From Sphingomonas sp. CCH9-E2 (lineage in GTDB: Bacteria > Pseudomonadota > Alphaproteobacteria > Sphingomonadales > Sphingomonadaceae), in contig NZ_LSJM01000318.1 in NCBI RefSeq assembly GCF_001557215.1, forward strand, positions 22,339 through 86,338: a stretch of DNA of 64,000 bases, written 5' to 3'. The position numbers and the translations under genes are program-made. Shown here piece by piece: positions 1 to 64,000 of the stretch. Positions within the stretch are counted from its first letter, which is position 1; each line of letters opens with the position of its first letter. The notes under the pieces are model-generated. The model was not told where the DNA came from. It saw nothing but the letters and a program-made list of their open reading frames with translations, and did not search any database.

Positions 1-192
1 GGAAGCGCTAGCGACGACGACCTCGTTCGGGCGATCCGGCAGGGCGGCTCGCAGTCGATCGGTCGAACGGGTCAGGATCTGGTGCGCCGGCAGATGGGCA
101 TTCAACCGACGCTCGAAATCAGGCCAGGCTTTCCGCTACGTGTGATTGTGACCCGTGACCTCGTTCTGCTTTCACACGGAGTTGCAGAATGA
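1..192 (+). CDS. trbI: TrbI/VirB10-family conjugal transfer protein, C-terminal end (5' truncated by window)
   Basis: Frame 1 is open from the first base to a TGA at 190-192 and encodes about 63 residues. They include the typical TrbI/VirB10 tail: a QxxGRTGQDLVRRQMGIQP-like stretch followed by a PTLEIRPGFPLRVIV-type strand. TrbI spans the inner membrane and periplasm and lines the channel of a type IV secretion system. The stop overlaps the start of the following DUF2274 gene (ATGA), the usual trbI-DUF2274 order at the end of trb operons in sphingomonad conjugative elements. Only the last part is visible, so integrity cannot be judged. Confidence 0.85.
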   Translation, partial: GSASDDDLVRAIRQGGSQSIGRTGQDLVRRQMGIQPTLEIRPGFPLRVIVTRDLVLLSHGVAE

Positions 193-422
193 ACGCGCTC
201 AGGCTCGGTCCCATACCCGATGACAAGCCGGTGAAGCTCACGATCGACGTGCCGCCAGACGTGTTTCACGACCTAAGCCTTTATGCCGAGGCACATGCCG
301 CTGCAGCCGGGCAACAGCCCCACGGGCCCGCCAAGCTGATCGTCCCGATGCTCGCGCAATTTATGGCGGGCGACCGTGAGTTCCTGAAACTGAAGAGAAC
401 GGGGCAGATCGGCATGATATGA
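189..422 (+). CDS. DUF2274 domain-containing protein
   Basis: A 77-residue protein starting with ATG overlapped with the TrbI stop. The N-terminal RLGPIPDDKPVKLTIDVP stretch and the PAKLIVPMLAQFMAGDREF segment are characteristic of DUF2274, a small family of unknown function found directly after trbI in integrative conjugative elements of alphaproteobacteria. It resembles a ribbon-helix-helix-sized protein, but I see no basis for naming a DNA target. It is the last recognisable trb-operon gene here, so the conjugative element lies to the left. Confidence 0.85.
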   Translation: MNALRLGPIPDDKPVKLTIDVPPDVFHDLSLYAEAHAAAAGQQPHGPAKLIVPMLAQFMAGDREFLKLKRTGQIGMI

Positions 423-425
423 CTG

Positions 426-720
426 CTATTGGGCCGTAAGCCGACTGGCTTCTGTCGGCGTGACGAAATCCTCACTCGACTCGACGATCACACCATAGAT
501 TTCGGCGACCGCGCTCTGGAACTCATCGGCGGCCACTGGACGCACGTTCAACCCGTCCGCCTGCACGATGCTGAGCTTCAGACCCGGAATGTAAGACGCG
601 AACTCCCACCGTGTTCCTCATCGGGCGTAACGCTCAACGGCTCGGCCTTCGCGCCGATCGACAGCTTCCGCAGTTCACGCGGTTTTCTAATCGGCAAGCC
701 CAAAACCCGATCGCTGTCTT
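426..720 (-). pseudogene. Decayed reverse-strand gene, frameshifted, function unknown
   Basis: On the reverse strand a protein-like C-terminus (WEFASYIPGLKLSIVQADG..., ending in ...EASRLTAQ with TAG at 426-428) is open to about position 608. There the apparent continuation (RVLGLPIRKPRELRKLSIG...) shifts by one frame. The two halves together read like one protein with a single-nucleotide indel. I do not recognise the family. It sits between the conjugative-element tail and the nitrate cluster, where decayed cargo is expected. The upstream limit is a guess. Confidence 0.3.
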
Positions 721-807
721 GCAAGTTGCCCCCGTCGTTGCCAACGAGGCAGGCTTGTCGATACGGGCCCGAATGGTATTCTGTCGCTTCGAAATTGGAG
801 GTCAGCG

Positions 808-876
808 ATGAACATGAGCGACTGCTGCAATAAGGACTGCCCCTGCTGCGCAAAAGAAAAAGACAAAGGCAAATGA
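808..876 (+). CDS. Putative 22-residue Cys/Lys-rich microprotein
   Basis: ATG at 808 preceded by GGAGG (797-801) at good spacing, ending TGA at 874-876. The product reads MNMSDCCNKDCPCCAKEKDK plus two residues: five Cys in a CCxxxCxCC pattern followed by a Lys-rich tail. Such a composition suggests metal or redox binding, but this is inference from composition alone. The good ribosome binding site is the main argument for translation. It stands alone between the decayed gene and mobA. Confidence 0.35.
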   Translation: MNMSDCCNKDCPCCAKEKDKGK

Positions 877-891
877 CACTCGAGCCTCGGC

Positions 892-1479
892 TTAAACCGA
901 GGCCCCGTCCAATGAGGGCAATCCATTCGACGAGGCCGATTTCGGTAGGCCGCTCAAGGCAAGCATAGCCGCAAGGTCGGCGCGGGTGTTGATGTTGGAG
1001 AGGCCCAAACGCGCATCGTCCACTGTTATCGCATTGGTCGCCCCGATCCAGGACCGCAGTGAACGACAGCCGGATTGGATGTGCAGATCCAGCCGTGGAC
1101 CAAGATCGGTGGGCCAGAGGCCAATCAGATGCTGGGTGGCGAACACGCAGGGGCCGGATAAGCCAAGACGATCGACAAGATCCAGCGGGAGCGGAAATAC
1201 GTCAACGGGTACCGTCACAACCGCGTCGAATCCGCGCGCGCGCGCGTCGGCGAGCGCGGCGCTGAGCCCGCCCAGCGGCCCGACCCCAGGCGCAGGGCGA
1301 TCGGAGATCCACCGCATTCGATGCGATGGGCGGCCACAAAGAACTAGATCATCTGTCTGAGCTTCGAGTACGCCGCGCGCATGATCGATCAGGCTCACGC
1401 CGCCGATCGTCGCCAGCGCTTTGTCGCTTCCGAAGCGGCGCGAGGCGCCGCCAGCGATAAGCGCCCCCAGCAGCCGCAT
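892..1479 (-). CDS. mobA: Molybdenum cofactor guanylyltransferase
   Basis: 195 residues, starting at the ATG at 1477-1479, directly after the moeA stop (1481-1483). The N-terminus LLGALIAGGASRRFGSDKAL is the nucleotidyltransferase signature (LxGGxSxRxGxDKA) of MobA, and a central VTVPVDVFPLP matches the Mg-binding Asp segment. The enzyme joins GMP to molybdopterin to make the bis-MGD cofactor used by NasA. It is the last gene of the nitrate operon, so cofactor maturation is co-expressed with its client. The family member is of normal size and looks intact. Confidence 0.88.
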   Translation of the reverse strand: MRLLGALIAGGASRRFGSDKALATIGGVSLIDHARGVLEAQTDDLVLCGRPSHRMRWISDRPAPGVGPLGGLSAALADARARGFDAVVTVPVDVFPLPLDLVDRLGLSGPCVFATQHLIGLWPTDLGPRLDLHIQSGCRSLRSWIGATNAITVDDARLGLSNINTRADLAAMLALSGLPKSASSNGLPSLDGASV

Positions 1480-1480
1480 C

Positions 1481-2716
1481 TCAATGGCCAAGCGCAAGAG
1501 CAGGGACCGGCGCTCCTGCGGGGAGTGCGGGGGCGTTGGCCGGGCGGCGGATGAGAAACCGGGTATGTGCAAGCAGCGCCTGTCCCGACGCCGATTGGCG
1601 GTCGAGCATGCGAACGCGGTCGCCTTCTTCGGCCGCGCAGAGAAAGGCCTCACGCGAACCGTTGGCCGGGACCGCGTCCACAAGCGCTGCGGTGCGCCAA
1701 TCCAACGCGCTTGCAGGGTGGCGCCCGCTGAGACCCGCGAGCAAAGGTGCGAGGAACAGGCGGGCGACAGTTAGCGCTGCCGTCGGATTGCCGGGAAGGC
1801 CCAGCACCCCAAGGCCGCCGAGACGCCCGAACCAGACGGGCTTGCCTGGCTTGATCGCCAGGTCGGCAAAGGCGATCTCGAGCCCCATCGCGGTCAGTGC
1901 AGCACGACAGTGGTCGCGTTCACCGCGGGATGCGCCGCCGGCGATGACCAGCAGATCGGCCTCGGCGAGCGCCTCCCGCGCGGCCGCGCGGATCGCAGAC
2001 GGGTCATCGGCGACACGCCGCGTTGAGATGTCGCCACCGCCCCATTCGCCCGCGAAAGCGCAGAGCGCGATCGACAGGCTGTCGGGGATCGCCTGCGCAT
2101 TGCCAATCGCTGTCCCCGGTTCGACGATCTCATCCCCGGTTGCAAGGATGAGGACCCGGGGTTTTCGCCATACCCGCACCACTGCGACATCGGCGGCAGC
2201 CGCGGCGACCAGCGCGAAGGGATCCAGCAACGCACCACGTGGTAGCAACGTCGCCCCAGCTTGAAAGTCGCTTCCCCGCAACCGGACATGCGCGCGCTCA
2301 CCGGGAGACGCATGGAGAACAACATGGTCGCCTTGGCGAACGCTCCGCTCGGCGACGATGACCCGATCAGCGCCACGCGGCATCGGCGCGCCCGTCATCA
2401 CCCGCATCGCCTCGCCCGCCGCGACCGATCCGGCATCGCACGCACCGGCGTAGCACGTCCCCGCAATCCGAAGCGGCACGCCATCAAGGTCGACGCTTCG
2501 CACCGCATAGCCATCCATCGCCGCGCAATCACGCCGGGGTGAGTCGATCTTCGCGATCACCGGTTCGGCGAGGACACGACCGGCCGCCGCTGCAAGTGCA
2601 ATCTCTTCTTCGCCTAGCGGGAGAGCGTGGAGAGTGAGGATGGCCTGCGCGACGTCGTAATCCATCGCGGCGGCGCAGGGTTCAGGGTTGGCAGCAAGTG
2701 CCTCAGGCTTACCCAT
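1481..2716 (-). CDS. moeA: Molybdopterin molybdenumtransferase
   Basis: 411 residues from the ATG at 2716, which overlaps the end of cobA by 8 nt; an in-frame start further upstream would run deeper into cobA. Recognisable MoeA features: DSPRRDCAAMDGYAVRS near the N-terminus, PRGADRVI, the VLILATGDEIVEPG segment and the IAGGASRGERD loop, then KPGKPVWFGRLG and LPGNPTAAL. MoeA inserts molybdate into adenylylated molybdopterin. Its place between cobA and mobA supplies cofactor for NasA. No defects seen. Confidence 0.88.
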   Translation of the reverse strand: MGKPEALAANPEPCAAAMDYDVAQAILTLHALPLGEEEIALAAAAGRVLAEPVIAKIDSPRRDCAAMDGYAVRSVDLDGVPLRIAGTCYAGACDAGSVAAGEAMRVMTGAPMPRGADRVIVAERSVRQGDHVVLHASPGERAHVRLRGSDFQAGATLLPRGALLDPFALVAAAAADVAVVRVWRKPRVLILATGDEIVEPGTAIGNAQAIPDSLSIALCAFAGEWGGGDISTRRVADDPSAIRAAAREALAEADLLVIAGGASRGERDHCRAALTAMGLEIAFADLAIKPGKPVWFGRLGGLGVLGLPGNPTAALTVARLFLAPLLAGLSGRHPASALDWRTAALVDAVPANGSREAFLCAAEEGDRVRMLDRQSASGQALLAHTRFLIRRPANAPALPAGAPVPALALGH

Positions 2717-3491
2717 GGGCGACCCTCCGACCTTTGTCATCGACCAGAGCGCCATCCTCGACCCTTATCGCTTCCCCGATCAGGATCAGCGTCGGCGCGT
2801 CATCGGCGAATGCACGGGTAGCGATGTCGAGCAGATCAAGTCGTGTCGAGAGCCGCTTTTCAGTTCCCAAGCTGACATTGCATGCAATCAGAACTGGGGT
2901 CGCGCGGTCCACACCCGCCGCGATCAGCCGTCGTGCAATCTCTCCCGCCGCGCCACGGCCCATATAGAAAGCGAGCGTCGCGCCTGGCGTGGCAAGCGAG
3001 GCCCAGTCCAGATCGAGCGCCGCGCCGTTTCGGCTGTGCGCGGTCACGAACCGCACTTCGCGCGCCAGACCGCGCAGCGACAGCGACACCCCTGCGGACG
3101 CCGCCGCCGCACTTGCCGCCGTGACGCCCGGGCAGACCTGCACGATGCACCCCGCCTCGCGCAACGCGGTCATTTCTTCGGCTGAGCGTCCAAACAGCGA
3201 CGGATCGCCACCCTTCAGCCGAACCACGCGCCTTCCCGCGCGCGCGGCGGCGACCAGCAGCGCATCGATGCTGCTCTGATCCTTCGAATGCCGCCCGGCG
3301 CGCTTACCGACACTGACGCGCTCTACACCGGCAGGGATCAGGTCGAGAACGCCCCGTCCGACCAATGCGTCATGATAAACGATGTCGGCCACTTCGATCA
3401 GCCGCACCGCCTTGCGCGTCAGCAGGTCGGGATCGCCCGGACCTGCGCCGACCAGCCAAACGCTACCCCGTGGAAACGCGTCATGCGGCAT
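2709..3491 (-). CDS. cobA: Uroporphyrinogen-III C-methyltransferase
   Basis: 260 residues. The N-terminal VWLVGAGPGDPDLLTRKA, the VSVGKRAGRHS segment, RLKGGDPSLFGR and PGVTAASAAAASAGVSL are the SUMT signatures. It methylates uroporphyrinogen III at C2 and C7 using SAM to give precorrin-2, the precursor of siroheme needed by the NirB nitrite reductase. It has no CysG-type dehydrogenase/chelatase half, so the last siroheme steps must be encoded elsewhere. Its start overlaps the nasA stop by 11 nt, indicating one transcript. Confidence 0.9.
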   Translation of the reverse strand: MPHDAFPRGSVWLVGAGPGDPDLLTRKAVRLIEVADIVYHDALVGRGVLDLIPAGVERVSVGKRAGRHSKDQSSIDALLVAAARAGRRVVRLKGGDPSLFGRSAEEMTALREAGCIVQVCPGVTAASAAAASAGVSLSLRGLAREVRFVTAHSRNGAALDLDWASLATPGATLAFYMGRGAAGEIARRLIAAGVDRATPVLIACNVSLGTEKRLSTRLDLLDIATRAFADDAPTLILIGEAIRVEDGALVDDKGRRVAHG

Positions 3492-6075
3492 CGGACGTCA
3501 CCTCCGAAAGAATGCGGGCGAGTGCCGGCCGGCACGATCCGCAATTGGTGCCGGCCTGCAGCGCCCCGCCGATTGCGGCGACATCAGCAAGCCCACGGTC
3601 ACGGATCGCCGCGACGATGGTGTTGAGCGCGACGTCGAAACAGGCGCAGATCACCGCACCGCGATCGGGCTGAGCCCCGGGTGCGCGACCGGCGAGCAGG
3701 GTCGGTGCGGCGTGTTTCTCACTCAGTTGCGCGATCAGCCAGTCACGTGTCGGCAGCTCGCCGGTGCGGGTGACGAACAGCACCGCCGCCAGCTTTCCGT
3801 GATCGAGCACGGCGATCCGCCGCGTGCCGCGCGCGGCATCGATCGCCTCAACCCGCTCGCCGCGCGGCAGCAGCGCCTCGATCCGCGCGGCGTCGCCATT
3901 GCCCGCGAGCTCCCACAGGCTGCCCTGCGGCACCGCCACCCGCGTCGCCCACAGGCAGCGCGGCGGTGCGGCCAACTCGCCCGACAGGATCAGGAAGCCG
4001 CGCCATTCGGTCGCGATCGGCGTGATCTTCGCCGGCGTCGATTTGAATCCCGGCTGGCCCGAATGCGGATCGGTGAGCGGGCGCGGGAGCAGCCCGGTGC
4101 GCCCACCGGTCGAAGTGCGGTCGGTCCAGTGGATCGGCGTGAACAGCTCGCCGCGCCGCTGTGCATCGGTCAGCGCGACGCGGAAGATGCTGTCCCCCTG
4201 TGGCGTTGCCACCCGCGCAAGCCCGCCATCGGTCAGCTCGAGTTCGACGGCATCCTCAGGATGCACCTCGACCAGCGGCTCCTCGCGGTGACGCGCCAGT
4301 TTCGGCGACAGGCCGGTGCGCGTCATCGTGTGCCACTGGTCGCGATAGCGCCCGGTGTTGAGCGTCATCGGCCAGTCGCGCAGCGGTGCCTGCAACGGCT
4401 TCTGCACGACGCTCACCAGCCGCGCGCGACCGTCGGGGGTCGAATAGCGGCCATCGGCGAATGGCGTCCCACCCCAGCGGAAGGGCGTCATAGCGCCATA
4501 GGCCGCATTGCCCCCCGCTCCGCCATCTGGCAGCGCGAACAGCCGCTTGTCGTCATTGCCATAGGTCGACAACCGGCAATGTTCGCGCCAGATTTCGGCG
4601 GGACGGTCATAGGCAAAGGCGGTCTTCCACCCCATACGCCGTGCGACCTCTTTGATAATCCACCAATCGGGTTTCGCCTCACCGGGGAGAGGGAAGAGCG
4701 CGCGCTGGCGGCTGATCGTGCGGTCGCTGTTTGTGACGGTCCCGTCCTTCTCCCCCCAGGCAGCGGCGGGCAGGCGGACATGGGCATAATCGGCGCTGTC
4801 GGTCCGCTCGATCACGTCGCTGATCACGACGAACGGACAGCCAGCCAGCGCCTCACGCACCCGCCCCGCGTCGGGCATCGAAACCGCCGGATTGGTCGCC
4901 ATGACCCACAGCGCCTTGATCCGCCCTTCGCCGATCGACCGGAACAGGTCGACCGCCTTCAGCCCCGGCTTCTGAGCTATGACGGGCGAGGCCCAGAAGC
5001 GCTGGACAAGGTCGCGGTTCTCGGGCGCGAAATCCATGTGCGCGGCAAGCGTGGAGGCAAGCCCTCCTACCTCACGCCCGCCCATCGCATTGGGTTGCCC
5101 GGTGATCGAAAACGGCGCCGAGCCCGGCTTGCCGATCCGTCCGGTGGCAAGGTGGACGTTGAGGATCGCATTGACCTGATCGGTGCCGCTCAGCGCCTGG
5201 TTCACCCCCTGGCTGAACATCGTCACCGTCCGCGGCGTCGCGGCGAACAACTCGTAGAAGCGCCTGAGGTCCGATGGCGGCACGTCACAGACGCGCGCCA
5301 CCGACCACAGGTCGCTCCCCTCTCCAACCTCGACCCAGAAATTCTCGGGCGTCGCGACATGTGCTGCGAGATAGGCCTCGTCGATCGCGCCAGCCTCGCG
5401 GCACCAGTGGAGCAAGCCGTTCATCAGAGCGACGTCGCTTCCGGGCCGGATCGCCAGATGCAGGTCGGCTTCCTCCGCGGTCTCGGTGCGGCGGGGATCG
5501 ATCACCACAAGCTTGGCGCCCGCTTCGCACCGCGCGCGGATACGCTGATAGACGATCGGGTGGCACCAGGCGGTATTGCTGCCGACCAGAACGATCAGGT
5601 CGGCGGCGTCGAGATCGTCATAGCTGGCGGGAACCACATCTTCGCCAAAAGCGCGGTTATGGCCCGCCACCGCGCTCGACATGCACAGCCGCGAATTGGT
5701 GTCGATATTGGCCGTGCCGATGAACCCCTTCATCAGCTTGTTGGCCACATAATAGTCCTCGGTCAGCAACTGGCCCGAAACATAGAAGGCGACGCTGCCC
5801 GGCCCATGCCGCGCGATCGTGTCGCGAAAACGCTTCGCAACCAGGTTAAGCGCCTTGTCCCAGCTTGCGCGCTTGAGGCCGATCATCGGATGGAGTAGCC
5901 GCCCCTCCAGACCGACGGTTTCGCCAAGATGCGTGCCCTTTGAACATAGCCGCCCGCGATTGGCGGGATGGTCGGGATCGCCCTCGATCCGCACCGCGCG
6001 CTCACCCGTGACGGTCGCGCGAATGCCGCAGCCGACCCCACAATAGGCGCAGGTGGTGCGGATCACTTCGTTCAT
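3481..6075 (-). CDS. nasA: Assimilatory nitrate reductase catalytic subunit
   Basis: 864 residues from the ATG at 6073-6075, which shares one base with the nirD stop (TGATG). N-terminal [4Fe-4S] ligands C9, C12, C16 and C44 (CAYCGVGC ... RLCSKG) precede the Mo-bisMGD domains; NPAVSMPDAGRV and the molybdopterin dinucleotide-binding domain (about 580-700) follow. The C-terminus (about 790-864) is a BFD-like [2Fe-2S] domain with CACF and NCGSC motifs, as in NasA of Klebsiella type. Cytoplasmic, reduces nitrate to nitrite. No separate electron-donor subunit gene (NasB/NasC type) is present in the cluster. Confidence 0.92.
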   Translation of the reverse strand: MNEVIRTTCAYCGVGCGIRATVTGERAVRIEGDPDHPANRGRLCSKGTHLGETVGLEGRLLHPMIGLKRASWDKALNLVAKRFRDTIARHGPGSVAFYVSGQLLTEDYYVANKLMKGFIGTANIDTNSRLCMSSAVAGHNRAFGEDVVPASYDDLDAADLIVLVGSNTAWCHPIVYQRIRARCEAGAKLVVIDPRRTETAEEADLHLAIRPGSDVALMNGLLHWCREAGAIDEAYLAAHVATPENFWVEVGEGSDLWSVARVCDVPPSDLRRFYELFAATPRTVTMFSQGVNQALSGTDQVNAILNVHLATGRIGKPGSAPFSITGQPNAMGGREVGGLASTLAAHMDFAPENRDLVQRFWASPVIAQKPGLKAVDLFRSIGEGRIKALWVMATNPAVSMPDAGRVREALAGCPFVVISDVIERTDSADYAHVRLPAAAWGEKDGTVTNSDRTISRQRALFPLPGEAKPDWWIIKEVARRMGWKTAFAYDRPAEIWREHCRLSTYGNDDKRLFALPDGGAGGNAAYGAMTPFRWGGTPFADGRYSTPDGRARLVSVVQKPLQAPLRDWPMTLNTGRYRDQWHTMTRTGLSPKLARHREEPLVEVHPEDAVELELTDGGLARVATPQGDSIFRVALTDAQRRGELFTPIHWTDRTSTGGRTGLLPRPLTDPHSGQPGFKSTPAKITPIATEWRGFLILSGELAAPPRCLWATRVAVPQGSLWELAGNGDAARIEALLPRGERVEAIDAARGTRRIAVLDHGKLAAVLFVTRTGELPTRDWLIAQLSEKHAAPTLLAGRAPGAQPDRGAVICACFDVALNTIVAAIRDRGLADVAAIGGALQAGTNCGSCRPALARILSEVTSDAA

Positions 6076-6416
6076 CAGGCGGCGGCCTTCAGCGTGCTCG
6101 CGCGGCAGATCAGCACGCGGCCTGCGCTGATCTTGACCGGAACGGTCGGCGTGCACCCCTTGTCCTCGCCCAGCGCTTCGCCAGTGGTCAGCGAGATGCG
6201 CCAGTTATGAAGCGGACACGCCACCGCGCCGCCATGGACGATCCCCTGCGACAGGCGCCCATGTTTGTGCGGGCAGCGGTCGCGCAGCGCGAACACCTTG
6301 TTCTCGCCCGTGCGGAAGATGGCGATATCGTCGCCACCCTCGACCTGCACCGTGCGGCTGCCGCGTACCGGAATCTCGTTCAGCCAGCCGATATCGAGCC
6401 ACTCTGCGGTGGTCAT
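6075..6416 (-). CDS. nirD: Nitrite reductase small subunit, Rieske type
   Basis: 113 residues from the ATG at 6416, which overlaps the nirB stop as ATGA. Rieske-like [2Fe-2S] ligands are intact: C48-x-H50 (CPHKHG) and C67-x2-H70 (CPLHNW). NirD partners NirB in the cytoplasmic NADH-dependent six-electron reduction of nitrite to ammonium. The overlaps on both sides (nirB upstream, nasA downstream) indicate translational coupling. Confidence 0.92.
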   Translation of the reverse strand: MTTAEWLDIGWLNEIPVRGSRTVQVEGGDDIAIFRTGENKVFALRDRCPHKHGRLSQGIVHGGAVACPLHNWRISLTTGEALGEDKGCTPTVPVKISAGRVLICRASTLKAAA

Positions 6417-8893
6417 GCCATCTCTCCAACCGGGGTAAACCGCGCCATCGGCGCGTGATGTTCGCGCTCGGCACCCTGCGCGCGCTGCGCCCAAGGGTCG
6501 TCCTGCGAGAACGTCTGGGAATGGAAGAAGCGCGCGGCGAGGTCGGCGCGGACGGCATCGTCATCGAGCAGCCGCGACCGCACATACTCGACGCCCACCC
6601 GCTCGATCCACGGCGCGGTGCGCTCCAGATAGCGCGCTTCCTCGCGATAAAGCTGGATGAAAGCGGCGCAATGCTCGATCGCCTCGGCCTCCGTCGCGAC
6701 CTTGCACAACAGGTCGGTGGCGCGGACATGGATGCCGCCATTGCCGCCGACATGCAGTTCGTAGCCGCTGTCGACACAGACCACGCCGAAATCCTTGATC
6801 GTCGCCTCGGCGCAATTGCGCGGACAGCCGCTGACCGCGATCTTGAATTTGTGCGGCATCCACGACCCCCAGGTCGCGCGTTCGATTCCGACGCCTAGCC
6901 CGGTCGAATCCTGCGTGCCGAACCGGCACCATTCGGAGCCGACGCACGTCTTCACGGTGCGCAGCGACTTGCCATAGGCATGGCCGCTGACCATTCCCGC
7001 GGCGTTGAGGTCGGCCCAGACCGCTGGCAGATCCTCTTTCCTGATCCCGAAAATGTCGAGCCGCTGGCCGCCGGTCACCTTGACCATCGGCGCGTTGTAT
7101 TTCTCGACCACATCGGCGATCGCGCGCAGCTCGCGCGGGTTGGTCAGACCACCCCACATGCGCGGGACGACCGAATAGGTGCCGTCCTTCTGGATATTGG
7201 CGTGCATGCGTTCATTGACGAAGCGGCTCTGCTGGTCGTCGACATACTCGCCGGGCAGCGCACAAAGCAGATAATAGTTGAGCGCGGGGCGACAGGAAGA
7301 GCAGCCGTCGGGGGTACTCCAGTGCAGCTTCTGCATCACCTCCGGGATCGAGCGCATGTCCTGTGCCACGATCTCGCGGCGGACGTCGTCATGGCCAAAG
7401 CTGGTGCATTTGCACATCGTCCTGGCACCAGCCTGAACCTCATCGCCAAGTGTCAGCGCGAGGATGCTTTCGACCAGGCCTGTGCAGCTTCCGCAGCTCG
7501 CCGACGCTTTGCACGTGGCGCGCACCGCGTCGAGGCTGTGCGATCCCTTGGCGATGCACGACACCACCTGTCCCTTGGTCACGCCGTTGCAGCCGCAGAT
7601 TTCCGCATCGTCGGAAAGCGCCGCAACGGCCGCCTTAGGGTCCGCCGCGCCCCCTCCCTGGGCGAAGGCCTGACCGAAGATCAGCAGGTCGCGGACATCG
7701 GCGACGCTCTCCTGCTTCTTGAGCAGGTCGAAATACCAGTTGCCGTCCGCGGTATCGCCATAGAGCACCGCTCCGACGATGCGGTCTGCCTTGACCACGA
7801 CGCGCTTGTAGATGCCGCGTGCGGCGTCGCGCATCACGATGTCTTCGCACCCATCCCCGCCGGAGAAATCCCCCGCCGAGAAGACGTCGATCCCCGACAC
7901 CTTGAGCTTGGTCGAGGTGACCGATCCGCGATAGCCGCTCGGGCTGCCGGTCATGTGATCGGCGAGGCTGCGGCACATGTCCCACAAAGGCGCGACCAGC
8001 CCATAGACGTTGCCGTCATGCTCGACGCACTCGCCGACAGCGAGCACATCGGGATCGGACGTGACCATATGATCATCGACCTTGATCCCACGCCCGATCT
8101 CAAGCCCCGCCGCCCGAGCAAGCCCTGTCGAGGGGCGGATGCCGACCGCCATCACCACCAGATCGGCGGGGATATGCGTCCCGTCCTTGAGCACCACGCC
8201 CTCGACTTGGCCGTCGCCGATAATCTCGGCGGTATCGGCCCCGGTCAGGATCGCCTGCCCGCGCGCTTCCAGCGCCTGTTTGAGCAGCCATCCCGCCGCC
8301 TCATCGAGCTGCCGCTCCATCAGCGTCGGCATCAAATGCAGCACGGTGACCTTCATGCCCCGCAGACTGAGGCCATGCGCCGCCTCCAGCCCGAGCAGCC
8401 CGCCGCCGATCACCACCGCGCTCCCGCCCTTTTCCGCAGCAGCGAGCATCGTGCCGACATCGTCCATGTCGCGGAACGCGATCACGCCGGGCAGCTGGTG
8501 TCCCGGCACCGGGATGATGAACGGGTCAGAGCCGGTCGCGATCAGCAGTTTGTCATAACCAGTGCTCACCCCCGCCCGTGACGTCACCGTCTTGGCCGTG
8601 CGGTCAATCGCCATAACCGGGTCGCCAGCGATCAGGTCGATGCCATGATCGGCATACCAGTCCGCGCCGTTGATAACGATATCGTCGAACGCCTTCTCCC
8701 CCGCGAGTACGGGCGAGAGCATGATGCGGTTATAGTTCACGCGCGGCTCGGCGCCGAAGATCGTCACGCGATAGCGGGTGGGATCGCGCGCCAGGATTTC
8801 CTCGACCGCGCGGCACCCGGCCATGCCGTTGCCGATCACCACTAGGTGCTCGCGCATGTCGTCCTTCGCAGCCGTGACAGGGTGCAGTTCCAT
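6413..8893 (-). CDS. nirB: NADH-dependent nitrite reductase large subunit
   Basis: 826 residues from the ATG at 8891-8893, sharing a base with the stop of the porin gene. Order: FAD/NAD(P) disulfide reductase domain (VVIGNGMAG, VVIGGGLLGLEAAHG), two BFD-like [2Fe-2S] segments (CGCNGVTKG...CGSC and CKCTSFG...CSSCRP), then the sulfite/nitrite reductase domains with siroheme-[4Fe-4S] ligands in GSEWCRFGTQD and SGCPRNCAEA. It reduces nitrite to ammonium with NirD. All cofactor motifs are present and the length is normal. Confidence 0.93.
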   Translation of the reverse strand: MELHPVTAAKDDMREHLVVIGNGMAGCRAVEEILARDPTRYRVTIFGAEPRVNYNRIMLSPVLAGEKAFDDIVINGADWYADHGIDLIAGDPVMAIDRTAKTVTSRAGVSTGYDKLLIATGSDPFIIPVPGHQLPGVIAFRDMDDVGTMLAAAEKGGSAVVIGGGLLGLEAAHGLSLRGMKVTVLHLMPTLMERQLDEAAGWLLKQALEARGQAILTGADTAEIIGDGQVEGVVLKDGTHIPADLVVMAVGIRPSTGLARAAGLEIGRGIKVDDHMVTSDPDVLAVGECVEHDGNVYGLVAPLWDMCRSLADHMTGSPSGYRGSVTSTKLKVSGIDVFSAGDFSGGDGCEDIVMRDAARGIYKRVVVKADRIVGAVLYGDTADGNWYFDLLKKQESVADVRDLLIFGQAFAQGGGAADPKAAVAALSDDAEICGCNGVTKGQVVSCIAKGSHSLDAVRATCKASASCGSCTGLVESILALTLGDEVQAGARTMCKCTSFGHDDVRREIVAQDMRSIPEVMQKLHWSTPDGCSSCRPALNYYLLCALPGEYVDDQQSRFVNERMHANIQKDGTYSVVPRMWGGLTNPRELRAIADVVEKYNAPMVKVTGGQRLDIFGIRKEDLPAVWADLNAAGMVSGHAYGKSLRTVKTCVGSEWCRFGTQDSTGLGVGIERATWGSWMPHKFKIAVSGCPRNCAEATIKDFGVVCVDSGYELHVGGNGGIHVRATDLLCKVATEAEAIEHCAAFIQLYREEARYLERTAPWIERVGVEYVRSRLLDDDAVRADLAARFFHSQTFSQDDPWAQRAQGAEREHHAPMARFTPVGEMA

Positions 8894-10086
8894 CAAAGTG
8901 TCCAGTCCAGTTGCAGCCAGAATTTGCGCGTGTCCGTGGCAAAGCCGGTCGCGCGATAATCGGCGAAGCGCGCCGATGCCGTGGTCCTGCCCAGCTTTGC
9001 CGAGGCCATCAGGTTGAGTTCGTCGCCATAATGGCGGGTCAGCCGATCACTTTCGAAGCGGTGCCACGCGGCTTGCAGTGTCACCCCCTTGGCCGGGCCG
9101 ATCGCCTTCCAGCCCCAGCCCGCGCTCAGATACAGGTCGCGCACGCCATCGGCCGGCGTCACCAGATATTTGTCAGCCCAGCCCTGAAATTTGAAATTGG
9201 TGCCGAGCGGGGTCTGGAAGCTGGTCAGCGCGACGCCAGTGTCGGCACCGAGCACCTCATAGCCCGCCCCGAGCTTCGGCCCGTTGAAGTCCACCGACAC
9301 CTCCGCCAGCCAATAGGCCGCGGCATAGTCATTGGGGTTGGGCCCCATGTCGCTCTGGCGCGCATGGCTGAGCTGATACGCCAGCTTCGCCTTGCCCAGC
9401 ATCCGCATACCCGCCAGCCGCACACCAAAGGTCCGGCTCGACAGGCGGTAGCCCTGCACCGTCGCCTCGTCCTGATCGACCCAATAGCCAAAGCCGGTCA
9501 GCGTCCCGATCGGGCTGACCCAGGACAGGTTGGCGAAGATATTGTCTCCGCCCACCGCACGCTGCCGCGCGCCCGTGCCATCGATCCCCCAGATGGTGCG
9601 GACGCTCCACGCATAGGCGAGGTCGGCCTTAAGCCCCTTCATCGGCGTGACCTCCGCGCGCACCGCGTCGAAGCTCTGCCCGTTCTGGCGGAACCCGACC
9701 GCGCCTACAAAGCGCTCATCGTCGAGCGTGATCCGCTGGCGCCCCGCGGTCAGCGTTACGACCGGCAGCTTGAGCGCAAGCTGTGCGCGATGAATCGCCA
9801 CATTCTCCGGATCGGCGATCAGAGGACGCGCCGCCGATCCGGAGAGCCCGTCGAAGCTGTCATCGACGATGGCGATATTGCCCTGCGCCTCGATGATTGC
9901 CGTCAGCGGACCCTGGCTCGCCTGAACCCCCGCGCGAACGCGCAGTGTCACCGCCTCGGCATCAAGCGTCAGTCCATCCTGCTCGACCTGTTCGTAGCGC
10001 AACCGCGCGTCAAGCATGGGCTTCAGGCTCTGGCCGTTGGCCGGCGTCGCTGCCACCAGCCCGATCAGTGGGATTGCATACCGCAT
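8893..10086 (-). CDS. Alginate-export-family outer membrane porin of the nitrate operon
   Basis: 397 residues from the ATG at 10086, 4 nt after the narK stop. A short signal peptide (MRYAIPLIGLVAATPANGQS) is followed by amphipathic strands rich in aromatic and alternating residues and a terminal aromatic strand (KFWLQLDWTL) typical of beta-barrels. Similar genes, usually annotated as alginate export or porin-like, occur in nitrate operons of sphingomonads. Passage of nitrate across the outer membrane is an inference from its position between narK and nirB. Confidence 0.7.
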   Translation of the reverse strand: MRYAIPLIGLVAATPANGQSLKPMLDARLRYEQVEQDGLTLDAEAVTLRVRAGVQASQGPLTAIIEAQGNIAIVDDSFDGLSGSAARPLIADPENVAIHRAQLALKLPVVTLTAGRQRITLDDERFVGAVGFRQNGQSFDAVRAEVTPMKGLKADLAYAWSVRTIWGIDGTGARQRAVGGDNIFANLSWVSPIGTLTGFGYWVDQDEATVQGYRLSSRTFGVRLAGMRMLGKAKLAYQLSHARQSDMGPNPNDYAAAYWLAEVSVDFNGPKLGAGYEVLGADTGVALTSFQTPLGTNFKFQGWADKYLVTPADGVRDLYLSAGWGWKAIGPAKGVTLQAAWHRFESDRLTRHYGDELNLMASAKLGRTTASARFADYRATGFATDTRKFWLQLDWTL

Positions 10087-10090
10087 CGGA

Positions 10091-11329
10091 TCAGATCCGC
10101 ACACCGGCAGCGGTGCCCCAGCTCGTCCGCCACTTCGCCTTGACCAGCGTCAGACCAAGCAACGCGACCAGCGCGAGCCCCGAAAAGATCAGGAATCCCG
10201 GTGAGAAGCTGCCAGTCCACTGCTTCGCGAGGCCAAGCGAGGAGGCGAGGTAGAAGCCGCCAACGCCGCCGGCCATGCCGACCAGGCCCGTCATCACACC
10301 GATCTCCGCCGAAAAGCGCTGCGGAACCAGCTGAAACACCGAACCGTTACCCGTGCCAAGCGCTAGCATGCCGATGACGAACAGCATGAGCGCGCTCGTG
10401 AAGCTGTCGGCAATCGACACTCCGACAAGTGCGAGGGCAGCGACGATGAACACACCGGTCAACGCCTTGACCCCGCCGACCGAGTCAGCCAGCGCCCCGC
10501 CCATCGGCCGCACCAGCGACCCGGCGAACACACATGCCGCCGTGGCATAGCCGGCCTGGACCGTGGTTAGTCCGAACCGGTCGGTGAAGTAGATCGGCAG
10601 GCTGGCGGCAAGTCCCACGAAACCGCCAAAGGTGACCGCGTAAAAGCCCATCAGCCACCAGCTGTCGGCGGTCTTGAGCGGCTGGAAATAGTCCTTGAGC
10701 GACTTTGGTGCAGGGCGACCCGGCGCGTCCTTCGCCATGATGACATAGGCAATCAGCACGATCGCCAGCGGGATACAGGCCAGCCCCAGCACATCGTTCC
10801 AGCCAAAGATCTTGGCGAGCCCCGGCGCGAACAATGCGGCGAGCACCGTTCCGGAATTGCCCATGCCCGCAAGACCCATCGCCTTGCCCTGATGCTCAGG
10901 CGGATACCAGCGGCTGGCGAGTGGCAGCGCGATGGCGAAGCTTGCGCCCGCAAAGCCGAGGATGACACCCAGCGCGAGCGTACCGGCAAAGCTGGTCACC
11001 CCCATCGCCCAGGCGGTGAACAGCCCGATGATGACGATGATCTGGCTGATCGTACCCGAGTTTTTCGGCCCGATCCGGTCAACCAGCAGGCCGTTAACCA
11101 CGCGCAGCAGAGCCCCGGCCAGCGTCGGCACCGCGACCATCAGACCCTTCTCAGCGGGGGTTAGCGCCAGCGTCTTGGCAATTTCCGGAGCCAGCGGGCC
11201 AAGGATTACCCAAACCATGAAAGCGAGATCGAAATACAGGAACGCTGCGATCAGCGTCGGATTGTGCCCGCTTGACCAGAAGCTGGGTTTCGTCGCGGAC
11301 GGCTGTGCGTCCAGAAAGGTGGTTGCCAT
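10091..11329 (-). CDS. narK: Nitrate/nitrite MFS transporter
   Basis: 412 residues from the ATG at 11327-11329, with about 12 hydrophobic segments. The nitrate-porter signatures are visible: GFAGASFAIALPLASRWYPP and GMAGGVGGFYLASSLG, the latter being the second Gly-rich nitrate signature. It imports nitrate, possibly exchanging nitrite, across the inner membrane. It is the first structural gene after a 250-nt leader containing an attenuator-like terminator (11357-11404), so its expression and that of the whole operon likely depends on NasT antitermination. Confidence 0.9.
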   Translation of the reverse strand: MATTFLDAQPSATKPSFWSSGHNPTLIAAFLYFDLAFMVWVILGPLAPEIAKTLALTPAEKGLMVAVPTLAGALLRVVNGLLVDRIGPKNSGTISQIIVIIGLFTAWAMGVTSFAGTLALGVILGFAGASFAIALPLASRWYPPEHQGKAMGLAGMGNSGTVLAALFAPGLAKIFGWNDVLGLACIPLAIVLIAYVIMAKDAPGRPAPKSLKDYFQPLKTADSWWLMGFYAVTFGGFVGLAASLPIYFTDRFGLTTVQAGYATAACVFAGSLVRPMGGALADSVGGVKALTGVFIVAALALVGVSIADSFTSALMLFVIGMLALGTGNGSVFQLVPQRFSAEIGVMTGLVGMAGGVGGFYLASSLGLAKQWTGSFSPGFLIFSGLALVALLGLTLVKAKWRTSWGTAAGVRI

Positions 11330-11356
11330 CGTCTCAGTCCCCGAATGCGACCGGCA

Positions 11357-11404
11357 CGAAAAAGCCGCCAGAACGGCGACCCTGCGGGCGCGTCCTGGCG
11401 GCTT
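11357..11404 (-). terminator. Intrinsic terminator in the narK leader (attenuator)
   Basis: Read on the reverse strand: a perfect 10-bp stem (AAGCCGCCAG / CTGGCGGCTT) with a 23-nt loop, followed directly by a U-run (TTTTTC), ending 28 nt before the narK start. A terminator inside a leader between a regulator operon and its target fits transcription attenuation. NasT, encoded just upstream, has an RNA-binding ANTAR domain, so antitermination on nitrate is expected. Confidence 0.75.
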
Positions 11405-11486
11405 CGTTGCCTGTTGAGGTGAAGGAGCTTGCGCCCCGGCCCGTTGCGCTTCGCTCCCCCCGTTGGCAGCGATACGCATCAATCTT

Positions 11487-11504
11487 TCCGACTTCTTCGT
11501 CGGA
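11487..11504 (-). promoter_or_regulatory. Candidate ANTAR-recognition hairpin
   Basis: The reverse-strand RNA would form a 6-bp stem TCCGAC/GTCGGA closing a hexanucleotide loop GAAGAA. ANTAR proteins bind paired hairpins with hexaloops having A at position 1 and G at position 4; this loop has the G4 but G at position 1. A second hairpin between it and the terminator is not clear to me. It lies about 80 nt upstream of the attenuator. Confidence 0.4.
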
Positions 11505-11581
11505 CAACCCGAAAATTGCCCGATTCGCCTGCCACGCGCAAGCCGAATCTTCGCAAGTGCAATATTTTTAGGTGTGGCGCG

Positions 11582-12778
11582 TCACGGCAATGCGGCGAGA
11601 TATCCCGCGATATCCTCGGGATCGAAGGCGCGACCGTCGAAAAAGCCGTCAGCGCTCAGCACAAGGCGGCCCTGTATTGAACCCACCCCGATCGGTGCAT
11701 CAAGCCCGCCCTCCAGCTTCGAGCTCGCCCCGGGCAGGGGCGCCCCCGATCCGGCCAGTGCCTCGCGATAGATGTTCGGGCAAAACACCTCCATCGCGGT
11801 TGCCGCATCCGTGTCGCAATACGCTATCCCGTCCCAGCGGGTCATCTGGGCGTAGAGCCACGCGGCCTGGCTGCGCCAGGGGAAGTTCGCGGCTTCGCGA
11901 TACTGGAACATGAAGTCGGGATAATGCACCGGTTCGCCTCCCGGTGTCAGTCGCAACCGATCGGTGATCGCGCGCAGAACCGCGTCAGGTGACGACCCGA
12001 GATACTCCGCCCGCGCCAGGATCGCAGCGTTCGCCTCGGCATTGGCCGGATCGACGAAGTGGGCCGCTGCCGCGTGAAGCGCGCGGATCAGCCGAAGCAG
12101 CGCTTCGCGACGCTCCTCGACTACGGCGCTGCGCATCGCGAGCACCTTTTCGACCCCACGCCGCCAGATCTGTGCGGTGGCGAGCGCAATCCGCCCGACC
12201 CCGCGGTCGACTGCGATCGAATTCCACGGCTCGCCGACGCAGATGCCATCGACTTCCCCCGCCGCCAGTGCATCGGCGGCAAAGGGCGGGCTAGTGACGA
12301 CGATATCGATATCGACATCGGGGCGGATGCCCACCCCTGCGAGCCAGTAGCGCAGCATGTAATTGTGGCTGGAATAGCGATGCACGACGCCAAAGCGCAG
12401 CCGCCGTTCCGCCACGATCTGTTTGAGCGCGCGCCCTATCGTGAGCGGATCGCCCAGCGTGTCGCCCAACCCGATCGCATCGGCCAGGGCGGTCGAAAAT
12501 GTCACCGCATTTCCATTCAGCCCGAGCACGAAGGGGACCGCCATCGGTACCGCCGTCCGCCCTCTGCCCAATGCCGTCGCGATAGCCAGCGGTGCGACCA
12601 TGTGCGCGGCATCGGTATGGCCATAGAGCAGCCGGTCGCGCACCGTCGCCCAGGTCATGTCGCGCACCAGCTCGAGCCTCAGTCCCTGCGCTTCGGCAAA
12701 GCCAAGTTCATGCGCCAGTATCGGGAGCGCCGCATCAACCAATGGGAGAAAACCGATCCGCATCGTCTCTTCGGTCAC
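11582..12778 (-). CDS. nasS: Nitrate sensor of the NasS type (CmpA/NrtA family)
   Basis: 398 residues from a GTG whose codon overlaps the nasT stop (GTGA at 12778-12775); an ATG five codons later (12763) is the alternative. The protein starts without a signal peptide (MRIGFLPLVDAALPILAHELGFAEAQGL), so it is a cytoplasmic solute-binding-like protein, not a transporter component. CmpA/NrtA-like segments: LLYGHTDAAHMVAPLAIA, HRYSSHNYMLRYWL and GICVGEPWN. In the NasS-NasT pair NasS holds NasT inactive without nitrate and releases it when nitrate binds. Confidence 0.88.
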   Translation of the reverse strand: MTEETMRIGFLPLVDAALPILAHELGFAEAQGLRLELVRDMTWATVRDRLLYGHTDAAHMVAPLAIATALGRGRTAVPMAVPFVLGLNGNAVTFSTALADAIGLGDTLGDPLTIGRALKQIVAERRLRFGVVHRYSSHNYMLRYWLAGVGIRPDVDIDIVVTSPPFAADALAAGEVDGICVGEPWNSIAVDRGVGRIALATAQIWRRGVEKVLAMRSAVVEERREALLRLIRALHAAAAHFVDPANAEANAAILARAEYLGSSPDAVLRAITDRLRLTPGGEPVHYPDFMFQYREAANFPWRSQAAWLYAQMTRWDGIAYCDTDAATAMEVFCPNIYREALAGSGAPLPGASSKLEGGLDAPIGVGSIQGRLVLSADGFFDGRAFDPEDIAGYLAALP

Positions 12779-13356
12779 GGCAAGTCCCCCATCAGCGCTT
12801 CGGCGGTGACGATCGCTTCGGCAATCTCCACGATCCGGCGGTTCGTGCGCATCGCCTGCCCACGCAGCAGTGCATAGGCGGCGGGTTCGTCGATCCCGCG
12901 CTTCTTCATCAGGATCGCCTTGGCGCGATCCACTGTCGCGCGTTCGGCGAGCGCGTTCTTCGCTGCATCCAGTTCGCGCTGGAGCCGCGAAAACGCCTGG
13001 AACCGCCGCACCGCCAGATCGATCACCGGCTTGATCCGCTGCTTCGACAGCCCGTCGACGACATAGGCGCTGACGCCGGCATCGATCGCCGCGCCGGTCG
13101 CCTCGGCATCGCTCTGATCGACGAACATCGCGATCGGTCGGTCGAGCGCGCGCGACATGGCAAAACAATCCTCAAGCTGGTCGCGGCTCGGATTTTCAAG
13201 GTTGATCAGCACCACCTCGGGACGCGCGGCCTCGATCTGCGCTGCCAATGGCCCACCGGGGTCGATCAGCACCAGATCGTCGAGCCCGGCTTCCCGCAAG
13301 CCATCGGATATGATCGCTGCGCGCGTTGAGCTGGTGTCGATGATCGCGATCCGCAT
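12775..13356 (-). CDS. nasT: ANTAR-domain antiterminator NasT
   Basis: 193 residues from the ATG at 13356. Residues 1-120 form a receiver-like domain (MRIAIIDTSSTRAAIISDGL). The C-terminus (about 130-190) is an ANTAR domain: ERATVDRAKAILMKKRGIDE followed by EPAAYALLRGQAMRTNRRI. ANTAR binds leader RNA and prevents termination. Together with NasS and the hairpins ahead of narK it forms a complete nitrate-responsive antitermination circuit. Confidence 0.9.
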   Translation of the reverse strand: MRIAIIDTSSTRAAIISDGLREAGLDDLVLIDPGGPLAAQIEAARPEVVLINLENPSRDQLEDCFAMSRALDRPIAMFVDQSDAEATGAAIDAGVSAYVVDGLSKQRIKPVIDLAVRRFQAFSRLQRELDAAKNALAERATVDRAKAILMKKRGIDEPAAYALLRGQAMRTNRRIVEIAEAIVTAEALMGDLP

Positions 13357-13480
13357 AGCGCGCTGATATGCAAGCGCGGCCGCATTTTCCAGAAATGTCT
13401 GATACTGAACGCGACGCTGAGGCATAGAGCTGTACAACGTTGGAGCGGCACATCTGCGGCCGAGGCGAGCCGCTCTGCGG

Positions 13481-13654
13481 TCAGATCTCTGTCCGCTCTG
13501 CGAGGACCAGACCGTCTTCGACTCCGACGCCGAGATATCTAGCCGTATTTTCGATCTTCGTATGATCCAAGAGAATTTGGATTGCGCCAAGATTACCCGT
13601 AGCTTTGTAGATTATCGACGTCCTGGTCCCGCGAAGCAAATGCGTGCCATACTC
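13481..13654 (-). pseudogene. 3' fragment of a tyrosine recombinase
   Basis: 57 residues reading YGTHLLRGTRTSIIYKATGN then LGAIQILLDHTKIENTARYL plus GVGVEDGLVLAERTEI. This matches the catalytic end (H..R..H..Y with RYLG) of small sphingomonad phage-type integrases. The usual LRRTKA is altered to LRGTRT and LLGH to LLDH. An in-frame TGA precedes the fragment and no N-terminal half exists upstream. It is a dead integrase, a scar of past insertion between the nitrate cluster and the kinase. The rest of 13357-13820 contains nothing I can call. Confidence 0.75.
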
Positions 13655-13820
13655 GGCGCGTCAAAGACCGGCGGCATCGACCCACCCACCTACAAGCCTC
13701 GCTACTGGCGCGTGCTGAGATGGCCTGCATGCTCCGCCCGGCTCGGAAATGCGAAGTCGTGGACGGCCCCGCCTCGACGCTTGAGCAAGCAAATAGGCTG
13801 CCCTATGCGCGCCGCTTTCG

Positions 13821-16628
13821 CTACAGCAACGCCCTGATACTGGTGGCGAGGTCGACCTGACGAAATGGCTTCGTCAATCTTGGCAGATCGACGTCGATGC
13901 CGGCAGCATCAGAATATCCGGAGATCACGAGTATCTTTATTCCGGGCAGGCGCTCCGTGCACATTCGAGCAAGCTGCGTGCCCGTCATTTCAGGCATCAA
14001 ATGATCGGTGACCAGGAGGTCAACGCGCAGCCCTTGTTCAATCCGTTCGAGCGCTTGCGCGGCGGACGCAACACTGGTGACCTTGTAGCCGAGATCAACC
14101 AGCATTTGCGCAACAGAGTCGCGCACAAGTTCTTCGTCATCGACAAGCAGCGCTACGCCTTCAATGAGCGACTGCTCTTCGGGCGGCTCCGAAGCACACC
14201 CCGCTTCCGCCGTCTGCTCGCTCTGTGGCAGCCACAGCGCAATCTCGGTCCCGCGCCCTGGCTCGCTTGCAATTGTCATTGTTCCACCGAGTTGCGAAGC
14301 GAGCCCGTGCGCCATCGACAGACCAAGCCCAGTGCCGCGGCCCAGCCCTTTGGTAGAGAAGAACGGTTCGATCGCCCGCTTGAGCGTGTGCTCATCCATG
14401 CCAATACCGGTGTCGGCAACGCAGAGCCGGATATAGTTCCCGGGGGACAGTCCTCCTATATCGCCATGGCCGACCTTTGCACGCGTAAGCGAAATGCGAA
14501 GGCTGCCGCCCTGGGGCATGGCATCGCGCGCATTAACGCACAAATTGAGCAGCGCCATTTCGAGCTGATTGGGATCTGCCATTGCCGCTGGAAGGGTCGC
14601 CGGGGCGTCCACAACCAGCTCGATGTGGGGTCCGGTCGTGCTCGAAACCAGGTCGACCATGCCCACCACCAGTTGCGACACATCCACGGGCACGGATTGA
14701 AGCGGCTGGCGGCGAGCGAAGGAAAGCAGCCGCTGCACCAAGGTTCGCGCGCGCTCGGCGGACTGAAGCGCGCCTCCAACCATCCGGCGATCCCGCTCGT
14801 CGCCGACCCCCTTGCTCTGCAACCGATCCAGCGCGCCAAGGATCGGGGTCAGCAAATTGTTGAAATCGTGCGCCACGCCGCCGGTCAGTTGGCCCATCGC
14901 CTCCATCTTCTGCGATTGGCGAAGCGCCTCTTCAGCATTCACCTCCCGGGTTACATTGCGACTGGTGCCGATGATCCGTCCAACGCGGCCATCCTCATTG
15001 AGCAGGGGCACCAGCGTCGTGTCCCAATATTGTGACTGCCCCGCGAGATGGAACGTGTCGCGATATTGGTAGATTTCGCGTGTGTCCACGACATGGCGAT
15101 AGGTTTTCAGAACGCGCGCCGCCGCTTCAGCAGGCATGAACGCATCGATCCGCTTGCCTTTGATGTCGTTGAGCTTGAAGCCGATTCCAGCTTCATGGGC
15201 AGGGTTAATCTGCTCGACGACGAAGTCTCCGTCAGGTGTAACCGCGACGACAAACAGGGGGTCGGGCGTATTCTCAAAATAGGCGCGATGGAGCGCATCC
15301 GCTTCGCGCCGTTCCGCCTCGGCGTGGTGCAGGGCCCTAGTCCGCGCCTCCACTCTGGCCTCGAGGCTGGCATTAAGCTCCCGAAGCTGCGCCTCGACAG
15401 CGAGACGCTCGATCACGAGCCGCACGCGCTCGGCCACCTCTTCCATGAACGCAACCTCATCCGCCCGCCACTTGCGGGGTCGGCGGTCGTTCAAATAGAC
15501 GATGGTCCGCAGTTGCCCGTCGCGTACGAACGGAACGACCAGGATCGCGCGAGTATCCACTTCGCGCGCCGTCGACTTTGTACGCGCCTCGTCGCTCAGC
15601 GAGGCGGCCAGAAGATCCTCCACCACGACCGTCTTGCCCGCGTTCAACGCAGCGACGATCTTTACGCCAAATGCGGCAGCAGGAAACTTGCCAAGCAAGG
15701 GCGCTGTCGCGCCATCGGTCCAGCAGACCGTATAGTCGAATTGATCTTCCGCCGCATTGAGGTCACCAAAACCGGTGCGCGTGACTTCGAAATGGTCACC
15801 CATCAGCGTGGCGACTTCAGTGAGCGCCTCCTCCGTGCTGCACCCGCGCAGGATGTCGGCGATTTTCAGACGAAGTGCAGTGCGCGCTTCCCGCCGCGCG
15901 GCGTGCTGAAAAATTCGTTCGAGCCATGCCGCGCCCAGCGACAGCAACAGGATCACGACGGTAATCAGGCTGATCGCTATCGCGAGATACGCCTGCCCAA
16001 CGCCTGAGCCGACCTGTGCGTCGTCTGCGGACGATGCATTGGTGAACGTCGCCGCATACATGCCGGCATAGTGCATGCCAGAAATCGCAGCGCCCATTAC
16101 GACTGCCGCCACGAGCCGCTGGCTCGTCTGCTGGTCCCGCGCTGCGAGCCACACCGCAGCGGTCGCCGCAACAAGAGCGATCACGATTGAGATGGCAACC
16201 CACACCCAGTCGTAGCTCAACGCTCCCGGCATTTGCATGGCCGCCATGCCAACATAGTGCATTGCAACGACGCCAGTGCCGATCAGCAAGCCGGCAATGG
16301 CAATCCGCGGGGAGGAAACCTCGTGCCAATTGAACGTTGCAAAACCCGCGCCGGTGAAGCCGATCGCAAGCGCCAGCGAGAGCAAGGTCGGTGCCAGATC
16401 ATAGCTCATCGGCATCCCTGGCATGCTGAAGGCCAGCATCGCCACGAAGTGCATCGACCAGATACCGCCTCCCAAGGCGCCCGCTGCTGCCCACAGCCAG
16501 ACGCGCGATGCCAGGCGGCGCGAGGCGCGAATACGACTCGCCAAACTGAGCGCAGTAAACGACGCGAAGACGGCTACCATGATTGATAGGACCACAAGAA
16601 AATTATCGTGCGCCCCGTTCATGACCAT
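13821..16628 (-). CDS. MHYT-GAF-PAS hybrid sensor histidine kinase
   Basis: 935 residues. N-terminus (about 7-235) is an MHYT membrane sensor: repeated MHF/MHY motifs (SMHFVAM, AMHYVGM, GMHYAGM) in about seven helices, proposed to bind copper and sense gases. A GAF domain (about 265-415), coiled linker, PAS (about 455-575), HisKA with the phospho-acceptor in GGVAHDFNNLL, and an HATPase (DTGIGM, GLGRGTGLGLS) follow. A C-terminal receiver has the acceptor Asp in LLVTDHLMPEM. No separate output regulator is adjacent, so phosphotransfer elsewhere is expected. Start may be Met1 or Met3. Confidence 0.88.
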   Translation of the reverse strand: MVMNGAHDNFLVVLSIMVAVFASFTALSLASRIRASRRLASRVWLWAAAGALGGGIWSMHFVAMLAFSMPGMPMSYDLAPTLLSLALAIGFTGAGFATFNWHEVSSPRIAIAGLLIGTGVVAMHYVGMAAMQMPGALSYDWVWVAISIVIALVAATAAVWLAARDQQTSQRLVAAVVMGAAISGMHYAGMYAATFTNASSADDAQVGSGVGQAYLAIAISLITVVILLLSLGAAWLERIFQHAARREARTALRLKIADILRGCSTEEALTEVATLMGDHFEVTRTGFGDLNAAEDQFDYTVCWTDGATAPLLGKFPAAAFGVKIVAALNAGKTVVVEDLLAASLSDEARTKSTAREVDTRAILVVPFVRDGQLRTIVYLNDRRPRKWRADEVAFMEEVAERVRLVIERLAVEAQLRELNASLEARVEARTRALHHAEAERREADALHRAYFENTPDPLFVVAVTPDGDFVVEQINPAHEAGIGFKLNDIKGKRIDAFMPAEAAARVLKTYRHVVDTREIYQYRDTFHLAGQSQYWDTTLVPLLNEDGRVGRIIGTSRNVTREVNAEEALRQSQKMEAMGQLTGGVAHDFNNLLTPILGALDRLQSKGVGDERDRRMVGGALQSAERARTLVQRLLSFARRQPLQSVPVDVSQLVVGMVDLVSSTTGPHIELVVDAPATLPAAMADPNQLEMALLNLCVNARDAMPQGGSLRISLTRAKVGHGDIGGLSPGNYIRLCVADTGIGMDEHTLKRAIEPFFSTKGLGRGTGLGLSMAHGLASQLGGTMTIASEPGRGTEIALWLPQSEQTAEAGCASEPPEEQSLIEGVALLVDDEELVRDSVAQMLVDLGYKVTSVASAAQALERIEQGLRVDLLVTDHLMPEMTGTQLARMCTERLPGIKILVISGYSDAAGIDVDLPRLTKPFRQVDLATSIRALL

Positions 16629-16840
16629 GACTGCGAAAATTCCCCAAACGAAGGTGCCTCATGGTACATTGAAGCACGTATCACCTCAGTGCACCCACTG
16701 GCCAGTCTCACGCCATATCTACCGGATCCTTCTACAGCACAGCGCGCCACCTCCAAAAAATCTCCTAGCTTCCAGATCGTTAGCTATCAATCTCGGGAAC
16801 TGATCCAATCGCCATATCTTGGTGTCGGGAGGGGCAGCGC

Positions 16841-16975
16841 ATGGCAACCGAATTTGGCCGAGGCGGAAAGCCGCAGGCGCATACCCGCCACAAGATGTTT
16901 GAACTCGCACAGGTGTGGACGCCTGCGGACAATGCCCCCCGGACCCGCGGTCGTGCGTTGAGCGGCAATGACTGA
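16841..16975 (+). CDS. Hypothetical 44-residue protein
   Basis: ATG at 16841 follows a strong GGGAGGGG ribosome site. The product begins MATEFGRGGKPQAHTRHKMF and ends ALSGND with TGA at 16973-16975; it is polar, basic and without a signal. Its 3' end overlaps the next gene's start at 16968, so the two are probably co-translated. No family recognised. Confidence 0.5.
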   Translation: MATEFGRGGKPQAHTRHKMFELAQVWTPADNAPRTRGRALSGND

Positions 16976-17240
16976 CACAATTGAGGATCTCCAGCGCTCG
17001 ATGGACGCTGCGGCGGGCGCGCTCGATTTCGAGGAAGCGCGGCGCATTCGCGACCGCATCAATCTGATGCGAGGCGGAGCGAGTGCTGCAGAAGTCGCCC
17101 AGGCCGACACGTCGGGTCTGGTTCGCCAGCAGCCGGGTGCCATGGGGCTTGGCACGAGCCGACAGCGTCTGGTTCCTCCACCAGGGTGGAAGCCGCCGCC
17201 CAAGCCCGACCTCATGACATCCGGCCCGAAACGAAAGTGA
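16968..17240 (+). CDS. UvrB/UvrC-motif small protein
   Basis: 90 residues. The N-terminal DTIEDLQRSMDAAAGALDFE plus EARRIRDRINLMRG is a UVR motif, the helical hairpin by which UvrB and UvrC bind each other. The C-terminus is Pro/Lys-rich and probably disordered (VPPPGWKPPPKPDL). It has no nuclease or helicase part, so it may modulate a Clp or repair partner; that is inference. It overlaps the 44-residue gene upstream. Confidence 0.65.
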   Translation: MTDTIEDLQRSMDAAAGALDFEEARRIRDRINLMRGGASAAEVAQADTSGLVRQQPGAMGLGTSRQRLVPPPGWKPPPKPDLMTSGPKRK

Positions 17241-17266
17241 GGGCCGGCACGCAGCTTGAGCCCGCC

Positions 17267-17485
17267 TTATCGGCCGTCACTGGGGTTTAGTTTCTCGCTG
17301 GTCCGCCTCGACGCATTGATCAGCCCCCTGAAACGTCGTTCTTGGCAGCGAATTGGCTCCCCGTATGCTGAAACAACTTCCCATCCGACGGTCCAAATGT
17401 CGTCGAACACGGGGCGGACTTCGCATCCCGCCTTCGCGGTGCGGCTGCGCCGGGAAGCGGCGGTCGAATGAGACCGGAGCGCCAT
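17267..17485 (-). CDS. Hypothetical 72-residue protein
   Basis: Reverse-strand ORF whose middle reads like real protein (EVRPVFDDIWTVGWEVVSAY then GEPIRCQERRFRGLINASRR). No family recognised and no clear ribosome site. It lies 14 nt downstream of the PilZ gene on the same strand, so a two-gene unit is possible. Alternatively it is a chance ORF. Confidence 0.4.
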   Translation of the reverse strand: MALRSHSTAASRRSRTAKAGCEVRPVFDDIWTVGWEVVSAYGEPIRCQERRFRGLINASRRTSEKLNPSDGR

Positions 17486-17499
17486 CGGCTATCCATGGG

Positions 17500-17790
17500 C
17501 TAAAGCGGTGCCGTCAGCGCCTCAATGTACGAAAGTGCCAATGGCGCGATGAAGCGAACACCACATTTATTGGATCCCGCCCAGACGACCACCGCCCGCC
17601 AGTGCTCCTGTTGCCAGCGAAGTGTCACGGCGGTTCCAACGCTTAACACAGTTGGACAGTGCAGCCGCGCCCCTCCTTCCGATATGTCGAGGAGATGCAC
17701 GCGCAGTGATCGATCGCCGAGACAAAGCTCGCCCAGCTGGAAAATCTTGCGGCGCGCCTGAGGGCGAGCGTTCATGACAGATGTTGGCAT
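17500..17790 (-). CDS. PilZ domain protein
   Basis: 96 residues forming a single PilZ-like beta-barrel: an ARRKIFQLGELCLGD start, LRVHLLDISEGGARLHCP (the D/NxSxxG motif), then VTLRW and a closing VVWAGSNKCGVRF strand. PilZ domains bind cyclic di-GMP through an N-terminal RxxxR and the DxSxxG motif; here the Arg motif is weak (RPQARRK), so ligand binding is uncertain. Stand-alone PilZ proteins often regulate motility or exopolysaccharide. Confidence 0.75.
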   Translation of the reverse strand: MPTSVMNARPQARRKIFQLGELCLGDRSLRVHLLDISEGGARLHCPTVLSVGTAVTLRWQQEHWRAVVVWAGSNKCGVRFIAPLALSYIEALTAPL

Positions 17791-17963
17791 CTCGAGCTCC
17801 CGCTGCGAGCTTCGACGTTCCAGTTGAGCAGGGGTTCCGCAGGAAAAGTGCCTAACATATTGCGAACTATGAATATCGGCCGCCGCAGTGAGCAGGTGTC
17901 ACTCACTTGCTTTGAAGTTCCGACTTTGCCTAATCTTGCGCTCGAATAGCGGGGAGGGGGCTT

Positions 17964-18910
17964 ATGCGCGCGAGACGGATTCTCTTGGCCGGCTGCGCGA
18001 TGCTACTGGCATTTTCCGCGGAAGGGGTCGCTGCGGCGAGTGACGAAATGAAGGCGGCGCGCAGCGCAGTCGATTCGACAATGTCGGGTCGCCCTCTCAC
18101 CGTCGCAATCGAAGCCAAGCCTCTGCGTTGCAACCCGCAGAGCGAACTGTGCTATTCGAACCACTACCCCCGCCTCTATTGGTTTCGCGATCCTGCTCCC
18201 CGGCATGCCTCTCGCACGGTCATGTCGCCGCGCCGCACGCCGAAAGTCGCATTGAGCGACGAAGGGGAGGTGCCATTTGCCCCGGCGGCGGTATTTGCAC
18301 GATCCGCCAACCCACAGGACGCGTGGATCGACTGGAGGGGTGTCACGTCGGTCCAGGCCGAGGCACGGACCGTGGTGCTGACAACCCCCCTCAATGCCTA
18401 CGCGTGACCTTTTCCTTCCCGCGCGTTGAAGCCGCAGCTGCGGCTGCAGCGGTGTTCGAGCGGCTGCGGGTGGCTTGCGACGACGGCCCCAGCCCCGTAA
18501 TTGACCTTTTGCAGGCACATCGGGTCGCCGTTGCGACGTTGCAGCGGCATCTGGTCTCGGCATCCTTCAACTCGCGGCGGCTCGGGCGGGAGGAATTTGC
18601 CGAGAACTGGCGTGTCGTGCGATTCCAGAAATTCGAAGGCGGGATGTGTGCCCGGGGCGCGTTGAGAGGCACAAGCGACGGCAAGCCATTCGTCGCCATC
18701 CTGCCATCGCCCGTAACCCATTCGGTGACCCGATCAGGCAAAACGGTGTCGATCTTTCGGTTGTCTGAAAGCCCTGCACCCGAAGAACGCCTGCAGCTTA
18801 ACATGGATAGCCCCGTTGCGGCGCAGCGCCTAGTCGAAGGGCTCGATCACGTCCGTAACTGGTGCGCGACGCAGTATGACGAGCGAAAATTCTACCCGCG
18901 CGTGCTTTAG
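17964..18910 (+). pseudogene. Secreted hypothetical protein, split by a frameshift near 18402
   Basis: The ATG at 17964 (after GGGAGGGGG) opens a signal peptide (MRARRILLAGCAMLLAFSAE) and runs to a TGA at 18405-18407. The next frame continues without a break to 18910 with good protein character (RVTFSFPRVEAAAAAAAVFE ... DERKFYPRVL). Adding one base after TAC at about 18402 would give ...LNAYRVTFSFP and a single protein of about 315 residues. It is either a true frameshift or a sequencing error; a C6 run lies at 18385-18390. No family recognised. Confidence 0.6.
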
Positions 18911-19084
18911 TTCTTCTCGAACACCATTTGGGGACGCACTCGTAGTCACCGAAGTTCCGTTATCGGGGGCGATGATCCGTCGGCGTAAAAGTTACGACGC
19001 GCCACACCACCTCAAGATGCTGGCAAATATCGCTCCTCTTCCATGCCGAGCAATCAATCTCGCGTCCGACCGGACCCGCTGCGG

Positions 19085-19288
19085 CTATTTGGTAGTGGCA
19101 TTCGGATTGTCCGGCCCGCGATACGCCTTGTCGCTCTGGCCGCCGTCGAAGCCCTTAGGCTTCTTGCCGGTATGTGGGTTTGGATAAGCACCACCTCCGC
19201 TCTCCCCCTCGCTGGCGGGAATGGTGACGCCATCGCTCGCGACCGACGTGCCCTTGCCGTCCGCCTGCATCGGTTGCTTCTTCGTCAT
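19085..19288 (-). CDS. Hypothetical 67-residue hydrophilic protein
   Basis: Start chosen at the ATG at 19286-19288 because GGAGGA precedes it; a further ATG at 19309 overlaps the upstream gene. The product is Gly/Ser/Lys-rich with no hydrophobic core (SEGESGGGAYPNPHTGKKPK), likely disordered. The upstream 80-residue gene is nearly contiguous, suggesting one operon. No function can be assigned. Confidence 0.6.
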   Translation of the reverse strand: MTKKQPMQADGKGTSVASDGVTIPASEGESGGGAYPNPHTGKKPKGFDGGQSDKAYRGPDNPNATTK

Positions 19289-19305
19289 CGCGTCCTCCAT
19301 GAACT

Positions 19306-19548
19306 TCATTCGCCGATTGCGGCGAGGGCCATCGTTTCCCAGACATCCGCATCGCCTGCGGCAGCCATTGTCGCATCCGGCTCGCGTAGCGTCTTCAGCA
19401 CCGCCAGCGCCTGATCGCGATATTCGGGCCAGGCCGCATCCACGTCGGAGCCAGCCGAACGCTGATCGCCATGCGCGTTGGCGCTGGCGCGATCCGCCGC
19501 TAGGACGCGCGCGACGCGCTCAATGGCTGAAGTCTTGGAAATCGGCAT
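19306..19548 (-). CDS. Hypothetical 80-residue protein
   Basis: ATG at 19546-19548 follows GGAGGAGACAC, a strong ribosome site. The protein begins MPISKTSAIERVARVLAADR and is helical and acidic (WPEYRDQALAVLKTLREPDA). Its stop overlaps an upstream start of the 67-residue gene. Similar short proteins are common in sphingomonads next to stress genes, but I cannot name a family. Confidence 0.6.
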   Translation of the reverse strand: MPISKTSAIERVARVLAADRASANAHGDQRSAGSDVDAAWPEYRDQALAVLKTLREPDATMAAAGDADVWETMALAAIGE

Positions 19549-19706
19549 GATCGTGTCTCCTCCTCGGTCCAACCCCCGACCCGCCCACATGTTCATTGCA
19601 GAAATGCAGGCCGGCCCGGAATATATGCTGCGCCGCAGCAACTTGCCCGTGAACGATACGTTCTATCTGTGTTCGGCCCCTCGGTTCCTCGGCCGAAGGA
19701 GTTTCC

Positions 19707-20792
19707 ATGAGATCCATTTCCAGCACGATCGCCCGTCTGGCGAAGCTCCGCGAGGCGCCCCGCCCTGACCGGGTGCGCACGTCGGGCCGGCTGCGCGAAC
19801 TTCGGGACTTCGGCTCCAATCCCGGGGCGCTGGGCGCCCATTATTATGTTCCGCCAACCGTGCGGCAAGGCGCGCCATTGGTCGTCGTCATGCACGGCTG
19901 CACTCAAAACGCTGTCGATTACGACATTGGTTCGGGCTGGTCCCAGCTCGCCGAGGAGCAAGGCTTCGCTTTGCTCTTTCCCGAGCAGCGGCGTACCAAC
20001 AACTTCAACCTGTGCTTCAACTGGTACGAGCCTGCGCACATTCGGCGCGGGGCGGGTGAGCCGCTGTCGATTGCCCAGATGATCGACACGATGGCGACGC
20101 GCCACGGCATTGATCGATCACGAGTCTTCGTCAACGGTCTGTCGGCTGGCGGCGCAATGACATCGGTCATGCTCGCAACCTATCCGGAACTGTTCGCCGG
20201 CGGCGCGATCATCGCGGGCCTACCATTTGGCTCGGCGGCCAGCGTGTCGCAGGCGCTTGATCGCATGCGGGGCAGCGGCAGTCCCGGCGACGCGCTGCTC
20301 GCAGCCGCGATCGCGAAGGCCTCTCCTCATAGTGGGCCGTGGCCGACCGTCTCGATCTGGCATGGCACCTCGGATCATGTCGTCGGAATTGCCAATGCCG
20401 ACGCCATCCTCAAGCAATGGCAGGCGATGCATGGCGTGGCCGCGAACCCGGACCATTCCGACATCATCGATGGAGTCCCTCACCGCGTGTGGCAGGACGC
20501 AAACGGGCGCGTGGTGATCGAGGAGTATCGCGTGCCGGGCATGGGGCATGGCACGCCGCTGGCAACGCGAGGCGATACGCCTTGCGGACAAAGCCGCCCG
20601 CACATGCTCGAGGTCGGCATCTCATCGACGCGCCGCTTGGCGACGTTTTGGAAGCTGCTGGACGCCGAACCGCGTTCGCGTCGCGCACCGCCACAGGCCG
20701 ATCGCGGCGCTGAGAAATTGGCGGAGCCTGCGCCTTCCGGCGTTACGAAGGTTATCGAAGATGCACTGCGCGCCGCCGGACTGGTGCGATAA
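19707..20792 (+). CDS. PHB-depolymerase-family esterase (alpha/beta hydrolase)
   Basis: 361 residues from the ATG at 19707 after AAGGAG. Visible: oxyanion-hole VVVMHGCTQNAVDYD, nucleophile elbow GLSAGGAM (lipase box GxSxG), an Asp in HGTSDHVV and a His in PGMGHGTPL, with NWYEP in between. This is the type-1 catalytic domain of poly(3-hydroxybutyrate) depolymerases and related feruloyl or acetyl esterases. No clear signal peptide or substrate-binding domain is present, so an intracellular esterase is as likely as a depolymerase. Confidence 0.8.
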   Translation: MRSISSTIARLAKLREAPRPDRVRTSGRLRELRDFGSNPGALGAHYYVPPTVRQGAPLVVVMHGCTQNAVDYDIGSGWSQLAEEQGFALLFPEQRRTNNFNLCFNWYEPAHIRRGAGEPLSIAQMIDTMATRHGIDRSRVFVNGLSAGGAMTSVMLATYPELFAGGAIIAGLPFGSAASVSQALDRMRGSGSPGDALLAAAIAKASPHSGPWPTVSIWHGTSDHVVGIANADAILKQWQAMHGVAANPDHSDIIDGVPHRVWQDANGRVVIEEYRVPGMGHGTPLATRGDTPCGQSRPHMLEVGISSTRRLATFWKLLDAEPRSRRAPPQADRGAEKLAEPAPSGVTKVIEDALRAAGLVR

Positions 20793-20970
20793 GGGCAGGG
20801 AAGCCGCCGTGACGGGTCTGAGGCTGCACGCTCTATCAAATGGATGGAGCTTTCTCCCAGTCCCCGGCGAATTAGGCGTCAAGCCCCTGGGCCACTTGAA
20901 AAGAGTTTCGATCGCCCGGGAACATCGCACCCAGCGCATTGTTCTGACTTAACATTTTCAGGAGGTTATG

Positions 20971-21564
20971 ATGAGCGACGCGCTCGACCAACCGCGGGCG
21001 GACGACGCGCCGCTGAGCACTTCTAAGCACGAACGCGCGGCTGTTGATGCCGCCACTGCGGGGTTGATCGAGCCGAGGGGCGACACGCTCATCGGCCGCA
21101 CCGTGACGGTCAACCGGCCGCGTGCTGAGCTGTTCGCTTACTGGCGCGACTTCACCAACCTTGCGAGCTTCATGGACAATGTCGAGCGGATCGACATCCT
21201 CTCGCCCACCCGCTCGCACTGGGTCGTCAAGGCGCCCGGCGGCAAGACCGTCGAGTGGGACGCGACGATTACCGAGGAGGTTGACGGCACGTTGCTCGCC
21301 TGGGCCTCGGACGACGGCGCGGATGTCCCGAACAGCGGGCGTGTCGAGTTCACCGACGCCGGCGCGCGCGGTACCATCGTCACCGCGACGATCCTCTACG
21401 ATCCGCCGATGGGTGCGATCGGAAAGCTGGTCGCCAAGATGTTTCAGCGCGAGCCCGCGATCCAGGCCCGCCGTGACTTGCGCCGCTTCAAGCAACTCAT
21501 GGAAACCGGTGAGATTGCCACCAGCGCATGGACGCGCAAGCAGCTCGAAGAGGAAAAGACCTGA
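20971..21564 (+). CDS. SRPBCC (START-like) family protein
   Basis: 197 residues. ATG at 20971 has better spacing from GGAGG (20961-20965) than the adjacent ATG at 20968. After a polar N-terminus the protein follows the polyketide cyclase/SRPBCC pattern: [30 protein letters not shown], then [20 protein letters not shown]. These bind hydrophobic ligands. Its stop shares a base with the start of the alcohol dehydrogenase, and the three-gene unit with the SDR looks like a stress operon. Confidence 0.8.
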
Positions 21565-22754
21565 TGCGCGCTCTGACATGGCACGGGAAGCATGACGTCC
21601 GCATGGACACAGTGGACGATCCCGAGATCCTCAATCCGCGCGATGCGATCATCAAGATCACCTCGACCGCGATCTGTGGCTCCGACCTCCATCTCTATGA
21701 CGGCTACATCCCCTCGATGATGGCCGGCGATATCCTCGGTCACGAATTCATGGGTGAAGTGGTCGAGACGGGCGCGCAGTCGACGCTCCAGAAGGGCCAG
21801 CGCGTCGTCGTACCCTTCACCATCGCCTGTGGCAGCTGCTTCCATTGCGGCAAACATCAATATTCGGGGTGCGAAAACGGCCTGCCCGCCGACAATCAAG
21901 ACATCGCGCAGACGGCCTATGGCCATCCGATGTCGGGGCTGTTCGGCTATAGCCACATGACCGGCGGCTACGCCGGCGGCCAGGCCGAATATGTCCGCGT
22001 GCCCTTTAGCGATGTTGGCCCAATCGTCATCCCCGACGGTATCGAGGACGAGAAGGTTCTATTCCTTTCGGACATCCTCCCCACCGGGTGGATGGCGGCT
22101 GAGAACGCCGACATCGAGCCCGGCGATACCGTTGCCGTATGGGGTTGCGGCCCGGTCGGACTGTTTGCGGTGCAATCGGCCTTCCTGATGGGCGCCGAGC
22201 GCGTCATCGCGATCGATCATTTCCCGCACCGGCTTGAACTCGCGAAGCGCTTTGGTGCCGAGACGATCAATTTCGAGGAAACCGCGACCTATGAAGCGCT
22301 GATGCAGATGACGGGCGGGATCGGCCCTGACGCCGTCATCGACGCGGTCGGTCTGGAGGCGCACGGCATGTTTGTCGATAACGTCATCGACCAGGTCAAG
22401 GCGTCGACCTTCCTTGGCACCGATCGTATCCATTCGATCCGGCAGGCGATCCACGCGTGCCGCAAAGGCGGACGCGTTTCAATGCCGGCGGTCTATGGCG
22501 GCTTTGTCGATAAATTCCCGCTGGGCGCGTTCATGCAGAAGGGTCTCACGCTCAAGACCGGACAGACGCACGTCCAGCATTACATGCCGGCGTTGCTCAA
22601 TGCGATCATGGAGGGGAAGATCGATACGACCTTCCTGATCAGCCACACGCTGCCGCTCGAGCAGGCCCCGAAGGGCTACAAGATGTTTCATGACAACCAG
22701 AATGAAGTGACCAAGGTCGTTCTGAAACCCGAATGGGCCGTGGCCGCCGAGTAA
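21564..22754 (+). CDS. Zinc-dependent alcohol dehydrogenase
   Basis: 396 residues. MDR family: catalytic-zinc residues in [11 protein letters not shown] and GHEFMGEV, structural-zinc cysteines in [15 protein letters not shown], nucleotide site [15 protein letters not shown]. The closest class is the formaldehyde-dehydrogenase-like or glutathione-independent group common in soil bacteria. It is coupled to the SRPBCC gene (TGATG) and 10 nt ahead of the SDR. The substrate is unknown. Confidence 0.85.
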
Positions 22755-22764
22755 GGAGAGCAAC

Positions 22765-23550
22765 ATGGCAGACAAGTTGGCGATCATCACCGGCGCGTCG
22801 ACCGGGATCGGGTTCGAACTAGCAACGCTGGCGGCGAAGGATGGATATGACCTCATCGTGGTTGCCGACGAGGCGTTGATCGAGGCCTCTGCGCGCGACT
22901 TCAAGCAGTTTGGCACGCATGTGACGTCGGTCCAGGCAGATCTGGCGACGATCGACGGAGTGGACACGTTGCTCGCCGCCGCGAACGGTCGTCGGATCGA
23001 TCTGCTGTGCGCCAATGCGGGGACCGGCACCGGCGGCGCATTCCTCCGTCAGGAAGTCACGATGTGGCGGCATTCGATCGACACCAACGTCACCGGTACC
23101 GTCTATTTGCTGCAAAAGGTGCTGAACCAGATGATCGCGACGGGCGCGGGCAAGGTGCTCGTGACCGGATCGATCGCGGGTTACATCCCGGGCAGCTTCA
23201 ACGCGATCTACAACGGTACCAAGGCGTTCATCGATAACTTCACCGAGGCGCTGCGCAACGAGTTGAAGGATGTCGAGGGTGTGACGCTCACTACCTTGAT
23301 GCCCGGTGCGACCGACACCGAATTCTTCGCGCGTGCGGGCATGCTCGATACCAAGGTCGGTCAGGACGAGAACAAGGCCGATCCGGCCAAGGTTGCCAAG
23401 GATGGGTGGGACGCGCTGATGGAGGGCAAGAGCCACATCATCTCGGGACTAGCCAACAAGCTGCAGGTCGCAGGCGCGAGCGTATTGCCACAATCGATGC
23501 TCGCGGAAATGCACCGCGGCATGGCCGAGCCTGGCAGCGGCAAGGAATAG
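22765..23550 (+). CDS. Short-chain dehydrogenase/reductase
   Basis: 261 residues. Rossmann motif TGASTGIGFELA, NAG (CANAGTGTGG), catalytic Ser in TGSIAGYIPG and YNGTKAF carrying the YxxxK pair. Ribosome site GGAGAGC just upstream. It is probably co-transcribed with the preceding dehydrogenase and SRPBCC gene. Substrate unknown. Confidence 0.88.
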   Translation: MADKLAIITGASTGIGFELATLAAKDGYDLIVVADEALIEASARDFKQFGTHVTSVQADLATIDGVDTLLAAANGRRIDLLCANAGTGTGGAFLRQEVTMWRHSIDTNVTGTVYLLQKVLNQMIATGAGKVLVTGSIAGYIPGSFNAIYNGTKAFIDNFTEALRNELKDVEGVTLTTLMPGATDTEFFARAGMLDTKVGQDENKADPAKVAKDGWDALMEGKSHIISGLANKLQVAGASVLPQSMLAEMHRGMAEPGSGKE

Positions 23551-24591
23551 GATGAAAGGCATGAACGACCCAATGTCGCAGGCCTGCTTGCCGACGCTGG
23601 TCCTCCCGCGTGATAGCGGTGGCGTCGCGATGCGCGAGGGCGCGGCACTGCGATGTCTGCGTTAGGACGAAAGCGTCGTTAAACATGCGACCTTCAGAGA
23701 CGTCGCTCTCGATTATATCCTCCATAGCGCACATCAACTGTGGTCTGAAGCCACTCTCGCCTTCCGCCAGCTGGTGGATCCCGAGGCTTGCCCGCGCTCC
23801 TACTTCATTTTGTTCGGCAGGATGCCTCCCGCAACCAAGGCCAAATGAACGGCGACTGCGAGGGACTTTACGTCCAGCCGGGTCATCAGGTTCCCGTGGT
23901 GCGTTTGACCGGGTGATGTGCTCGCTGTCCGACAAATCCTCCAGCGACCGGTGACCCCACGATCGTGCTCGTTGATGGGACATTGGGCGAATGGCCGCTT
24001 TCGAGGTCGCCCGACGATTGGTTGAACGTCTGATATTAGGGCGCTTAGGGGTTGTAAACTGCGATGGGCAATCAACGCGCCAGTGCCCCCGGCGGGCAGA
24101 ACAGCAGATCCGTGAAGCGCGACTAAAGCGATCCGCTTAGCCGACCTCCATCCCGAGCTTCCTCACTGAAGCCCGACGCTTTACGTGCGACGATGTGGGC
24201 TGGGGTTCTGTGTGTCAGTGCGGAGTTGGATTAGCGCACGCCCATTTGTCGACCGGCGACGCCAAGGCTCATTAACAGCGAAGTGTCTGCAATCGCTACG
24301 TTTGTTACGGCTCTTGCATTTCTCGCGCATCCGGTCCTAGTCTGGCCGCGTGTCGCGAACAATGCGATGCCGAGGCGTGAGAACCTCGTTTGGGGCACCT
24401 AACCAGGCACATCACGGCCGGGTGGCCGACGCGCATGTCCAGGCTGCTTGCGGCTAAAGGCGTCGGCGCAAGTCCTCAAACTTGTTCTCAACACCCGGTC
24501 ACCTGGCCGGCCCGCCTCGCAAGCGGGAGCCAGGCGCGTGTGCAGCGTAAGTGTTGAAGATGGCGCGTTCGCCCTCCGCTGGGGGCATTGA
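23551..24591. other. About 1 kb with no intact gene
   Basis: Between the SDR stop and the sigma-factor start I find no convincing intact ORF on either strand. It contains one recognisable remnant (response-regulator C-terminus, 23800-23930). The last few hundred bases must hold the promoter for the fecI-fecR pair, but no clear consensus stands out. Confidence 0.6.
23800..23930 (-). pseudogene. Remnant of a LuxR/FixJ-type response regulator C-terminus
   Basis: The reverse strand ends with QTHHGNLMTRLDVKSLAVAV then HLALVAGGILPNKMK and TAG at 23800-23802. This matches the recognition helix and tail (VKTHRGNLMRKLDVKSLADLV pattern) of FixJ-like regulators. The upstream part is out of frame and no receiver domain exists nearby. 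Confidence 0.45.
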
Positions 24592-25137
24592 ATGACCAGC
24601 CCCCTCCCCGCGCCCTGCACCCCTGATGACGTCACACCGGACGCCAGCGACATCGAACTGCTCTATCGGAGCGAGCGACACGCGCTCGCCCGGTTCTTCA
24701 CCCGCAACCGCGCCAGTCCCGACGATGCGCGCGATCTGGTCCAGGAAACGTTTCTGCGCCTGGCACGCGCTGCTCCTCCACGACAGGAGACGATCGCCCG
24801 CCCCAGCGCCTATCTGCGCCAGATCGCCCGCAACCTGCTGCGCGACCGCGCCAAGACTGCAGGCCGGCGCGCGGAGGCACATCATATTCCCTTTGACGAC
24901 ACCATTCCGGACGCGAACGGGATCGACCGGCTGGAAGCCCGGGATGGTCTCGCGCGGGTTGAGGCTGCTATGCGCAGCATGAAGCCAAAGACTCGGGAAA
25001 TTTTCATGGCGCATCGCCTTGATGGCCTCACCTACGCGCAAATTGCCGAGCGCACCGGCCTTTCGATCAAAGGCGTCGAGAAGCAGATGAGTCGGGCCAT
25101 GGCTCAACTGCTGCGCCATGCAGGTGGGGAGCGATGA
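24592..25137 (+). CDS. FecI-like ECF sigma factor
   Basis: 181 residues. Region 2 (IELLYRSERHALARFFTRNR, DDARDLVQETFLRLARA, AYLRQIARNLLRDRA) and region 4 (MKPKTREIFMAHRLDGLTYA, IAERTGLSIKGVEKQMSRAM) are typical of iron-starvation FecI sigma factors. With the downstream FecR protein and receptor it forms a cell-surface signalling relay. In lasso loci with isopeptidases this unit is a recurring neighbour. The stop overlaps the fecR start (ATGA). Confidence 0.88.
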   Translation: MTSPLPAPCTPDDVTPDASDIELLYRSERHALARFFTRNRASPDDARDLVQETFLRLARAAPPRQETIARPSAYLRQIARNLLRDRAKTAGRRAEAHHIPFDDTIPDANGIDRLEARDGLARVEAAMRSMKPKTREIFMAHRLDGLTYAQIAERTGLSIKGVEKQMSRAMAQLLRHAGGER

Positions 25138-26144
25138 CCCGCGAAGGCGAGCGCGGAAGCGCCGGCCGCGACCCAAGGGTCGACCGCGCGGCGGCGGAGT
25201 GGTTCGCGCGCATGCACGGCCCCGAGCGAGAGGCAGTGCGCCCGGAGTTCGAGCGATGGCGATCGCGCAATCCCGCGCACCGCGCTGCCTATGCCGAGGC
25301 CGAGCGACTGTGGCAGGTTTCGGCCGGACTTGCCCGGACCGAGCTGGGACGCACGCGAAACCTTTCGGGGTCAAAGCCCTCGATCTGGTCGCTGCCGGCC
25401 AGGCAACCGGCGCTGGCCGCGCTTGCCGCCATGATCCTCGTGGTAATCGGCCTCGTTGCACTGCAGCCATTCGGAACGGAACCGGGAGAACTTGTCGCCA
25501 CCGCGACCGCAGCGGAGCGCACCCGCGTTGGGGAAGTTCGCACCATCGCCCTGGCCGATGGCACTTCCGTGACGCTGGACACCGACAGCGCCATCGAGAT
25601 CGAGCTGTCCCAAGCGGGTCGGCGCGTCCGGCTGTCGCGCGGCCGCGCCCGCTTCGACGTTGCGCCTGATCCTGTGCGGCCATTCCGGGTCGAGGCCGAC
25701 GGACGGCTCGTCACCGCTCGCGGCACGCTGTTCGATGTCGGGTTCGAGCCGGGAGGGGTGCGGGTGACATTGCTGCGCGGTTCGGTCGAGGTTCGCGGCC
25801 GCGCAGCGGCGGGCGCAGTCGCGTCCGTCGCGCGGCTCTCGCCCGGGCAGTGTTTCTCCGATGCCGGGCGCGACCCGGTCGTCGCCCCTGCCCCGCGCGG
25901 GATCGATCAATGGGTCGCGGGCATGCTCAGCTTCGATGGCACGCCGCTCGGCGACGTTCTCGTGCAGACCAACCGCTATTCCGAGCGCAAGATCCGTCTC
26001 GGCGACCCCTCGCTTGCAGCATTGCGGGTGACCGGGGCGTTCAATCCGCTCCCGGCCGATGCGCTTGCGTCGAGCCTTGCAGCAACATTCGGCCTGCGCG
26101 TCGTGCGCACGCCTGCTGGCGATTTCATCCTCCGGCGCAAATAA
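25134..26144 (+). CDS. FecR-like anti-sigma/sigma regulator
   Basis: 336 residues. N-terminal DUF4880-like region (AAAEWFARMHGPEREAVRPE, EFERWRSRNPAHRAAYAEAE), a single membrane helix (about 104-122, PALAALAAMILVVIGLVALQ), and a periplasmic FecR domain (TIALADGTSVTLDTDSAIEI; LLRGSVEVRG). A C-terminal part resembles the STN-contacting region. It senses receptor occupancy and controls the sigma factor upstream. Confidence 0.88.
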   Translation: MTREGERGSAGRDPRVDRAAAEWFARMHGPEREAVRPEFERWRSRNPAHRAAYAEAERLWQVSAGLARTELGRTRNLSGSKPSIWSLPARQPALAALAAMILVVIGLVALQPFGTEPGELVATATAAERTRVGEVRTIALADGTSVTLDTDSAIEIELSQAGRRVRLSRGRARFDVAPDPVRPFRVEADGRLVTARGTLFDVGFEPGGVRVTLLRGSVEVRGRAAAGAVASVARLSPGQCFSDAGRDPVVAPAPRGIDQWVAGMLSFDGTPLGDVLVQTNRYSERKIRLGDPSLAALRVTGAFNPLPADALASSLAATFGLRVVRTPAGDFILRRK

Positions 26145-26240
26145 TCCCGGACACCCGAATTTTTTCGGGGGGAGTTTGCAGCGAGCGTCGTCGAGTCCCT
26201 CAAGACAGCCGCATCACCGGCGTCGAGCGACGGGGAGACT

Positions 26241-29174
26241 ATGATGAATCTTGGCAATCTGAGCGCGCTGGCACTGGCCGGCACGGCAATAGTGCTTGTG
26301 GCACCGGCAGCGCTCGCACAGACCGATGGCGCGCGGGATTACGACGTCCCGAGCCAGGACCTTGGCGCGGCGCTCCGCGCGGTCGCGCAGCAGTCGGGAA
26401 CGCAGGTCTTCGCATCGACCGACCTGGTCGAAGGGCTTCGCGCGCCGGCGCTCAAAGGGCGGTATCGCCCGGAGGAAGCGATCCGTGAACTGCTCCGCGG
26501 GACTCGACTGCGCGCGGTCCCCGTCGGCCAGACGCTCGTCATCCAGAATGACATCCAGGGCGAAGCCGCGGACCGCACCGGTAGCGATGGTGAGGTGCTG
26601 ATCACCGGCACCCGCATCCGCGGCAGCGGCCCGGTCGGCGTTCCGGTCATCGCGATCGATCGCGCCGCCATCGAGGAGGGCGGCTTTGCCACCACACAGC
26701 AGATCGTGCAGTCGATCCCGCAGAATTTTGGCGGTGGCGCGAATGAGGGCACCAGCGGCCTGATCACCGCCGCTGGCAATGGCAACGTCGCCCGCGGCGC
26801 GGGCGTCAATCTGCGCGGTCTGGGTCCAAGCTCGACCCTGCTCCTCATCAATGGCGACCGTCCGCCGCTCGGAGGGTTTTCAGGGACCTTCTCCGACCTG
26901 TCGGTGATGCCCGCGTCCGCGATCGAACGCGTCGAGATCGTGCCCGATGGATCTTCGGCGATCTATGGCTCGGATGCCGTTGCCGGCGTCGTGAACATCG
27001 TCACCCGCGACAATTTTCGCGGCGCCGAAACCAGCTTCCGGATCGGCACCGCCGACGGAAGCGCGCAGGAATATCAGTTCAGCCAGCTGCTCGGCACGCG
27101 CTGGGCAAGCGGCCATGCAATGATCGCCTATGAATTCTATCATCGCGACAACCTGTCCGCAGACAGCCGCGCCTATATCACCGACGATCTGCGCGCCTTT
27201 GGCGGCGGGGATTATCGCGGCAATTTCGCAAGCCCGGGGACGATCGTCGCCGGCGGCATCAACTTTGCGATTCCTGCCGGTCAATCCGGAGTCGGACTCA
27301 CCCCGGCACAGCTGACGCGCGGCGCGGTCAACCGCGGCGATGGATGGGATGGGGTCGATATTCTGCCCCAACAACGGCGCCATTCGGTGTTCGTGTCAGC
27401 AAGCCAGGAGCTGACCGACTCGCTGCGGGTGTATGCAAGGATCCTGTCGACGTGGCGGGATTTCGATGTCGCCACCCGGACCGGGACCGATAGCCGGCGC
27501 ACCGTCCCGGTCACCAATCCTTTCTACATCGATCCGATCGGCACCGGCCAGCCGATCGGGGTCAACTACAGCTTTTCGCGCGATCTTGGAAACGAGCGCA
27601 ATCGCGGCACGGTCCGGGCCTATGGCGCAACCGCCGGCCTCGAATTCCAGCTCGGCACATGGACGGTGGATGCCCATGGCACCTGGGGCCGTCAGGACGA
27701 GCGCTATGACTATCTCAACCGGGTCAACAGCGCGCGGCTCGCGCTGGCGCTTGCCGACACCAACCCGGCCACTGCCTATAATCTTCTGGGTGATGGCGGG
27801 TCCACCAACCCCGATACGATCGCGTCGATCCGCGGCTACAACAAGCGGCGCTGGGACGCTGTCGTATGGTCCGCCACGCTGCGTGCCGACGGCCCCTTGT
27901 TCGCGCTTCCTGCGGGCGCTGTCCGACTCGCGATCGGCGCGGAATATCGCGAGGACCGCTACCGCGATCGCGAAAGCATCGCCTATACCTCGACCCTGAC
28001 GCCACAGGCGGTGGCGCTCACCCCGCTACCCGGCCCGCGCAGGGTCACCGGACTCTATGCCGAACTGCGCGTGCCGGTGTTCGGCGAGCGCGTGGCGCTG
28101 CCGCTGCTGCACCGCCTCGACCTCTCGGCCGCGGTCCGCAGCGAGCGATACAGCGACTTTGGCAGCACGACCAATCCCAAGTTCAGCTTTGCCTGGGATC
28201 TGGTCGACGGGCTGCAGCTTCGCGGCAGCTACGGCAAATCGTTCCGTGCGCCCGGCGTCACCGAGCTGCGACAGGACCCCGGCACGCTGGGTCACTTCGC
28301 CTATCCGGCCGTCGATCCGCAATCGCCCACGGGCATTTCGAATATCATGGTCATCCGCGGCAATGATCCTGACATCGGCCCCGAGCGCGCGACGACATGG
28401 ACGCTGGGTGCGGATCTGAAGCCCGCCGGCCTGACCGGTCTTCGCGCGGGAGTGACCTGGTTCAACGTCAGTTATCGCGATCGCATCGCCTCGGTCGCAT
28501 CGTCGGTGACCAGTTTTCTGATCAACCGCGACATCTATGCGCCCATCCTGACCTACAATCCGCCGGCCGCGCAGATCGCCGAGCTGTTCGCATCGCCTTA
28601 CTATCTCAATCTTGCCGGAGTTCCGAGCACGGCGCCGATCCTGGCCATCGCCGATGCGCGAACGCGCAACCTGTCGGTGGTCAAGCAGTCCGGGCTCGAC
28701 CTCGATCTCCAATATGGCTTCAAGCTCGCGGGCGGAAATGCCGAGCTCGGGGCGGTCGCGACCTATATTTTCGGGATCAAGCAGCAGGTCACCGCGACGT
28801 CAGCTCCGGTCGATGTCGTCGATACGGTCGGCAATCCGATCGACCTGCGAATCCGCGGACGGGCGAGCTTCAGCAAGGATGGCGTAGGCGTCGCGCTCTT
28901 CGCCAACTATGCCGATCGCTATACCAACCGCACGGTCACGCCAGCCCAGCGCGTGGCGGCCTGGACGACGTTCGATCTCAATCTGAGCTACAGCTTCCAG
29001 CATCGGTCGGGCGCACTTGCCGGCGTGCGGGTGGCGCTCAATGCGAGCAATCTGCTCGATGCCGACCCGCCTTATGTGAACTATGTCGTGGGCACGCTCG
29101 GCCTTGGTTTCGATGGCGAAAATGCCAGCCCGATCGGTCGGTTCATCGCGCTGCAGGTGAGCAAGGCGTGGTAA
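26241..29174 (+). CDS. TonB-dependent receptor with N-terminal signalling domain (lasso-associated)
   Basis: 977 residues. Signal peptide, then an STN domain (about 30-105: YDVPSQDLGAALRAVAQQSG), plug (about 120-250) and a 22-strand-type barrel ending in an aromatic strand (RFIALQVSKAW). The STN domain links it to the FecR/FecI pair. ATG at 26241 or 26244. The isopeptidase start overlaps its stop, so receptor and isopeptidase are translationally coupled. Uptake of a lasso peptide, own or foreign, is inferred from this pairing, known for the AtxE-type loci. Confidence 0.88.
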   Translation: MMNLGNLSALALAGTAIVLVAPAALAQTDGARDYDVPSQDLGAALRAVAQQSGTQVFASTDLVEGLRAPALKGRYRPEEAIRELLRGTRLRAVPVGQTLVIQNDIQGEAADRTGSDGEVLITGTRIRGSGPVGVPVIAIDRAAIEEGGFATTQQIVQSIPQNFGGGANEGTSGLITAAGNGNVARGAGVNLRGLGPSSTLLLINGDRPPLGGFSGTFSDLSVMPASAIERVEIVPDGSSAIYGSDAVAGVVNIVTRDNFRGAETSFRIGTADGSAQEYQFSQLLGTRWASGHAMIAYEFYHRDNLSADSRAYITDDLRAFGGGDYRGNFASPGTIVAGGINFAIPAGQSGVGLTPAQLTRGAVNRGDGWDGVDILPQQRRHSVFVSASQELTDSLRVYARILSTWRDFDVATRTGTDSRRTVPVTNPFYIDPIGTGQPIGVNYSFSRDLGNERNRGTVRAYGATAGLEFQLGTWTVDAHGTWGRQDERYDYLNRVNSARLALALADTNPATAYNLLGDGGSTNPDTIASIRGYNKRRWDAVVWSATLRADGPLFALPAGAVRLAIGAEYREDRYRDRESIAYTSTLTPQAVALTPLPGPRRVTGLYAELRVPVFGERVALPLLHRLDLSAAVRSERYSDFGSTTNPKFSFAWDLVDGLQLRGSYGKSFRAPGVTELRQDPGTLGHFAYPAVDPQSPTGISNIMVIRGNDPDIGPERATTWTLGADLKPAGLTGLRAGVTWFNVSYRDRIASVASSVTSFLINRDIYAPILTYNPPAAQIAELFASPYYLNLAGVPSTAPILAIADARTRNLSVVKQSGLDLDLQYGFKLAGGNAELGAVATYIFGIKQQVTATSAPVDVVDTVGNPIDLRIRGRASFSKDGVGVALFANYADRYTNRTVTPAQRVAAWTTFDLNLSYSFQHRSGALAGVRVALNASNLLDADPPYVNYVVGTLGLGFDGENASPIGRFIALQVSKAW

Positions 29175-31279
29175 GGCGTCTGCTCTCCACGACCGCACTG
29201 GCGCTGAGTTCGTGCATGGCCGGCGCGGCGCACGCAGCAGCGCCGGCCTGCGCCGAACGCCTGTTGCCGCCCTCCCCCGGGGCGGCAACAGGCCAGCGGG
29301 CGATCACCGCGCGGGACCTGATCGAACTGCGCGATTTCGGAAAGCTGAGCGACCATAGTCGCAGTCACTCCTTTCGACTCTCGCCAGACGGAAAATTCGC
29401 CGCGCTGATCCTGCGGCGGGCCGATACGGGTTCGAACAGCTATTGTTTTGGCGTCATGCTGGTGCCGCTGGACGGGCGCAGTCGGCCGAGGCTGCTCGAC
29501 AGCGGGGGTGAATTCATCGCGACAATGACCGACCCCTATGGCGCAGCCGGGGTTCCGAGCGGGCTGCCCATGACCGACGCGCCGGTCTGGTCCCCCGATA
29601 GCCGGTCGCTTGCCTATCTTCGCCGTGATCGGGGCCGCACCCGGATCTGGCGGGTGGATCTCGCTGGCGGTCCGGCGCGCCCGGTGGCGCGGCCCGCGTC
29701 CGAACCGCAGGACCTCGCCTGGTCGATCGATGGTCGGCATCTGCTGTTCACAACACGTCCCGGCTATGAAGCCGGTCTCGCCGAGATCGAGCGCGAAAGC
29801 CGAAGCGGCTTTCTCTACGACACGCGCTTCTGGGCACTCGCCTTCGCCAGACCCACACCACGGCTTCCGATCCCGTTCGAAACCCACGCGCTCGATCTTG
29901 CAACCGGCCGGGCCCGCATCGTCACTGCGGGCGAAGCCGACGCGATGAAGGGAGCGCGCGCGCAGGGGGCGGCCGGAGCACCGCTTCGTGCGCGATCGGC
30001 GTCGGGCACAACCGCCTGGGCAGAACCCGATCCGGCGCGTCCGCGCGGCGCGGCGCGCCTGCTGCTGGCGCGTGGCGATCGGTCGATCCGCTGCAAGGCA
30101 CCCATGTGCACCGGTCCGATTGGAGGTCTCTGGTGGCTCGACGACACCACGCTGCTGATCCTGCGCGCAGGCAATGCCGAAAATGGCGGTCGCAGCGCAT
30201 TGTACCGCTGGCGCATGGAGGGGGATGCCGAACTGCGGAAGGTTCTTGAGACCGATGACTGGCTCGCGCATTGCGCGCTTGCCGGAGACACGCTGATCTG
30301 CGCGCGCGAAACGGCAACCTCGCCCCGGACACTGGTGCGGATCGATCCTGCAACCGGTCACAGCGTGACGCTGTTCGATCCCAACCCCGAGACGGCGAGC
30401 TGGCGCTTCGGCAAGCATGCACGGCTGGTCTGGAGCGATCGCGATGGCGTTCGCAGCTATGGCGATCTCATGCTTCCGCCCGATCACAAGCCGGGCGCAC
30501 GCCACCCGCTGATCATCGTCCAGTATCTCTCGCGCGGCTTCCAGCGCGGCGGTCTGGGCGACGAATATCCGATCCAGCTGCTTGCCGCGCGCGGCTATGC
30601 GGTACTCAACTTCCACGCCCCGCAGGAGTCGGATGAAGCTGCGGCCGCGCCCGACGCGATCGCGGCGCAGCGCATCAAGGTGCAGGACTGGTCGGGTCGG
30701 CGGCGCATCCTGACCGCGCTTGAAGCGGGCGTGGATACCGCGATCGCGCTTGGGGTCGTCGATCCCGGTCGCATCGGAATCACCGGCCTGAGCGATGGCG
30801 CGAGCACCGTTCAGTTCGCGCTGAACAATTCCGACAGGTTCAAGGCGGCGATCGTCTCAAGCTGCTGCGACGAGCCCAGCGCGGTGTTCAGCGTGGGCCC
30901 GGCCTATGGCGGTGTCGTCGCACAGGTCGGGTATCCGCCCGCAGGTGAGGACGGGCGGGCATTCTGGCGGGCGCAGTCGCTCGCCATGAATGCACATCGG
31001 ATCAGGGTTCCGTTGCTGATGCACCTTGCTGACGCCGAGTTTCGGATGGCGCAGGAGACGTTCAGCGCGCTGCGCGCCCATGATGCCCCGGTCGAGATGT
31101 ATGTGTTCGAGGACGAATGGCACACCAAGCAACATCCCGCGCATCGGCTCGCCATCTATGAACGTAACCTCGCCTGGTTCGATTTCTGGCTGCGGGGCGT
31201 CAAAACATCAGATCCGTCACGCGGAGCCGAAATCGCGCGCTGGACAGCGATGCGGTCAGTTAACGATGCGCGCCGATGA
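29168..31279 (+). CDS. Lasso peptide isopeptidase (AtxE2 type, prolyl-oligopeptidase fold)
   Basis: 703 residues if translation starts at the GTG at 29168, 7 nt inside the receptor gene and preceded by AGGTGA; later ATGs would cut the signal peptide (RRLLSTTALALSSCMAGAAH). A beta-propeller (about 50-430) is followed by an alpha/beta hydrolase domain: nucleophile GLSDGAS, Asp in LMHLADAEFRM, His in DEWHTKQHPAHR. AtxE2-type enzymes hydrolyse the macrolactam bond of the cognate lasso peptide in the periplasm or cytoplasm. Its last 24 nt overlap the convergent cyclase gene. Confidence 0.85.
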   Translation: MVRRLLSTTALALSSCMAGAAHAAAPACAERLLPPSPGAATGQRAITARDLIELRDFGKLSDHSRSHSFRLSPDGKFAALILRRADTGSNSYCFGVMLVPLDGRSRPRLLDSGGEFIATMTDPYGAAGVPSGLPMTDAPVWSPDSRSLAYLRRDRGRTRIWRVDLAGGPARPVARPASEPQDLAWSIDGRHLLFTTRPGYEAGLAEIERESRSGFLYDTRFWALAFARPTPRLPIPFETHALDLATGRARIVTAGEADAMKGARAQGAAGAPLRARSASGTTAWAEPDPARPRGAARLLLARGDRSIRCKAPMCTGPIGGLWWLDDTTLLILRAGNAENGGRSALYRWRMEGDAELRKVLETDDWLAHCALAGDTLICARETATSPRTLVRIDPATGHSVTLFDPNPETASWRFGKHARLVWSDRDGVRSYGDLMLPPDHKPGARHPLIIVQYLSRGFQRGGLGDEYPIQLLAARGYAVLNFHAPQESDEAAAAPDAIAAQRIKVQDWSGRRRILTALEAGVDTAIALGVVDPGRIGITGLSDGASTVQFALNNSDRFKAAIVSSCCDEPSAVFSVGPAYGGVVAQVGYPPAGEDGRAFWRAQSLAMNAHRIRVPLLMHLADAEFRMAQETFSALRAHDAPVEMYVFEDEWHTKQHPAHRLAIYERNLAWFDFWLRGVKTSDPSRGAEIARWTAMRSVNDARR

Positions 31280-33025
31280 CTGGCGCTCCCAATGCCGAAC
31301 CCAGGCCTCAACATCGACCAGCGCCATCAGTTCAGGGAGCAAGCCGCCCTTGCTCAGCTCATCCGCGAAATATCGTTCGAGGCGCTTGCGGTCGATCAGT
31401 CGCTCTTTCGCCAGCGCGCCTCCCAGCAGCATGTCGCGCAGGCGCGGCAGGTTGGCGGCAATCACGCGGTGAACCAGCGTGTTGAACGCGACCTTGCTAC
31501 GGCGGTCGATCACTGCCGCCGGCAAGGCGTCGCGAAACGCCTCACGCGCGGCCGCGCGGTTGTTGCCGCCAATGCACCAATGCCAGCTCGGGATCCGCAG
31601 GCAGGTCTCGAAGATCGGCTGCGACATCAGTGGCGCAATGAAGGGTGCAATTGACTCCCGGCCATAGCCCTCGAGATGGTTCTGAATTGCGATGATCGAC
31701 CAGACATGGCGCCTCTTTCCCGGGGCTATATCGTCTCGGGCCCTCAGCCAGGGATTCCCCGCAGGCCAGGGGAGGGTCGCGCAGACATCTTCAGCCAGAA
31801 ACGGATTGGCCATCGGGGTCGGCAACACGTTCACCGGTTGCATGGATCGGCGCACTGCGGTGAGCAGCACCACCCATGCGTTGGTCCCGGCGAGCCGAGC
31901 AATATCGGCAGCCGTCTCGAACACCCCCCTGCCGAAACCTTCCGCGCGAAGCCGGTCGATGACGGGCAGTGCCGAATGAAGCAGGCAGAACATGCTGTCG
32001 CCTCCGGCCCCGCCCAGAAATGCATCGGCGCCGCGCTGCTTTGCGAATGCCTGGATCGAGCGATCAAAGGCCTGCGATAATGCGCGCGCGCAGGGCCGGG
32101 GTTGTCGCCATGCGTCGCTGCGTTCGATGTCGACCACCGCGGCATCCGCCAGCATCTCCTTGAGCGGCAGCCCTATATGGGCTGCAACCGCGCGTGCCCA
32201 GGGACGCTCGTCGGCCTCGCCGGGCTCGGGTCCGAAGGTCAGGCAATGCGCATCTGCAACGCCGGATAGGCCAGCAGCAACGATTGCCGAGTCGAGGCCG
32301 CCCGAAATCTCGATCAGCGGTCGGTCGAAGCATTCACCCCAGCTCTGCAGCGCCGCTAATCCGACGTCCCGAAGTGCGGCAATCGATCTCGCGCTGTCAG
32401 CGAACTGCGCATCCCGGGCGGCAAAGCGCCACGGGGTCCAGTCGCATCGAGCGCTCGCCGCGTTGCGCTGGACTGTAAGGCAGACACCGGGCAGCAGCTC
32501 GCTGACCCCGCGCAGCGCGGTCTGCGCGGGGCGCAGATCTCGAAACGCAAGCGATTGTGCGATTATGGTCCAGTCGATCGACGGAACTACCAGCCCATGC
32601 TCGAACAGCAGATCAGGGCGCGAGGTGACCAGATGCACCCCGTCGCGCTCGAAATGGTAACAGGCGACCGTGCCGGACGGATCGCGCAGGATTTCCACGC
32701 CATCGCCTTGCACCCGAATGGCGACATATCCGCCCCAATAGCAGTCCAGCAGTTCACCTGTCTCCAGCTCTGCCAAGGCGGTCGGGGGCGATTGCGTGAT
32801 GCGCGAGAAGGTGTCGCGGCGGAACAGATGACCCCAGATCACGCCTCGACCTTCGCCAAGGACCAGGTGCGCCGCGCGAGCGTCACCCAGAATCTCCAGA
32901 CCATCGCGCTCGACAAGCGGTACGAGCCGGTGGTGCGCTGCGAGCGCGTCGAGAAACTGCCTCAGCCAATCCGGTGCCGTGCACGCGGGCGCGGTGACGC
33001 AAGCGATGAACGCGGCGTTGTTCAT
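31256..33025 (-). CDS. Lasso peptide cyclase (asparagine synthetase homologue, C protein)
   Basis: 589 residues from the ATG at 33023-33025, overlapping the B-gene stop (ATGA). N-terminal glutaminase-like region (1-210) lacks the catalytic Cys2; the ATP-pyrophosphatase loop SGGLDS is at 241-246. This is the lasso C protein, which adenylates the core Asp/Glu side chain and closes the ring on the alpha amine of residue 1. A normal glutamine-dependent asparagine synthetase would keep Cys2. Context with the precursor and B protein makes the assignment firm. Confidence 0.9.
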   Translation of the reverse strand: MNNAAFIACVTAPACTAPDWLRQFLDALAAHHRLVPLVERDGLEILGDARAAHLVLGEGRGVIWGHLFRRDTFSRITQSPPTALAELETGELLDCYWGGYVAIRVQGDGVEILRDPSGTVACYHFERDGVHLVTSRPDLLFEHGLVVPSIDWTIIAQSLAFRDLRPAQTALRGVSELLPGVCLTVQRNAASARCDWTPWRFAARDAQFADSARSIAALRDVGLAALQSWGECFDRPLIEISGGLDSAIVAAGLSGVADAHCLTFGPEPGEADERPWARAVAAHIGLPLKEMLADAAVVDIERSDAWRQPRPCARALSQAFDRSIQAFAKQRGADAFLGGAGGDSMFCLLHSALPVIDRLRAEGFGRGVFETAADIARLAGTNAWVVLLTAVRRSMQPVNVLPTPMANPFLAEDVCATLPWPAGNPWLRARDDIAPGKRRHVWSIIAIQNHLEGYGRESIAPFIAPLMSQPIFETCLRIPSWHWCIGGNNRAAAREAFRDALPAAVIDRRSKVAFNTLVHRVIAANLPRLRDMLLGGALAKERLIDRKRLERYFADELSKGGLLPELMALVDVEAWVRHWERQSSARIVN

Positions 33026-33675
33026 AGCGCGAGGATCGGGGTGAAGCCCGATACATGGTCGTAGCTGTCGTTCAGGAGCGCTTGCGGTGTCTGAAGCCAG
33101 CAGTGCGCGGCGAACGGCTCGGGCATGATCCCGAAGACGAGTTGCGCTCCGTATCCGCGCCGCGCCAGCCAGCTGTCGAGCGCGAGCGAGTCGAGGAGGC
33201 AGTTGCGTGCGATCGGCACCAGCGGTCGGCTTCGCTCGAATGCCGCAGCTTCGACGAGCGTTGCATCGAGCTGGCCCAGGACCGGAAGCGGCGTGCGCAT
33301 GCGACGGCGCGACAGGATCAGGTGTAATGGCGAACAACGCAGCCTGAGCCAGGCGGCGGTCACCTGCCGCGCGACGGCAACGGCGCTGCCGCGCGCGGGT
33401 GCCTCCCGGGCCTGAACAAGCGTATCGGGGATCCTGACGCGATCCCGCAAGGCGTTGGTCGGGACCGGATCCGATCTCTGCAGCACCCTTGCCTTGCCAA
33501 GCAGGTCGATGATCGCATCGGGCGCGGGCGCCCCATGTCGCACGTTCAGCCAGGTCAGCATTTCCGCATGAGCCGATTGCGGAACACGGAAATAGCGATC
33601 GCGCCGAAGATCGAGCACGAACAGCTTGTTGGAAGCGACGCAGGCGGTCGCGTGCGGGAGGATGCGCCAGAACAT
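33022..33675 (-). CDS. Lasso peptide B protein: RRE plus transglutaminase-like leader peptidase
   Basis: 217 residues from the ATG at 33675, chosen because MFWRILPHATACVASNKLFV then LDLRRDRYF matches the usual lasso B N-terminus; longer starts give non-family sequence. Residues 1-70 look like the PqqD-type RRE that grips the leader; residues 100-217 are the transglutaminase-fold cysteine protease with Cys159 (ARNCLLD), His191 (AHCWLQ) and Asp203. This is the fused B arrangement of proteobacterial clusters. It removes the 22-residue leader. Order A-B-C in one operon. Confidence 0.88.
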   Translation of the reverse strand: MFWRILPHATACVASNKLFVLDLRRDRYFRVPQSAHAEMLTWLNVRHGAPAPDAIIDLLGKARVLQRSDPVPTNALRDRVRIPDTLVQAREAPARGSAVAVARQVTAAWLRLRCSPLHLILSRRRMRTPLPVLGQLDATLVEAAAFERSRPLVPIARNCLLDSLALDSWLARRGYGAQLVFGIMPEPFAAHCWLQTPQALLNDSYDHVSGFTPILAL

Positions 33676-33816
33676 CGATCGGGCCGCTCCTTCGATCAGC
33701 AGATGAATGAACCGTTTTTGCTTCCCGCGCTGGACGCCGACGCTCGTTCGGCCAAGACGCGACGCGGCCTCGCAATGGCGCCGGTCGGGTGGAAAGGCCC
33801 GACCGACGCGCACTGC

Positions 33817-33948
33817 TCAGTCGTTGGTGAGTCCCTGCGGGATCACCAGGCCGGCGAGGTCGAACTGACCCTCATTGGCCCCCTGCGTCTCCACGCTGGC
33901 GACGCCGAGGTCGATCAGTTCGACCGTTTCATTGTTGTCATGGTCCAT
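33817..33948 (-). CDS. Lasso peptide precursor
   Basis: 43 residues from the ATG at 33946-33948, with GGAG nine nt upstream; a longer in-frame Met at 34002 lacks a leader-like start. Leader: residues 1-22 (MDHDNNETVELIDLGVASVE then TQ), with the required Thr at position -2 (Thr21). Core: residues 23-43, starting GANEGQFD. Gly23 and Asp30 would form an 8-residue ring with a 13-residue tail ending LTND. By summing residue masses the cyclised core should be about 2110.0 Da (monoisotopic). The core does not match a lasso peptide I can name. Confidence 0.85.
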   Translation of the reverse strand: MDHDNNETVELIDLGVASVETQGANEGQFDLAGLVIPQGLTND

Positions 33949-34030
33949 TGCTCGTCTCCATGTCGCGGGATGCGACAGAGACAAACTCATCCAAGCGTGC
34001 ATGTATAAGAAGTTTATAATCCGATTATAA
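33949..34030 (-). promoter_or_regulatory. Probable lasso promoter and operator region
   Basis: AT-rich intergenic stretch between the GntR gene and the precursor. It has a perfect 10-bp palindrome GATTATAATC (just before and over the GntR stop) followed by a partial second copy GGATTATAAAC. On the reverse strand a TTGATT box 17 nt before TTCTTA, or the TATACAT further down, could be promoter elements. The paired palindrome could be an operator. Confidence 0.4.
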
Positions 34031-34624
34031 TCAAATTGACGATCCAGCGTGTTCGCGTCGCCTGATCAGCTCGGAAACGAACTTCATTCGTCGCAGATGA
34101 TAGCGCCGGATCGCTTGTTGAATTGATGCGTCAGCGGACTCTATTTCATGAAGTTCTGCGGGACTCGCTCCGAGCACGTCGGGCTCGACCAGCCGGAAGG
34201 GATGGAGGCGATCCGAAACATTCGCCACTGCCGCATGAATTTCGCGGTTGGGCGCGCATGCAGCCAGTCGCTCGAACAGGCGATCGGCCCGGTCGGCGAG
34301 GGATGAGAATGTGCCGGCTTCGGACTGGACGAGCGGCGCGCGCGCAGTTCGACACGCAATGGACACAAGAGCGGAATGCCATTCGTAGAGATCGCGCAGA
34401 TCGGCCTCGGAGTAGCGCGGAACATGAAAGCCTTCACCACTGCTGGCCTCCACCAGGCGCTCGCCAACAAGACGGTGCAGCACATCCCTGACTGGCGTCA
34501 TGCTGACGCCCAGGTCTCCCGCAATGCGGTTGGCCTCGAGCCGCGCACCCGGTGCAAGCCGGCCGTCGCGCAACATCTGCTTCAGCACCGAGTAGCTGCG
34601 CTCCATCGCCTGGAGCGGGCTCAC
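34031..34624 (-). CDS. GntR-family transcriptional regulator
   Basis: 197 residues from a GTG overlapping the stop of the dioxygenase gene (GTGA); an ATG six codons later (34606) is possible. The winged helix (YSVLKQMLRDGRLAPGARLE, IAGDLGVSMTPVRDVLHRLV) is typical GntR, followed by a helical ligand domain of FCD-like character (YEWHSALVSIACRTARA). It is the last gene of the luxI unit and lies immediately before the lasso precursor, so regulation of that promoter is a reasonable guess. Confidence 0.82.
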   Translation of the reverse strand: MSPLQAMERSYSVLKQMLRDGRLAPGARLEANRIAGDLGVSMTPVRDVLHRLVGERLVEASSGEGFHVPRYSEADLRDLYEWHSALVSIACRTARAPLVQSEAGTFSSLADRADRLFERLAACAPNREIHAAVANVSDRLHPFRLVEPDVLGASPAELHEIESADASIQQAIRRYHLRRMKFVSELIRRREHAGSSI

Positions 34625-35505
34625 CGAACACGCCCTTGGCTGGCGCGGTGCGCGGCGACCGCCTTAGCCTGATCGGGCCGGAGCGCGTCGACCGCGCCGA
34701 TATGCTCGGCAAGGCAGTCTGTCAGCAATATTGAGGGACAGACGCCTTCGTAATTGCCGAGATTTGGCCGGTGCTGGCAATACCCGACCAGCGCGGCGAG
34801 CTCAGGCGGAAACGTCCTGGCGACCGAAGGCGGATAGGCCAGCCACTGATTTTCGTAGGGCTTGAGCCAACCCAGGCAGAAACTGACCACCACGGCTCTG
34901 CGAACTTCGCTGGTGCGATTTGCGCCCGCGCCATGGAGGGTCGAGCCAAGGAATACGATCGCATCGCCCGGTTCGCATTCCGCGACGATCGAGTGACTTG
35001 GCATCGCGTCATTCAGTGCGGCTTTGCCATGGCTGTTCGGGTAAATGATTGTCGCACCGTTCTCGACGGTGAACCGCGTAAGCGGCCACATCACGTTGAC
35101 CAGATATTCGACCTCGCCTTTCACGCCTGCCCACATGTCCTGGTCGCGATGCGGGAACTGTGCCGGCGCGCCTGGATGAAGTGCAATCGCCTGCATCAGG
35201 TTGAGCTGGATGGTGTCGCACCATTGTCCGAGCAAGCGCTGGCACACGGCAAGGATCAACGGTTCCAGCGCAAGCGCCGCGGCACGAGGTGTCCGTTTCA
35301 ACAGGCTCCCGAACCGCTTCGTTCGTGCGCCATAGAAATCGCCTTCGCAGAACGGCGTAGCTGCGAACACCGGACCCAGATCTTCATCAAGCGCTTCAAT
35401 CGAACCGCGCGGAAGCAGGTTGGGAACGATGCACCAGCCTTCCCGCTCAAGATCCTCGGAAACAGCCTCAATCCGGACAGGCTTCGGGGTCGAATTGCGT
35501 GTCAT
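34621..35505 (-). CDS. Phytanoyl-CoA dioxygenase (PhyH) family protein
   Basis: 294 residues from the ATG at 35505 (GAGGAG six nt before); an ATG at 35523 would overlap luxI. Fe(II) ligands: HxD in PHRDQDMW and the distal His in STLHGAGANR, with the 2-oxoglutarate Arg in SEVRRAVVVSF. A soluble Fe/2OG hydroxylase. PhyH genes downstream of luxI recur in sphingomonads, but the substrate is unknown; acyl-homoserine lactone, a fatty acyl precursor or the lasso peptide are all possible. Confidence 0.82.
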   Translation of the reverse strand: MTRNSTPKPVRIEAVSEDLEREGWCIVPNLLPRGSIEALDEDLGPVFAATPFCEGDFYGARTKRFGSLLKRTPRAAALALEPLILAVCQRLLGQWCDTIQLNLMQAIALHPGAPAQFPHRDQDMWAGVKGEVEYLVNVMWPLTRFTVENGATIIYPNSHGKAALNDAMPSHSIVAECEPGDAIVFLGSTLHGAGANRTSEVRRAVVVSFCLGWLKPYENQWLAYPPSVARTFPPELAALVGYCQHRPNLGNYEGVCPSILLTDCLAEHIGAVDALRPDQAKAVAAHRASQGRVR

Positions 35506-35515
35506 CGCGGTCTCC

Positions 35516-36139
35516 TCAGCCATTGGCACATCGCGCGCTCGTCTCTTGGTCGCGCAGCGAGCACCATATTCCGCCCGCCGACAGTGCCGCCGGCGTTGCC
35601 GAACTGATCGAGATCGCAAGAGCCCCGAGCTGGCTCGCTCCGCCCGGCTGCAGTTCGCCAAGCAGACGACACTGCCAGCCGAAGTTGAGGATCTGCTGCA
35701 GCCAGCTCGCCTCTGCGACGCAGGTATAGGTCTCGATACCGTTATCGAGCGCGAACTCGACCAGCGCCGTGACGAGCTGATTGCGGATCGCGCGCCGCTC
35801 TGTCGCCCGTAACTTCCGGTCCAGGCAGAAGCGCGTCAGTTCCCATATTTGGGGTCCACGTGGCGGATCGCCCGCGCAGAGGGCGGAAAAGATGGAATCA
35901 AGAATATGCGGCCGTGTCGTCGGAAGCAGTCGGACCGACCCCAGATGGCCCAGGTCCTTGTCGGTCAGGATGATGTAGCGTGCGCCCGGCGTGTCGAATT
36001 GATCGACTTCATATTGCCCGCTGAGTACGGGCAGGTCCCACTTCAGCAGATCGACGAATATCTCCTTGCGCGCTGCGAACATCGACCGGAAGGCGATGTG
36101 ACTGCTGCTATCAGCTCTGGACGGAACCAGCTGGACCAT
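35516..36139 (-). CDS. luxI: Acyl-homoserine-lactone synthase
   Basis: 207 residues from the ATG at 36139 (GAGGG upstream; a GTG three codons earlier sits too close to that site). All LuxI invariant residues are in place: R24, F28, W34, D46, D49, R70, E100, R103 (ARKEIFVDLLKWD; VDQFD; GSVRLLP; WELTRF). It makes an acyl-homoserine lactone from SAM and an acyl donor; chain length cannot be told from sequence. The stop lies 10 nt before the PhyH start, and a lux-box-like palindrome lies upstream. Confidence 0.9.
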   Translation of the reverse strand: MVQLVPSRADSSSHIAFRSMFAARKEIFVDLLKWDLPVLSGQYEVDQFDTPGARYIILTDKDLGHLGSVRLLPTTRPHILDSIFSALCAGDPPRGPQIWELTRFCLDRKLRATERRAIRNQLVTALVEFALDNGIETYTCVAEASWLQQILNFGWQCRLLGELQPGGASQLGALAISISSATPAALSAGGIWCSLRDQETSARCANG

Positions 36140-36195
36140 GCGCTGCACCCTCGATTAACGAGTGGGCAGCATCCGCATCGGTCGCCGCGCAGGAT

Positions 36196-36213
36196 ATCCC
36201 CAGTTCTGGGGAT
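36196..36213 (-). promoter_or_regulatory. Lux-box-like perfect palindrome ahead of luxI
   Basis: ATCCCCAG-TT-CTGGGGAT on the + strand, 18 bp with two perfect 8-bp arms, lying 57 nt upstream of the luxI start and just after the luxR stop. Position and size fit a LuxR-family operator activating luxI. Confidence 0.7.
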
Positions 36214-36217
36214 CGGT

Positions 36218-36967
36218 TCAGTGCTTGAGAATTTCCGAGAAGCTGATCGAGCCATCAAACAGTGCGCGCACCGCCAGCATTGCCCGCTTCTGCACGCCGT
36301 AACGCTCACGCGCGTGCTTCAAATGCTGGATCACCGTCTCATGGCTGATGCCAAGGATCACGGAAATCTCCCAATCGGTCTTTCCGCGCGCAGCCCACAA
36401 AACGCAATCGCGCTGGCGTGCGGTCAGGGACGGGAGTTCATTCACAGGCAAATCCCGCTTGCCAATCAGCCCCCGCGCTGCCTCAAAGGCAAACGCGCCG
36501 ATCAGCTGGCAGACGAACTCATATTCTTTCGGGAACTCCTCGCCCGCCGGCACCGCAAAGGAGCAGGATCCCAACGTCTCCCCCGGCACGCTTGCAGGGA
36601 TTGTAAAGCCGTCGCCGATTCCCTCGTCATAGGCGTGTTCCAGGACACGGATATCTTGAGGGGTCAGCCTGATCATTTCAGGAACAGCCGACCAGCCGAA
36701 TCCGACAGTGGCCAAACTGCACGCTCGGTGGATCGGATCGGATTGTCCGAGGCTGTTTTCGTCGAACCAGTCCTCCCATGCCGAGGGATAGTTATGCAGG
36801 CGAATGGCCGAGCCCTGATCGCAGGCAAAGTCAACATGATGTGCCAGCGCGAAATATCTGAGACCCATTTCCTCGCAGCATCGCAAAAGGGCTGCATATA
36901 GGGTTTCCGACGTGCTCGCCGAGCGAGCAGTCTCGATAAAATATTCGGCAATGGCCAGCCGGGGCAT
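36218..36967 (-). CDS. luxR: LuxR-family quorum-sensing regulator
   Basis: 249 residues from Met at 36967; an alternative ATG is two codons upstream. N-terminal autoinducer-binding domain with the usual aromatic/acidic residues (HNYPSAWEDWFDENSLGQSD, PIHRACSLATVGFGW). C-terminal HTH: LTARQRDCVLWAARGKTDWE then ISVILGISHETVIQHLKHAR. The partner of LuxI, on the same strand directly upstream with the palindrome between them. Confidence 0.88.
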   Translation of the reverse strand: MPRLAIAEYFIETARSASTSETLYAALLRCCEEMGLRYFALAHHVDFACDQGSAIRLHNYPSAWEDWFDENSLGQSDPIHRACSLATVGFGWSAVPEMIRLTPQDIRVLEHAYDEGIGDGFTIPASVPGETLGSCSFAVPAGEEFPKEYEFVCQLIGAFAFEAARGLIGKRDLPVNELPSLTARQRDCVLWAARGKTDWEISVILGISHETVIQHLKHARERYGVQKRAMLAVRALFDGSISFSEILKH

Positions 36968-36973
36968 ACCCAC

Positions 36974-37214
36974 CCTGGTCGGTCCCGGGTGCGGTCCTCA
37001 ACCCGCGCGCCTCGGGAGCCGCCTTGTTCGAAGCTTTCGGCCGGACAACTTCTCACGGCAGCGGCGAAGCAAGTTTAGTGGCCTAAGCCTTCAACCAAAA
37101 AAATGCCCTGTATGTCAAATATATGACGGACAAAGGCTCATGCCTAACGCGTGAATTTAGGTCCATTTTGGCGTGGATGTTTTGGCGCTCCGCGCACGTC
37201 AAAGGCGGCTCCCT
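36974..37214. other. Intergenic stretch upstream of luxR and before the alpA repeat
   Basis: No ORF with protein character and no RNA gene seen. It should contain the luxR promoter (reverse). The stretch CATATATTTGACATAC (reverse of 37112-37127) carries a TTGACA-like box, but a matching -10 is not convincing. Confidence 0.4.
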
Positions 37215-37794
37215 CGGATCCGGCCAGAGGGCGCAGGCAGCAAGCAAAGGCTCTGCGGACGCTGGCGGCTTCCCAAAAGTCCGTCAGAGCAGGCTCAATC
37301 GGGACCGCGCCTTTTTCTTCCTGCGGCGCCGACCATGCTCCAGCGATCGCCGTCCGGATAGACGGAGACGCCGAAGAGCGACTTGGTGCCGCGCAATGGG
37401 CGTAGAGCGAGTTCCCGCCACGAGCGTGGGGATGGCAAACCGCTTCTCGTGACGACGCGGCCTACGCTAACGCTCGTTTCCCTGCGCAGGCCTGCTCTCC
37501 TGCGTGTCGCGCTGTTGCCACTTCGCAAATCCATGCTCAGGTCTTGCAGGCGAGGGACCACTGAAACGCATGCGATGCGAGGTGAAACCAATGCAGACCG
37601 AACAGACCGACCGCATTCTGCGGATTAACACGGTTCTCGACCGTACCGGGCTCAGCCGCTCCACGATGTACCGGAAAATGCAAAACGGCACGTTCCCGAA
37701 GAACGTGCAGATCAGCACGCGCTGCGCCGGCTGGCGGGAGTCGGCGATCGACGCTTGGCTGCGCAACCCGATGTTCTATCGGGTCGAAGATTGA
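37215..37794 (+). repeat. Direct repeat copy 1 (alpA module, intact)
   Basis: About 580 bp including 370 bp upstream of alpA. It is matched by 54935-55495: shared stretches include GCGGAC-CTGGCGGCTTC, CGTACCGGGCTCAGCCGC and CAGATCAGCACG. The two copies are diverged but collinear and in the same orientation. Together they bracket about 17 kb of catabolic genes. Confidence 0.65.
37591..37794 (+). CDS. alpA: AlpA-family HTH regulator
   Basis: 67 residues: MQTEQTDRILRINTVLDRTG then LSRSTMYRKMQNGTFPKNVQ, ISTRCAGWRESAIDAWLRNP. This is the MerR/AlpA-type winged HTH (prophage CP4-57 AlpA family), typically a regulator of excision or cargo in integrative elements. No excisionase or integrase is beside it here. 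A frameshifted paralogue lies at 55301. Confidence 0.85.
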   Translation: MQTEQTDRILRINTVLDRTGLSRSTMYRKMQNGTFPKNVQISTRCAGWRESAIDAWLRNPMFYRVED

Positions 37795-37806
37795 ACGCCG
37801 GACCTG

Positions 37807-38112
37807 CTAGTCAAAGAAGAATAGCAGCGCGATCGCGATCAGGCCAAAGATGGGCAGAACGCGCTCAAACGGAAGCTGCACATCCGAACGCTTCGTCGCA
37901 GATTCGGGAACACCCCCACCATTGCGCCGCTTCAATTCGTCGCGATGGATCTTCGCCAATGGAATGCCGGTGTCTCCCTGCGGCGCAAGCCGGTTCGGCG
38001 CCCCGTAAAGTTGCGGCACCTCGCTCAGCAGGTCCTTCTCGAGCCCCTTCGCCGCCTCTGCCCGCTGCTCGAGGCTTGCGCGAAACTCATCCGCATTTCT
38101 GGGCGATATCAC
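37807..38112 (-). CDS. Small C-terminally anchored membrane protein, unknown
   Basis: 101 residues. A polar, charged N-terminal 80 residues (FRASLEQRAEAAKGLEKDLL) end in one hydrophobic segment (about 83-100, ERVLPIFGLIAIALLFFFD). It lies 12 nt past alpA on the opposite strand. No family recognised. The tail-anchor arrangement is clear; function is not. Confidence 0.55.
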   Translation of the reverse strand: MISPRNADEFRASLEQRAEAAKGLEKDLLSEVPQLYGAPNRLAPQGDTGIPLAKIHRDELKRRNGGGVPESATKRSDVQLPFERVLPIFGLIAIALLFFFD

Positions 38113-38400
38113 AGCGCTGCAACCATGGCGGCAGCGCGCGCTTTCACTCCGCCTTGTTCATGTGCCGGCAGCATCCGCATGAGCTCGATGATAAGCTGCG
38201 GTGCTTATCGATCGGTGAACGCGCGGGTGATCCGAACCGCAAGCGATCACTGTGCGGTCGACAACATTCAACCGCCAGTCCAGTCCCTGAAGGACAACGC
38301 ACTTGCATTCATTATTGTTACTTTTAAAGCTACATAATTGCGAGCGACACGATTCGCAAATTGCGGCGAAATCTCAATTTCGTCGACAGGAGGAACATCG

Positions 38401-39774
38401 ATGGAGAGGAAAGCTCTGCGGCGTCTCGCCGTTGCCGGCGTGCTGATCACCGGCGTCGCTACTGCGACAGTTGTTTCAAATACCGATACAAATGAACCGA
38501 GCGGGGTCGTGATCACGCCGGAAGGCAAAGCCGTGTTATCGGGCACATCAGTTCAGCCGACATCGTTGACAACGCTCGCTGCAAATGCCGCTCCAACGCT
38601 GGGTCTTGCGGACTCGGTGATCGAGACCTTCCACGATTCCGACGTCGACCTATGCGGTACGACCAAGGTCAAGCAGGATGGGCCGGTCCGCGTATTCGAG
38701 GACCAGTATAACGTCATCCATATGACCGTCTCGGACGCCGATGCCAAAGGCTGGCAATGGCATGGCTCGGTGACCGGGTTTACCAACAATCCGAAAACTG
38801 CAGTGCTCGATTGCGACCCGGTCATGATCGGTAATGTCGGGAATACCGACCCCAGTCAGTTCGACCAGAAGACGTGGATCCAGGCCTTCTACTTCGACGG
38901 CACCAACGCCTGGGCCTATGGTCACCAGGATTTCTGGGGCAATCGCGTAAACAACGACCCGGACTGCCACCGCTCGGGTGCGACCGACGGAAAGCCCGGC
39001 TGCTGGTACGCCTCGATCGCCGCGTGGAAAGCAACGCCGGTGTCGAGCGCGAACCGGCACCTGAGCTTCGCGCGCGATGGAACGGCGCCTAACCACATCG
39101 CGATCTACCCGCACGTCCAGTATCCCGGTGACGCATCGACTCCGACCTCCGGCTGGATCGGCTATGGCGCGCCTTCGAACATCTTCCGTGGCCGCAATCA
39201 GGATGGAACGACCGACGGCTACTGGTACATGTTCGCCTACACGAACTCCGGCTATGCCGGTCAGGCCAAAGGGCTCTGCCTGTTTCGCACCAGCACGCCG
39301 GCCAACAAGGCAACCTGGCGCGCGTGGGACGGCAACACCGCGACACCGGCCTTTACCCAGGCGATGACCAACCCTTATCCGACCAACAGCAACACAACCT
39401 GCGCAGTGGTCCAGCCAGCGACGCTCAATACCTATGTCCGCAGCGTCGTCTGGCATAAGCCATCGCGACATTATGTCGGCATCCTGCGTAAGGCGGACGG
39501 CGTCTACTACACGACCTCGACCGACATGCTGACTTGGAGCACCCCGACCATATTGCTGAGCGCGGACAGCGACGAAGCCAACTTTCCGACGCTGATCGAT
39601 TTCGACGGCGGCGATTGGGGAGACGACAATTTCGACCGCGCCTACGATAACGGCAAGCTGTATCTCTTCTATCGCAAGAAAAACCCGACCACCGGGAACC
39701 TGCGCATTACGCGACGTAAGATCGATATCACCAACTATGCTGCGGATGCTCCGGGATCGGGTAATCCGGGCTAA
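38401..39774 (+). CDS. Large secreted protein of unknown function
   Basis: 457 residues from the ATG at 38401 after AGGAGG. N-terminal signal or anchor (RRLAVAGVLITGVATATVV). The mature part is rich in aromatic and Asp/Asn residues with repeated blade-like segments (WQWHGSVTGF, YDNGKLYLFYRKKNP, YYTTSTDMLTWSTP), which suggests a beta-propeller like those of glycoside hydrolase or sialidase folds. The upstream 60 bp have short inverted repeats (TTGCGA/TCGCAA and CGAAAT/ATTTCG). I cannot assign an activity. Confidence 0.6.
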   Translation: MERKALRRLAVAGVLITGVATATVVSNTDTNEPSGVVITPEGKAVLSGTSVQPTSLTTLAANAAPTLGLADSVIETFHDSDVDLCGTTKVKQDGPVRVFEDQYNVIHMTVSDADAKGWQWHGSVTGFTNNPKTAVLDCDPVMIGNVGNTDPSQFDQKTWIQAFYFDGTNAWAYGHQDFWGNRVNNDPDCHRSGATDGKPGCWYASIAAWKATPVSSANRHLSFARDGTAPNHIAIYPHVQYPGDASTPTSGWIGYGAPSNIFRGRNQDGTTDGYWYMFAYTNSGYAGQAKGLCLFRTSTPANKATWRAWDGNTATPAFTQAMTNPYPTNSNTTCAVVQPATLNTYVRSVVWHKPSRHYVGILRKADGVYYTTSTDMLTWSTPTILLSADSDEANFPTLIDFDGGDWGDDNFDRAYDNGKLYLFYRKKNPTTGNLRITRRKIDITNYAADAPGSGNPG

Positions 39775-39806
39775 TCCGTGCGGGGCGGCTAAAAGCCGCC
39801 CCGACC

Positions 39807-40994
39807 TCAGGGGAACAGGATGGACAGCGGCACCGCCGCTGCCATCGCGCGATAGCCTGCCGCGCTGGGATGCAGGCGATCGCCGCTGTCGAACGGCAGT
39901 GCCAGTGCCATCGGATCGGCAGAATCCCGCGTCGCCGCATCGAAATCGATCACATGATCGTAGAGCTCGCTCGTCCGGATGAAGCGGTTTAGCGCCGCGC
40001 GCACGCCCTCACGCTCACTAGTGAAACCTTGTCGCCGGGTGGGCAGCAGCGTCGCGCCGATGACCCGCAACCCGGCCATCCGAGCGCGCAGCGCAACCTG
40101 AGCATGCGCCTGGATCAGTGACCCGGCAGCGACCGGTGTCCCGTAGATGTCGTTGATCCCCTCGAACACGATCAGGCTATGCACACCGGCATGCGACAGT
40201 CCATCACGGTCGAGCCGGGCGAGTGCGCTTACCCCCGAACCGGGGCGCTCAGCTGCAATCCGGTTGCCGGAAATGCCGAGATTGACGAGCCCCAGCGGCT
40301 GCCCGGCGCGCTCGTGTGCCAGTCGTCGCGCCAATTCATCGACCCAGCCCAGATAGCTTCCACGCGGGCTGCCACCACTGTCAGTGATCGAGTCGCCGAT
40401 AATCGCGACCGACCCGGCATTGGGCATACCCTCCGCGATCACCGCCTCGGCAAAGAGCCAATGTGGCACGGTCTGCGCAAAGGCAGACGCTTCCTCATCC
40501 GCGCCACGATCGAGCGGCGCGAGGTAGCTGTTGTCCTTTGGCCGTAAATGTCCGGTCGTGGCTCCCGGGCTTCCTTGGATCGAGATGCTGACAAGCAGGT
40601 CAGCATTTGCCGCCACCGAACATTGCACCGCGTCGCTGATCGCGCTGCCGCCCGGCGGAATGACGATCCCCGCTTCGCCTGTAAACGCGACGCGACGGTT
40701 GGTACCCGAGCGGATTGCTGCACCGTCTGCACGGTGCCCGACATGCAGCGCAACGACCGCAAGTGGTGCGGTGCCGAACACATTGCTCAGCCGCACCCGT
40801 ACCGCGCGTGCCCCGGCCGTAACGCGCACAGCTACGCGCACCGTGCAGTCCGACACCGGAATATCGAGGCGGTCGTTGGCCGCTGCCCAGATTGTATAGG
40901 GAGGGTGTGACGCCTTGGCCGTGGCCTCGGCCCGCACCGGGATCGCAGTCATCACCCCCAACCCCGCGAGCAGATCGCGGCGGCGCAAGTTCAT
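39807..40994 (-). CDS. SGNH/GDSL-family hydrolase, secreted
   Basis: 395 residues. N-terminal Tat-like signal (MNLRRRDLLAGLGVMTAIPV). A beta-sandwich-like region (40-165) precedes the SGNH domain: block I IIGDSITDSG, block II GISGNRI, block III FEGINDIYG, block V GDRLHPSAAGY. Such lipase/acylhydrolases include rhamnogalacturonan acetylesterases and xylan esterases. Its neighbours point to carbohydrate de-esterification. The start overlaps the aldolase stop (ATGA). Confidence 0.82.
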   Translation of the reverse strand: MNLRRRDLLAGLGVMTAIPVRAEATAKASHPPYTIWAAANDRLDIPVSDCTVRVAVRVTAGARAVRVRLSNVFGTAPLAVVALHVGHRADGAAIRSGTNRRVAFTGEAGIVIPPGGSAISDAVQCSVAANADLLVSISIQGSPGATTGHLRPKDNSYLAPLDRGADEEASAFAQTVPHWLFAEAVIAEGMPNAGSVAIIGDSITDSGGSPRGSYLGWVDELARRLAHERAGQPLGLVNLGISGNRIAAERPGSGVSALARLDRDGLSHAGVHSLIVFEGINDIYGTPVAAGSLIQAHAQVALRARMAGLRVIGATLLPTRRQGFTSEREGVRAALNRFIRTSELYDHVIDFDAATRDSADPMALALPFDSGDRLHPSAAGYRAMAAAVPLSILFP

Positions 40995-41623
40995 CGTGCA
41001 GAATTCCAGCCGGCGACGATGGCAGCTGCCCTCTCAGCGACCGCTGCACGCGTCATTCCAGGAGTGAACAACGCCGTACCGATCCCGAACCCGTCGACGC
41101 CTGCCGCCGTAAACTCCGCATAATTACCCGCGTCGATCCCGCCCACAGCGAAAATCGGCACGGTGTGCGGAAGTACCGCGCGCCACGCTGCAACCGTCGC
41201 CGACCCCAGTGCCGCTCCCGGAAACAATTTGAGCGCCTGCGCCCCGGCCGCAATCGCAGCGAAGGCTTCGCTTGCCGTTGCCACGCCAGGCATGGCGATC
41301 AGGTCTTGTCCGACGGCGTGCGCGATCACATCGGGGTTCGTATTTGGCGCCAGGATCAGTCTGGCGCCTGCGGCCGCGGCGCGATCAACCCCGGCAATGT
41401 CGAGCACCGTGCCTGCCCCGATCACCGCCCGTCCTTTCGAGGCGCCTGCCAAGCGCGCAATGCTGTCGAACGGGTCGGGAGAATTCAGCGGTACTTCGAT
41501 CAGCTTGAATCCGGCGCCGATCAGCACTTCGCCCACGCCAACCACTTCATCCGGCTTAATGCCGCGCAAAATTGCAACCAGCGGCAGCGCCGCGCGGGCA
41601 GCGTCGAAATCCGCCTCTCTCAT
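40991..41623 (-). CDS. dgoA: 2-dehydro-3-deoxy-6-phosphogalactonate/gluconate aldolase
   Basis: 210 residues. KDPG aldolase family: LVAILRGIKPDEVVGVGEVL, catalytic Glu segment LIEVPLNSPDPFDS, VIGAGTVLDIAGVDRA, Schiff-base Lys in ALKLFPGAALG, and the C-terminal AVGGIDAGNYAEFTAAG. It cleaves KDP-galactonate or KDPG to pyruvate and glyceraldehyde 3-phosphate. With the DgoK-type kinase in the same operon the galactonate version is favoured. Its start overlaps the SDR stop. Confidence 0.87.
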   Translation of the reverse strand: MREADFDAARAALPLVAILRGIKPDEVVGVGEVLIGAGFKLIEVPLNSPDPFDSIARLAGASKGRAVIGAGTVLDIAGVDRAAAAGARLILAPNTNPDVIAHAVGQDLIAMPGVATASEAFAAIAAGAQALKLFPGAALGSATVAAWRAVLPHTVPIFAVGGIDAGNYAEFTAAGVDGFGIGTALFTPGMTRAAVAERAAAIVAGWNSAR

Positions 41624-42351
41624 CGCCGGGTCACTCCGGCCCCGCCATCGATCGCCAGCACGGCTCCGGTGATCCAGGATGACGCCTCCGAAGCCAGAAA
41701 CAACGCCGCCTGAGACACATCCTCTGCCGTACCGAGCCGCCCCAGCGGATGGCGCAGCACATTGGCGGCAAGCGCAGCTTCGGGATCGGGCTGGCGGGCA
41801 AACGATGCGCGCAGCATCGGCGTATCGACCGATGCCGGCGCAATGCCATTCACGCGAATGCCATCGCCTGCGACCTCAAGCGCGAAGGTTTTGAGGAAGG
41901 TTTCCAGCCCCCCCTTCGAGGCGGCATAGGCGGCAAGCCCTGGCGCTCCCATTCGCGCGTTGATCGACGATACGAAGACAAAATTGCCGCGGCCCCGCGC
42001 CTGCATTGCGGGACCAAACGCCTGAACCAGCCGCAGCGCGCCACCGACGTTCACATCATACACTCGCAGAAATGCCTGAGGCGACGATGCGAGTGTCGCC
42101 GCAAACTCCGTGGTCGCAGCGGCGTGCACAACGATGGTCGGATCCCCAAGCTCTGCACGGATTCGCTGGGCCGCATCCGCGACGGCGTCATCGTTTGACA
42201 AATCGCAGGCAAGCGCGACATCGCCAATGGCCGGGGCGCCGAGGTCGAGCGCAGCCACCCGCGCCCCGGCTGCGGCGAAGTGCGCGCAGATCGCCTGTCC
42301 TATTCCCCCGGAGGCACCGGTCACGAGCGCGATCTCTCCATCAAGGCGCAT
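41620..42351 (-). CDS. SDR sugar dehydrogenase (galactose/fucose dehydrogenase-like)
   Basis: 243 residues from the ATG at 42351; two codons more are possible from 42357. TGASGGIGQAI, catalytic Ser in FVSSINARMG, YAASKGG (YxxxK), and NGIAPASVDTPM. It sits between an epimerase and a KDPGal aldolase, so oxidation of an aldose to its lactone is the likely step. Its start overlaps the epimerase stop. Confidence 0.8.
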   Translation of the reverse strand: MRLDGEIALVTGASGGIGQAICAHFAAAGARVAALDLGAPAIGDVALACDLSNDDAVADAAQRIRAELGDPTIVVHAAATTEFAATLASSPQAFLRVYDVNVGGALRLVQAFGPAMQARGRGNFVFVSSINARMGAPGLAAYAASKGGLETFLKTFALEVAGDGIRVNGIAPASVDTPMLRASFARQPDPEAALAANVLRHPLGRLGTAEDVSQAALFLASEASSWITGAVLAIDGGAGVTRR

Positions 42352-43432
42352 TGTCATCACCCAGTTCAATCCCGCCGTTCCAGTCCACACCGGTCACCGC
42401 GCGGTCATCCGCGGTAAACAGGGCGGCGACAAGTCGCGTCGCTCGAGTTTCTCCAGGGGCGAGCGTAATGGCAGTGCCGTTGGCGCGCGCATCCGCAATC
42501 GACGGAAGCTCGTTGCACGGTTCGAGCGCCAGCATCGTGCGCGCACCATACCACGGATAGTCAGCGCCTCCGCCGGCAAGCCGCCAGAAGCCGAGCAGCG
42601 GAAACAGGCGCTCGTCCCAGCGCAGCGCGACCCCGGCGCCACGGCGAGGATTGCGGATTGCGAACCAGCCGGCGTCATAATCGGTGACCCGGACGAAATC
42701 CTGCGCATTGCGAGTCGCGTCGGGAAATCGAGAGAGGTCTTGCCCATCCAGCTTTGGCCATTGACCCGCGTGCGCGGCCGACAAGGTCGCCGCAGGAGGC
42801 GCAACCGACGCCGTCGCTATGCGGGACGCGGGCAGATCGATCCGTGCCGTCTCATCCAGCAACGGCGCCCCGAAGGTTGGATGGTGCCCCCAGATCATGT
42901 CGAGCGGCTGGGCCGCCTCGTTCGTCACCGCTTCGTCGATCACCAGCGCGGTGCCATCGGCCTCCAACGTGATGCGCCGCTCGATCAAGAGGGGCATCCG
43001 CCGGAGCCGCGCGTGGCAGCGCAGCACGACGCGCTCCGCACGGTCTTCCTCGATCTGATAGTCCCAAGGCAGGAAGGTCGCTTCGCCATGGTGACCAAAC
43101 GCGATACCGCCATGGTCGCATGGTCCAGGGCCGTTGGGGAGCATGACGTACCAGCCGCCCGGAAACTGATCGCGAAATCCGCCGCCGGGCAGCGGCGATG
43201 ATTGCATCGCGTCGCCCGGCCACATGCCGGCGGGCGCTTGATGCAGCGTTTCAGTGTCGCTCGGTTTATGCGTGAACTCGAGGATATCGCACCCCTTGCC
43301 AACGGCGATGACCGCGCGCAGCACGGCGTTCTCCATGCTCACGCAGCGGCGGCCCATCCACTCAAAATCGCGCAATCGTGCACCGTGATTGCGGTGCGGC
43401 CCATGTCGGCCCCAGTCGCTCTGTGGGTTCAT
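42341..43432 (-). CDS. Aldose 1-epimerase family protein
   Basis: 363 residues. Galactose-mutarotase fold features: FRDQFPGGWYVMLPNGPGP, DHGGIAFGHHGEATF, and the WGHHPTFGAPLL segment with the catalytic His. It interconverts alpha and beta anomers of a sugar for the adjacent dehydrogenase. It may be of the broader DUF4432-like branch, so the exact sugar is not given by sequence. Confidence 0.75.
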   Translation of the reverse strand: MNPQSDWGRHGPHRNHGARLRDFEWMGRRCVSMENAVLRAVIAVGKGCDILEFTHKPSDTETLHQAPAGMWPGDAMQSSPLPGGGFRDQFPGGWYVMLPNGPGPCDHGGIAFGHHGEATFLPWDYQIEEDRAERVVLRCHARLRRMPLLIERRITLEADGTALVIDEAVTNEAAQPLDMIWGHHPTFGAPLLDETARIDLPASRIATASVAPPAATLSAAHAGQWPKLDGQDLSRFPDATRNAQDFVRVTDYDAGWFAIRNPRRGAGVALRWDERLFPLLGFWRLAGGGADYPWYGARTMLALEPCNELPSIADARANGTAITLAPGETRATRLVAALFTADDRAVTGVDWNGGIELGDDNAP

Positions 43433-43441
43433 ATCGATCCT

Positions 43442-44662
43442 TCAGGCCTTGCGGCGCGCACGCGCCGTAGCGAAACGGGCAATTGCCCAACCGATCGGAT
43501 GCAGCACCGCCATTGCGAGAAACAGCGACGCATAGTCGCGCCCTTCGGCGAATTGGCCGACCACCCATGTCGAGGCGATGCCACCGAGGCCACTGCCCGC
43601 CGCAATCAGGCCGAAGATTGCGCCGACCTGGCGTTGCGGAAAGATATCGACGGCCAGCGTGGTCAGATTGACGAGGAACGTCATGTGCGCAAGCGCGACG
43701 CATGCAGCCAGCACATAAGTTAGCGGGATCGCCGGCTGCATCGCGATCAGCGCTCCGATCGGGGCAAGACACGCCGCCACGGCCATCATCCTGATCCGCG
43801 CGTCCGGCGCCTGCATGCCACGCTTCACCAGACGGCCCGAAGCGCCTCCGCCGAAGACGCTACCGATATCCGCCGCGACATAGACCAGCCATGCCGTCGC
43901 GGCGACACCGAGCAGCGTCATCCCGCGCGCGTCGATCAGATATTTGGGGAACCAGAACAGATAAAAATACCAGACCGGGTCGGTCAGCGTGCGCGCCAGA
44001 GCCAACCCCCAGACCGCGCGGTCGGACAGAATACGTTGCAGTGGCCACTTCGGCTCTGCCACTTCGCTTTCGGGGACCACCACCTTTGGCACCTTGCGGT
44101 GCACGAGGAGCCATGCGGCAATCCACACGAACCCAAGCGCGCCGGTGACGAAAAAGGCCGCGCGCCACCCATGAACCAACGCCAGCCAGCCGATCAGGGG
44201 CGGTGCGATCGTCGCGCCGACCATTGCGCCAGCCGTGTACACACCGACGGCAAAACCGCGTTCGTGCGCCGGGAACCGCTCCGAAACGGTCTTGGGCGCG
44301 GCAACATAGTTGCCAGCCTCGCCCAGCCCCAGCGCGAACCGCGCAGCGCCGAGCTGGCCGACGCTGTTGACGAGCCCGGTCAGCATGTTGGCGATCGACC
44401 ACCAGGCGACGAAGCCTGCAAGCGCGAGTTTGGGTCCCAGCCTGTCGGTGATCCAGCCAACGCCCAGATAGGCGATCGTGTAGGCAATCAGGAACAGCTG
44501 CACGACGCCCGCATAGTCGGTGTCGCTCATCCCCAAATCGGCCTGAACGGTGGTGGCCAGGATCGAGAGCGTCTGACGGTCGATGTAGTTGAGGACGGTC
44601 GAGAAGAAGAGCAGCGCCAGAATTGCCCAGCGGATGCGGTTCGGCGCGACGGAGCTGGTCAT
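43442..44662 (-). CDS. MFS transporter of the anion:cation symporter (ACS) family
   Basis: 406 residues, 12 predicted helices. N-terminal LNYIDRQTLSILATTV, GLGEAGNYVAAPKTVSERFP and the HRKVP cytoplasmic loop are typical of ExuT/GudP/DgoT-like hexuronate and galactonate transporters. It should import an acid sugar. Start overlaps the dgoK stop (ATGA). Confidence 0.82.
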   Translation of the reverse strand: MTSSVAPNRIRWAILALLFFSTVLNYIDRQTLSILATTVQADLGMSDTDYAGVVQLFLIAYTIAYLGVGWITDRLGPKLALAGFVAWWSIANMLTGLVNSVGQLGAARFALGLGEAGNYVAAPKTVSERFPAHERGFAVGVYTAGAMVGATIAPPLIGWLALVHGWRAAFFVTGALGFVWIAAWLLVHRKVPKVVVPESEVAEPKWPLQRILSDRAVWGLALARTLTDPVWYFYLFWFPKYLIDARGMTLLGVAATAWLVYVAADIGSVFGGGASGRLVKRGMQAPDARIRMMAVAACLAPIGALIAMQPAIPLTYVLAACVALAHMTFLVNLTTLAVDIFPQRQVGAIFGLIAAGSGLGGIASTWVVGQFAEGRDYASLFLAMAVLHPIGWAIARFATARARRKA

Positions 44663-45609
44663 GGCCGAACCGCCAGCGCTGCGAGACCAGACAGCGCGGC
44701 AAGTCCGCGGATGCTGGCATCATGCGCTGGCACCTGAACGACAGTCAGGCCTAAAGCTTTCGCCGGGACCGCGTAAAGCGGCATCAGGGCCTCCGCGCCC
44801 ACGAAAACGACGCGGTCGAACGTCATGCCCCGAGCCGCATAAGCAGCGACTGCGTCGCGCACCTCCGCCGCAATCAACAGCCCCGAAAGAAATGCGCGCG
44901 CCTCGATTGCAGGGAGGTCGCCTGTCACCACGCGGCTCCGCGCCGCAAACACGGCAAGCTCGGCAGCAAGCGTCGGATCGTCGAGCATACGTCGGACACC
45001 GTCGCAGAACGCTGGGGTCTCAGGCGTGATCGGCACGGAGGTCGCGGCATCGGGTAGACCGCGCCCGACCAGACTGTGTGACAGGAGAATTTCGAACAGC
45101 TCGCCCTGCATGCTGGTGAAAAAGCTTTCCACTACGCCATCCGTCACGACCGCCCATTTGGCGTGCGTACCCGGCAGGCAGACAAGCATTTGACCTGCTG
45201 GGCTACCGAGCAGATCGAGCAGCCCGAACAGCTGGACCTCCTCCCCCCGCATAACATCCGGGAGGCCGAAAATGTTGGTACAGCGCAGCCCCGGGGCGAT
45301 GGCAATCTCGACGTCCCGCACCGTGAACCGGTGCGTCCGCGCATCAAGCGCGGTCGCGTCGGTCGGGCAGGGGGCATAGGGGCAATCGGCCCAGCCCAGG
45401 TTCGATCCGATCATTCCCGCGAGCACGACCGGCATCACGCGATGCGCATCGAGCCAGCCTTGCGCGGAGTCAAAGAACGCCGATTCGAAGTCGGTGCAGA
45501 ATTTGACGCCAGGCCCGGCGGCGGTGTCGATCACGCGAATGCCGTCACGATCGACAGCGCACAGCGACAGCCGCATCGCCGTGGATCCCCAATCACCCAC
45601 GATCATCAT
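44659..45609 (-). CDS. dgoK: 2-dehydro-3-deoxygalactonokinase
   Basis: 316 residues from the ATG at 45609 (a second ATG follows directly). Hallmarks: VGDWGSTAMRLSLC near the start, GMIGSNLGW, LPGTHAKWAVV and ARAFLSGLL. It phosphorylates 2-keto-3-deoxy-galactonate for the aldolase. First gene of the reverse catabolic operon, with a promoter candidate at 45665-45693. Confidence 0.87.
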   Translation of the reverse strand: MMIVGDWGSTAMRLSLCAVDRDGIRVIDTAAGPGVKFCTDFESAFFDSAQGWLDAHRVMPVVLAGMIGSNLGWADCPYAPCPTDATALDARTHRFTVRDVEIAIAPGLRCTNIFGLPDVMRGEEVQLFGLLDLLGSPAGQMLVCLPGTHAKWAVVTDGVVESFFTSMQGELFEILLSHSLVGRGLPDAATSVPITPETPAFCDGVRRMLDDPTLAAELAVFAARSRVVTGDLPAIEARAFLSGLLIAAEVRDAVAAYAARGMTFDRVVFVGAEALMPLYAVPAKALGLTVVQVPAHDASIRGLAALSGLAALAVRP

Positions 45610-45664
45610 GCTACGATCCACGCGCCATCCTCTCACATCCGAGCGCGATCCGCCCGCAGGGCGC

Positions 45665-45693
45665 AAAATGTTTCGATTGAAGCAACAAGTCAA
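45665..45693 (-). promoter_or_regulatory. Candidate sigma-70-type promoter for the dgoK operon
   Basis: Reverse strand: TTGACT, 17-nt spacer, CATTTT. The AGCAACA sequence inside it (45681-45687) also occurs in the operator-like motifs near 46534 and 54739. It lies about 60-85 nt upstream of dgoK and next to the divergent IclR gene. Confidence 0.5.
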
Positions 45694-45785
45694 TTGCAAA
45701 TCCGTCGTGCCCCGCCACGATGTCGCTTGACGCGAACGTTCCATAGGGCATCACGGCTTGAGCACTATAGGACGATCCAAGCGCC

Positions 45786-46508
45786 ATGCGGCAAAAGCCC
45801 AATGCCCAGCCAAACCAAAGCCTGATCGACGGCATTGCCACGCTACAGGCTCTCGCCGTCTCGCCCGAACCGGTCGGCAACCGCGAACTTGCGCGCCAGC
45901 TCGGCTTCAACCCGACGCGGGTGAACCGCTTGCTTAAGACGCTGGCCTATCTCGGGATCGCGCGTCAGACTGCGAACCGCAAATATACGGCCGGGCCAGG
46001 CATGCATGTCCTAGCCGCACAGAGTTTGTTCGCGTCCAAGATCGTTCAGACCGCATTGCCCGCGCTGGAAAAGCTGCGTCGGTTCGGGTTGACGATCGCG
46101 CTCGGCGTCCTGTGGAACGATAGTGTCAGCTACCTCTTCCATGCTCCGCCGGGAATGGAGACGACGCAGGGACTGGGCCGCATCGGCCTGCTGCCGGCAA
46201 GCAGCAGCGGCATCGGCATGGCATTGCTCGCCGAGCAGGATGACCAGCATCTTGCCGAGTTGTTCGAAGGGGTCGAAATTCCCGACTTTCCGGGCGGCCT
46301 TCCCGATCTGATGGCAGCGATCGGTGACGTGCGCGCACAAGGTTATGCGCGAGTGCGCGTCGGCGAAAACCATGACCGCCACACCATCGCCCTTCCCGTG
46401 TCGCACCCCGCCTTCGCTGCCGTCGGACTGTCTGGCTGGATCCCCGAGGACAACACACAGACCATCGTCGACGCGCTGCGCGCGGCAGCGGCGGAAATCA
46501 GCGATTGA
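45786..46508 (+). CDS. IclR-family transcriptional regulator
   Basis: 240 residues. Winged-helix DNA-binding (ELARQLGFNPTRVNRLLKTL) and IclR effector domain (GLTIALGVLWNDSVSYLFHA; GIGMALLAEQ; GYARVRVGEN). Divergent from dgoK and ahead of the DHDPS gene on the same strand, so it probably represses both units until a sugar acid binds. The conserved IclR-family Cys in the effector pocket is not obvious. Confidence 0.85.
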   Translation: MRQKPNAQPNQSLIDGIATLQALAVSPEPVGNRELARQLGFNPTRVNRLLKTLAYLGIARQTANRKYTAGPGMHVLAAQSLFASKIVQTALPALEKLRRFGLTIALGVLWNDSVSYLFHAPPGMETTQGLGRIGLLPASSSGIGMALLAEQDDQHLAELFEGVEIPDFPGGLPDLMAAIGDVRAQGYARVRVGENHDRHTIALPVSHPAFAAVGLSGWIPEDNTQTIVDALRAAAAEISD

Positions 46509-46533
46509 GAAAATGATCCGCTATAAGCAACAC

Positions 46534-46551
46534 TAGTATTGCTAATTTAGC
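46534..46551. promoter_or_regulatory. Operator-like motif, copy 1
   Basis: TAGTATTGCTAATTTAGC, 66 nt upstream of the DHDPS-family start. The right half GCTAA-T-TTAGC is a perfect palindrome; overlapping AGCAACACTAGTATTGCT (46526-46543) is a near-palindrome. Matches copy 2 at 54739-54756 in 16 of 18 positions. Confidence 0.6.
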
Positions 46552-46616
46552 ACCGTTGTGATTGATGCCCTCCAGCAAGCGGCGTAGCCGTGCGTTTCCT
46601 TCTGGAGGGGATTTCC

Positions 46617-47540
46617 ATGTCTGACATCGCCGGCGCCTTCCCGGTGCTTCCCACGATCTTCGACGCCAATGGTGAAATCGACGAGGCCGGTTTCCGGCGC
46701 GTCGCGCTGTGGGCGATCGACTGCGGCGCCGATGGCGTGGTCTTCCCGGGCCTGGCCAGCGAATATGATCATCTGAGCCTGGCCGAGCGCACCGCGCTGA
46801 TCGCGATCCTTGGCGACGTCACGCGTGGACGCGTGCCCTTCATCGCTGGATGTGGCGGCCATAGCGACGAAGAGAGCGAGGCGCTGATCGCGGCAGCCGC
46901 GCACGCCGGTGCGGCGGCGGCAATGGTGGTCACGCCCGCCCGCAAGGGCGATGACATCGAGGCACTTGCAGCCTTCTACAACCGGCTCGCCGCAGCAGCG
47001 CCCGTGGCAATCATGCTGCAGAACGCGCCAAAGCCGATGGGTCTGGGCCTGACGCCACGTCAGGTGCTGGCGGTGGTCGAGCGCGCGCCCGGCATTCGCT
47101 ACGTCAAGGAGGAGAATGCCCCCTGCGGCCAGCGCATCACTGCGCTGCGCGAGGCCGGCGGCCCCGCGCTCGACGGGATCTTTGGCGGCGCTGGCGGCCG
47201 TTATATCACCGACGAGCTTGCACGGGGCGCCGATGGCACAATGCCGGCCGTCGAGATCGCCGACCTCCATGTCGCGCTGATCGCGGCACACCGCGCCGGC
47301 GACTGGGCCGAGGTCCGTCGCCTGTTCGAGCGGACATTGCCATTGCTCAACATGCAGGCAGTATTCCGCTGGCGGCTCACCAAGGAAGTGCTCAAGCGCC
47401 GCGGGCTGATTGAGGACGCCTATGTCCGCGCTCCCGGACCGATGCTCGATGCACATGACCTGCGCGAGCTTGATCAGCTGATGGCGGGCCTTGCCGACCT
47501 GATCGAAGCGCCCTCGCCGCAAATCGCCCGCGCGCTATAA
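46617..47540 (+). CDS. Dihydrodipicolinate synthase/N-acetylneuraminate lyase family aldolase
   Basis: 307 residues from the ATG at 46617 (GGAGGGG upstream). Class I aldolase barrel: FPGLASEYDHLSLAER, Schiff-base Lys in IRYVKEENAPCG, and FGGAGGRYITDEL. In a sugar operon such genes are 2-keto-3-deoxy-sugar-acid aldolases or dehydratases rather than lysine biosynthesis enzymes. It is followed 12 nt later by the dehydratase. Confidence 0.82.
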   Translation: MSDIAGAFPVLPTIFDANGEIDEAGFRRVALWAIDCGADGVVFPGLASEYDHLSLAERTALIAILGDVTRGRVPFIAGCGGHSDEESEALIAAAAHAGAAAAMVVTPARKGDDIEALAAFYNRLAAAAPVAIMLQNAPKPMGLGLTPRQVLAVVERAPGIRYVKEENAPCGQRITALREAGGPALDGIFGGAGGRYITDELARGADGTMPAVEIADLHVALIAAHRAGDWAEVRRLFERTLPLLNMQAVFRWRLTKEVLKRRGLIEDAYVRAPGPMLDAHDLRELDQLMAGLADLIEAPSPQIARAL

Positions 47541-47551
47541 GTAGCAGCACC

Positions 47552-48727
47552 ATGACCGACGCGATCGCACATATCGAGACCTTCGTCGTCACCATCCCGC
47601 GCGACATCCCTTATCTTGGGCCGTTGCGGCCGGGTGAAGAGGTCAATGAGCGCGGCTATTTCGTGCGCACGTCGAACCGGACCATCTATCCGGTCGAAGA
47701 CCGGTCGGTGCTGGTCAAGGTCACGACCCGCGACGGCGTGATCGGCTGGGGCGAAACCTATGGCCTGACTGCTCCGGGGGTGATCGGCGTGTTCGTCGAC
47801 GACCTCATCCTGCCGCTGATCCGTGGGCGCAGCCCGCACGATGTCGCCGCGATCTGGGACGATCTCTACGACATCCTGCGCGTTCGCGGTTATGGTGGCG
47901 GCTTCTGGCTGGACGCAGTAGCTGCGGTCGATATCGCGCTGTGGGACATCTGCGGCAAGTTGGCGGGCAAGCCCGTGCGCGACCTGCTGGGTGGTGCAAA
48001 GCGCAAGACGATCCCAGCCTATGTCTCTGGCCTCCCCCGTGCGACGATCCCCGAACGGGTCGAGCTGGCGCAAGCGTTCGTGGCCAAAGGCTATGACGCA
48101 ATCAAGTTCGCCGCCGCGGTCTCGACCCATGGGATCGAGGCGGAACTGAAGGCGTTGCGCGAGGCACTTGGCCCCGATGTACGGCTGATGATCGACTTCC
48201 ACTGGATGTTTGCGCCGGAGGCTGCAGTGCAGCTGATCCAACGGCTGGAACCTTATGGCCTGCACTTCGCAGAAGCGCCGGTGAAGCCCGAGGATATCGA
48301 TGGTCTCGCGCATGTCGCGCGGAGCGTCGCCACCCCGGTTGCGGCTGGTGAGGAATGGCGCAGCACCTACGAAGCGCTGCCCCGGCTCAAGGCCGGTGCG
48401 GTCGCCATCGTCCAGCCCGAAATGGGGCATACCGGCATCACCCAGTTCATGGCGATCGCCGCGCTCGCGGATCGCCACGAAGTGCCGACAATTCCCCACG
48501 CGACGATCGGCACCGGCATCTTCCAGGCCGCGAGCCTGCAGGCGTCGGCAGCAATCCGCGATCTCCCAATGCACGAGTATCAGCATTCGATCATGGATCG
48601 GAACGCGGCGCTGCTCGACGGAGAGCTGAAGGCGGAAGCCGGACAATATCTGCTGCCCGACGGTCCAGGGCTTGGCGTCGCGCCGGGGGCAGGTCTCTGG
48701 ACCCATGCAGTGAAGATTCAGGGATAG
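47552..48727 (+). CDS. Mandelate racemase/muconate lactonizing (enolase) superfamily sugar-acid dehydratase
   Basis: 391 residues. Metal ligands in LMIDFHWMF, FAEAPVKPED and AAGEEWRS; general-base Lys in YDAIKFAAA; His in IPHATIGTG. Members dehydrate galactonate, gluconate and related acids to 2-keto-3-deoxy acids, which would feed the kinase DgoK or the DHDPS-family aldolase. No lactonase gene is visible in the window, so one step between the dehydrogenase and this enzyme is missing here. Confidence 0.82.
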   Translation: MTDAIAHIETFVVTIPRDIPYLGPLRPGEEVNERGYFVRTSNRTIYPVEDRSVLVKVTTRDGVIGWGETYGLTAPGVIGVFVDDLILPLIRGRSPHDVAAIWDDLYDILRVRGYGGGFWLDAVAAVDIALWDICGKLAGKPVRDLLGGAKRKTIPAYVSGLPRATIPERVELAQAFVAKGYDAIKFAAAVSTHGIEAELKALREALGPDVRLMIDFHWMFAPEAAVQLIQRLEPYGLHFAEAPVKPEDIDGLAHVARSVATPVAAGEEWRSTYEALPRLKAGAVAIVQPEMGHTGITQFMAIAALADRHEVPTIPHATIGTGIFQAASLQASAAIRDLPMHEYQHSIMDRNAALLDGELKAEAGQYLLPDGPGLGVAPGAGLWTHAVKIQG

Positions 48728-49108
48728 CTGCGACAGTAAGGTCTGCTCAGGAGGGGTTCCAGGCGGGTAAGCGTATCCTTCACCGCACCTTACAACGATC
48801 TTCGAGAATTCCGCGGGTCGGACAAGGATTCGCGCCTTATCAGCGCGACGCCGGGCATCGTCCCGTGACCATAGGATCGCTCTGCCGGCGTTTATCAGAC
48901 AACGCCTTCATCCGGTCACGGACATCCTTCGGACCCAACGTGCTCATGTCCTAGATGCCATATCGGCATTTTCCATCCTTCAGATGGACTTGCACGCGAT
49001 AGCCCAGCCGAAGGCTTGCACGCCGCGGCGATCCCGAGAGTTAGTCATCATCGGGACAGCCTGGGACCCTTTTACAATACCGGCTACCGCGCGGTAGCCC
49101 GGAGCCAT
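48728..49108. other. Intergenic stretch between convergent genes
   Basis: No credible gene. A short reverse ORF of about 35 codons begins MSTLGPKDVRDRMKALSDKR at 48947 and may be a decayed fragment, but I cannot name it. A strong hairpin lies at its right end (49082-49099). Confidence 0.45.
49082..49099. terminator. Hairpin between convergent genes, possible bidirectional terminator
   Basis: GGCTACCG-CG-CGGTAGCC, a perfect 8-bp inverted repeat just past the stop of the 939-residue protein. No U-run on either side, so an intrinsic terminator is only plausible. Confidence 0.4.
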
Positions 49109-51928
49109 TCACCGCCCCAGTGTCACCTCGTCCCCCTGCCCGCTGGCACCGTTGACCCTCTTCCCCGACAGACGGAAGCTGAAGCTGGTATCGGCGGGTA
49201 CTGGAACGCTGAACTCGAACGGGAAGGCGCTGTCGGTCGTCTGCTGCCACGCGCCATCACCGATGCGGTAGCGCAGCGTTGCGCTGGCGATCGTGCGATC
49301 ATCCTCGCGCAGATAGACATAGCCGCGCCGACCGAACTTGCCAAAATCGAGCAGATAGGCGCGTGCGTCACCGAATTTCACGCTGGCGCTGTCATTAGTG
49401 ACGGGCTGGCCCGCACCTCCCAGCATTGCCCGCTGGAACGCAGCCTTCGCGCGCACGCCATGGATACGGATCGCGACCTGACCGCCTGCGGGTACCGTTA
49501 CCTGCCACCCATCGCCGTCCGCCGCCACGCTACCCGTCGGCGACAGCGTCGTCACACGCGCCGCGCCGACCCGGTCAACTTGCTCGCCGGCCAGCGTGAA
49601 ACGCCCGGTGACCGGCCGGTCGGACTGGTTGGCAAAGGCAAGGTAGATCGCGTCGCCGCGATAGCCCGCCACATGATTCAACTGATCGGCGTCGCTCTTG
49701 ACCAGCCCTTTCGGCAGCCACAGCTGAACGCCCGTATCGCCATAGAACTTGCCGGGCTGATAGCCGTAGAAGTTGCTCTGGAGATAGGCATAGCCCTCGA
49801 TGAACTGCGCAGGAAAGTCGATCGCGCCGTCAGAGCGGGCATACGCGTCGCTGACCAGGTAATCGAGCAGCATCGATGCCATCGGCCAGATGTGGTTGTA
49901 GTGAAAGCTGTTGACGCTCAGCTCGAGATGCTCGCGCAACGGGTAGTCGGCATCCTCGTAGATCGTCGTGCGCGCAGTGTTCATGTGATATCCGGGGAAA
50001 TTGCGATAGCGGCCAATCACAGCGGCCTTCGCGACATCCTTCAGAAACGCGTCGTTCGAATCCTCGCCGATCTTGAGCATCCATGGCGCGTAGTTGGCCA
50101 TAAAGATCGCCCGGTGCCCGGTGCTGGTGCCCGAGCTTTCTGCGGTAAGCCCGATCTCCGATACGCGCCAGGCCGGAACCTTGGCCTCTGGAGCCTTCAT
50201 CGGCTTGTGGCCCTTGCCCTTGAGATACCAGTAGACCGGCGCCTCGCCGCCCGGATTGACGGTCACATCGGTCGCCGGGATTCGCGGCGCCATCCAGGTG
50301 AACATCGTGTAGCGCCGCGCCCCGAGCCGGGCCGCGTCAAGGAATCGATGCTCACCGCTCGCCTCATAGAGGCGATAGAGATCGACGAAGTCGGGGGTGA
50401 AGGCAGGCCAGAAGAAGAAGCTCTCGTCCTTGAACTCGGTCTGATTCAGCGCGACCCGCTTGGCGAGATAGCGGTCGGCGCCGGTAACTGCCGCACTCAA
50501 CATCGCCTTGTCGCCGGTCGCCTCAAAGAGCGAGAGCGCGTTGGACCAAGTCTGGCCGGATTCGGCGACGTCGAGGTTACGGGTACGCTCGCCCTCATAT
50601 TCGCCACGCGCAAGATCGAGATAGGCGCGGTTGCGCTTGCCGAAGATCGCATAGAGCGTTGCCAGCTCCGACACCGGGGCTGCGGGTCCGAGCAGCTGGC
50701 GTGAGGGGTGCTGGATCTTCTGCTTGGGATCGAGCGCGAACAGGAATTTCTCGCGCGACAGCATGTACTCGACATAGGGTGCGACCCGACCGTCGAACAT
50801 GTCCTGGCGATCGGTCACCATCGCCAGCATCAGCGGGTTGAGACTGGAGACATTTTTGACCGCGCCGGGCACGTCGGTCGAGTAGGACGATCCCTTGAGG
50901 TCGTCGATCCATCGCGCATATTTGGTCATCGAATAATCGACCATGCGATCAAAGGTCGCGTTGAGCGAACCCGTCGCGTTGCTGCGATAGTCCCGGAACC
51001 CGTAGACGCGGCGCGCGAGCTTTTCATAGACCTGCGTCAGGTCCTCGCTCTTTTCACGCACGAGATAGAAGCTGAAGTCGCGGACACCCCCGGCGGGCAG
51101 GCGCGACAGCGTGCCGCCCATCACCGGAGCGAAGATCATCGGACTCGCCCGTCCGTCCTCGGTCCTAAGCGCAACGCCGAACCGGCTGTTGGTCGGCAGC
51201 GGCAATGGCTGGAACGGGAACTCCGACGGGTGAGCGAGCGCGCCGTACGCGACGCCCTGGTCGCGCACGAGCGTGGTGGGCAACGGTGCACGATAGGCCA
51301 GCGTCAGATAGGAGCGGTCCGGCATCCGCCGCTCCTGCCACACCAGCGGCTGCCACAGCTCGTCCGCCTCGGCGGCCGCGATCTTCGGCGCGCCGACATA
51401 ACCGACCGAATAATAGCCCGGCGTCTTTGCGGTCAGCGTCCACTTCACCAGCGGATAAGGTTTGGCCGACAGATCGGCGGTGGCGGTCAGGGTAAAACGC
51501 GGATCGGCGGGATACTCGGCGGTCAGGACGTTGCCGGTTCGCGTCACCCGCGTCGGGGAAAGGCGGATCTGCTCGCCACTGTTGAAATAGTTCGCGCTGC
51601 GCTGCCCGGCCTTGCCGTCGAGGATACGCTCGTCGAACCCGTCGCCCTGACTCGCCACGTCGCGCTTGGTCTCGCGCAGATCGGCCTTGGCCGGGTCGAA
51701 CGCCTTCCAGGTTTCAACGTTGTAATTGACCTTGGCGATCCCCGCCGCACGCGTCGCCAGGCCGGGATTATCGGCGCGGTGAAGCACCACGAAATCGAGG
51801 GTGAAGCCTGCCATTTCCTCAGGCAGCGCCGCGGCCTGCGGTGCCGCCGTGCTCGCAGGGGCCAATGCCATTCCACCCGCGGCGGCCATCAGTGCCAGCG
51901 CGCTAAGTCCCATCATCCGTGCAGTCAC
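49109..51928 (-). CDS. Large secreted putative glycan-active protein
   Basis: 939 residues with a signal peptide (MGLSALALMAAAGGMALAPA). A beta-rich N-terminal third and a helical middle (about 350-680: FDRMVDYSMTKYARWIDDLK, YLDLARGEYEGERTRNLDVA, HYNHIWPMASMLLDYLVSDA) look like an (alpha/alpha)n toroid as in polysaccharide lyases and glycosidases, followed by C-terminal beta-domains. Catalytic residues cannot be read. It is immediately downstream of a TonB receptor on the same strand, so the pair probably handles an oligosaccharide. Confidence 0.6.
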   Translation of the reverse strand: MTARMMGLSALALMAAAGGMALAPASTAAPQAAALPEEMAGFTLDFVVLHRADNPGLATRAAGIAKVNYNVETWKAFDPAKADLRETKRDVASQGDGFDERILDGKAGQRSANYFNSGEQIRLSPTRVTRTGNVLTAEYPADPRFTLTATADLSAKPYPLVKWTLTAKTPGYYSVGYVGAPKIAAAEADELWQPLVWQERRMPDRSYLTLAYRAPLPTTLVRDQGVAYGALAHPSEFPFQPLPLPTNSRFGVALRTEDGRASPMIFAPVMGGTLSRLPAGGVRDFSFYLVREKSEDLTQVYEKLARRVYGFRDYRSNATGSLNATFDRMVDYSMTKYARWIDDLKGSSYSTDVPGAVKNVSSLNPLMLAMVTDRQDMFDGRVAPYVEYMLSREKFLFALDPKQKIQHPSRQLLGPAAPVSELATLYAIFGKRNRAYLDLARGEYEGERTRNLDVAESGQTWSNALSLFEATGDKAMLSAAVTGADRYLAKRVALNQTEFKDESFFFWPAFTPDFVDLYRLYEASGEHRFLDAARLGARRYTMFTWMAPRIPATDVTVNPGGEAPVYWYLKGKGHKPMKAPEAKVPAWRVSEIGLTAESSGTSTGHRAIFMANYAPWMLKIGEDSNDAFLKDVAKAAVIGRYRNFPGYHMNTARTTIYEDADYPLREHLELSVNSFHYNHIWPMASMLLDYLVSDAYARSDGAIDFPAQFIEGYAYLQSNFYGYQPGKFYGDTGVQLWLPKGLVKSDADQLNHVAGYRGDAIYLAFANQSDRPVTGRFTLAGEQVDRVGAARVTTLSPTGSVAADGDGWQVTVPAGGQVAIRIHGVRAKAAFQRAMLGGAGQPVTNDSASVKFGDARAYLLDFGKFGRRGYVYLREDDRTIASATLRYRIGDGAWQQTTDSAFPFEFSVPVPADTSFSFRLSGKRVNGASGQGDEVTLGR

Positions 51929-51962
51929 GCGATACGCTCCGTCGTTCAGTGGTTAGGGCGCG

Positions 51963-54683
51963 TCAGAAACGCGCGCGCAAATTGGCGGTGAAGGTCTGGC
52001 CGTTCTCCAGGAAGGTCTGGGTCGCCTCCTCGAAGCTACTGTATTTGCGCACGGACGAGTTGAGCAGGTTCGAGCCCGAAAGGCTGAGCTTGATCTGCTT
52101 GGTGATGTCGAAATTCACCGATGCCGACAGCGCTTCGTATGGCCGGTAATAGACGCCGTCGCCGCTACCCCCGATCTTGTCGAGAAACTTGCCGCGCCAG
52201 CTATAGCCGACGCGCAACCCGACCGGCCCCTTCTCGTAATAGCCAACCAGATTGGCGCTGTGGCGCGACAGGCCTTCGATCGGCAAATCGGCCTGGGTGC
52301 GCAGGTCGGTGATACCGGAAGCGCTGTCGATGAAGGTGTAGGTCGCGTTGATGCCAAGGCCATCCAGCGGTCCCGGGAGGAATTTCAGCGGCTGCTTGAT
52401 CTGGAATTCGAAGCCCCTGATCGTCGCGCCCGCGCCATTGAACGTCCGGTTGATGCGATAGGGTGTGGCGGGGTCGGCATCATTCGGATCGGCATCGAGC
52501 CCCGGAAGCACTTCTTCGACCAGCCGGGTGAAGATGAAGCTCTCGACATCCTTGTAGAAGCCGGCAAGCGACACAAGCGAGTCCCGCGTCGGATACCATT
52601 CGATCGAGACGTCGAACTGGTTGACGCGGAATGGTTGAAGCGCCGGGTTGCCGCCCGATCCGCCACCCGCGCTGGTGATCGAGAAGGACGGCGACAGGTC
52701 GCGGGTGTTGGGTCGCGCCAGCACGCGCGCCGCGCCGAGGCGGAACAGCACCTTGCTGCCCAGTTCGAATCGCAACGCCGCGCTCGGCAACCAGTCGTCG
52801 TAGCTGATCCGGTCGTTACGCTCCTCGAAGCCGCCAGTACCGCCGCGAATACCATAGAAGCCGTTCGCCAGAACCCGCGTCTTCACATAGCGGACCCCGA
52901 CATTGCCGGTCATCGGAAGTCCCAACCAGTTAGCGCCAATGTTCGCCTGGACATAAGCCGAGTAGATCGGCTCCTGGAGATCGTAGCTTGAGGTAGGATC
53001 GTAGAGATAGGGTGTGCAGGTTGGCTGAAACACCTTGCACACGCCTTCGAGGTCACCGAACTCAGGAACTCCGAGCAGGAAGCTGGTCGGGAACGCCCCT
53101 TGGGCACTGCGCATGAAGTTCCCGAACATTACGGTTTCGTAATTGTCCGGATAGGATGTCACCGGGATCGCCGCTGCGCCCGAGGCTGCGTAGGTGCTTT
53201 GATTGCGGTAGGTCTCGCGGTTCGTCTTGATGTTGCTGTAGCGCAATCCCGCTTCGACGCTACGCAGCAACGGACCTTCAATTGCGAAGGTTGCATCGAG
53301 GCGGCCGTTCCACTCTTCAGATCGATAGACGAAGAGATTATCGAAACTGGTGCGATAGATGTAGAGCGAGGGATCGCTGAGATTGAGCGTCGCGGGCAGT
53401 ATCACCTGCGGCACGTCGCTGTTGCGGAAATCAAATGGTATCAATTGGGTCGTACGCGTGTCGGCACGCAAATAGGCTTGGCTGTAGTCCTGCGTCCCCA
53501 GCGTGTAGGACAGCTCACCGCGAAGCTCCAGCCGGTCGCCAGCCTGCCAACGCCCGCCGATCGCGCCGGTCCAGATATCGGTCGGCAGGGTCATCTTCTC
53601 GCCATTGCCCTGCACCGTGGCGCGGACCGTTCCGGCGATGAGATTTTCATTCTCGGTATAAACGGGGTTGGTATAGCTCGCCGCACTCGCCGCCAGCGGG
53701 ATCGAGATCCAGCGACGATAGCGATCGGTTTCAGCGTGCGCGTAGAGGATGTCGACATACATATCGAAATCCTTGGACGGCGCGAATGTCAGGCCGGTGG
53801 TGACCCCAAGCTTGCGCCGCTTCTCTTCCAGCCGCTGATACCGGATGTCGTTATAGTAGAAGATGTTGATCCCATCGCCATTGGGATCGCGGACTGCAGC
53901 ATTGCTGCTGAAGCTGTCCGGCGCTTCACGCCAGCCGTTGAAGCTGTCACTCGAATCCTGGACGATATTGAGTTCCTGATAGTTGAACCCGAGCGAGAAG
54001 CCGAACTTCCCATCGGCGAACGACTTCGCGATCAGGCCCGTCATGCGATAGGACAGGTCGTCGGCCTTGTCCTTGTACACGCCCTGCAGCGATCCCCCGA
54101 CATACCATGCGTCACCGCGCGGCGCGCGGCGCGTCTGAATGTTCACCGTGCCGCCCAGCGACCCTTCGATCATCGCCGCCGAGGGCAGCTTGGTCACATC
54201 CATCCGCGCGACCAGTTCGGAGGGGATGAGCGTCAGCACATTATAGGCGCCGTCATCCGGGCCATCCGGGCCGCGTCCATAGGGGCTGATCAATGTGCGG
54301 CCGTTGAACTCAAGCCGGTTCTGCCGCAACCCCCGCACCGAGATATCGCTCGCCTCGTCAATGCCACGGCGAACCTGGACCCCCGAGACGCGCTCAAGCG
54401 ATTCAGCGACATTTTGGTCGGGGAGCTTACCGATGTCCTCAGCCACGATTGAGTCGACGATCTGATCGCTGCTGCGCTTGATGTCGATCTCTTCGGCCTG
54501 GCTCGCGCGGATACCGCTGATGATGACTTCTTCAGGCTCGGTCTGATCTTGAGCAGACGGTGCAGGAGTCGGCGCGGGAGCCGGCAAAGAGGCTGGATTG
54601 TTTGTCTGGGCGAAACAGGGAGCCGCGTTCGCGGTCAGCGCGATAACTGCGGAAGCAGTCAGAAAATTACGTGAAAGCGCCAT
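51963..54683 (-). CDS. TonB-dependent receptor of the sugar-uptake type
   Basis: 906 residues from the ATG at 54683. Signal peptide (LTASAVIALTANAAPCFAQT), Pro-rich linker, TonB-box-like EEVIISGIRAS, plug starting DIGKLPDQNVAESLERVSGV, and a barrel ending in an aromatic strand (TFTANLRARF). This IQN/oligosaccharide receptor class is expanded in sphingomonads. The operator-like motif (54739-54756) lies 56 nt upstream, the same sequence as in front of the DHDPS gene. Confidence 0.88.
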   Translation of the reverse strand: MALSRNFLTASAVIALTANAAPCFAQTNNPASLPAPAPTPAPSAQDQTEPEEVIISGIRASQAEEIDIKRSSDQIVDSIVAEDIGKLPDQNVAESLERVSGVQVRRGIDEASDISVRGLRQNRLEFNGRTLISPYGRGPDGPDDGAYNVLTLIPSELVARMDVTKLPSAAMIEGSLGGTVNIQTRRAPRGDAWYVGGSLQGVYKDKADDLSYRMTGLIAKSFADGKFGFSLGFNYQELNIVQDSSDSFNGWREAPDSFSSNAAVRDPNGDGINIFYYNDIRYQRLEEKRRKLGVTTGLTFAPSKDFDMYVDILYAHAETDRYRRWISIPLAASAASYTNPVYTENENLIAGTVRATVQGNGEKMTLPTDIWTGAIGGRWQAGDRLELRGELSYTLGTQDYSQAYLRADTRTTQLIPFDFRNSDVPQVILPATLNLSDPSLYIYRTSFDNLFVYRSEEWNGRLDATFAIEGPLLRSVEAGLRYSNIKTNRETYRNQSTYAASGAAAIPVTSYPDNYETVMFGNFMRSAQGAFPTSFLLGVPEFGDLEGVCKVFQPTCTPYLYDPTSSYDLQEPIYSAYVQANIGANWLGLPMTGNVGVRYVKTRVLANGFYGIRGGTGGFEERNDRISYDDWLPSAALRFELGSKVLFRLGAARVLARPNTRDLSPSFSITSAGGGSGGNPALQPFRVNQFDVSIEWYPTRDSLVSLAGFYKDVESFIFTRLVEEVLPGLDADPNDADPATPYRINRTFNGAGATIRGFEFQIKQPLKFLPGPLDGLGINATYTFIDSASGITDLRTQADLPIEGLSRHSANLVGYYEKGPVGLRVGYSWRGKFLDKIGGSGDGVYYRPYEALSASVNFDITKQIKLSLSGSNLLNSSVRKYSSFEEATQTFLENGQTFTANLRARF

Positions 54684-54738
54684 TTCATCTCCCCTGACTC
54701 GTCCTGACCGCGTTCCGGCCATCGATCGATGAACAGGA

Positions 54739-54756
54739 TAGTGTTGCTATTTTAGC
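54739..54756. promoter_or_regulatory. Operator-like motif, copy 2
   Basis: TAGTGTTGCTATTTTAGC on the + strand, 56 nt before the receptor start. 16 of 18 positions match copy 1 (46534). Includes TGTTGCT, reverse of the AGCAACA seen in the dgoK promoter. Confidence 0.6.
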
Positions 54757-54934
54757 TATATGTCAATTGGCTAATCGGCAGCCGTTGGATCGCTAAGCCG
54801 ATGCATCACGTGCACTCGGCAAACGCGATCTCGAAGCTGGAACCCGACGCCCCGCACCCCGGCGCGGTGACCGCAGCAATCAGCCCGCGCTGTGCGCCAC
54901 CCTTCGCTGCGCCCTCCCCCCGGATCGAGCGGAC

Positions 54935-55495
54935 CACGCGAAGAACAAAGGCACTGCGGACCCTGGCGGCTTCGCAGAAGTCCGCCAGCGCATGCTCATT
55001 AAAAGTCGCTTTCCGCTTCCGAGCAGCGCCCCTCCCGCGTCACGCGATCGTCAACTGCAAAGGCTGAGAAGCAGCAAGCGACTCGGCGACGCGCAAGCGG
55101 CATAGAGGGCGGTCACGCAACGCGTGCGACGCCCTGAGACTTCACCCGTCTAGAGGCAAACCTACGCCAGCGCTCGTATTTGCACGCTGGCACCGCACTG
55201 CACCCTCCCGACATCAGAAAGGGTTTGTTCAGAGGCGAGGATTTCCGCCCAAATCACCTCCGGGGGCACCAGTCAGATGCACGCAATGCGAGGATATTCG
55301 ATGCAGACCGAACCCCCCGACCGCATTCTCCGTGTCAACACCGTCCTCGCCCGTACCGGGCTCAGCCGCTCCACGAATTACCGGAGCACGGAGAATGGAC
55401 GTTCCCGGGGACCGTCCAGATCAGCACGTGCTGCGTTGGATGGCGCGAGCCTGCGACCAATGCCTGGCCGCGCAGTCCAATGTTCTGCCGTACTG
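54935..55495 (+). repeat. Direct repeat copy 2 (alpA module, decayed)
   Basis: Collinear with 37215-37794 in the same orientation, with more divergence upstream and one frameshift in alpA. It marks the right boundary of the catabolic block and is followed by the lower-GC RiPP island. Confidence 0.6.
55301..55495 (+). pseudogene. Frameshifted AlpA-family regulator
   Basis: The ATG at 55301 opens MQTEPPDRILRVNTVLARTG then LSRSTNYRSTENG, nearly identical to the intact copy at 37591. A single missing base after AATGG (about 55399) shifts the frame; the homologous end (VGWREPATNAWPRSPMF) follows in the next frame. A dead paralogue. Confidence 0.75.
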
Positions 55496-55853
55496 CAGAT
55501 CGAGGGCAGCTGCTCACCTTCCGCGCAACATCGAGTGCTGACGTCGAGAGTAGGATAGCTGACCACATGTCCATCAGGACTCAGACACGCCTCCGCGATA
55601 AGCCTGACGCTGCGTTCTGCCCGGAGGCGCTATGCTGACACTCGCGATCCCGCTGTTCGCGAGCGCGCCACACTCCGCTGGGTCGGATGCGCATGACTAA
55701 CACCGCGATCAGAAGACGGGGACGCGCCACCGCCACCGCAAGAACTTGTCGATTTCCATGGTCCGTTTTGGACATAAATTGCGTTTCTAGAGCGCGGCCT
55801 GACATCTACGCTTCCAAAGCGGATGCGTTTGGGGCTCCTCGGGGAAATTGGGC
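55496..55853. other. Intergenic stretch ahead of the RiPP operon
   Basis: No credible gene. AT content rises towards the radical SAM start. A TTGTCG...TTGGACATAAATTG segment (about 55745-55783) could hold the operon promoter but is not a clear match. Confidence 0.4.
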
Positions 55854-56924
55854 ATGACAGATATCCATGAGCTCGACAGTGTGTCGACGCTCACTGATCG
55901 CCAGATCGCTTCGACGCTAACTCGACGATTTCAGCAGCTTATCATTCTTCCAACGGAGAAGTGCAATTTCAGATGCACCTACTGTTATGAAGATTTCAAG
56001 ATCGGCCAGATGTCAAGCGAGATCCAGTCATCGCTAGAAATGCTCATGTCCCGCCGGATTCCTGAGCTTGATGAAATGTCGATTAACTGGTTTGGCGGGG
56101 AGCCACTCGCCGCGAAGTCGGTCGTTCTGCGCCTCTCGGCGCATGCCAATAGGTTATGCGATGATCATGGCGTGAGACTTGCCGGCGGTCTCACGACGAA
56201 TGCTTATAGACTTCATTTCGACATCTTCGAAGAGCTCGTCTCCTATAAGCAGAATTTTTTCCAGATCACTCTCGACGGTTTTGGCGAAGTTCATGACGCG
56301 GTACGCAAACTTGCCAATGGCAAGGGGTCCTTTCAAAAGATTTGGGACAACCTCGCCCAAACCAAGAGGTCCGACAAGCAGTTTCGCATTCTGATTCGCA
56401 TTCATGTCCGTCGCGAAAATATCGATTCCCTCGAACTGTTGATGGCGGAGCTTGGCAAGACGTTCGGAGGCGATCCGCGCTATGAACTGGATTTCGAGCA
56501 TTTGCGAAACCTTGGCGGGGAAGGTGGCCTGACGGTTACCAGTCCAGTGTCATTGAGCGAGATGCCCGCCATCGAGGCTCGCCTCCGACAAGTGTTTCGC
56601 AACCATTCTCGATCCGGCGCTAACGCGGGCATTTCGCAAACGCTTCCAAGCATGAGCCAGCTTGCAGAAAAGCAGAACGTGGCCGGCCTGTCAGAGCCCT
56701 ATATTTGCTATGCAGCTAAAGCCAACTCGCTGCTGATCCGTGCGGACGGCCGCATTGGGAAGTGCACCGTCGCACTGGACGATGATCGCAACACGATTGG
56801 GCGCGTAAATACGGACGGAACGATCGCGATCGACAGCCAGAGACTGATGCCCTGGGTAAGAGGCATTTCTAGTGGGTCAGTCCAAGAGCTGCAGTGCCCA
56901 CTCGTTGGCCTGCCCCAATATTAA
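55854..56924 (+). CDS. Radical SAM/SPASM peptide-modifying enzyme (RiPP maturase)
   Basis: 356 residues as read, from the ATG at 55854 (an upstream TTG at 55848 is less likely). Radical SAM cluster C-x3-C-x2-C in EKCNFRCTYCYED (about residue 40), GGEP (NWFGGEPLA), then a C-terminal SPASM-type region with Cys in EPYICYAAKANSL and RIGKCTVALDDD and a last QCPLVG. The reading stops at TAA 56922-56924. Dropping one base near 56904 continues the protein as CPLLACPNINAILRGERL to a TGA at 56950-56952 that overlaps the precursor start (ATGA). The true C-terminus is therefore probably in that frame. It likely installs thioether or C-C cross-links in the two downstream precursors. Confidence 0.85.
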   Translation: MTDIHELDSVSTLTDRQIASTLTRRFQQLIILPTEKCNFRCTYCYEDFKIGQMSSEIQSSLEMLMSRRIPELDEMSINWFGGEPLAAKSVVLRLSAHANRLCDDHGVRLAGGLTTNAYRLHFDIFEELVSYKQNFFQITLDGFGEVHDAVRKLANGKGSFQKIWDNLAQTKRSDKQFRILIRIHVRRENIDSLELLMAELGKTFGGDPRYELDFEHLRNLGGEGGLTVTSPVSLSEMPAIEARLRQVFRNHSRSGANAGISQTLPSMSQLAEKQNVAGLSEPYICYAAKANSLLIRADGRIGKCTVALDDDRNTIGRVNTDGTIAIDSQRLMPWVRGISSGSVQELQCPLVGLPQY

Positions 56925-56948
56925 CGCAATTCTCCGTGGAGAACGATT

Positions 56949-57209
56949 ATGACAGATAATGACAACATCCTGTCAATCGACAAGTTCGGACGAGTTATAT
57001 TGTCCGATGAAGTGCTAGACATCATGTGCAATCAATCTGATGTGGTAATAGCTGGCGGAAATACCGGATTCAATGCACTTGGCTGCACCAATAATGCCAA
57101 TTGCGGGGGTATGGTCAATCATAATACCTGCACCAATGCGACAGGAGCTTGTGGCGGATCATTAAACTCGAGTAATTGTCTTGATCGACCCAAAGCAACC
57201 AAGCCATAA
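56949..57209 (+). CDS. Double-glycine-leader RiPP precursor 1, Cys/Asn-rich core
   Basis: 86 residues, ATG at 56949 with GGAG eight nt ahead. Leader 1-37 has FGRVILSDEVLD and ends VVIAGG; core 38-86. Core Cys at 46, 52, 61, 68 and 77, with one Cys (27) in the leader. Two units of C-[ST]-N-x(2-4)-C-x-G (CTNNANCGG, CTNATGACGG). Asn is unusually frequent. No hydrophobic bacteriocin-like helix. Immediately downstream of the maturase and upstream of its exporter. Confidence 0.85.
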   Translation: MTDNDNILSIDKFGRVILSDEVLDIMCNQSDVVIAGGNTGFNALGCTNNANCGGMVNHNTCTNATGACGGSLNSSNCLDRPKATKP

Positions 57210-57228
57210 ATTAGCGGGGGATAAAAAA

Positions 57229-57483
57229 ATGTCCGTTTCCAACAAGTGGGCGAGCTTTAGCCTGGATCAGCATGGCCGAGTGGTTTTGAGCGATCAGGAA
57301 CTCGATCAGCTGGTGGATTGCCCGGCCAGCGTCATCGCCGGCGGGGCAAATCAAGGATGCAGTGGTGCAAATGCAGGCTGCACAAACAGCAGCTGCGAGG
57401 GTAGCTGGAACGGTAGCTGTTCCAACACTAGCTGCGCGGGAACGACAAACGGCATACGGTGCGAAAACAAGGTTCGACGTTGA
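57229..57483 (+). CDS. Double-glycine-leader RiPP precursor 2, Cys/Asn-rich core
   Basis: 84 residues from the ATG at 57229 (GCGGGGG upstream). The leader parallels precursor 1: HGRVVLSDQELD and SVIAGG ending at residue 39. Core 40-84 with Cys at 44, 51, 56, 64, 69, 78 (Cys31 in the leader). Units CTNSSCEGS and CSNTSCAGT repeat the same C-[ST]-N-x2-C-x-G pattern. The 3' end is 25 nt before the exporter start. Confidence 0.85.
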   Translation: MSVSNKWASFSLDQHGRVVLSDQELDQLVDCPASVIAGGANQGCSGANAGCTNSSCEGSWNGSCSNTSCAGTTNGIRCENKVRR

Positions 57484-57508
57484 TCGCCAGCGCGCGGCAA
57501 TCTTGGTG

Positions 57509-59635
57509 ATGCGATTCCCAAACTTCTCCCTTGCGTATCGAAAGCTGCTTTCGTCGCGCCCGACCATCGAACTTCAGTCCGAGGCCGCCGATTGCGGCTA
57601 CGTCTGCATCTCCGCAGTCTTCGCACTCGCCGGCGAGGTCCGCCGCGTCTCAGCGATCAAGGAGACAGGTGGCACCACGTCGCGCGGGCTTACTCTTAAA
57701 CAGATACGGGATGTAAGCCGCCGCTGCGGCCTCGCCGCCGAAGCTATCGCCTATTCGCCAGACCGCCTAGCCTCGCTCAACTTCCCTTTGATTTTGCTGT
57801 TGTCCAGAGGGCACTATGTCGTGGCCGCACGTTGCGTCGCTGGCGCGCTGGAGATCTATGATCCGGGAATGGGTTGGTATTGGCTACCCGCTCAAAAACT
57901 CCGCCGACGCCTCACAAATTATGCGATTGAGTTCAATTTTCCGCCAGCTCGCAAGTCGCGCCAGGACTCGGCACGCGTTCAGCCCGTCTCCCACTATCCG
58001 TTCATGCTATCCGCGTTGCTGCGGCGGCCGGACGGTAGACGAGTGGTTGCAATCGTGGCTGCTGGGCAGGCGCTCGCGCTTGCGATCCCCTTGATATCCA
58101 TGCTCGCTGTCAATCGGAGCACAGACAATCACGCGCTTTCAGCGTTGGGCGCTGTCGGCATCCTATTTCTTGCGTTGTCTCTCACTAACGTTTTGGTAGG
58201 GCTGGCGGGCGAACTCAGTGCGGTCCGCTTGAAGCGCTCGACTTATGTCGATGCGAGCCGCCTAGCATTTGATCGACTGAGCGAGAAGTCGGCTAGTTGG
58301 TTTATCCGACACGCGCCGGATAAAATCAAAAACCTCATCGACTCCTATTATGTTCAGTTAGATCTCAGCCTCGACATGCTCCGGTCTTCCGCCGGGATTG
58401 CTCTCGGGCTCATTCTTGGCGCCACCATTCTGGTTTTCGTGTCGCCTTGGCTGGCGGTGCCAGGCCTCCTGGCGCTGGGCCTAACCTCGACCATCGACGT
58501 GATCGTAAACCGACATCAGCGCTCGCATTTTGCCAACTCTCTAGAGGCCGCGCAGCGCAAGCAGCATTTCGTGCTCGACGTCCTTTGCCAGATGCCTGAA
58601 CTTATCCGCACCGGTGTCGGAGCTCGGGCTCGAGCCCGCTTCGCATCGGTCGTCAGGACCGCATCGACGGCAGAAGCCAGCCTGAACGCGCTTCAGGGGT
58701 GGCGTACCGCTTTACTCGCACTCGTCAGGTCGGGCGAGACCCTGATTTTCGTTTCGATTTCAGCCCTGTTCTGGTCCCGCGGCGACTATTCACTGGGCGC
58801 TTTTGTGGCCCTTGGCGCCTACAAGGATCTTATGGCGCAAAATCTGAATGCGCTTCTTCAGCTTCATCTGCGCAAGCAATCGATGAATGTCCACCGACTA
58901 CAGGCGAACCCGCTACTCGAGTCCTCCGGCGAGTCGCATGAGCAACCAACGCCCGTCACCGCTGGACGCGTCGATGTTTCCGACACGGCGTATCGGTATG
59001 GGTCATTGGACCCGATCGTATTCGAGGGTTGCTCGCTGCACGTATCCCCTGGCGAATTCGTGGCTATTCGCGGGCCGTCCGGAGCTGGTAAATCCACTTT
59101 CGCGCGCCTGCTGATCGGTGCCGCTCAACCCTCGACAGGTGTGGTGCTGATCGATGGTCAGCCATCGGCGCTCGGTCGGATGGGCGTGGCGGCTGTTCTG
59201 CAAACCGATCGGCTCATCGCCGCCGATATCATCAGCAACATTCTCTACTTCCGTGATCAACTCGACCTCGCCGATGCGATTGAGGCGCTCAAGTTGGTCG
59301 AACTGCACGATTTTGTGATGTCCCTGTCGATGCGATGGAAGACCTTCGTCTCTGATACGGGGGACGGCCTTTCCGGGGGTCAGCGGCAGCGCTTGCTGCT
59401 CGCTCGTGCTTTGGTCGACCGACCAAAACTGCTCGTTCTCGACGAGGCTACTTCGAGCTTGGACGTGGAGGTTGAGAGGCGAATCTTCGCTCGCCTGCGC
59501 GATAAGGGCATTTCACTGATCGTAATCGCCCATCGCCCTGAGATTTGGGCGATGGCTGATCGCGTCTACGATTTTTCTCCCAACGGGATCGTATCTGTCG
59601 AATCGCCTCCACTGATGCAGGTTCGCAGCGGTTAG
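57509..59635 (+). CDS. C39-peptidase ABC exporter (PCAT) for the RiPP
   Basis: 708 residues from the ATG at 57509; a longer frame runs back into precursor 2 and is not credible. Residues 1-150: peptidase C39 with Cys in EAADCGYVC, His in GHYVVAAR, Asp in IYDPGMGW. Then a membrane domain (about 160-440) and an ATPase: GPSGAGKST (Walker A), LSGGQRQR, LLVLDEATSSLD, AHRPEIW. It should cut after the GG of both leaders and export the cores. No membrane-fusion (HlyD-like) gene accompanies it, which is unusual for a Gram-negative system. Confidence 0.9.
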   Translation: MRFPNFSLAYRKLLSSRPTIELQSEAADCGYVCISAVFALAGEVRRVSAIKETGGTTSRGLTLKQIRDVSRRCGLAAEAIAYSPDRLASLNFPLILLLSRGHYVVAARCVAGALEIYDPGMGWYWLPAQKLRRRLTNYAIEFNFPPARKSRQDSARVQPVSHYPFMLSALLRRPDGRRVVAIVAAGQALALAIPLISMLAVNRSTDNHALSALGAVGILFLALSLTNVLVGLAGELSAVRLKRSTYVDASRLAFDRLSEKSASWFIRHAPDKIKNLIDSYYVQLDLSLDMLRSSAGIALGLILGATILVFVSPWLAVPGLLALGLTSTIDVIVNRHQRSHFANSLEAAQRKQHFVLDVLCQMPELIRTGVGARARARFASVVRTASTAEASLNALQGWRTALLALVRSGETLIFVSISALFWSRGDYSLGAFVALGAYKDLMAQNLNALLQLHLRKQSMNVHRLQANPLLESSGESHEQPTPVTAGRVDVSDTAYRYGSLDPIVFEGCSLHVSPGEFVAIRGPSGAGKSTFARLLIGAAQPSTGVVLIDGQPSALGRMGVAAVLQTDRLIAADIISNILYFRDQLDLADAIEALKLVELHDFVMSLSMRWKTFVSDTGDGLSGGQRQRLLLARALVDRPKLLVLDEATSSLDVEVERRIFARLRDKGISLIVIAHRPEIWAMADRVYDFSPNGIVSVESPPLMQVRSG

Positions 59636-59825
59636 AAGAAAAAGTTGGCGGATTAGAAAACTATTGAACCGGGCTTTTCCTTAGCGGGCAATTGCGGCTT
59701 TTAGGGTTGTTAATTCACAATCGCCCACCCGGAGTAGAAGGACAATGAACCAAGCTGCAATCATTTGAAGGGATCATCGTGCATTCGGCGTCGGAGATTA
59801 GCGAGTTCGAAGGGCATGACCTAGT

Positions 59826-61883
59826 ATGATTACCCGTCCGGGATATGCCATCGCGATGCTGGCGCTATCGCTTCCGGGGCAGGTCCTTGCACAGGATCTG
59901 GCCCAGCCAGCTGCAGGGGGAGATTCACAGGATGACATCCTCGTCATTGCCGACGCGGATCGCACCCAGATTGATCGCAAAGCCTACAGGATCGTCGACA
60001 GTCCGCTGGCGCAGACGCTTAGCGCGGGAGATGTTTTGCGTCACGTGCCGTTAGTTCGAGTGACGCCCGAAGGGCAGATCAGCCTCGCTGGTGTTCCCGG
60101 CGTCCGTGTGCTGATCGACGGAAAGGATCATCCCGACATCAACTCATATATTCGCGCGCTGCCGACCGCTCGTGTCGAACGCGTAGAGGTCCTGACCAAT
60201 CCATCCGGAGAGTTCGGAGCGGATGGGAGCACGGGGATCATCAATATCGTCCTGAAGAAGCGCTTTGCGGACGGACTGAGCGGTGCAACAACGGCAACGG
60301 TTGACCGGTTTGGCGGGGTCGAGTTTCGCGTCGGCCCCGTATGGTCGAACAACAAATGGACGCTCACCGGCCTTGTCTCAGTGAGTGATTTGGTCGCGCC
60401 ACTCTACCAGATTAGAAGCTTGCACCCTGCGAACGCACCCGCTCAATTGCTCGAAGAGCGAAACGGGAACAATTTTTCGAGGTCCGTGACAGGAAGCGGA
60501 TCGGTGGCGCGCCGCTTAGAGGGTGAGGCGAGCCTTCAGCTGACATTGTTTGGCACGTCTTCGGACGGGAAGATCGAGCAGGATAATCGCTTTCCTCTCG
60601 GACCAAATAATGCTGTGACTACAACTGGTATGTCGCTTGGTGCTATTGACTTAAGCGCATACAGCGCGAGCCTCAGTTATCAGGATTCCTCGGGTCCGCT
60701 CGGCGGCAGCCTCTCTGCTAGTCTGACCTACGGTGTAACGGATCTGAACTCAGCGCTGGCAACAAAATCGGGCGGCTCTGTAGTCGTTGCAAGCAGCACC
60801 GGCTTTCACCAGTCGCGGCTGAATTTTGACCTATCTTCGAAGTTCAAATTGAACCAAGACATCCTCTCGATCGGAGTTCAGGTTGAGGACGGCGACACTA
60901 CAGGGTCGAGCGAATTCACCTATTTAGGCGTGGCAGTTCCGACAAGCTTTGCTTCGAGCACGAAATCATTTGGAAATGTTTCTAAGTATGACGCTTTTGC
61001 GACTTACCAGTTCAAGCTCCTGGACCTGAGTATCCTGCCCAGTGCGAGGATCGAAGCACGCGACTATGATTTTGACACAGGCGCCACCGGTTCGCGTTCG
61101 AGCGCCTATTTTCGCATCGCGCCGTCGCTCCATTTGGAGCTACCGGCAACAAGACGGCTTGCCGCGAAATTCAGCTACTCGCGCGCCTACACCTATCCCG
61201 CAATCTCGGACCTCGATCCTGCCCTTCAATTGTCGGGACCGCTGTCTGGACAGCGGGGCAACCCGCAGCTCCGACCTCAAACGACACAAACTTTTGAGAT
61301 TGGGGGCGATTGGTCCCTTGCCCCTCATCAGGTGAGCATTCTGCTATCGCGGCGTGTAACCGAAGATGTTTGGCTCACTCAACAAACTGTCGAGAACGGG
61401 GGCATCGTAGTTTCGCAGCAGCGAAATTTTGGGCAGCGCCATTCTAGCTCCGTCACGCTGGAGGCCAGCGGAACCTTGCTCGGGCCACTGAAGTACGAGC
61501 TGAGCGGATCGTGCTCCCGCATCCTATATCGTGAAGAGGGCGCGGCTGAGTTGAGTGTGTCGGAGTGTCTGGCCTCCGGTGCAATCAAATACCAGGAAAG
61601 GGACTTCAATTCCCCGCACGGCGACATGTTCGACTTCCGCATCGACTGGACCGGTGCCAGCAATGATCCATTGATGCGTGTCGCAGCCTATTGGTCCGCA
61701 GATTTAACGTGGGCACATCGGTTTACGCGGCGGATCTCGTCATCTCTCCAGATCAGCGATATCTTCGATACCAGCAATCGGCGGGTTAGCTATGAGACTG
61801 TCGGAGGGCGTATCGACCAGTTTGGTGGCAGCGATGCGCCACGGGTGAAGTTTTCGCTCACTTACCAGCTCGGTTCTCCATAA
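59826..61883 (+). CDS. TonB-receptor-like outer membrane protein of the RiPP locus
   Basis: 685 residues with a signal peptide (AIAMLALSLPGQVLAQ). A short plug (about 50-150: LAQTLSAGDVLRHVPLVRVT, VLIDGKDHPDINSYIRALPT, VERVEVLTNPSGEFGADGST) precedes a beta-barrel ending in KFSLTYQL. A DDILVI stretch may be the TonB box. It is smaller than typical uptake receptors. It could be the outer-membrane route for the product or its uptake or immunity receptor; sequence does not decide. Low GC like the rest of the operon, separated from the exporter by 190 nt with a possible 7-codon ORF at 59744. Confidence 0.78.
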   Translation: MITRPGYAIAMLALSLPGQVLAQDLAQPAAGGDSQDDILVIADADRTQIDRKAYRIVDSPLAQTLSAGDVLRHVPLVRVTPEGQISLAGVPGVRVLIDGKDHPDINSYIRALPTARVERVEVLTNPSGEFGADGSTGIINIVLKKRFADGLSGATTATVDRFGGVEFRVGPVWSNNKWTLTGLVSVSDLVAPLYQIRSLHPANAPAQLLEERNGNNFSRSVTGSGSVARRLEGEASLQLTLFGTSSDGKIEQDNRFPLGPNNAVTTTGMSLGAIDLSAYSASLSYQDSSGPLGGSLSASLTYGVTDLNSALATKSGGSVVVASSTGFHQSRLNFDLSSKFKLNQDILSIGVQVEDGDTTGSSEFTYLGVAVPTSFASSTKSFGNVSKYDAFATYQFKLLDLSILPSARIEARDYDFDTGATGSRSSAYFRIAPSLHLELPATRRLAAKFSYSRAYTYPAISDLDPALQLSGPLSGQRGNPQLRPQTTQTFEIGGDWSLAPHQVSILLSRRVTEDVWLTQQTVENGGIVVSQQRNFGQRHSSSVTLEASGTLLGPLKYELSGSCSRILYREEGAAELSVSECLASGAIKYQERDFNSPHGDMFDFRIDWTGASNDPLMRVAAYWSADLTWAHRFTRRISSSLQISDIFDTSNRRVSYETVGGRIDQFGGSDAPRVKFSLTYQLGSP

Positions 61884-62104
61884 GGTTGAGCACTTCGAAG
61901 CGATCCAGACGCGGCGAAATTGTATTGGTGGCGTGTCGCCCGACTTATCGGGACTCGTCTCGTAGGGGTCACCGCGAATCTGATGCCGTGAAGGCAGCTC
62001 TCTCGGTGGTGGCGCACGAGACTTTAATCCAGCGGAGGGCAACTACAATCGGTCACGAACCCGAAACCACCAGGCAAAATCCGACTCAAGTTCAGCTATA
62101 CTGA

Positions 62105-63322
62105 CTACGCTCGCTTACGAAACTTACCCTTGATCACAGCGCCGCCGACGCGGAGTTGATCGAGATAATCCGACCACCACTGCGCCATCCGCACCCGCTC
62201 CGCCCAATGAGCGCCACGATGGTAAGCAGCGCGCACCTTGTCCTTCTGGCCATGAGCCAGCGCGCGCTCGATGGCGTCGGGATGCCAGAGCCCGGATTCA
62301 TTGAGTAGCGTACTGGCCATCGCTCGGAACCCGTGACTGGTCATTTCGTCGTGCTCGAACCCCAGGCGGCGCAGGGCAACGTTCAAAGTGTTGTCCGAAA
62401 GTGGCCGCTTGGTTGTGTGAAGCGCCGGAAACAGAAACTCGCTTTCCCGGGCGAGCGATCGGAGGTCCTGAAGGAGGTATAGCACCTGTCGAGAAAGCGG
62501 CACCGCGTGTGCCTGTTTCATCTTCATTCGCTCAGCCGGCACGCGCCAGACCTTCTCCGCGAAATCGATCTCGCTCCACTTCGCTTGCCTCAATTCACCG
62601 GGCCGCAGAAACACGTGAGGTGCGATCCTCAACGCGTGAAGGGTCTCGGGTCGGCCTTGATAGCCATCAATCGCGCGAAGCAGTTCGCCAACCTTCTTTG
62701 GCTCGACGATTGCCGCATGGTGTTTGACGCGCGGGACAGTGAGCGCGCCGCGCAAAATGTCCGCCGGATTGCGCTCGGTGCGCAGCGTAGCGAAACCATA
62801 GCGGAAGACGCGTCCTGCGAACGACCGTAGCCTGAGCGCGGTTTCATGATGCCCGCGACGCTCGACACGCTTCAGCACATCGAGAAGCTCATGAGGCGTT
62901 ATCGAGGCAATTGGGCGCTTGGCGATGCCGGCCAAGAGTTCGAGGAACCAGCGAGCCTTTTTCAGGGTCGCCGGTGACTTTCCCTCCCGCTCCATCTTTT
63001 GGATATATTCCTCGGCCACGAGCCTGAAGGTCGTTTGGGCCGCCAGCTCGGCCTTCAGGCGACGCTGGCGCTTTTCCTCAACCGGGTCGATGCCATCGTC
63101 CAGCTCGGCCTTGGCCTCATCCCGCTTTCTGCGAGCTTGGGGCAGGGAAACGTCGGGGAAACTTCCCAGCGAAAGCTTCCGCTCGATGCCGCAACATCGG
63201 TAGCGGAAGCGCCAGAGCAACGCCCCCGATGGCTGCACCAGCAAGTACAAACCATCGGCATCGGCAACTTTATATGGACGCTCAGCCGATTTGAGTGATC
63301 GAATCTGCATAACCGTAAGCAT
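62105..63322 (-). CDS. int: P4-type tyrosine integrase
   Basis: 405 residues from the ATG at 63322; an upstream in-frame start gives non-family sequence. N-terminal DUF4102 (YKVADADGLYLLVQPSGALL, LGSFPDVSLPQARRKRDEAK), core-binding domain, then a catalytic domain with Arg in LRPGELRQAKW, H-x-x-R in SHGFRAMAST, and Tyr in AAYHRGAH. Such integrases insert into tRNA 3' ends; a tRNA 3' fragment lies 150 bp upstream. It probably mobilised the RiPP island to its left. Confidence 0.88.
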   Translation of the reverse strand: MLTVMQIRSLKSAERPYKVADADGLYLLVQPSGALLWRFRYRCCGIERKLSLGSFPDVSLPQARRKRDEAKAELDDGIDPVEEKRQRRLKAELAAQTTFRLVAEEYIQKMEREGKSPATLKKARWFLELLAGIAKRPIASITPHELLDVLKRVERRGHHETALRLRSFAGRVFRYGFATLRTERNPADILRGALTVPRVKHHAAIVEPKKVGELLRAIDGYQGRPETLHALRIAPHVFLRPGELRQAKWSEIDFAEKVWRVPAERMKMKQAHAVPLSRQVLYLLQDLRSLARESEFLFPALHTTKRPLSDNTLNVALRRLGFEHDEMTSHGFRAMASTLLNESGLWHPDAIERALAHGQKDKVRAAYHRGAHWAERVRMAQWWSDYLDQLRVGGAVIKGKFRKRA

Positions 63323-63472
63323 GGGGCCACGCCTCTTGCATCGTTCGTGGCCCCATGATTCGTGGCCCCTTTTGAGTGGGCCACGGCGGAACATAATGAG
63401 ATTTCATGGGACCGCCAAAAGCCATTTTACCGCAGATTTCTGCGGTTTTCTAGCCTTGTTCACGGTATGGAC

Positions 63473-63500
63473 TGGTGCCGCTTACAGGACTCGAACCTGT
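63473..63500 (-). tRNA. 3' tRNA fragment (T-arm, acceptor and CCA), attachment-site scar
   Basis: Reverse strand: T-stem ACAGG, loop TTCGAGT, CCTGT, then AAGCGGC, A, CCA. The first 48 or so bases of a tRNA are absent upstream, and no GCCGCTT 5' strand is seen. The acceptor sequence resembles tRNA-Thr of related bacteria. This is the att copy left by integration, not a functional tRNA. Confidence 0.6.
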
Positions 63501-63609
63501 GCTCCAATGAGTCGCCCTCCGCTGCAGTGATCGGACCGTCGCTTCGATCCGGGAGCCGATGAAATCCGCTCGCATCAAATGCGTCTCAAACCTCGAATAA
63601 AGTCTTTGT

Positions 63610-64000
63610 CTATCCGGTCGGCAGCACGCCGTGCGCTTCGGACACGATGTCGAACGCGATGCTGATACGCTCTTCGTCCAGCCCGCTTGGGATCGTCCAA
63701 TGCTCGTAGTGGGAGGGCGCCATCAACAGCATGCCTTCCTGAGGAACGTAGTGCGCGGACCGGATGACTTCCGTACGGAGCGATGCGGGCTGGCCGAACG
63801 CCAGTGCACCGGGCCCGTTGCCGGTGGAGACGGCTTTAGGCACGCGAACATAATAGACCCCGCTGAGCCACCCCAGCGGGTGAATATGCCCAGCTTCATA
63901 GGCAGCGTTTCGCTGAAGCAGACCCCATGGCCGAATGCGTGCTGCGGCGGGGCGTAATGCCGGCCACGGGTCAAAACCGGGCCGATCGACGGGCCGATAT
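63610..64000 (-). CDS. Putative 2OG-Fe(II) oxygenase (N-terminus beyond the window)
   Basis: The reverse frame is open from the window end to a TAG at 63610-63612, about 129 residues. It contains EAGHIHPLGWLSGVYYVRVP (the H-x-HP..LSGVYYV motif), then APSHYEHWTIPSGLDEERIS with IAFDIVSEAH. That is the PF13759-like putative 2OG-Fe(II) oxygenase family, often with TPR repeats N-terminal. Orientation and position beyond the att fragment suggest chromosomal backbone. Confidence 0.75.
   Translation of the reverse strand, partial: YRPVDRPGFDPWPALRPAAARIRPWGLLQRNAAYEAGHIHPLGWLSGVYYVRVPKAVSTGNGPGALAFGQPASLRTEVIRSAHYVPQEGMLLMAPSHYEHWTIPSGLDEERISIAFDIVSEAHGVLPTG

Follow-up and report, generated by a model that had tools for sequence, protein, structure and literature searches.

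Five adjoining genes of Sphingomonas sp. CCH9-E2 raise the question of what a compact radical SAM enzyme makes of two small Cys- and Asn-rich peptides encoded beside it. The genes lie on the + strand at 55854–61883 of the window, a 64,000-nucleotide (nt) stretch of contig NZ_LSJM01000318.1, and all five open reading frames (ORFs) that an earlier note had listed from the letters alone are confirmed: radical SAM enzyme, precursor 1, precursor 2, C39-ABC exporter and receptor. The small gaps and lower GC reported there are borne out as well, with intergenic distances of 24, 19, 25 and 190 nt and a GC fraction of 0.55–0.58 in 2-kb windows inside the cluster, compared with 0.59–0.69 away from it.

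The first gene (55854–56924, +) encodes a radical SAM peptide maturase of 356 aa, in which PF04055 scores 53.7 bits against a cut-off of 29.5. Precursor 1 (56949–57209, +; 86 aa) consists of a 37-aa leader ending in IAGG and a predicted 49-aa core (57060–57206, +) with 5 Cys and 10 Asn, and precursor 2 (57229–57483, +; 84 aa) of a 39-aa leader, likewise ending in IAGG, and a predicted 45-aa core (57346–57480, +) with 6 Cys and 7 Asn; both core boundaries were read from the sequence after the double glycine, and the downstream gene encodes a C39 peptidase. That gene (57509–59635, +), whose ATG at 57509 opens a reading frame of 708 aa, combines PF03412 (61.6 bits, cut-off 22) with PF00005 (86.9 bits, cut-off 25), which, together with GG leaders in 2/2 precursors, identifies its product as a C39 peptidase-containing ABC exporter (PCAT). 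The last gene (59826–61883, +) encodes a TonB-dependent-receptor-type outer-membrane protein of 685 aa with a plug and an OMP_b-brl_3 barrel (PF07715, 25.0 bits, cut-off 23.9; PF14905, 100.9, cut-off 27; PF00593, 54.4, cut-off 27). ORFs and Pfam domains over the gathering score (Radical_SAM, Peptidase_C39, ABC_tran, Plug, TonB_dep_Rec_b-barrel and OMP_b-brl_3) support the view of a radical SAM RiPP cluster with double-glycine leaders, a C39 exporter and Cys/Asn-rich cores.

The precursors are real genes: the set of radical SAM enzyme, precursor and exporter recurs in other genomes, and at other loci ten precursors share 31–41% identity with precursor 2. The leader consensus is IxLDxxGRVxLxDxxL, and of 82 loci 40 encode a C39 domain. 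Counterparts 93% identical to the enzyme (P0001) and to precursor 2 (P0121) were found, and Sphingomonas suaedae has the enzyme P0119 together with a precursor, P0143. When 12 precursors of set A2 were compared with NCBIfam, nothing matched except for one chance match at E 0.014.

The enzyme had been read in the note as a SPASM protein. SPASM enzymes carry seven C-terminal Cys and bind two auxiliary clusters, and the twitch Cys pattern is C-x9-15-G-x4-C followed by a further Cys. Among 83 radical SAM sequences, the three Cys of CxxxCxxC are conserved in 81, 81 and 81, and only three C-terminal Cys are conserved (82, 82 and 80), with no further C-terminal column holding Cys in more than 25% of the 83. 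A SPASM domain was rejected on this count, and the earlier assignment is not supported. In the window enzyme the trio is C285, C304 and C348 (356-aa numbering), and C285-x13-G299-x4-C304, then C348, conforms to the twitch pattern; judged by its sequence, the enzyme is a radical SAM protein with a twitch-like C terminus. A twitch domain is described as a truncated SPASM domain with one auxiliary cluster, and with three C-terminal Cys as ligands one iron of that cluster would be free. Thirty-six residues precede CxxxCxxC, leaving no N-terminal extension of RRE size. The short C terminus at first raised the suspicion of a truncated or frameshifted enzyme, which was rejected on aligning 22 relatives: nearly all extend as far as the last conserved Cys-Pro region and run on for no more than about 60 residues, several stopping as early as the window enzyme; P0069 ends before that region. 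An AF2 model has a mean pLDDT of 76.5, with low values at the radical SAM cluster loop and moderate to low values in the C-terminal part, and therefore no conclusion is drawn on cluster geometry.

Of the enzyme's 73 NCBIfam matches, the 25 with the best scores all stay below the cut-off of their curated model. The best-scoring models on the radical SAM domain include TIGR04463 (rSAM_vs_C_rich; 138 bits, cut-off 525), the Clo7bot maturase model (120 bits, cut-off 600) and the CefB model (112 bits, cut-off 600), maturases whose partners, by name, are Cys-rich or other small peptides; these matches stop by enzyme residue 218, and the models span 438–444 positions, with 68–86 positions preceding the matched part. 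The ranthipeptide maturase models likewise fall short of their cut-offs (NF047865 (PapB), 99.7 of 340 bits; TIGR03974 (SCIFF), 59.7 of 425 bits). By profile and by fold, the nearest solved relative is 5wgg/5why, which we take, partly from the literature, to be the thioether-forming maturase CteB.

The profile comparison bears on whether the product could be a sactipeptide, with Cys sulfur joined to C-alpha of Asn, or of another residue, in sactionine bonds that form a hairpin or small rings. SkfB, whose chemistry is at C-alpha, is the relevant comparison. Enzyme class and mass change would be identical, and SkfB likewise has a twitch-type domain, although it is also described as having an N-terminal RRE (PMC8326336), unlike the window enzyme. 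The enzyme profile, however, is far nearer to CteB (5.8e-19) than to SkfB, for which the match is weak (E 0.0046), and we regard sactionine bonds as unlikely.

The cores themselves carry a spacing code. Both window precursors contain N-x-x-C. In precursor 1, Asn stands three or four residues upstream (−3/−4) of 4 of 5 core Cys and at −5 from the remaining one; in precursor 2 all six core Cys have such an Asn, five at −3 and one at −4. Pooled, this amounts to 10 of 11 core Cys, a count that 0 of 20,000 shuffles reached. In 33 non-redundant close precursors the same holds for 168 of 182 core Cys (shuffles: mean 47, maximum 66), and for those 168 Asn and Cys can be paired one to one; 9 of the other 14 have Asn at −5. 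In this close family almost every acceptor position is occupied by Asn. This suggests an activated C-beta and again speaks against the C-alpha chemistry of sactipeptides, as does a spacing of 3–4 that equals or nearly equals the one reported for the NxxcA ring.

The direction of pairing is less apparent from enrichment per offset, as Asn is about as enriched downstream (+2, 84/176; +5, 85/176) as upstream (−3, 94/182; −4, 80/181) because the repeat alternates. The ends of the cores are more telling. The first core Cys has Asn at −3/−4 in 33/33 precursors and the last in 28/33, whereas the last has Asn at +2/+5 in only 5/33, so that downstream pairing was rejected (last Cys without such an Asn in 28/33) and these counts, with the distant loci described below, point to upstream pairing. 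Aromatic residues are sparse: core 1 has one Phe and core 2 one Trp, and in the 33 close precursors the 1,682 residues assigned to cores include 8 W, 19 F and 25 Y. A triceptide or other cyclophane was rejected on this sparseness, repeated aromatic-x-x motifs not being found.

The code extends to distant loci. Among 55 rule-picked ORFs beside radical SAM genes of 36 other loci, Asn stands at −3 for 52 of 129 Cys, where chance would give about 12 (z 12.7), and no other residue at any offset is as strongly enriched; Asp at −3 is also raised (17 compared with 7.2 expected, z 4.0), as are a few other residues to a similar degree. Asn at −3 is outside the ten strongest signals in two small control sets, one of 14 ORFs on the opposite strand and one of 8 distal ORFs. 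Minimal cores with spacing of the −3/−4 type occur at loci L014, L017, L020 and L032, relatives L013 and L038 have N-x-C instead, and in some loci, such as L009, no precursor was recognised. Pseudomonadota, Cyanobacteriota and Planctomycetota are the minimum set of phyla with N-x2/3-C cores. When motifs were counted more crudely, in small ORFs of every kind, DNA near the enzyme and distal DNA could not be told apart at a threshold of two motifs (42/82 loci each); three or more motifs were present in 20 and 14 loci, respectively.

The conserved Asn could have other causes, such as turns or recognition. Asn and Cys might be elements of recognition or folding, with the enzyme forming a C–C link, epimerising or desaturating, or with Cys free or in disulfides. 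Radical SAM enzymes do catalyse many reactions, and we know of no product of this enzyme family. Against this stand the regular pairing of each Cys with a single Asn at a constant distance throughout most of the close family, the equal spacing in the four minimal distant cores and the scarcity of the aromatics that cyclophanes require, and we consider such a modification improbable.

Asn–Cys cross-links have a precedent. NxxcB is reported to join the sulfur of Cys23 to C-beta of Asn20 in streptococcal NxxcA, a single Asn–Cys beta-thioether (PMC8326336, PMC13361665); the open-licence literature yielded no other published chemistry for an N-x2/3-C motif. The note's statement that no named class has this core therefore needs dividing: the enzyme indeed reaches no curated cut-off among those 25 best matches, but the core follows N-x2/3-C, a motif that streptococcal NxxC peptides also have. 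The NxxC RaS-RiPPs of Streptococcus orisratti and S. porci, as described there, share with the window an N-x-x-C core, a radical SAM maturase and a Cys downstream of the Asn acceptor. One bridge is reported for NxxcA, whereas here up to 11 N-x2/3/4-C pairs extend across two precursors, and the auxiliary cluster of NxxcB is assigned to a SPASM domain (PMC8326336), whereas the window enzyme is twitch-like. NxxC systems are described in an Rgg/SHP context; Pfam domains revealed no regulator in the five-gene cluster, which, with NxxcB compared by its published description, differs further in having a C39 exporter and a TonB receptor. Enzyme architecture, the repeated multi-ring code, hosts and gene context are distinct from the NxxC precedent.

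Ranthipeptides (SCIFF/CteB, thermocellin) also include freyrasin, the product of PapB, which has six Cys–Asp rings between sulfur and C-beta; the prediction for the window is likewise of several small thioether rings. In freyrasin the acceptor is an Asp downstream of Cys (C-x3-D), whereas in the window cores it would be an Asn upstream.

Taken with the NxxC precedent, the spacing code suggests that the enzyme probably installs several small Asn–Cys thioether rings along repeated NxxC units, giving a ranthipeptide-like product that the exporter would cut after GG. The scheme we infer, from the ring bond and the carbon involved to the sequence of steps and the role of the receptor, would begin with recognition of the leader by a radical SAM–twitch enzyme without a fused RRE. 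The side chain of Asn would lose a hydrogen, probably from C-beta, and this carbon would become linked to the sulfur of a Cys that lies three or four positions further downstream and that may meanwhile be held by the free iron of the auxiliary cluster. Repeated along the core, the reaction would form up to five rings in the first peptide and up to six in the second, each with a loss of 2 Da. The C39 domain would then cleave after GG and the peptide would leave the cell, and the adjoining TonB-dependent receptor would most likely re-import the peptide or its complex, or protect the producer.

The receptor raises a separate question of function. Methanobactin systems offer one model, in which the metal complex of an exported peptide is re-imported by a TonB-dependent receptor. 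A comparable metallophore role for the Cys/Asn-rich peptides, compatible with thioether-ring chemistry, is consistent with similar receptors near the enzyme at L003, L004 and L005 and with a phmmer search (three queries, low sensitivity) that found no HlyD-like adaptor in the window or at these three loci. We nevertheless consider this role improbable: the receptor homologue occurs in only 3/82 loci, alphaproteobacteria are rich in such receptors, and no metal-related gene was seen in the cluster among Pfam domains and flanking small ORFs.

More broadly, we tentatively suggest that these genes represent a large family of compact radical SAM–twitch maturases, most of them too short to hold an RRE, that share the code N-x2/3-C and define an undescribed RiPP class with strings of Asn–Cys beta-thioether rings, to which some alphaproteobacteria may have added a dedicated TonB-dependent receptor, the peptide being exported and retaken like a metallophore or signal. 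If so, the spacing code predicts ring positions in many uncharacterised peptides of several phyla, and the streptococcal single-ring case is the one visible part of a much wider class. Compact enzymes without a fused leader-binding domain that seemingly act many times per substrate would be of use for mechanistic work and peptide stapling, and the receptor-bearing alphaproteobacterial clusters open the peptide's biological role to gene-deletion tests.

Relatives of the enzyme number 3399 at E ≤ 1e-3, a set in which function need not be common to all. L005 comes from a Caulobacter genome, and in a sample of 385 genomes of its class, for each of which no more than five candidates were scored, that genome alone matched at E ≤ 1e-60, so close relatives are rare in that class. 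Label counting on the enzyme-family tree gives 8 changes against a shuffled mean of 9.6, with family members also among the unlabelled rows. No description of the family was evident from titles and abstract openings among the open-licence PMC papers listed.

The surroundings of the cluster were also surveyed. Against a plasmid collection, the enzyme protein matched 102 records, every one below 60% identity; with the cluster, the left flank or precursor 2 as query, nothing matched. An Rfam search of 54700–64000 returned nothing. A tyrosine integrase (62105–63394, −; PF13356, PF22022 and PF00589) lies beside the cluster as context outside the pathway, and next to it a stretch resembling a tRNA 3′ end (T-arm, acceptor strand and CCA; 63473–63504, −), recognised by eye, may be an attachment site; neither ARAGORN nor Rfam reported a tRNA there, and the window holds no second copy at up to 3 mismatches. 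Among seven flanking small ORFs the sole match is a partial, sub-threshold one to an AlpA-type prophage regulator (55277–55558, +; PF05930, 19.6 bits, cut-off 21, residues 15–41), which hints at a mobile island.

The five genes lie in a single row on the + strand: a radical SAM enzyme (55854-56924), precursor 1 (56949-57209) and precursor 2 (57229-57483), both small ORFs, a C39-type ABC exporter (57509-59635) and a TonB-dependent-receptor-type protein (59826-61883), with intergenic gaps of 24, 19, 25 and 190 nt. The enzyme, exporter and receptor score above the Pfam gathering threshold, and our data agree with the earlier note on both the gene order and a lower GC content than the neighbours (0.55–0.58 in 2-kb windows within the cluster versus 0.59–0.69 in windows away from it). 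The next gene encodes a tyrosine integrase on the opposite strand (62105-63394, −); just past it, a stretch read by eye resembles a tRNA 3′ end with CCA, at which ARAGORN and Rfam called no tRNA. A small ORF to the left of the enzyme (55277-55558, +) partially matches an AlpA-type prophage regulator, just under threshold (19.6 bits, cut-off 21). These features make it likely that the cluster belongs to an integrated island. Also left of the cluster is a TIGR01782-type TonB-dependent receptor (51963-54722, −; 622.6 bits, cut-off 310). Sugar-acid catabolism genes at 42344-48724 (IclR regulator, enolase-superfamily enzyme, MFS transporter, 2-keto-3-deoxy-galactonokinase and DUF4432) have no relation to the cluster.

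The cores, that is, the precursor parts after GG, are rich in Cys and Asn, as the sequence had first suggested, and these residues follow a code, N-x2/3-C, with Asn at −3 or −4 of Cys. Precursor 2 has six core Cys, with Asn at −3 for five and at −4 for one; precursor 1 has five, with Asn at −3/−4 for four and at −5 for one. The resulting 10 of 11 was equalled in none of 20000 shuffles. Homologues of the precursors were collected next to related enzymes and through a profile search, whose 30 proteins carry neither a functional name nor a Pfam domain; removing 9 near-copies from the 42 collected left 33, including both window precursors. In these, Asn stands at −3/−4 of 168 of the 182 core Cys (shuffles: mean 47, maximum 66), and a separate Asn partner can be assigned to every one of the 168. 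Nine of the 14 exceptional Cys have Asn at −5, which in one case is already paired with another Cys; one exceptional Cys, in locus L003, has Asp at −3. Asn is also enriched at +2 and +5 (84 and 85 of 176), because the repeat alternates. The ends of the cores settle the direction at the sequence level, pointing to pairing of Cys with an upstream Asn: the first Cys has an upstream Asn in 33/33 precursors and a downstream one in 26/33, and the last has an upstream Asn in 28/33 versus a downstream one (+2/+5) in only 5/33.

The code extends past this subfamily. Our distant set, defined by rule as small same-strand ORFs that lie no more than 1.6 kb from the enzyme and have a GG/GA site, and leaving out loci L001-L006 and L010, comprises 55 ORFs after removal of redundancy, drawn from 36 loci; some of them are surely not genes. 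Among 129 Cys after the GG/GA site, Asn occurs at −3 of 52 (12.2 expected) and at −4 of 21 (11.7 expected). Asn at −3 is the top signal over all residues and offsets (z 12.7), followed by further Cys spaced 5 and 6 residues away (z 4.1 and 7.4); several residues lie near z 4, including Pro at −6, Thr at +3 and Asp at −3 (17, 7.2 expected). In small controls picked by the same rule, 14 ORFs of the opposite strand and 8 ORFs distant from the enzyme, Asn at −3 falls outside the top ten. A crude count of any small ORF does not separate near from far DNA and is not informative: at least two motifs occur at 42/82 loci near the enzyme and 42/82 far, and at least three at 20 near versus 14 far, the far DNA being 2.5 times longer. 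N-x2/3-C cores adjoin enzymes of Pseudoalteromonas, Nostoc-group cyanobacteria and a planctomycete, among others; L013 and L038 depart from the code with N-x-C, and L009, like several distant loci, has no recognised precursor. At L019:7718-10784, seven small ORFs with differing cores and 5–8 Cys each accompany a single enzyme, and in several of them Asn or Asp stands at −3 of Cys.

A protein search with the window enzyme gave 3399 relatives at E ≤ 1e-3 (7999 candidates scored); the 120 listed are named only 'uncharacterized protein', 'radical SAM protein' or 'radical protein'. Of the 73 NCBIfam models that match the enzyme, the best 25 all fall below cut-off, led by TIGR04463 (138 bits, cut-off 525), Clo7bot (120, 600), CefB (112, 600) and PapB (99.7, 340), scores being compared for the window protein. 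TIGR04463, Clo7bot, CefB, geopeptide and PapB models match all 23 enzymes of an alignment that includes it at E ≤ 1e-20. In the 83-enzyme set (window plus 82 loci, including two partial ORFs and two identical sequences), the radical-SAM cysteines are conserved in 81 and three C-terminal cysteines in 82, 82 and 80, with no further C-terminal column above 25% Cys. Their spacing is C-x13-G-x4-C, then a later C. A twitch domain has such spacing plus a later C, and a SPASM domain has seven Cys; the C-terminus thus matches the twitch pattern by sequence, and the SPASM domain proposed earlier is not borne out. The 356-residue window enzyme has 36 residues ahead of CxxxCxxC, and a leader-binding RRE domain requires roughly 80–90, so its N-terminus has no room for one. 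The same stretch is at most 65 residues in 78/81 enzymes with an intact motif (median 36), and longer, by leftmost start, in L022, L027 and L070. By profile, the nearest solved structure is 5wgg, of CteB (5.8e-19), then SkfB (0.0046) and SuiB (0.15); Foldseek with a moderate-confidence predicted model (mean pLDDT 76.5) ranks CteB first and anSME second, with TM-scores of about 0.5. FastTree places the window enzyme in a supported 15-row set alongside alphaproteobacterial and betaproteobacterial enzymes, which holds seven of ten rows labelled multi-motif. In metagenome-derived L008 and L016 the enzyme ORF is split in two, by assembly error or decay.

Freyrasin contains six Cys-Asp S-C-beta rings, and the same source treats a streptococcal Asn-Cys case separately (PMC11002830). 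Because spacing and order equal that streptococcal case, our best prediction is repeated Asn-Cys C-beta thioethers, with each N-x2/3(/4)-C unit contributing one. If three Cys bind the cluster, an iron would stay free and might bind the Cys of the substrate, a role discussed for SkfB and CteB (PMC8326336). On this analysis, the cluster is a radical SAM RiPP system with a predicted bond that has one precedent, from which it differs in enzyme architecture, many predicted rings, hosts and gene context. Section 4 of a survey of such enzymes (PMC9062424) does not mention the Asn-Cys code, and among the papers listed in searches of the open-licence literature none was recognisable as describing the family.

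The exporter would be expected to cleave following IAGG. A C39 domain is encoded at 40/82 loci, some of them short; the order enzyme–precursor–exporter recurs in L003, L004, L005, L006 and L033, and L010 has exporter, enzyme, precursor. Relatives of the window receptor occur in 3/82 loci, all Caulobacterales, in window order in L003 and divergent in L004 and L005; re-uptake, immunity or metal acquisition are candidate roles. A phmmer search with three queries detected HlyD-like adaptors in 14/82 loci, and none in the window, L003, L004 or L005. Two contigs of the viral collection IMG/VR (L001 and L002; 11308 and 66297 bases) carry the same enzyme with an N-x-x-C precursor, possibly as prophage cargo or through mis-binning. 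In Massilia (L006:9157-12931), five different precursors, in effect a natural library of N-x2/3-C cores, surround one exporter, and in one betaproteobacterial genome (L007:5786-10913) enzyme and precursor are tandemly duplicated, with diverged cores.
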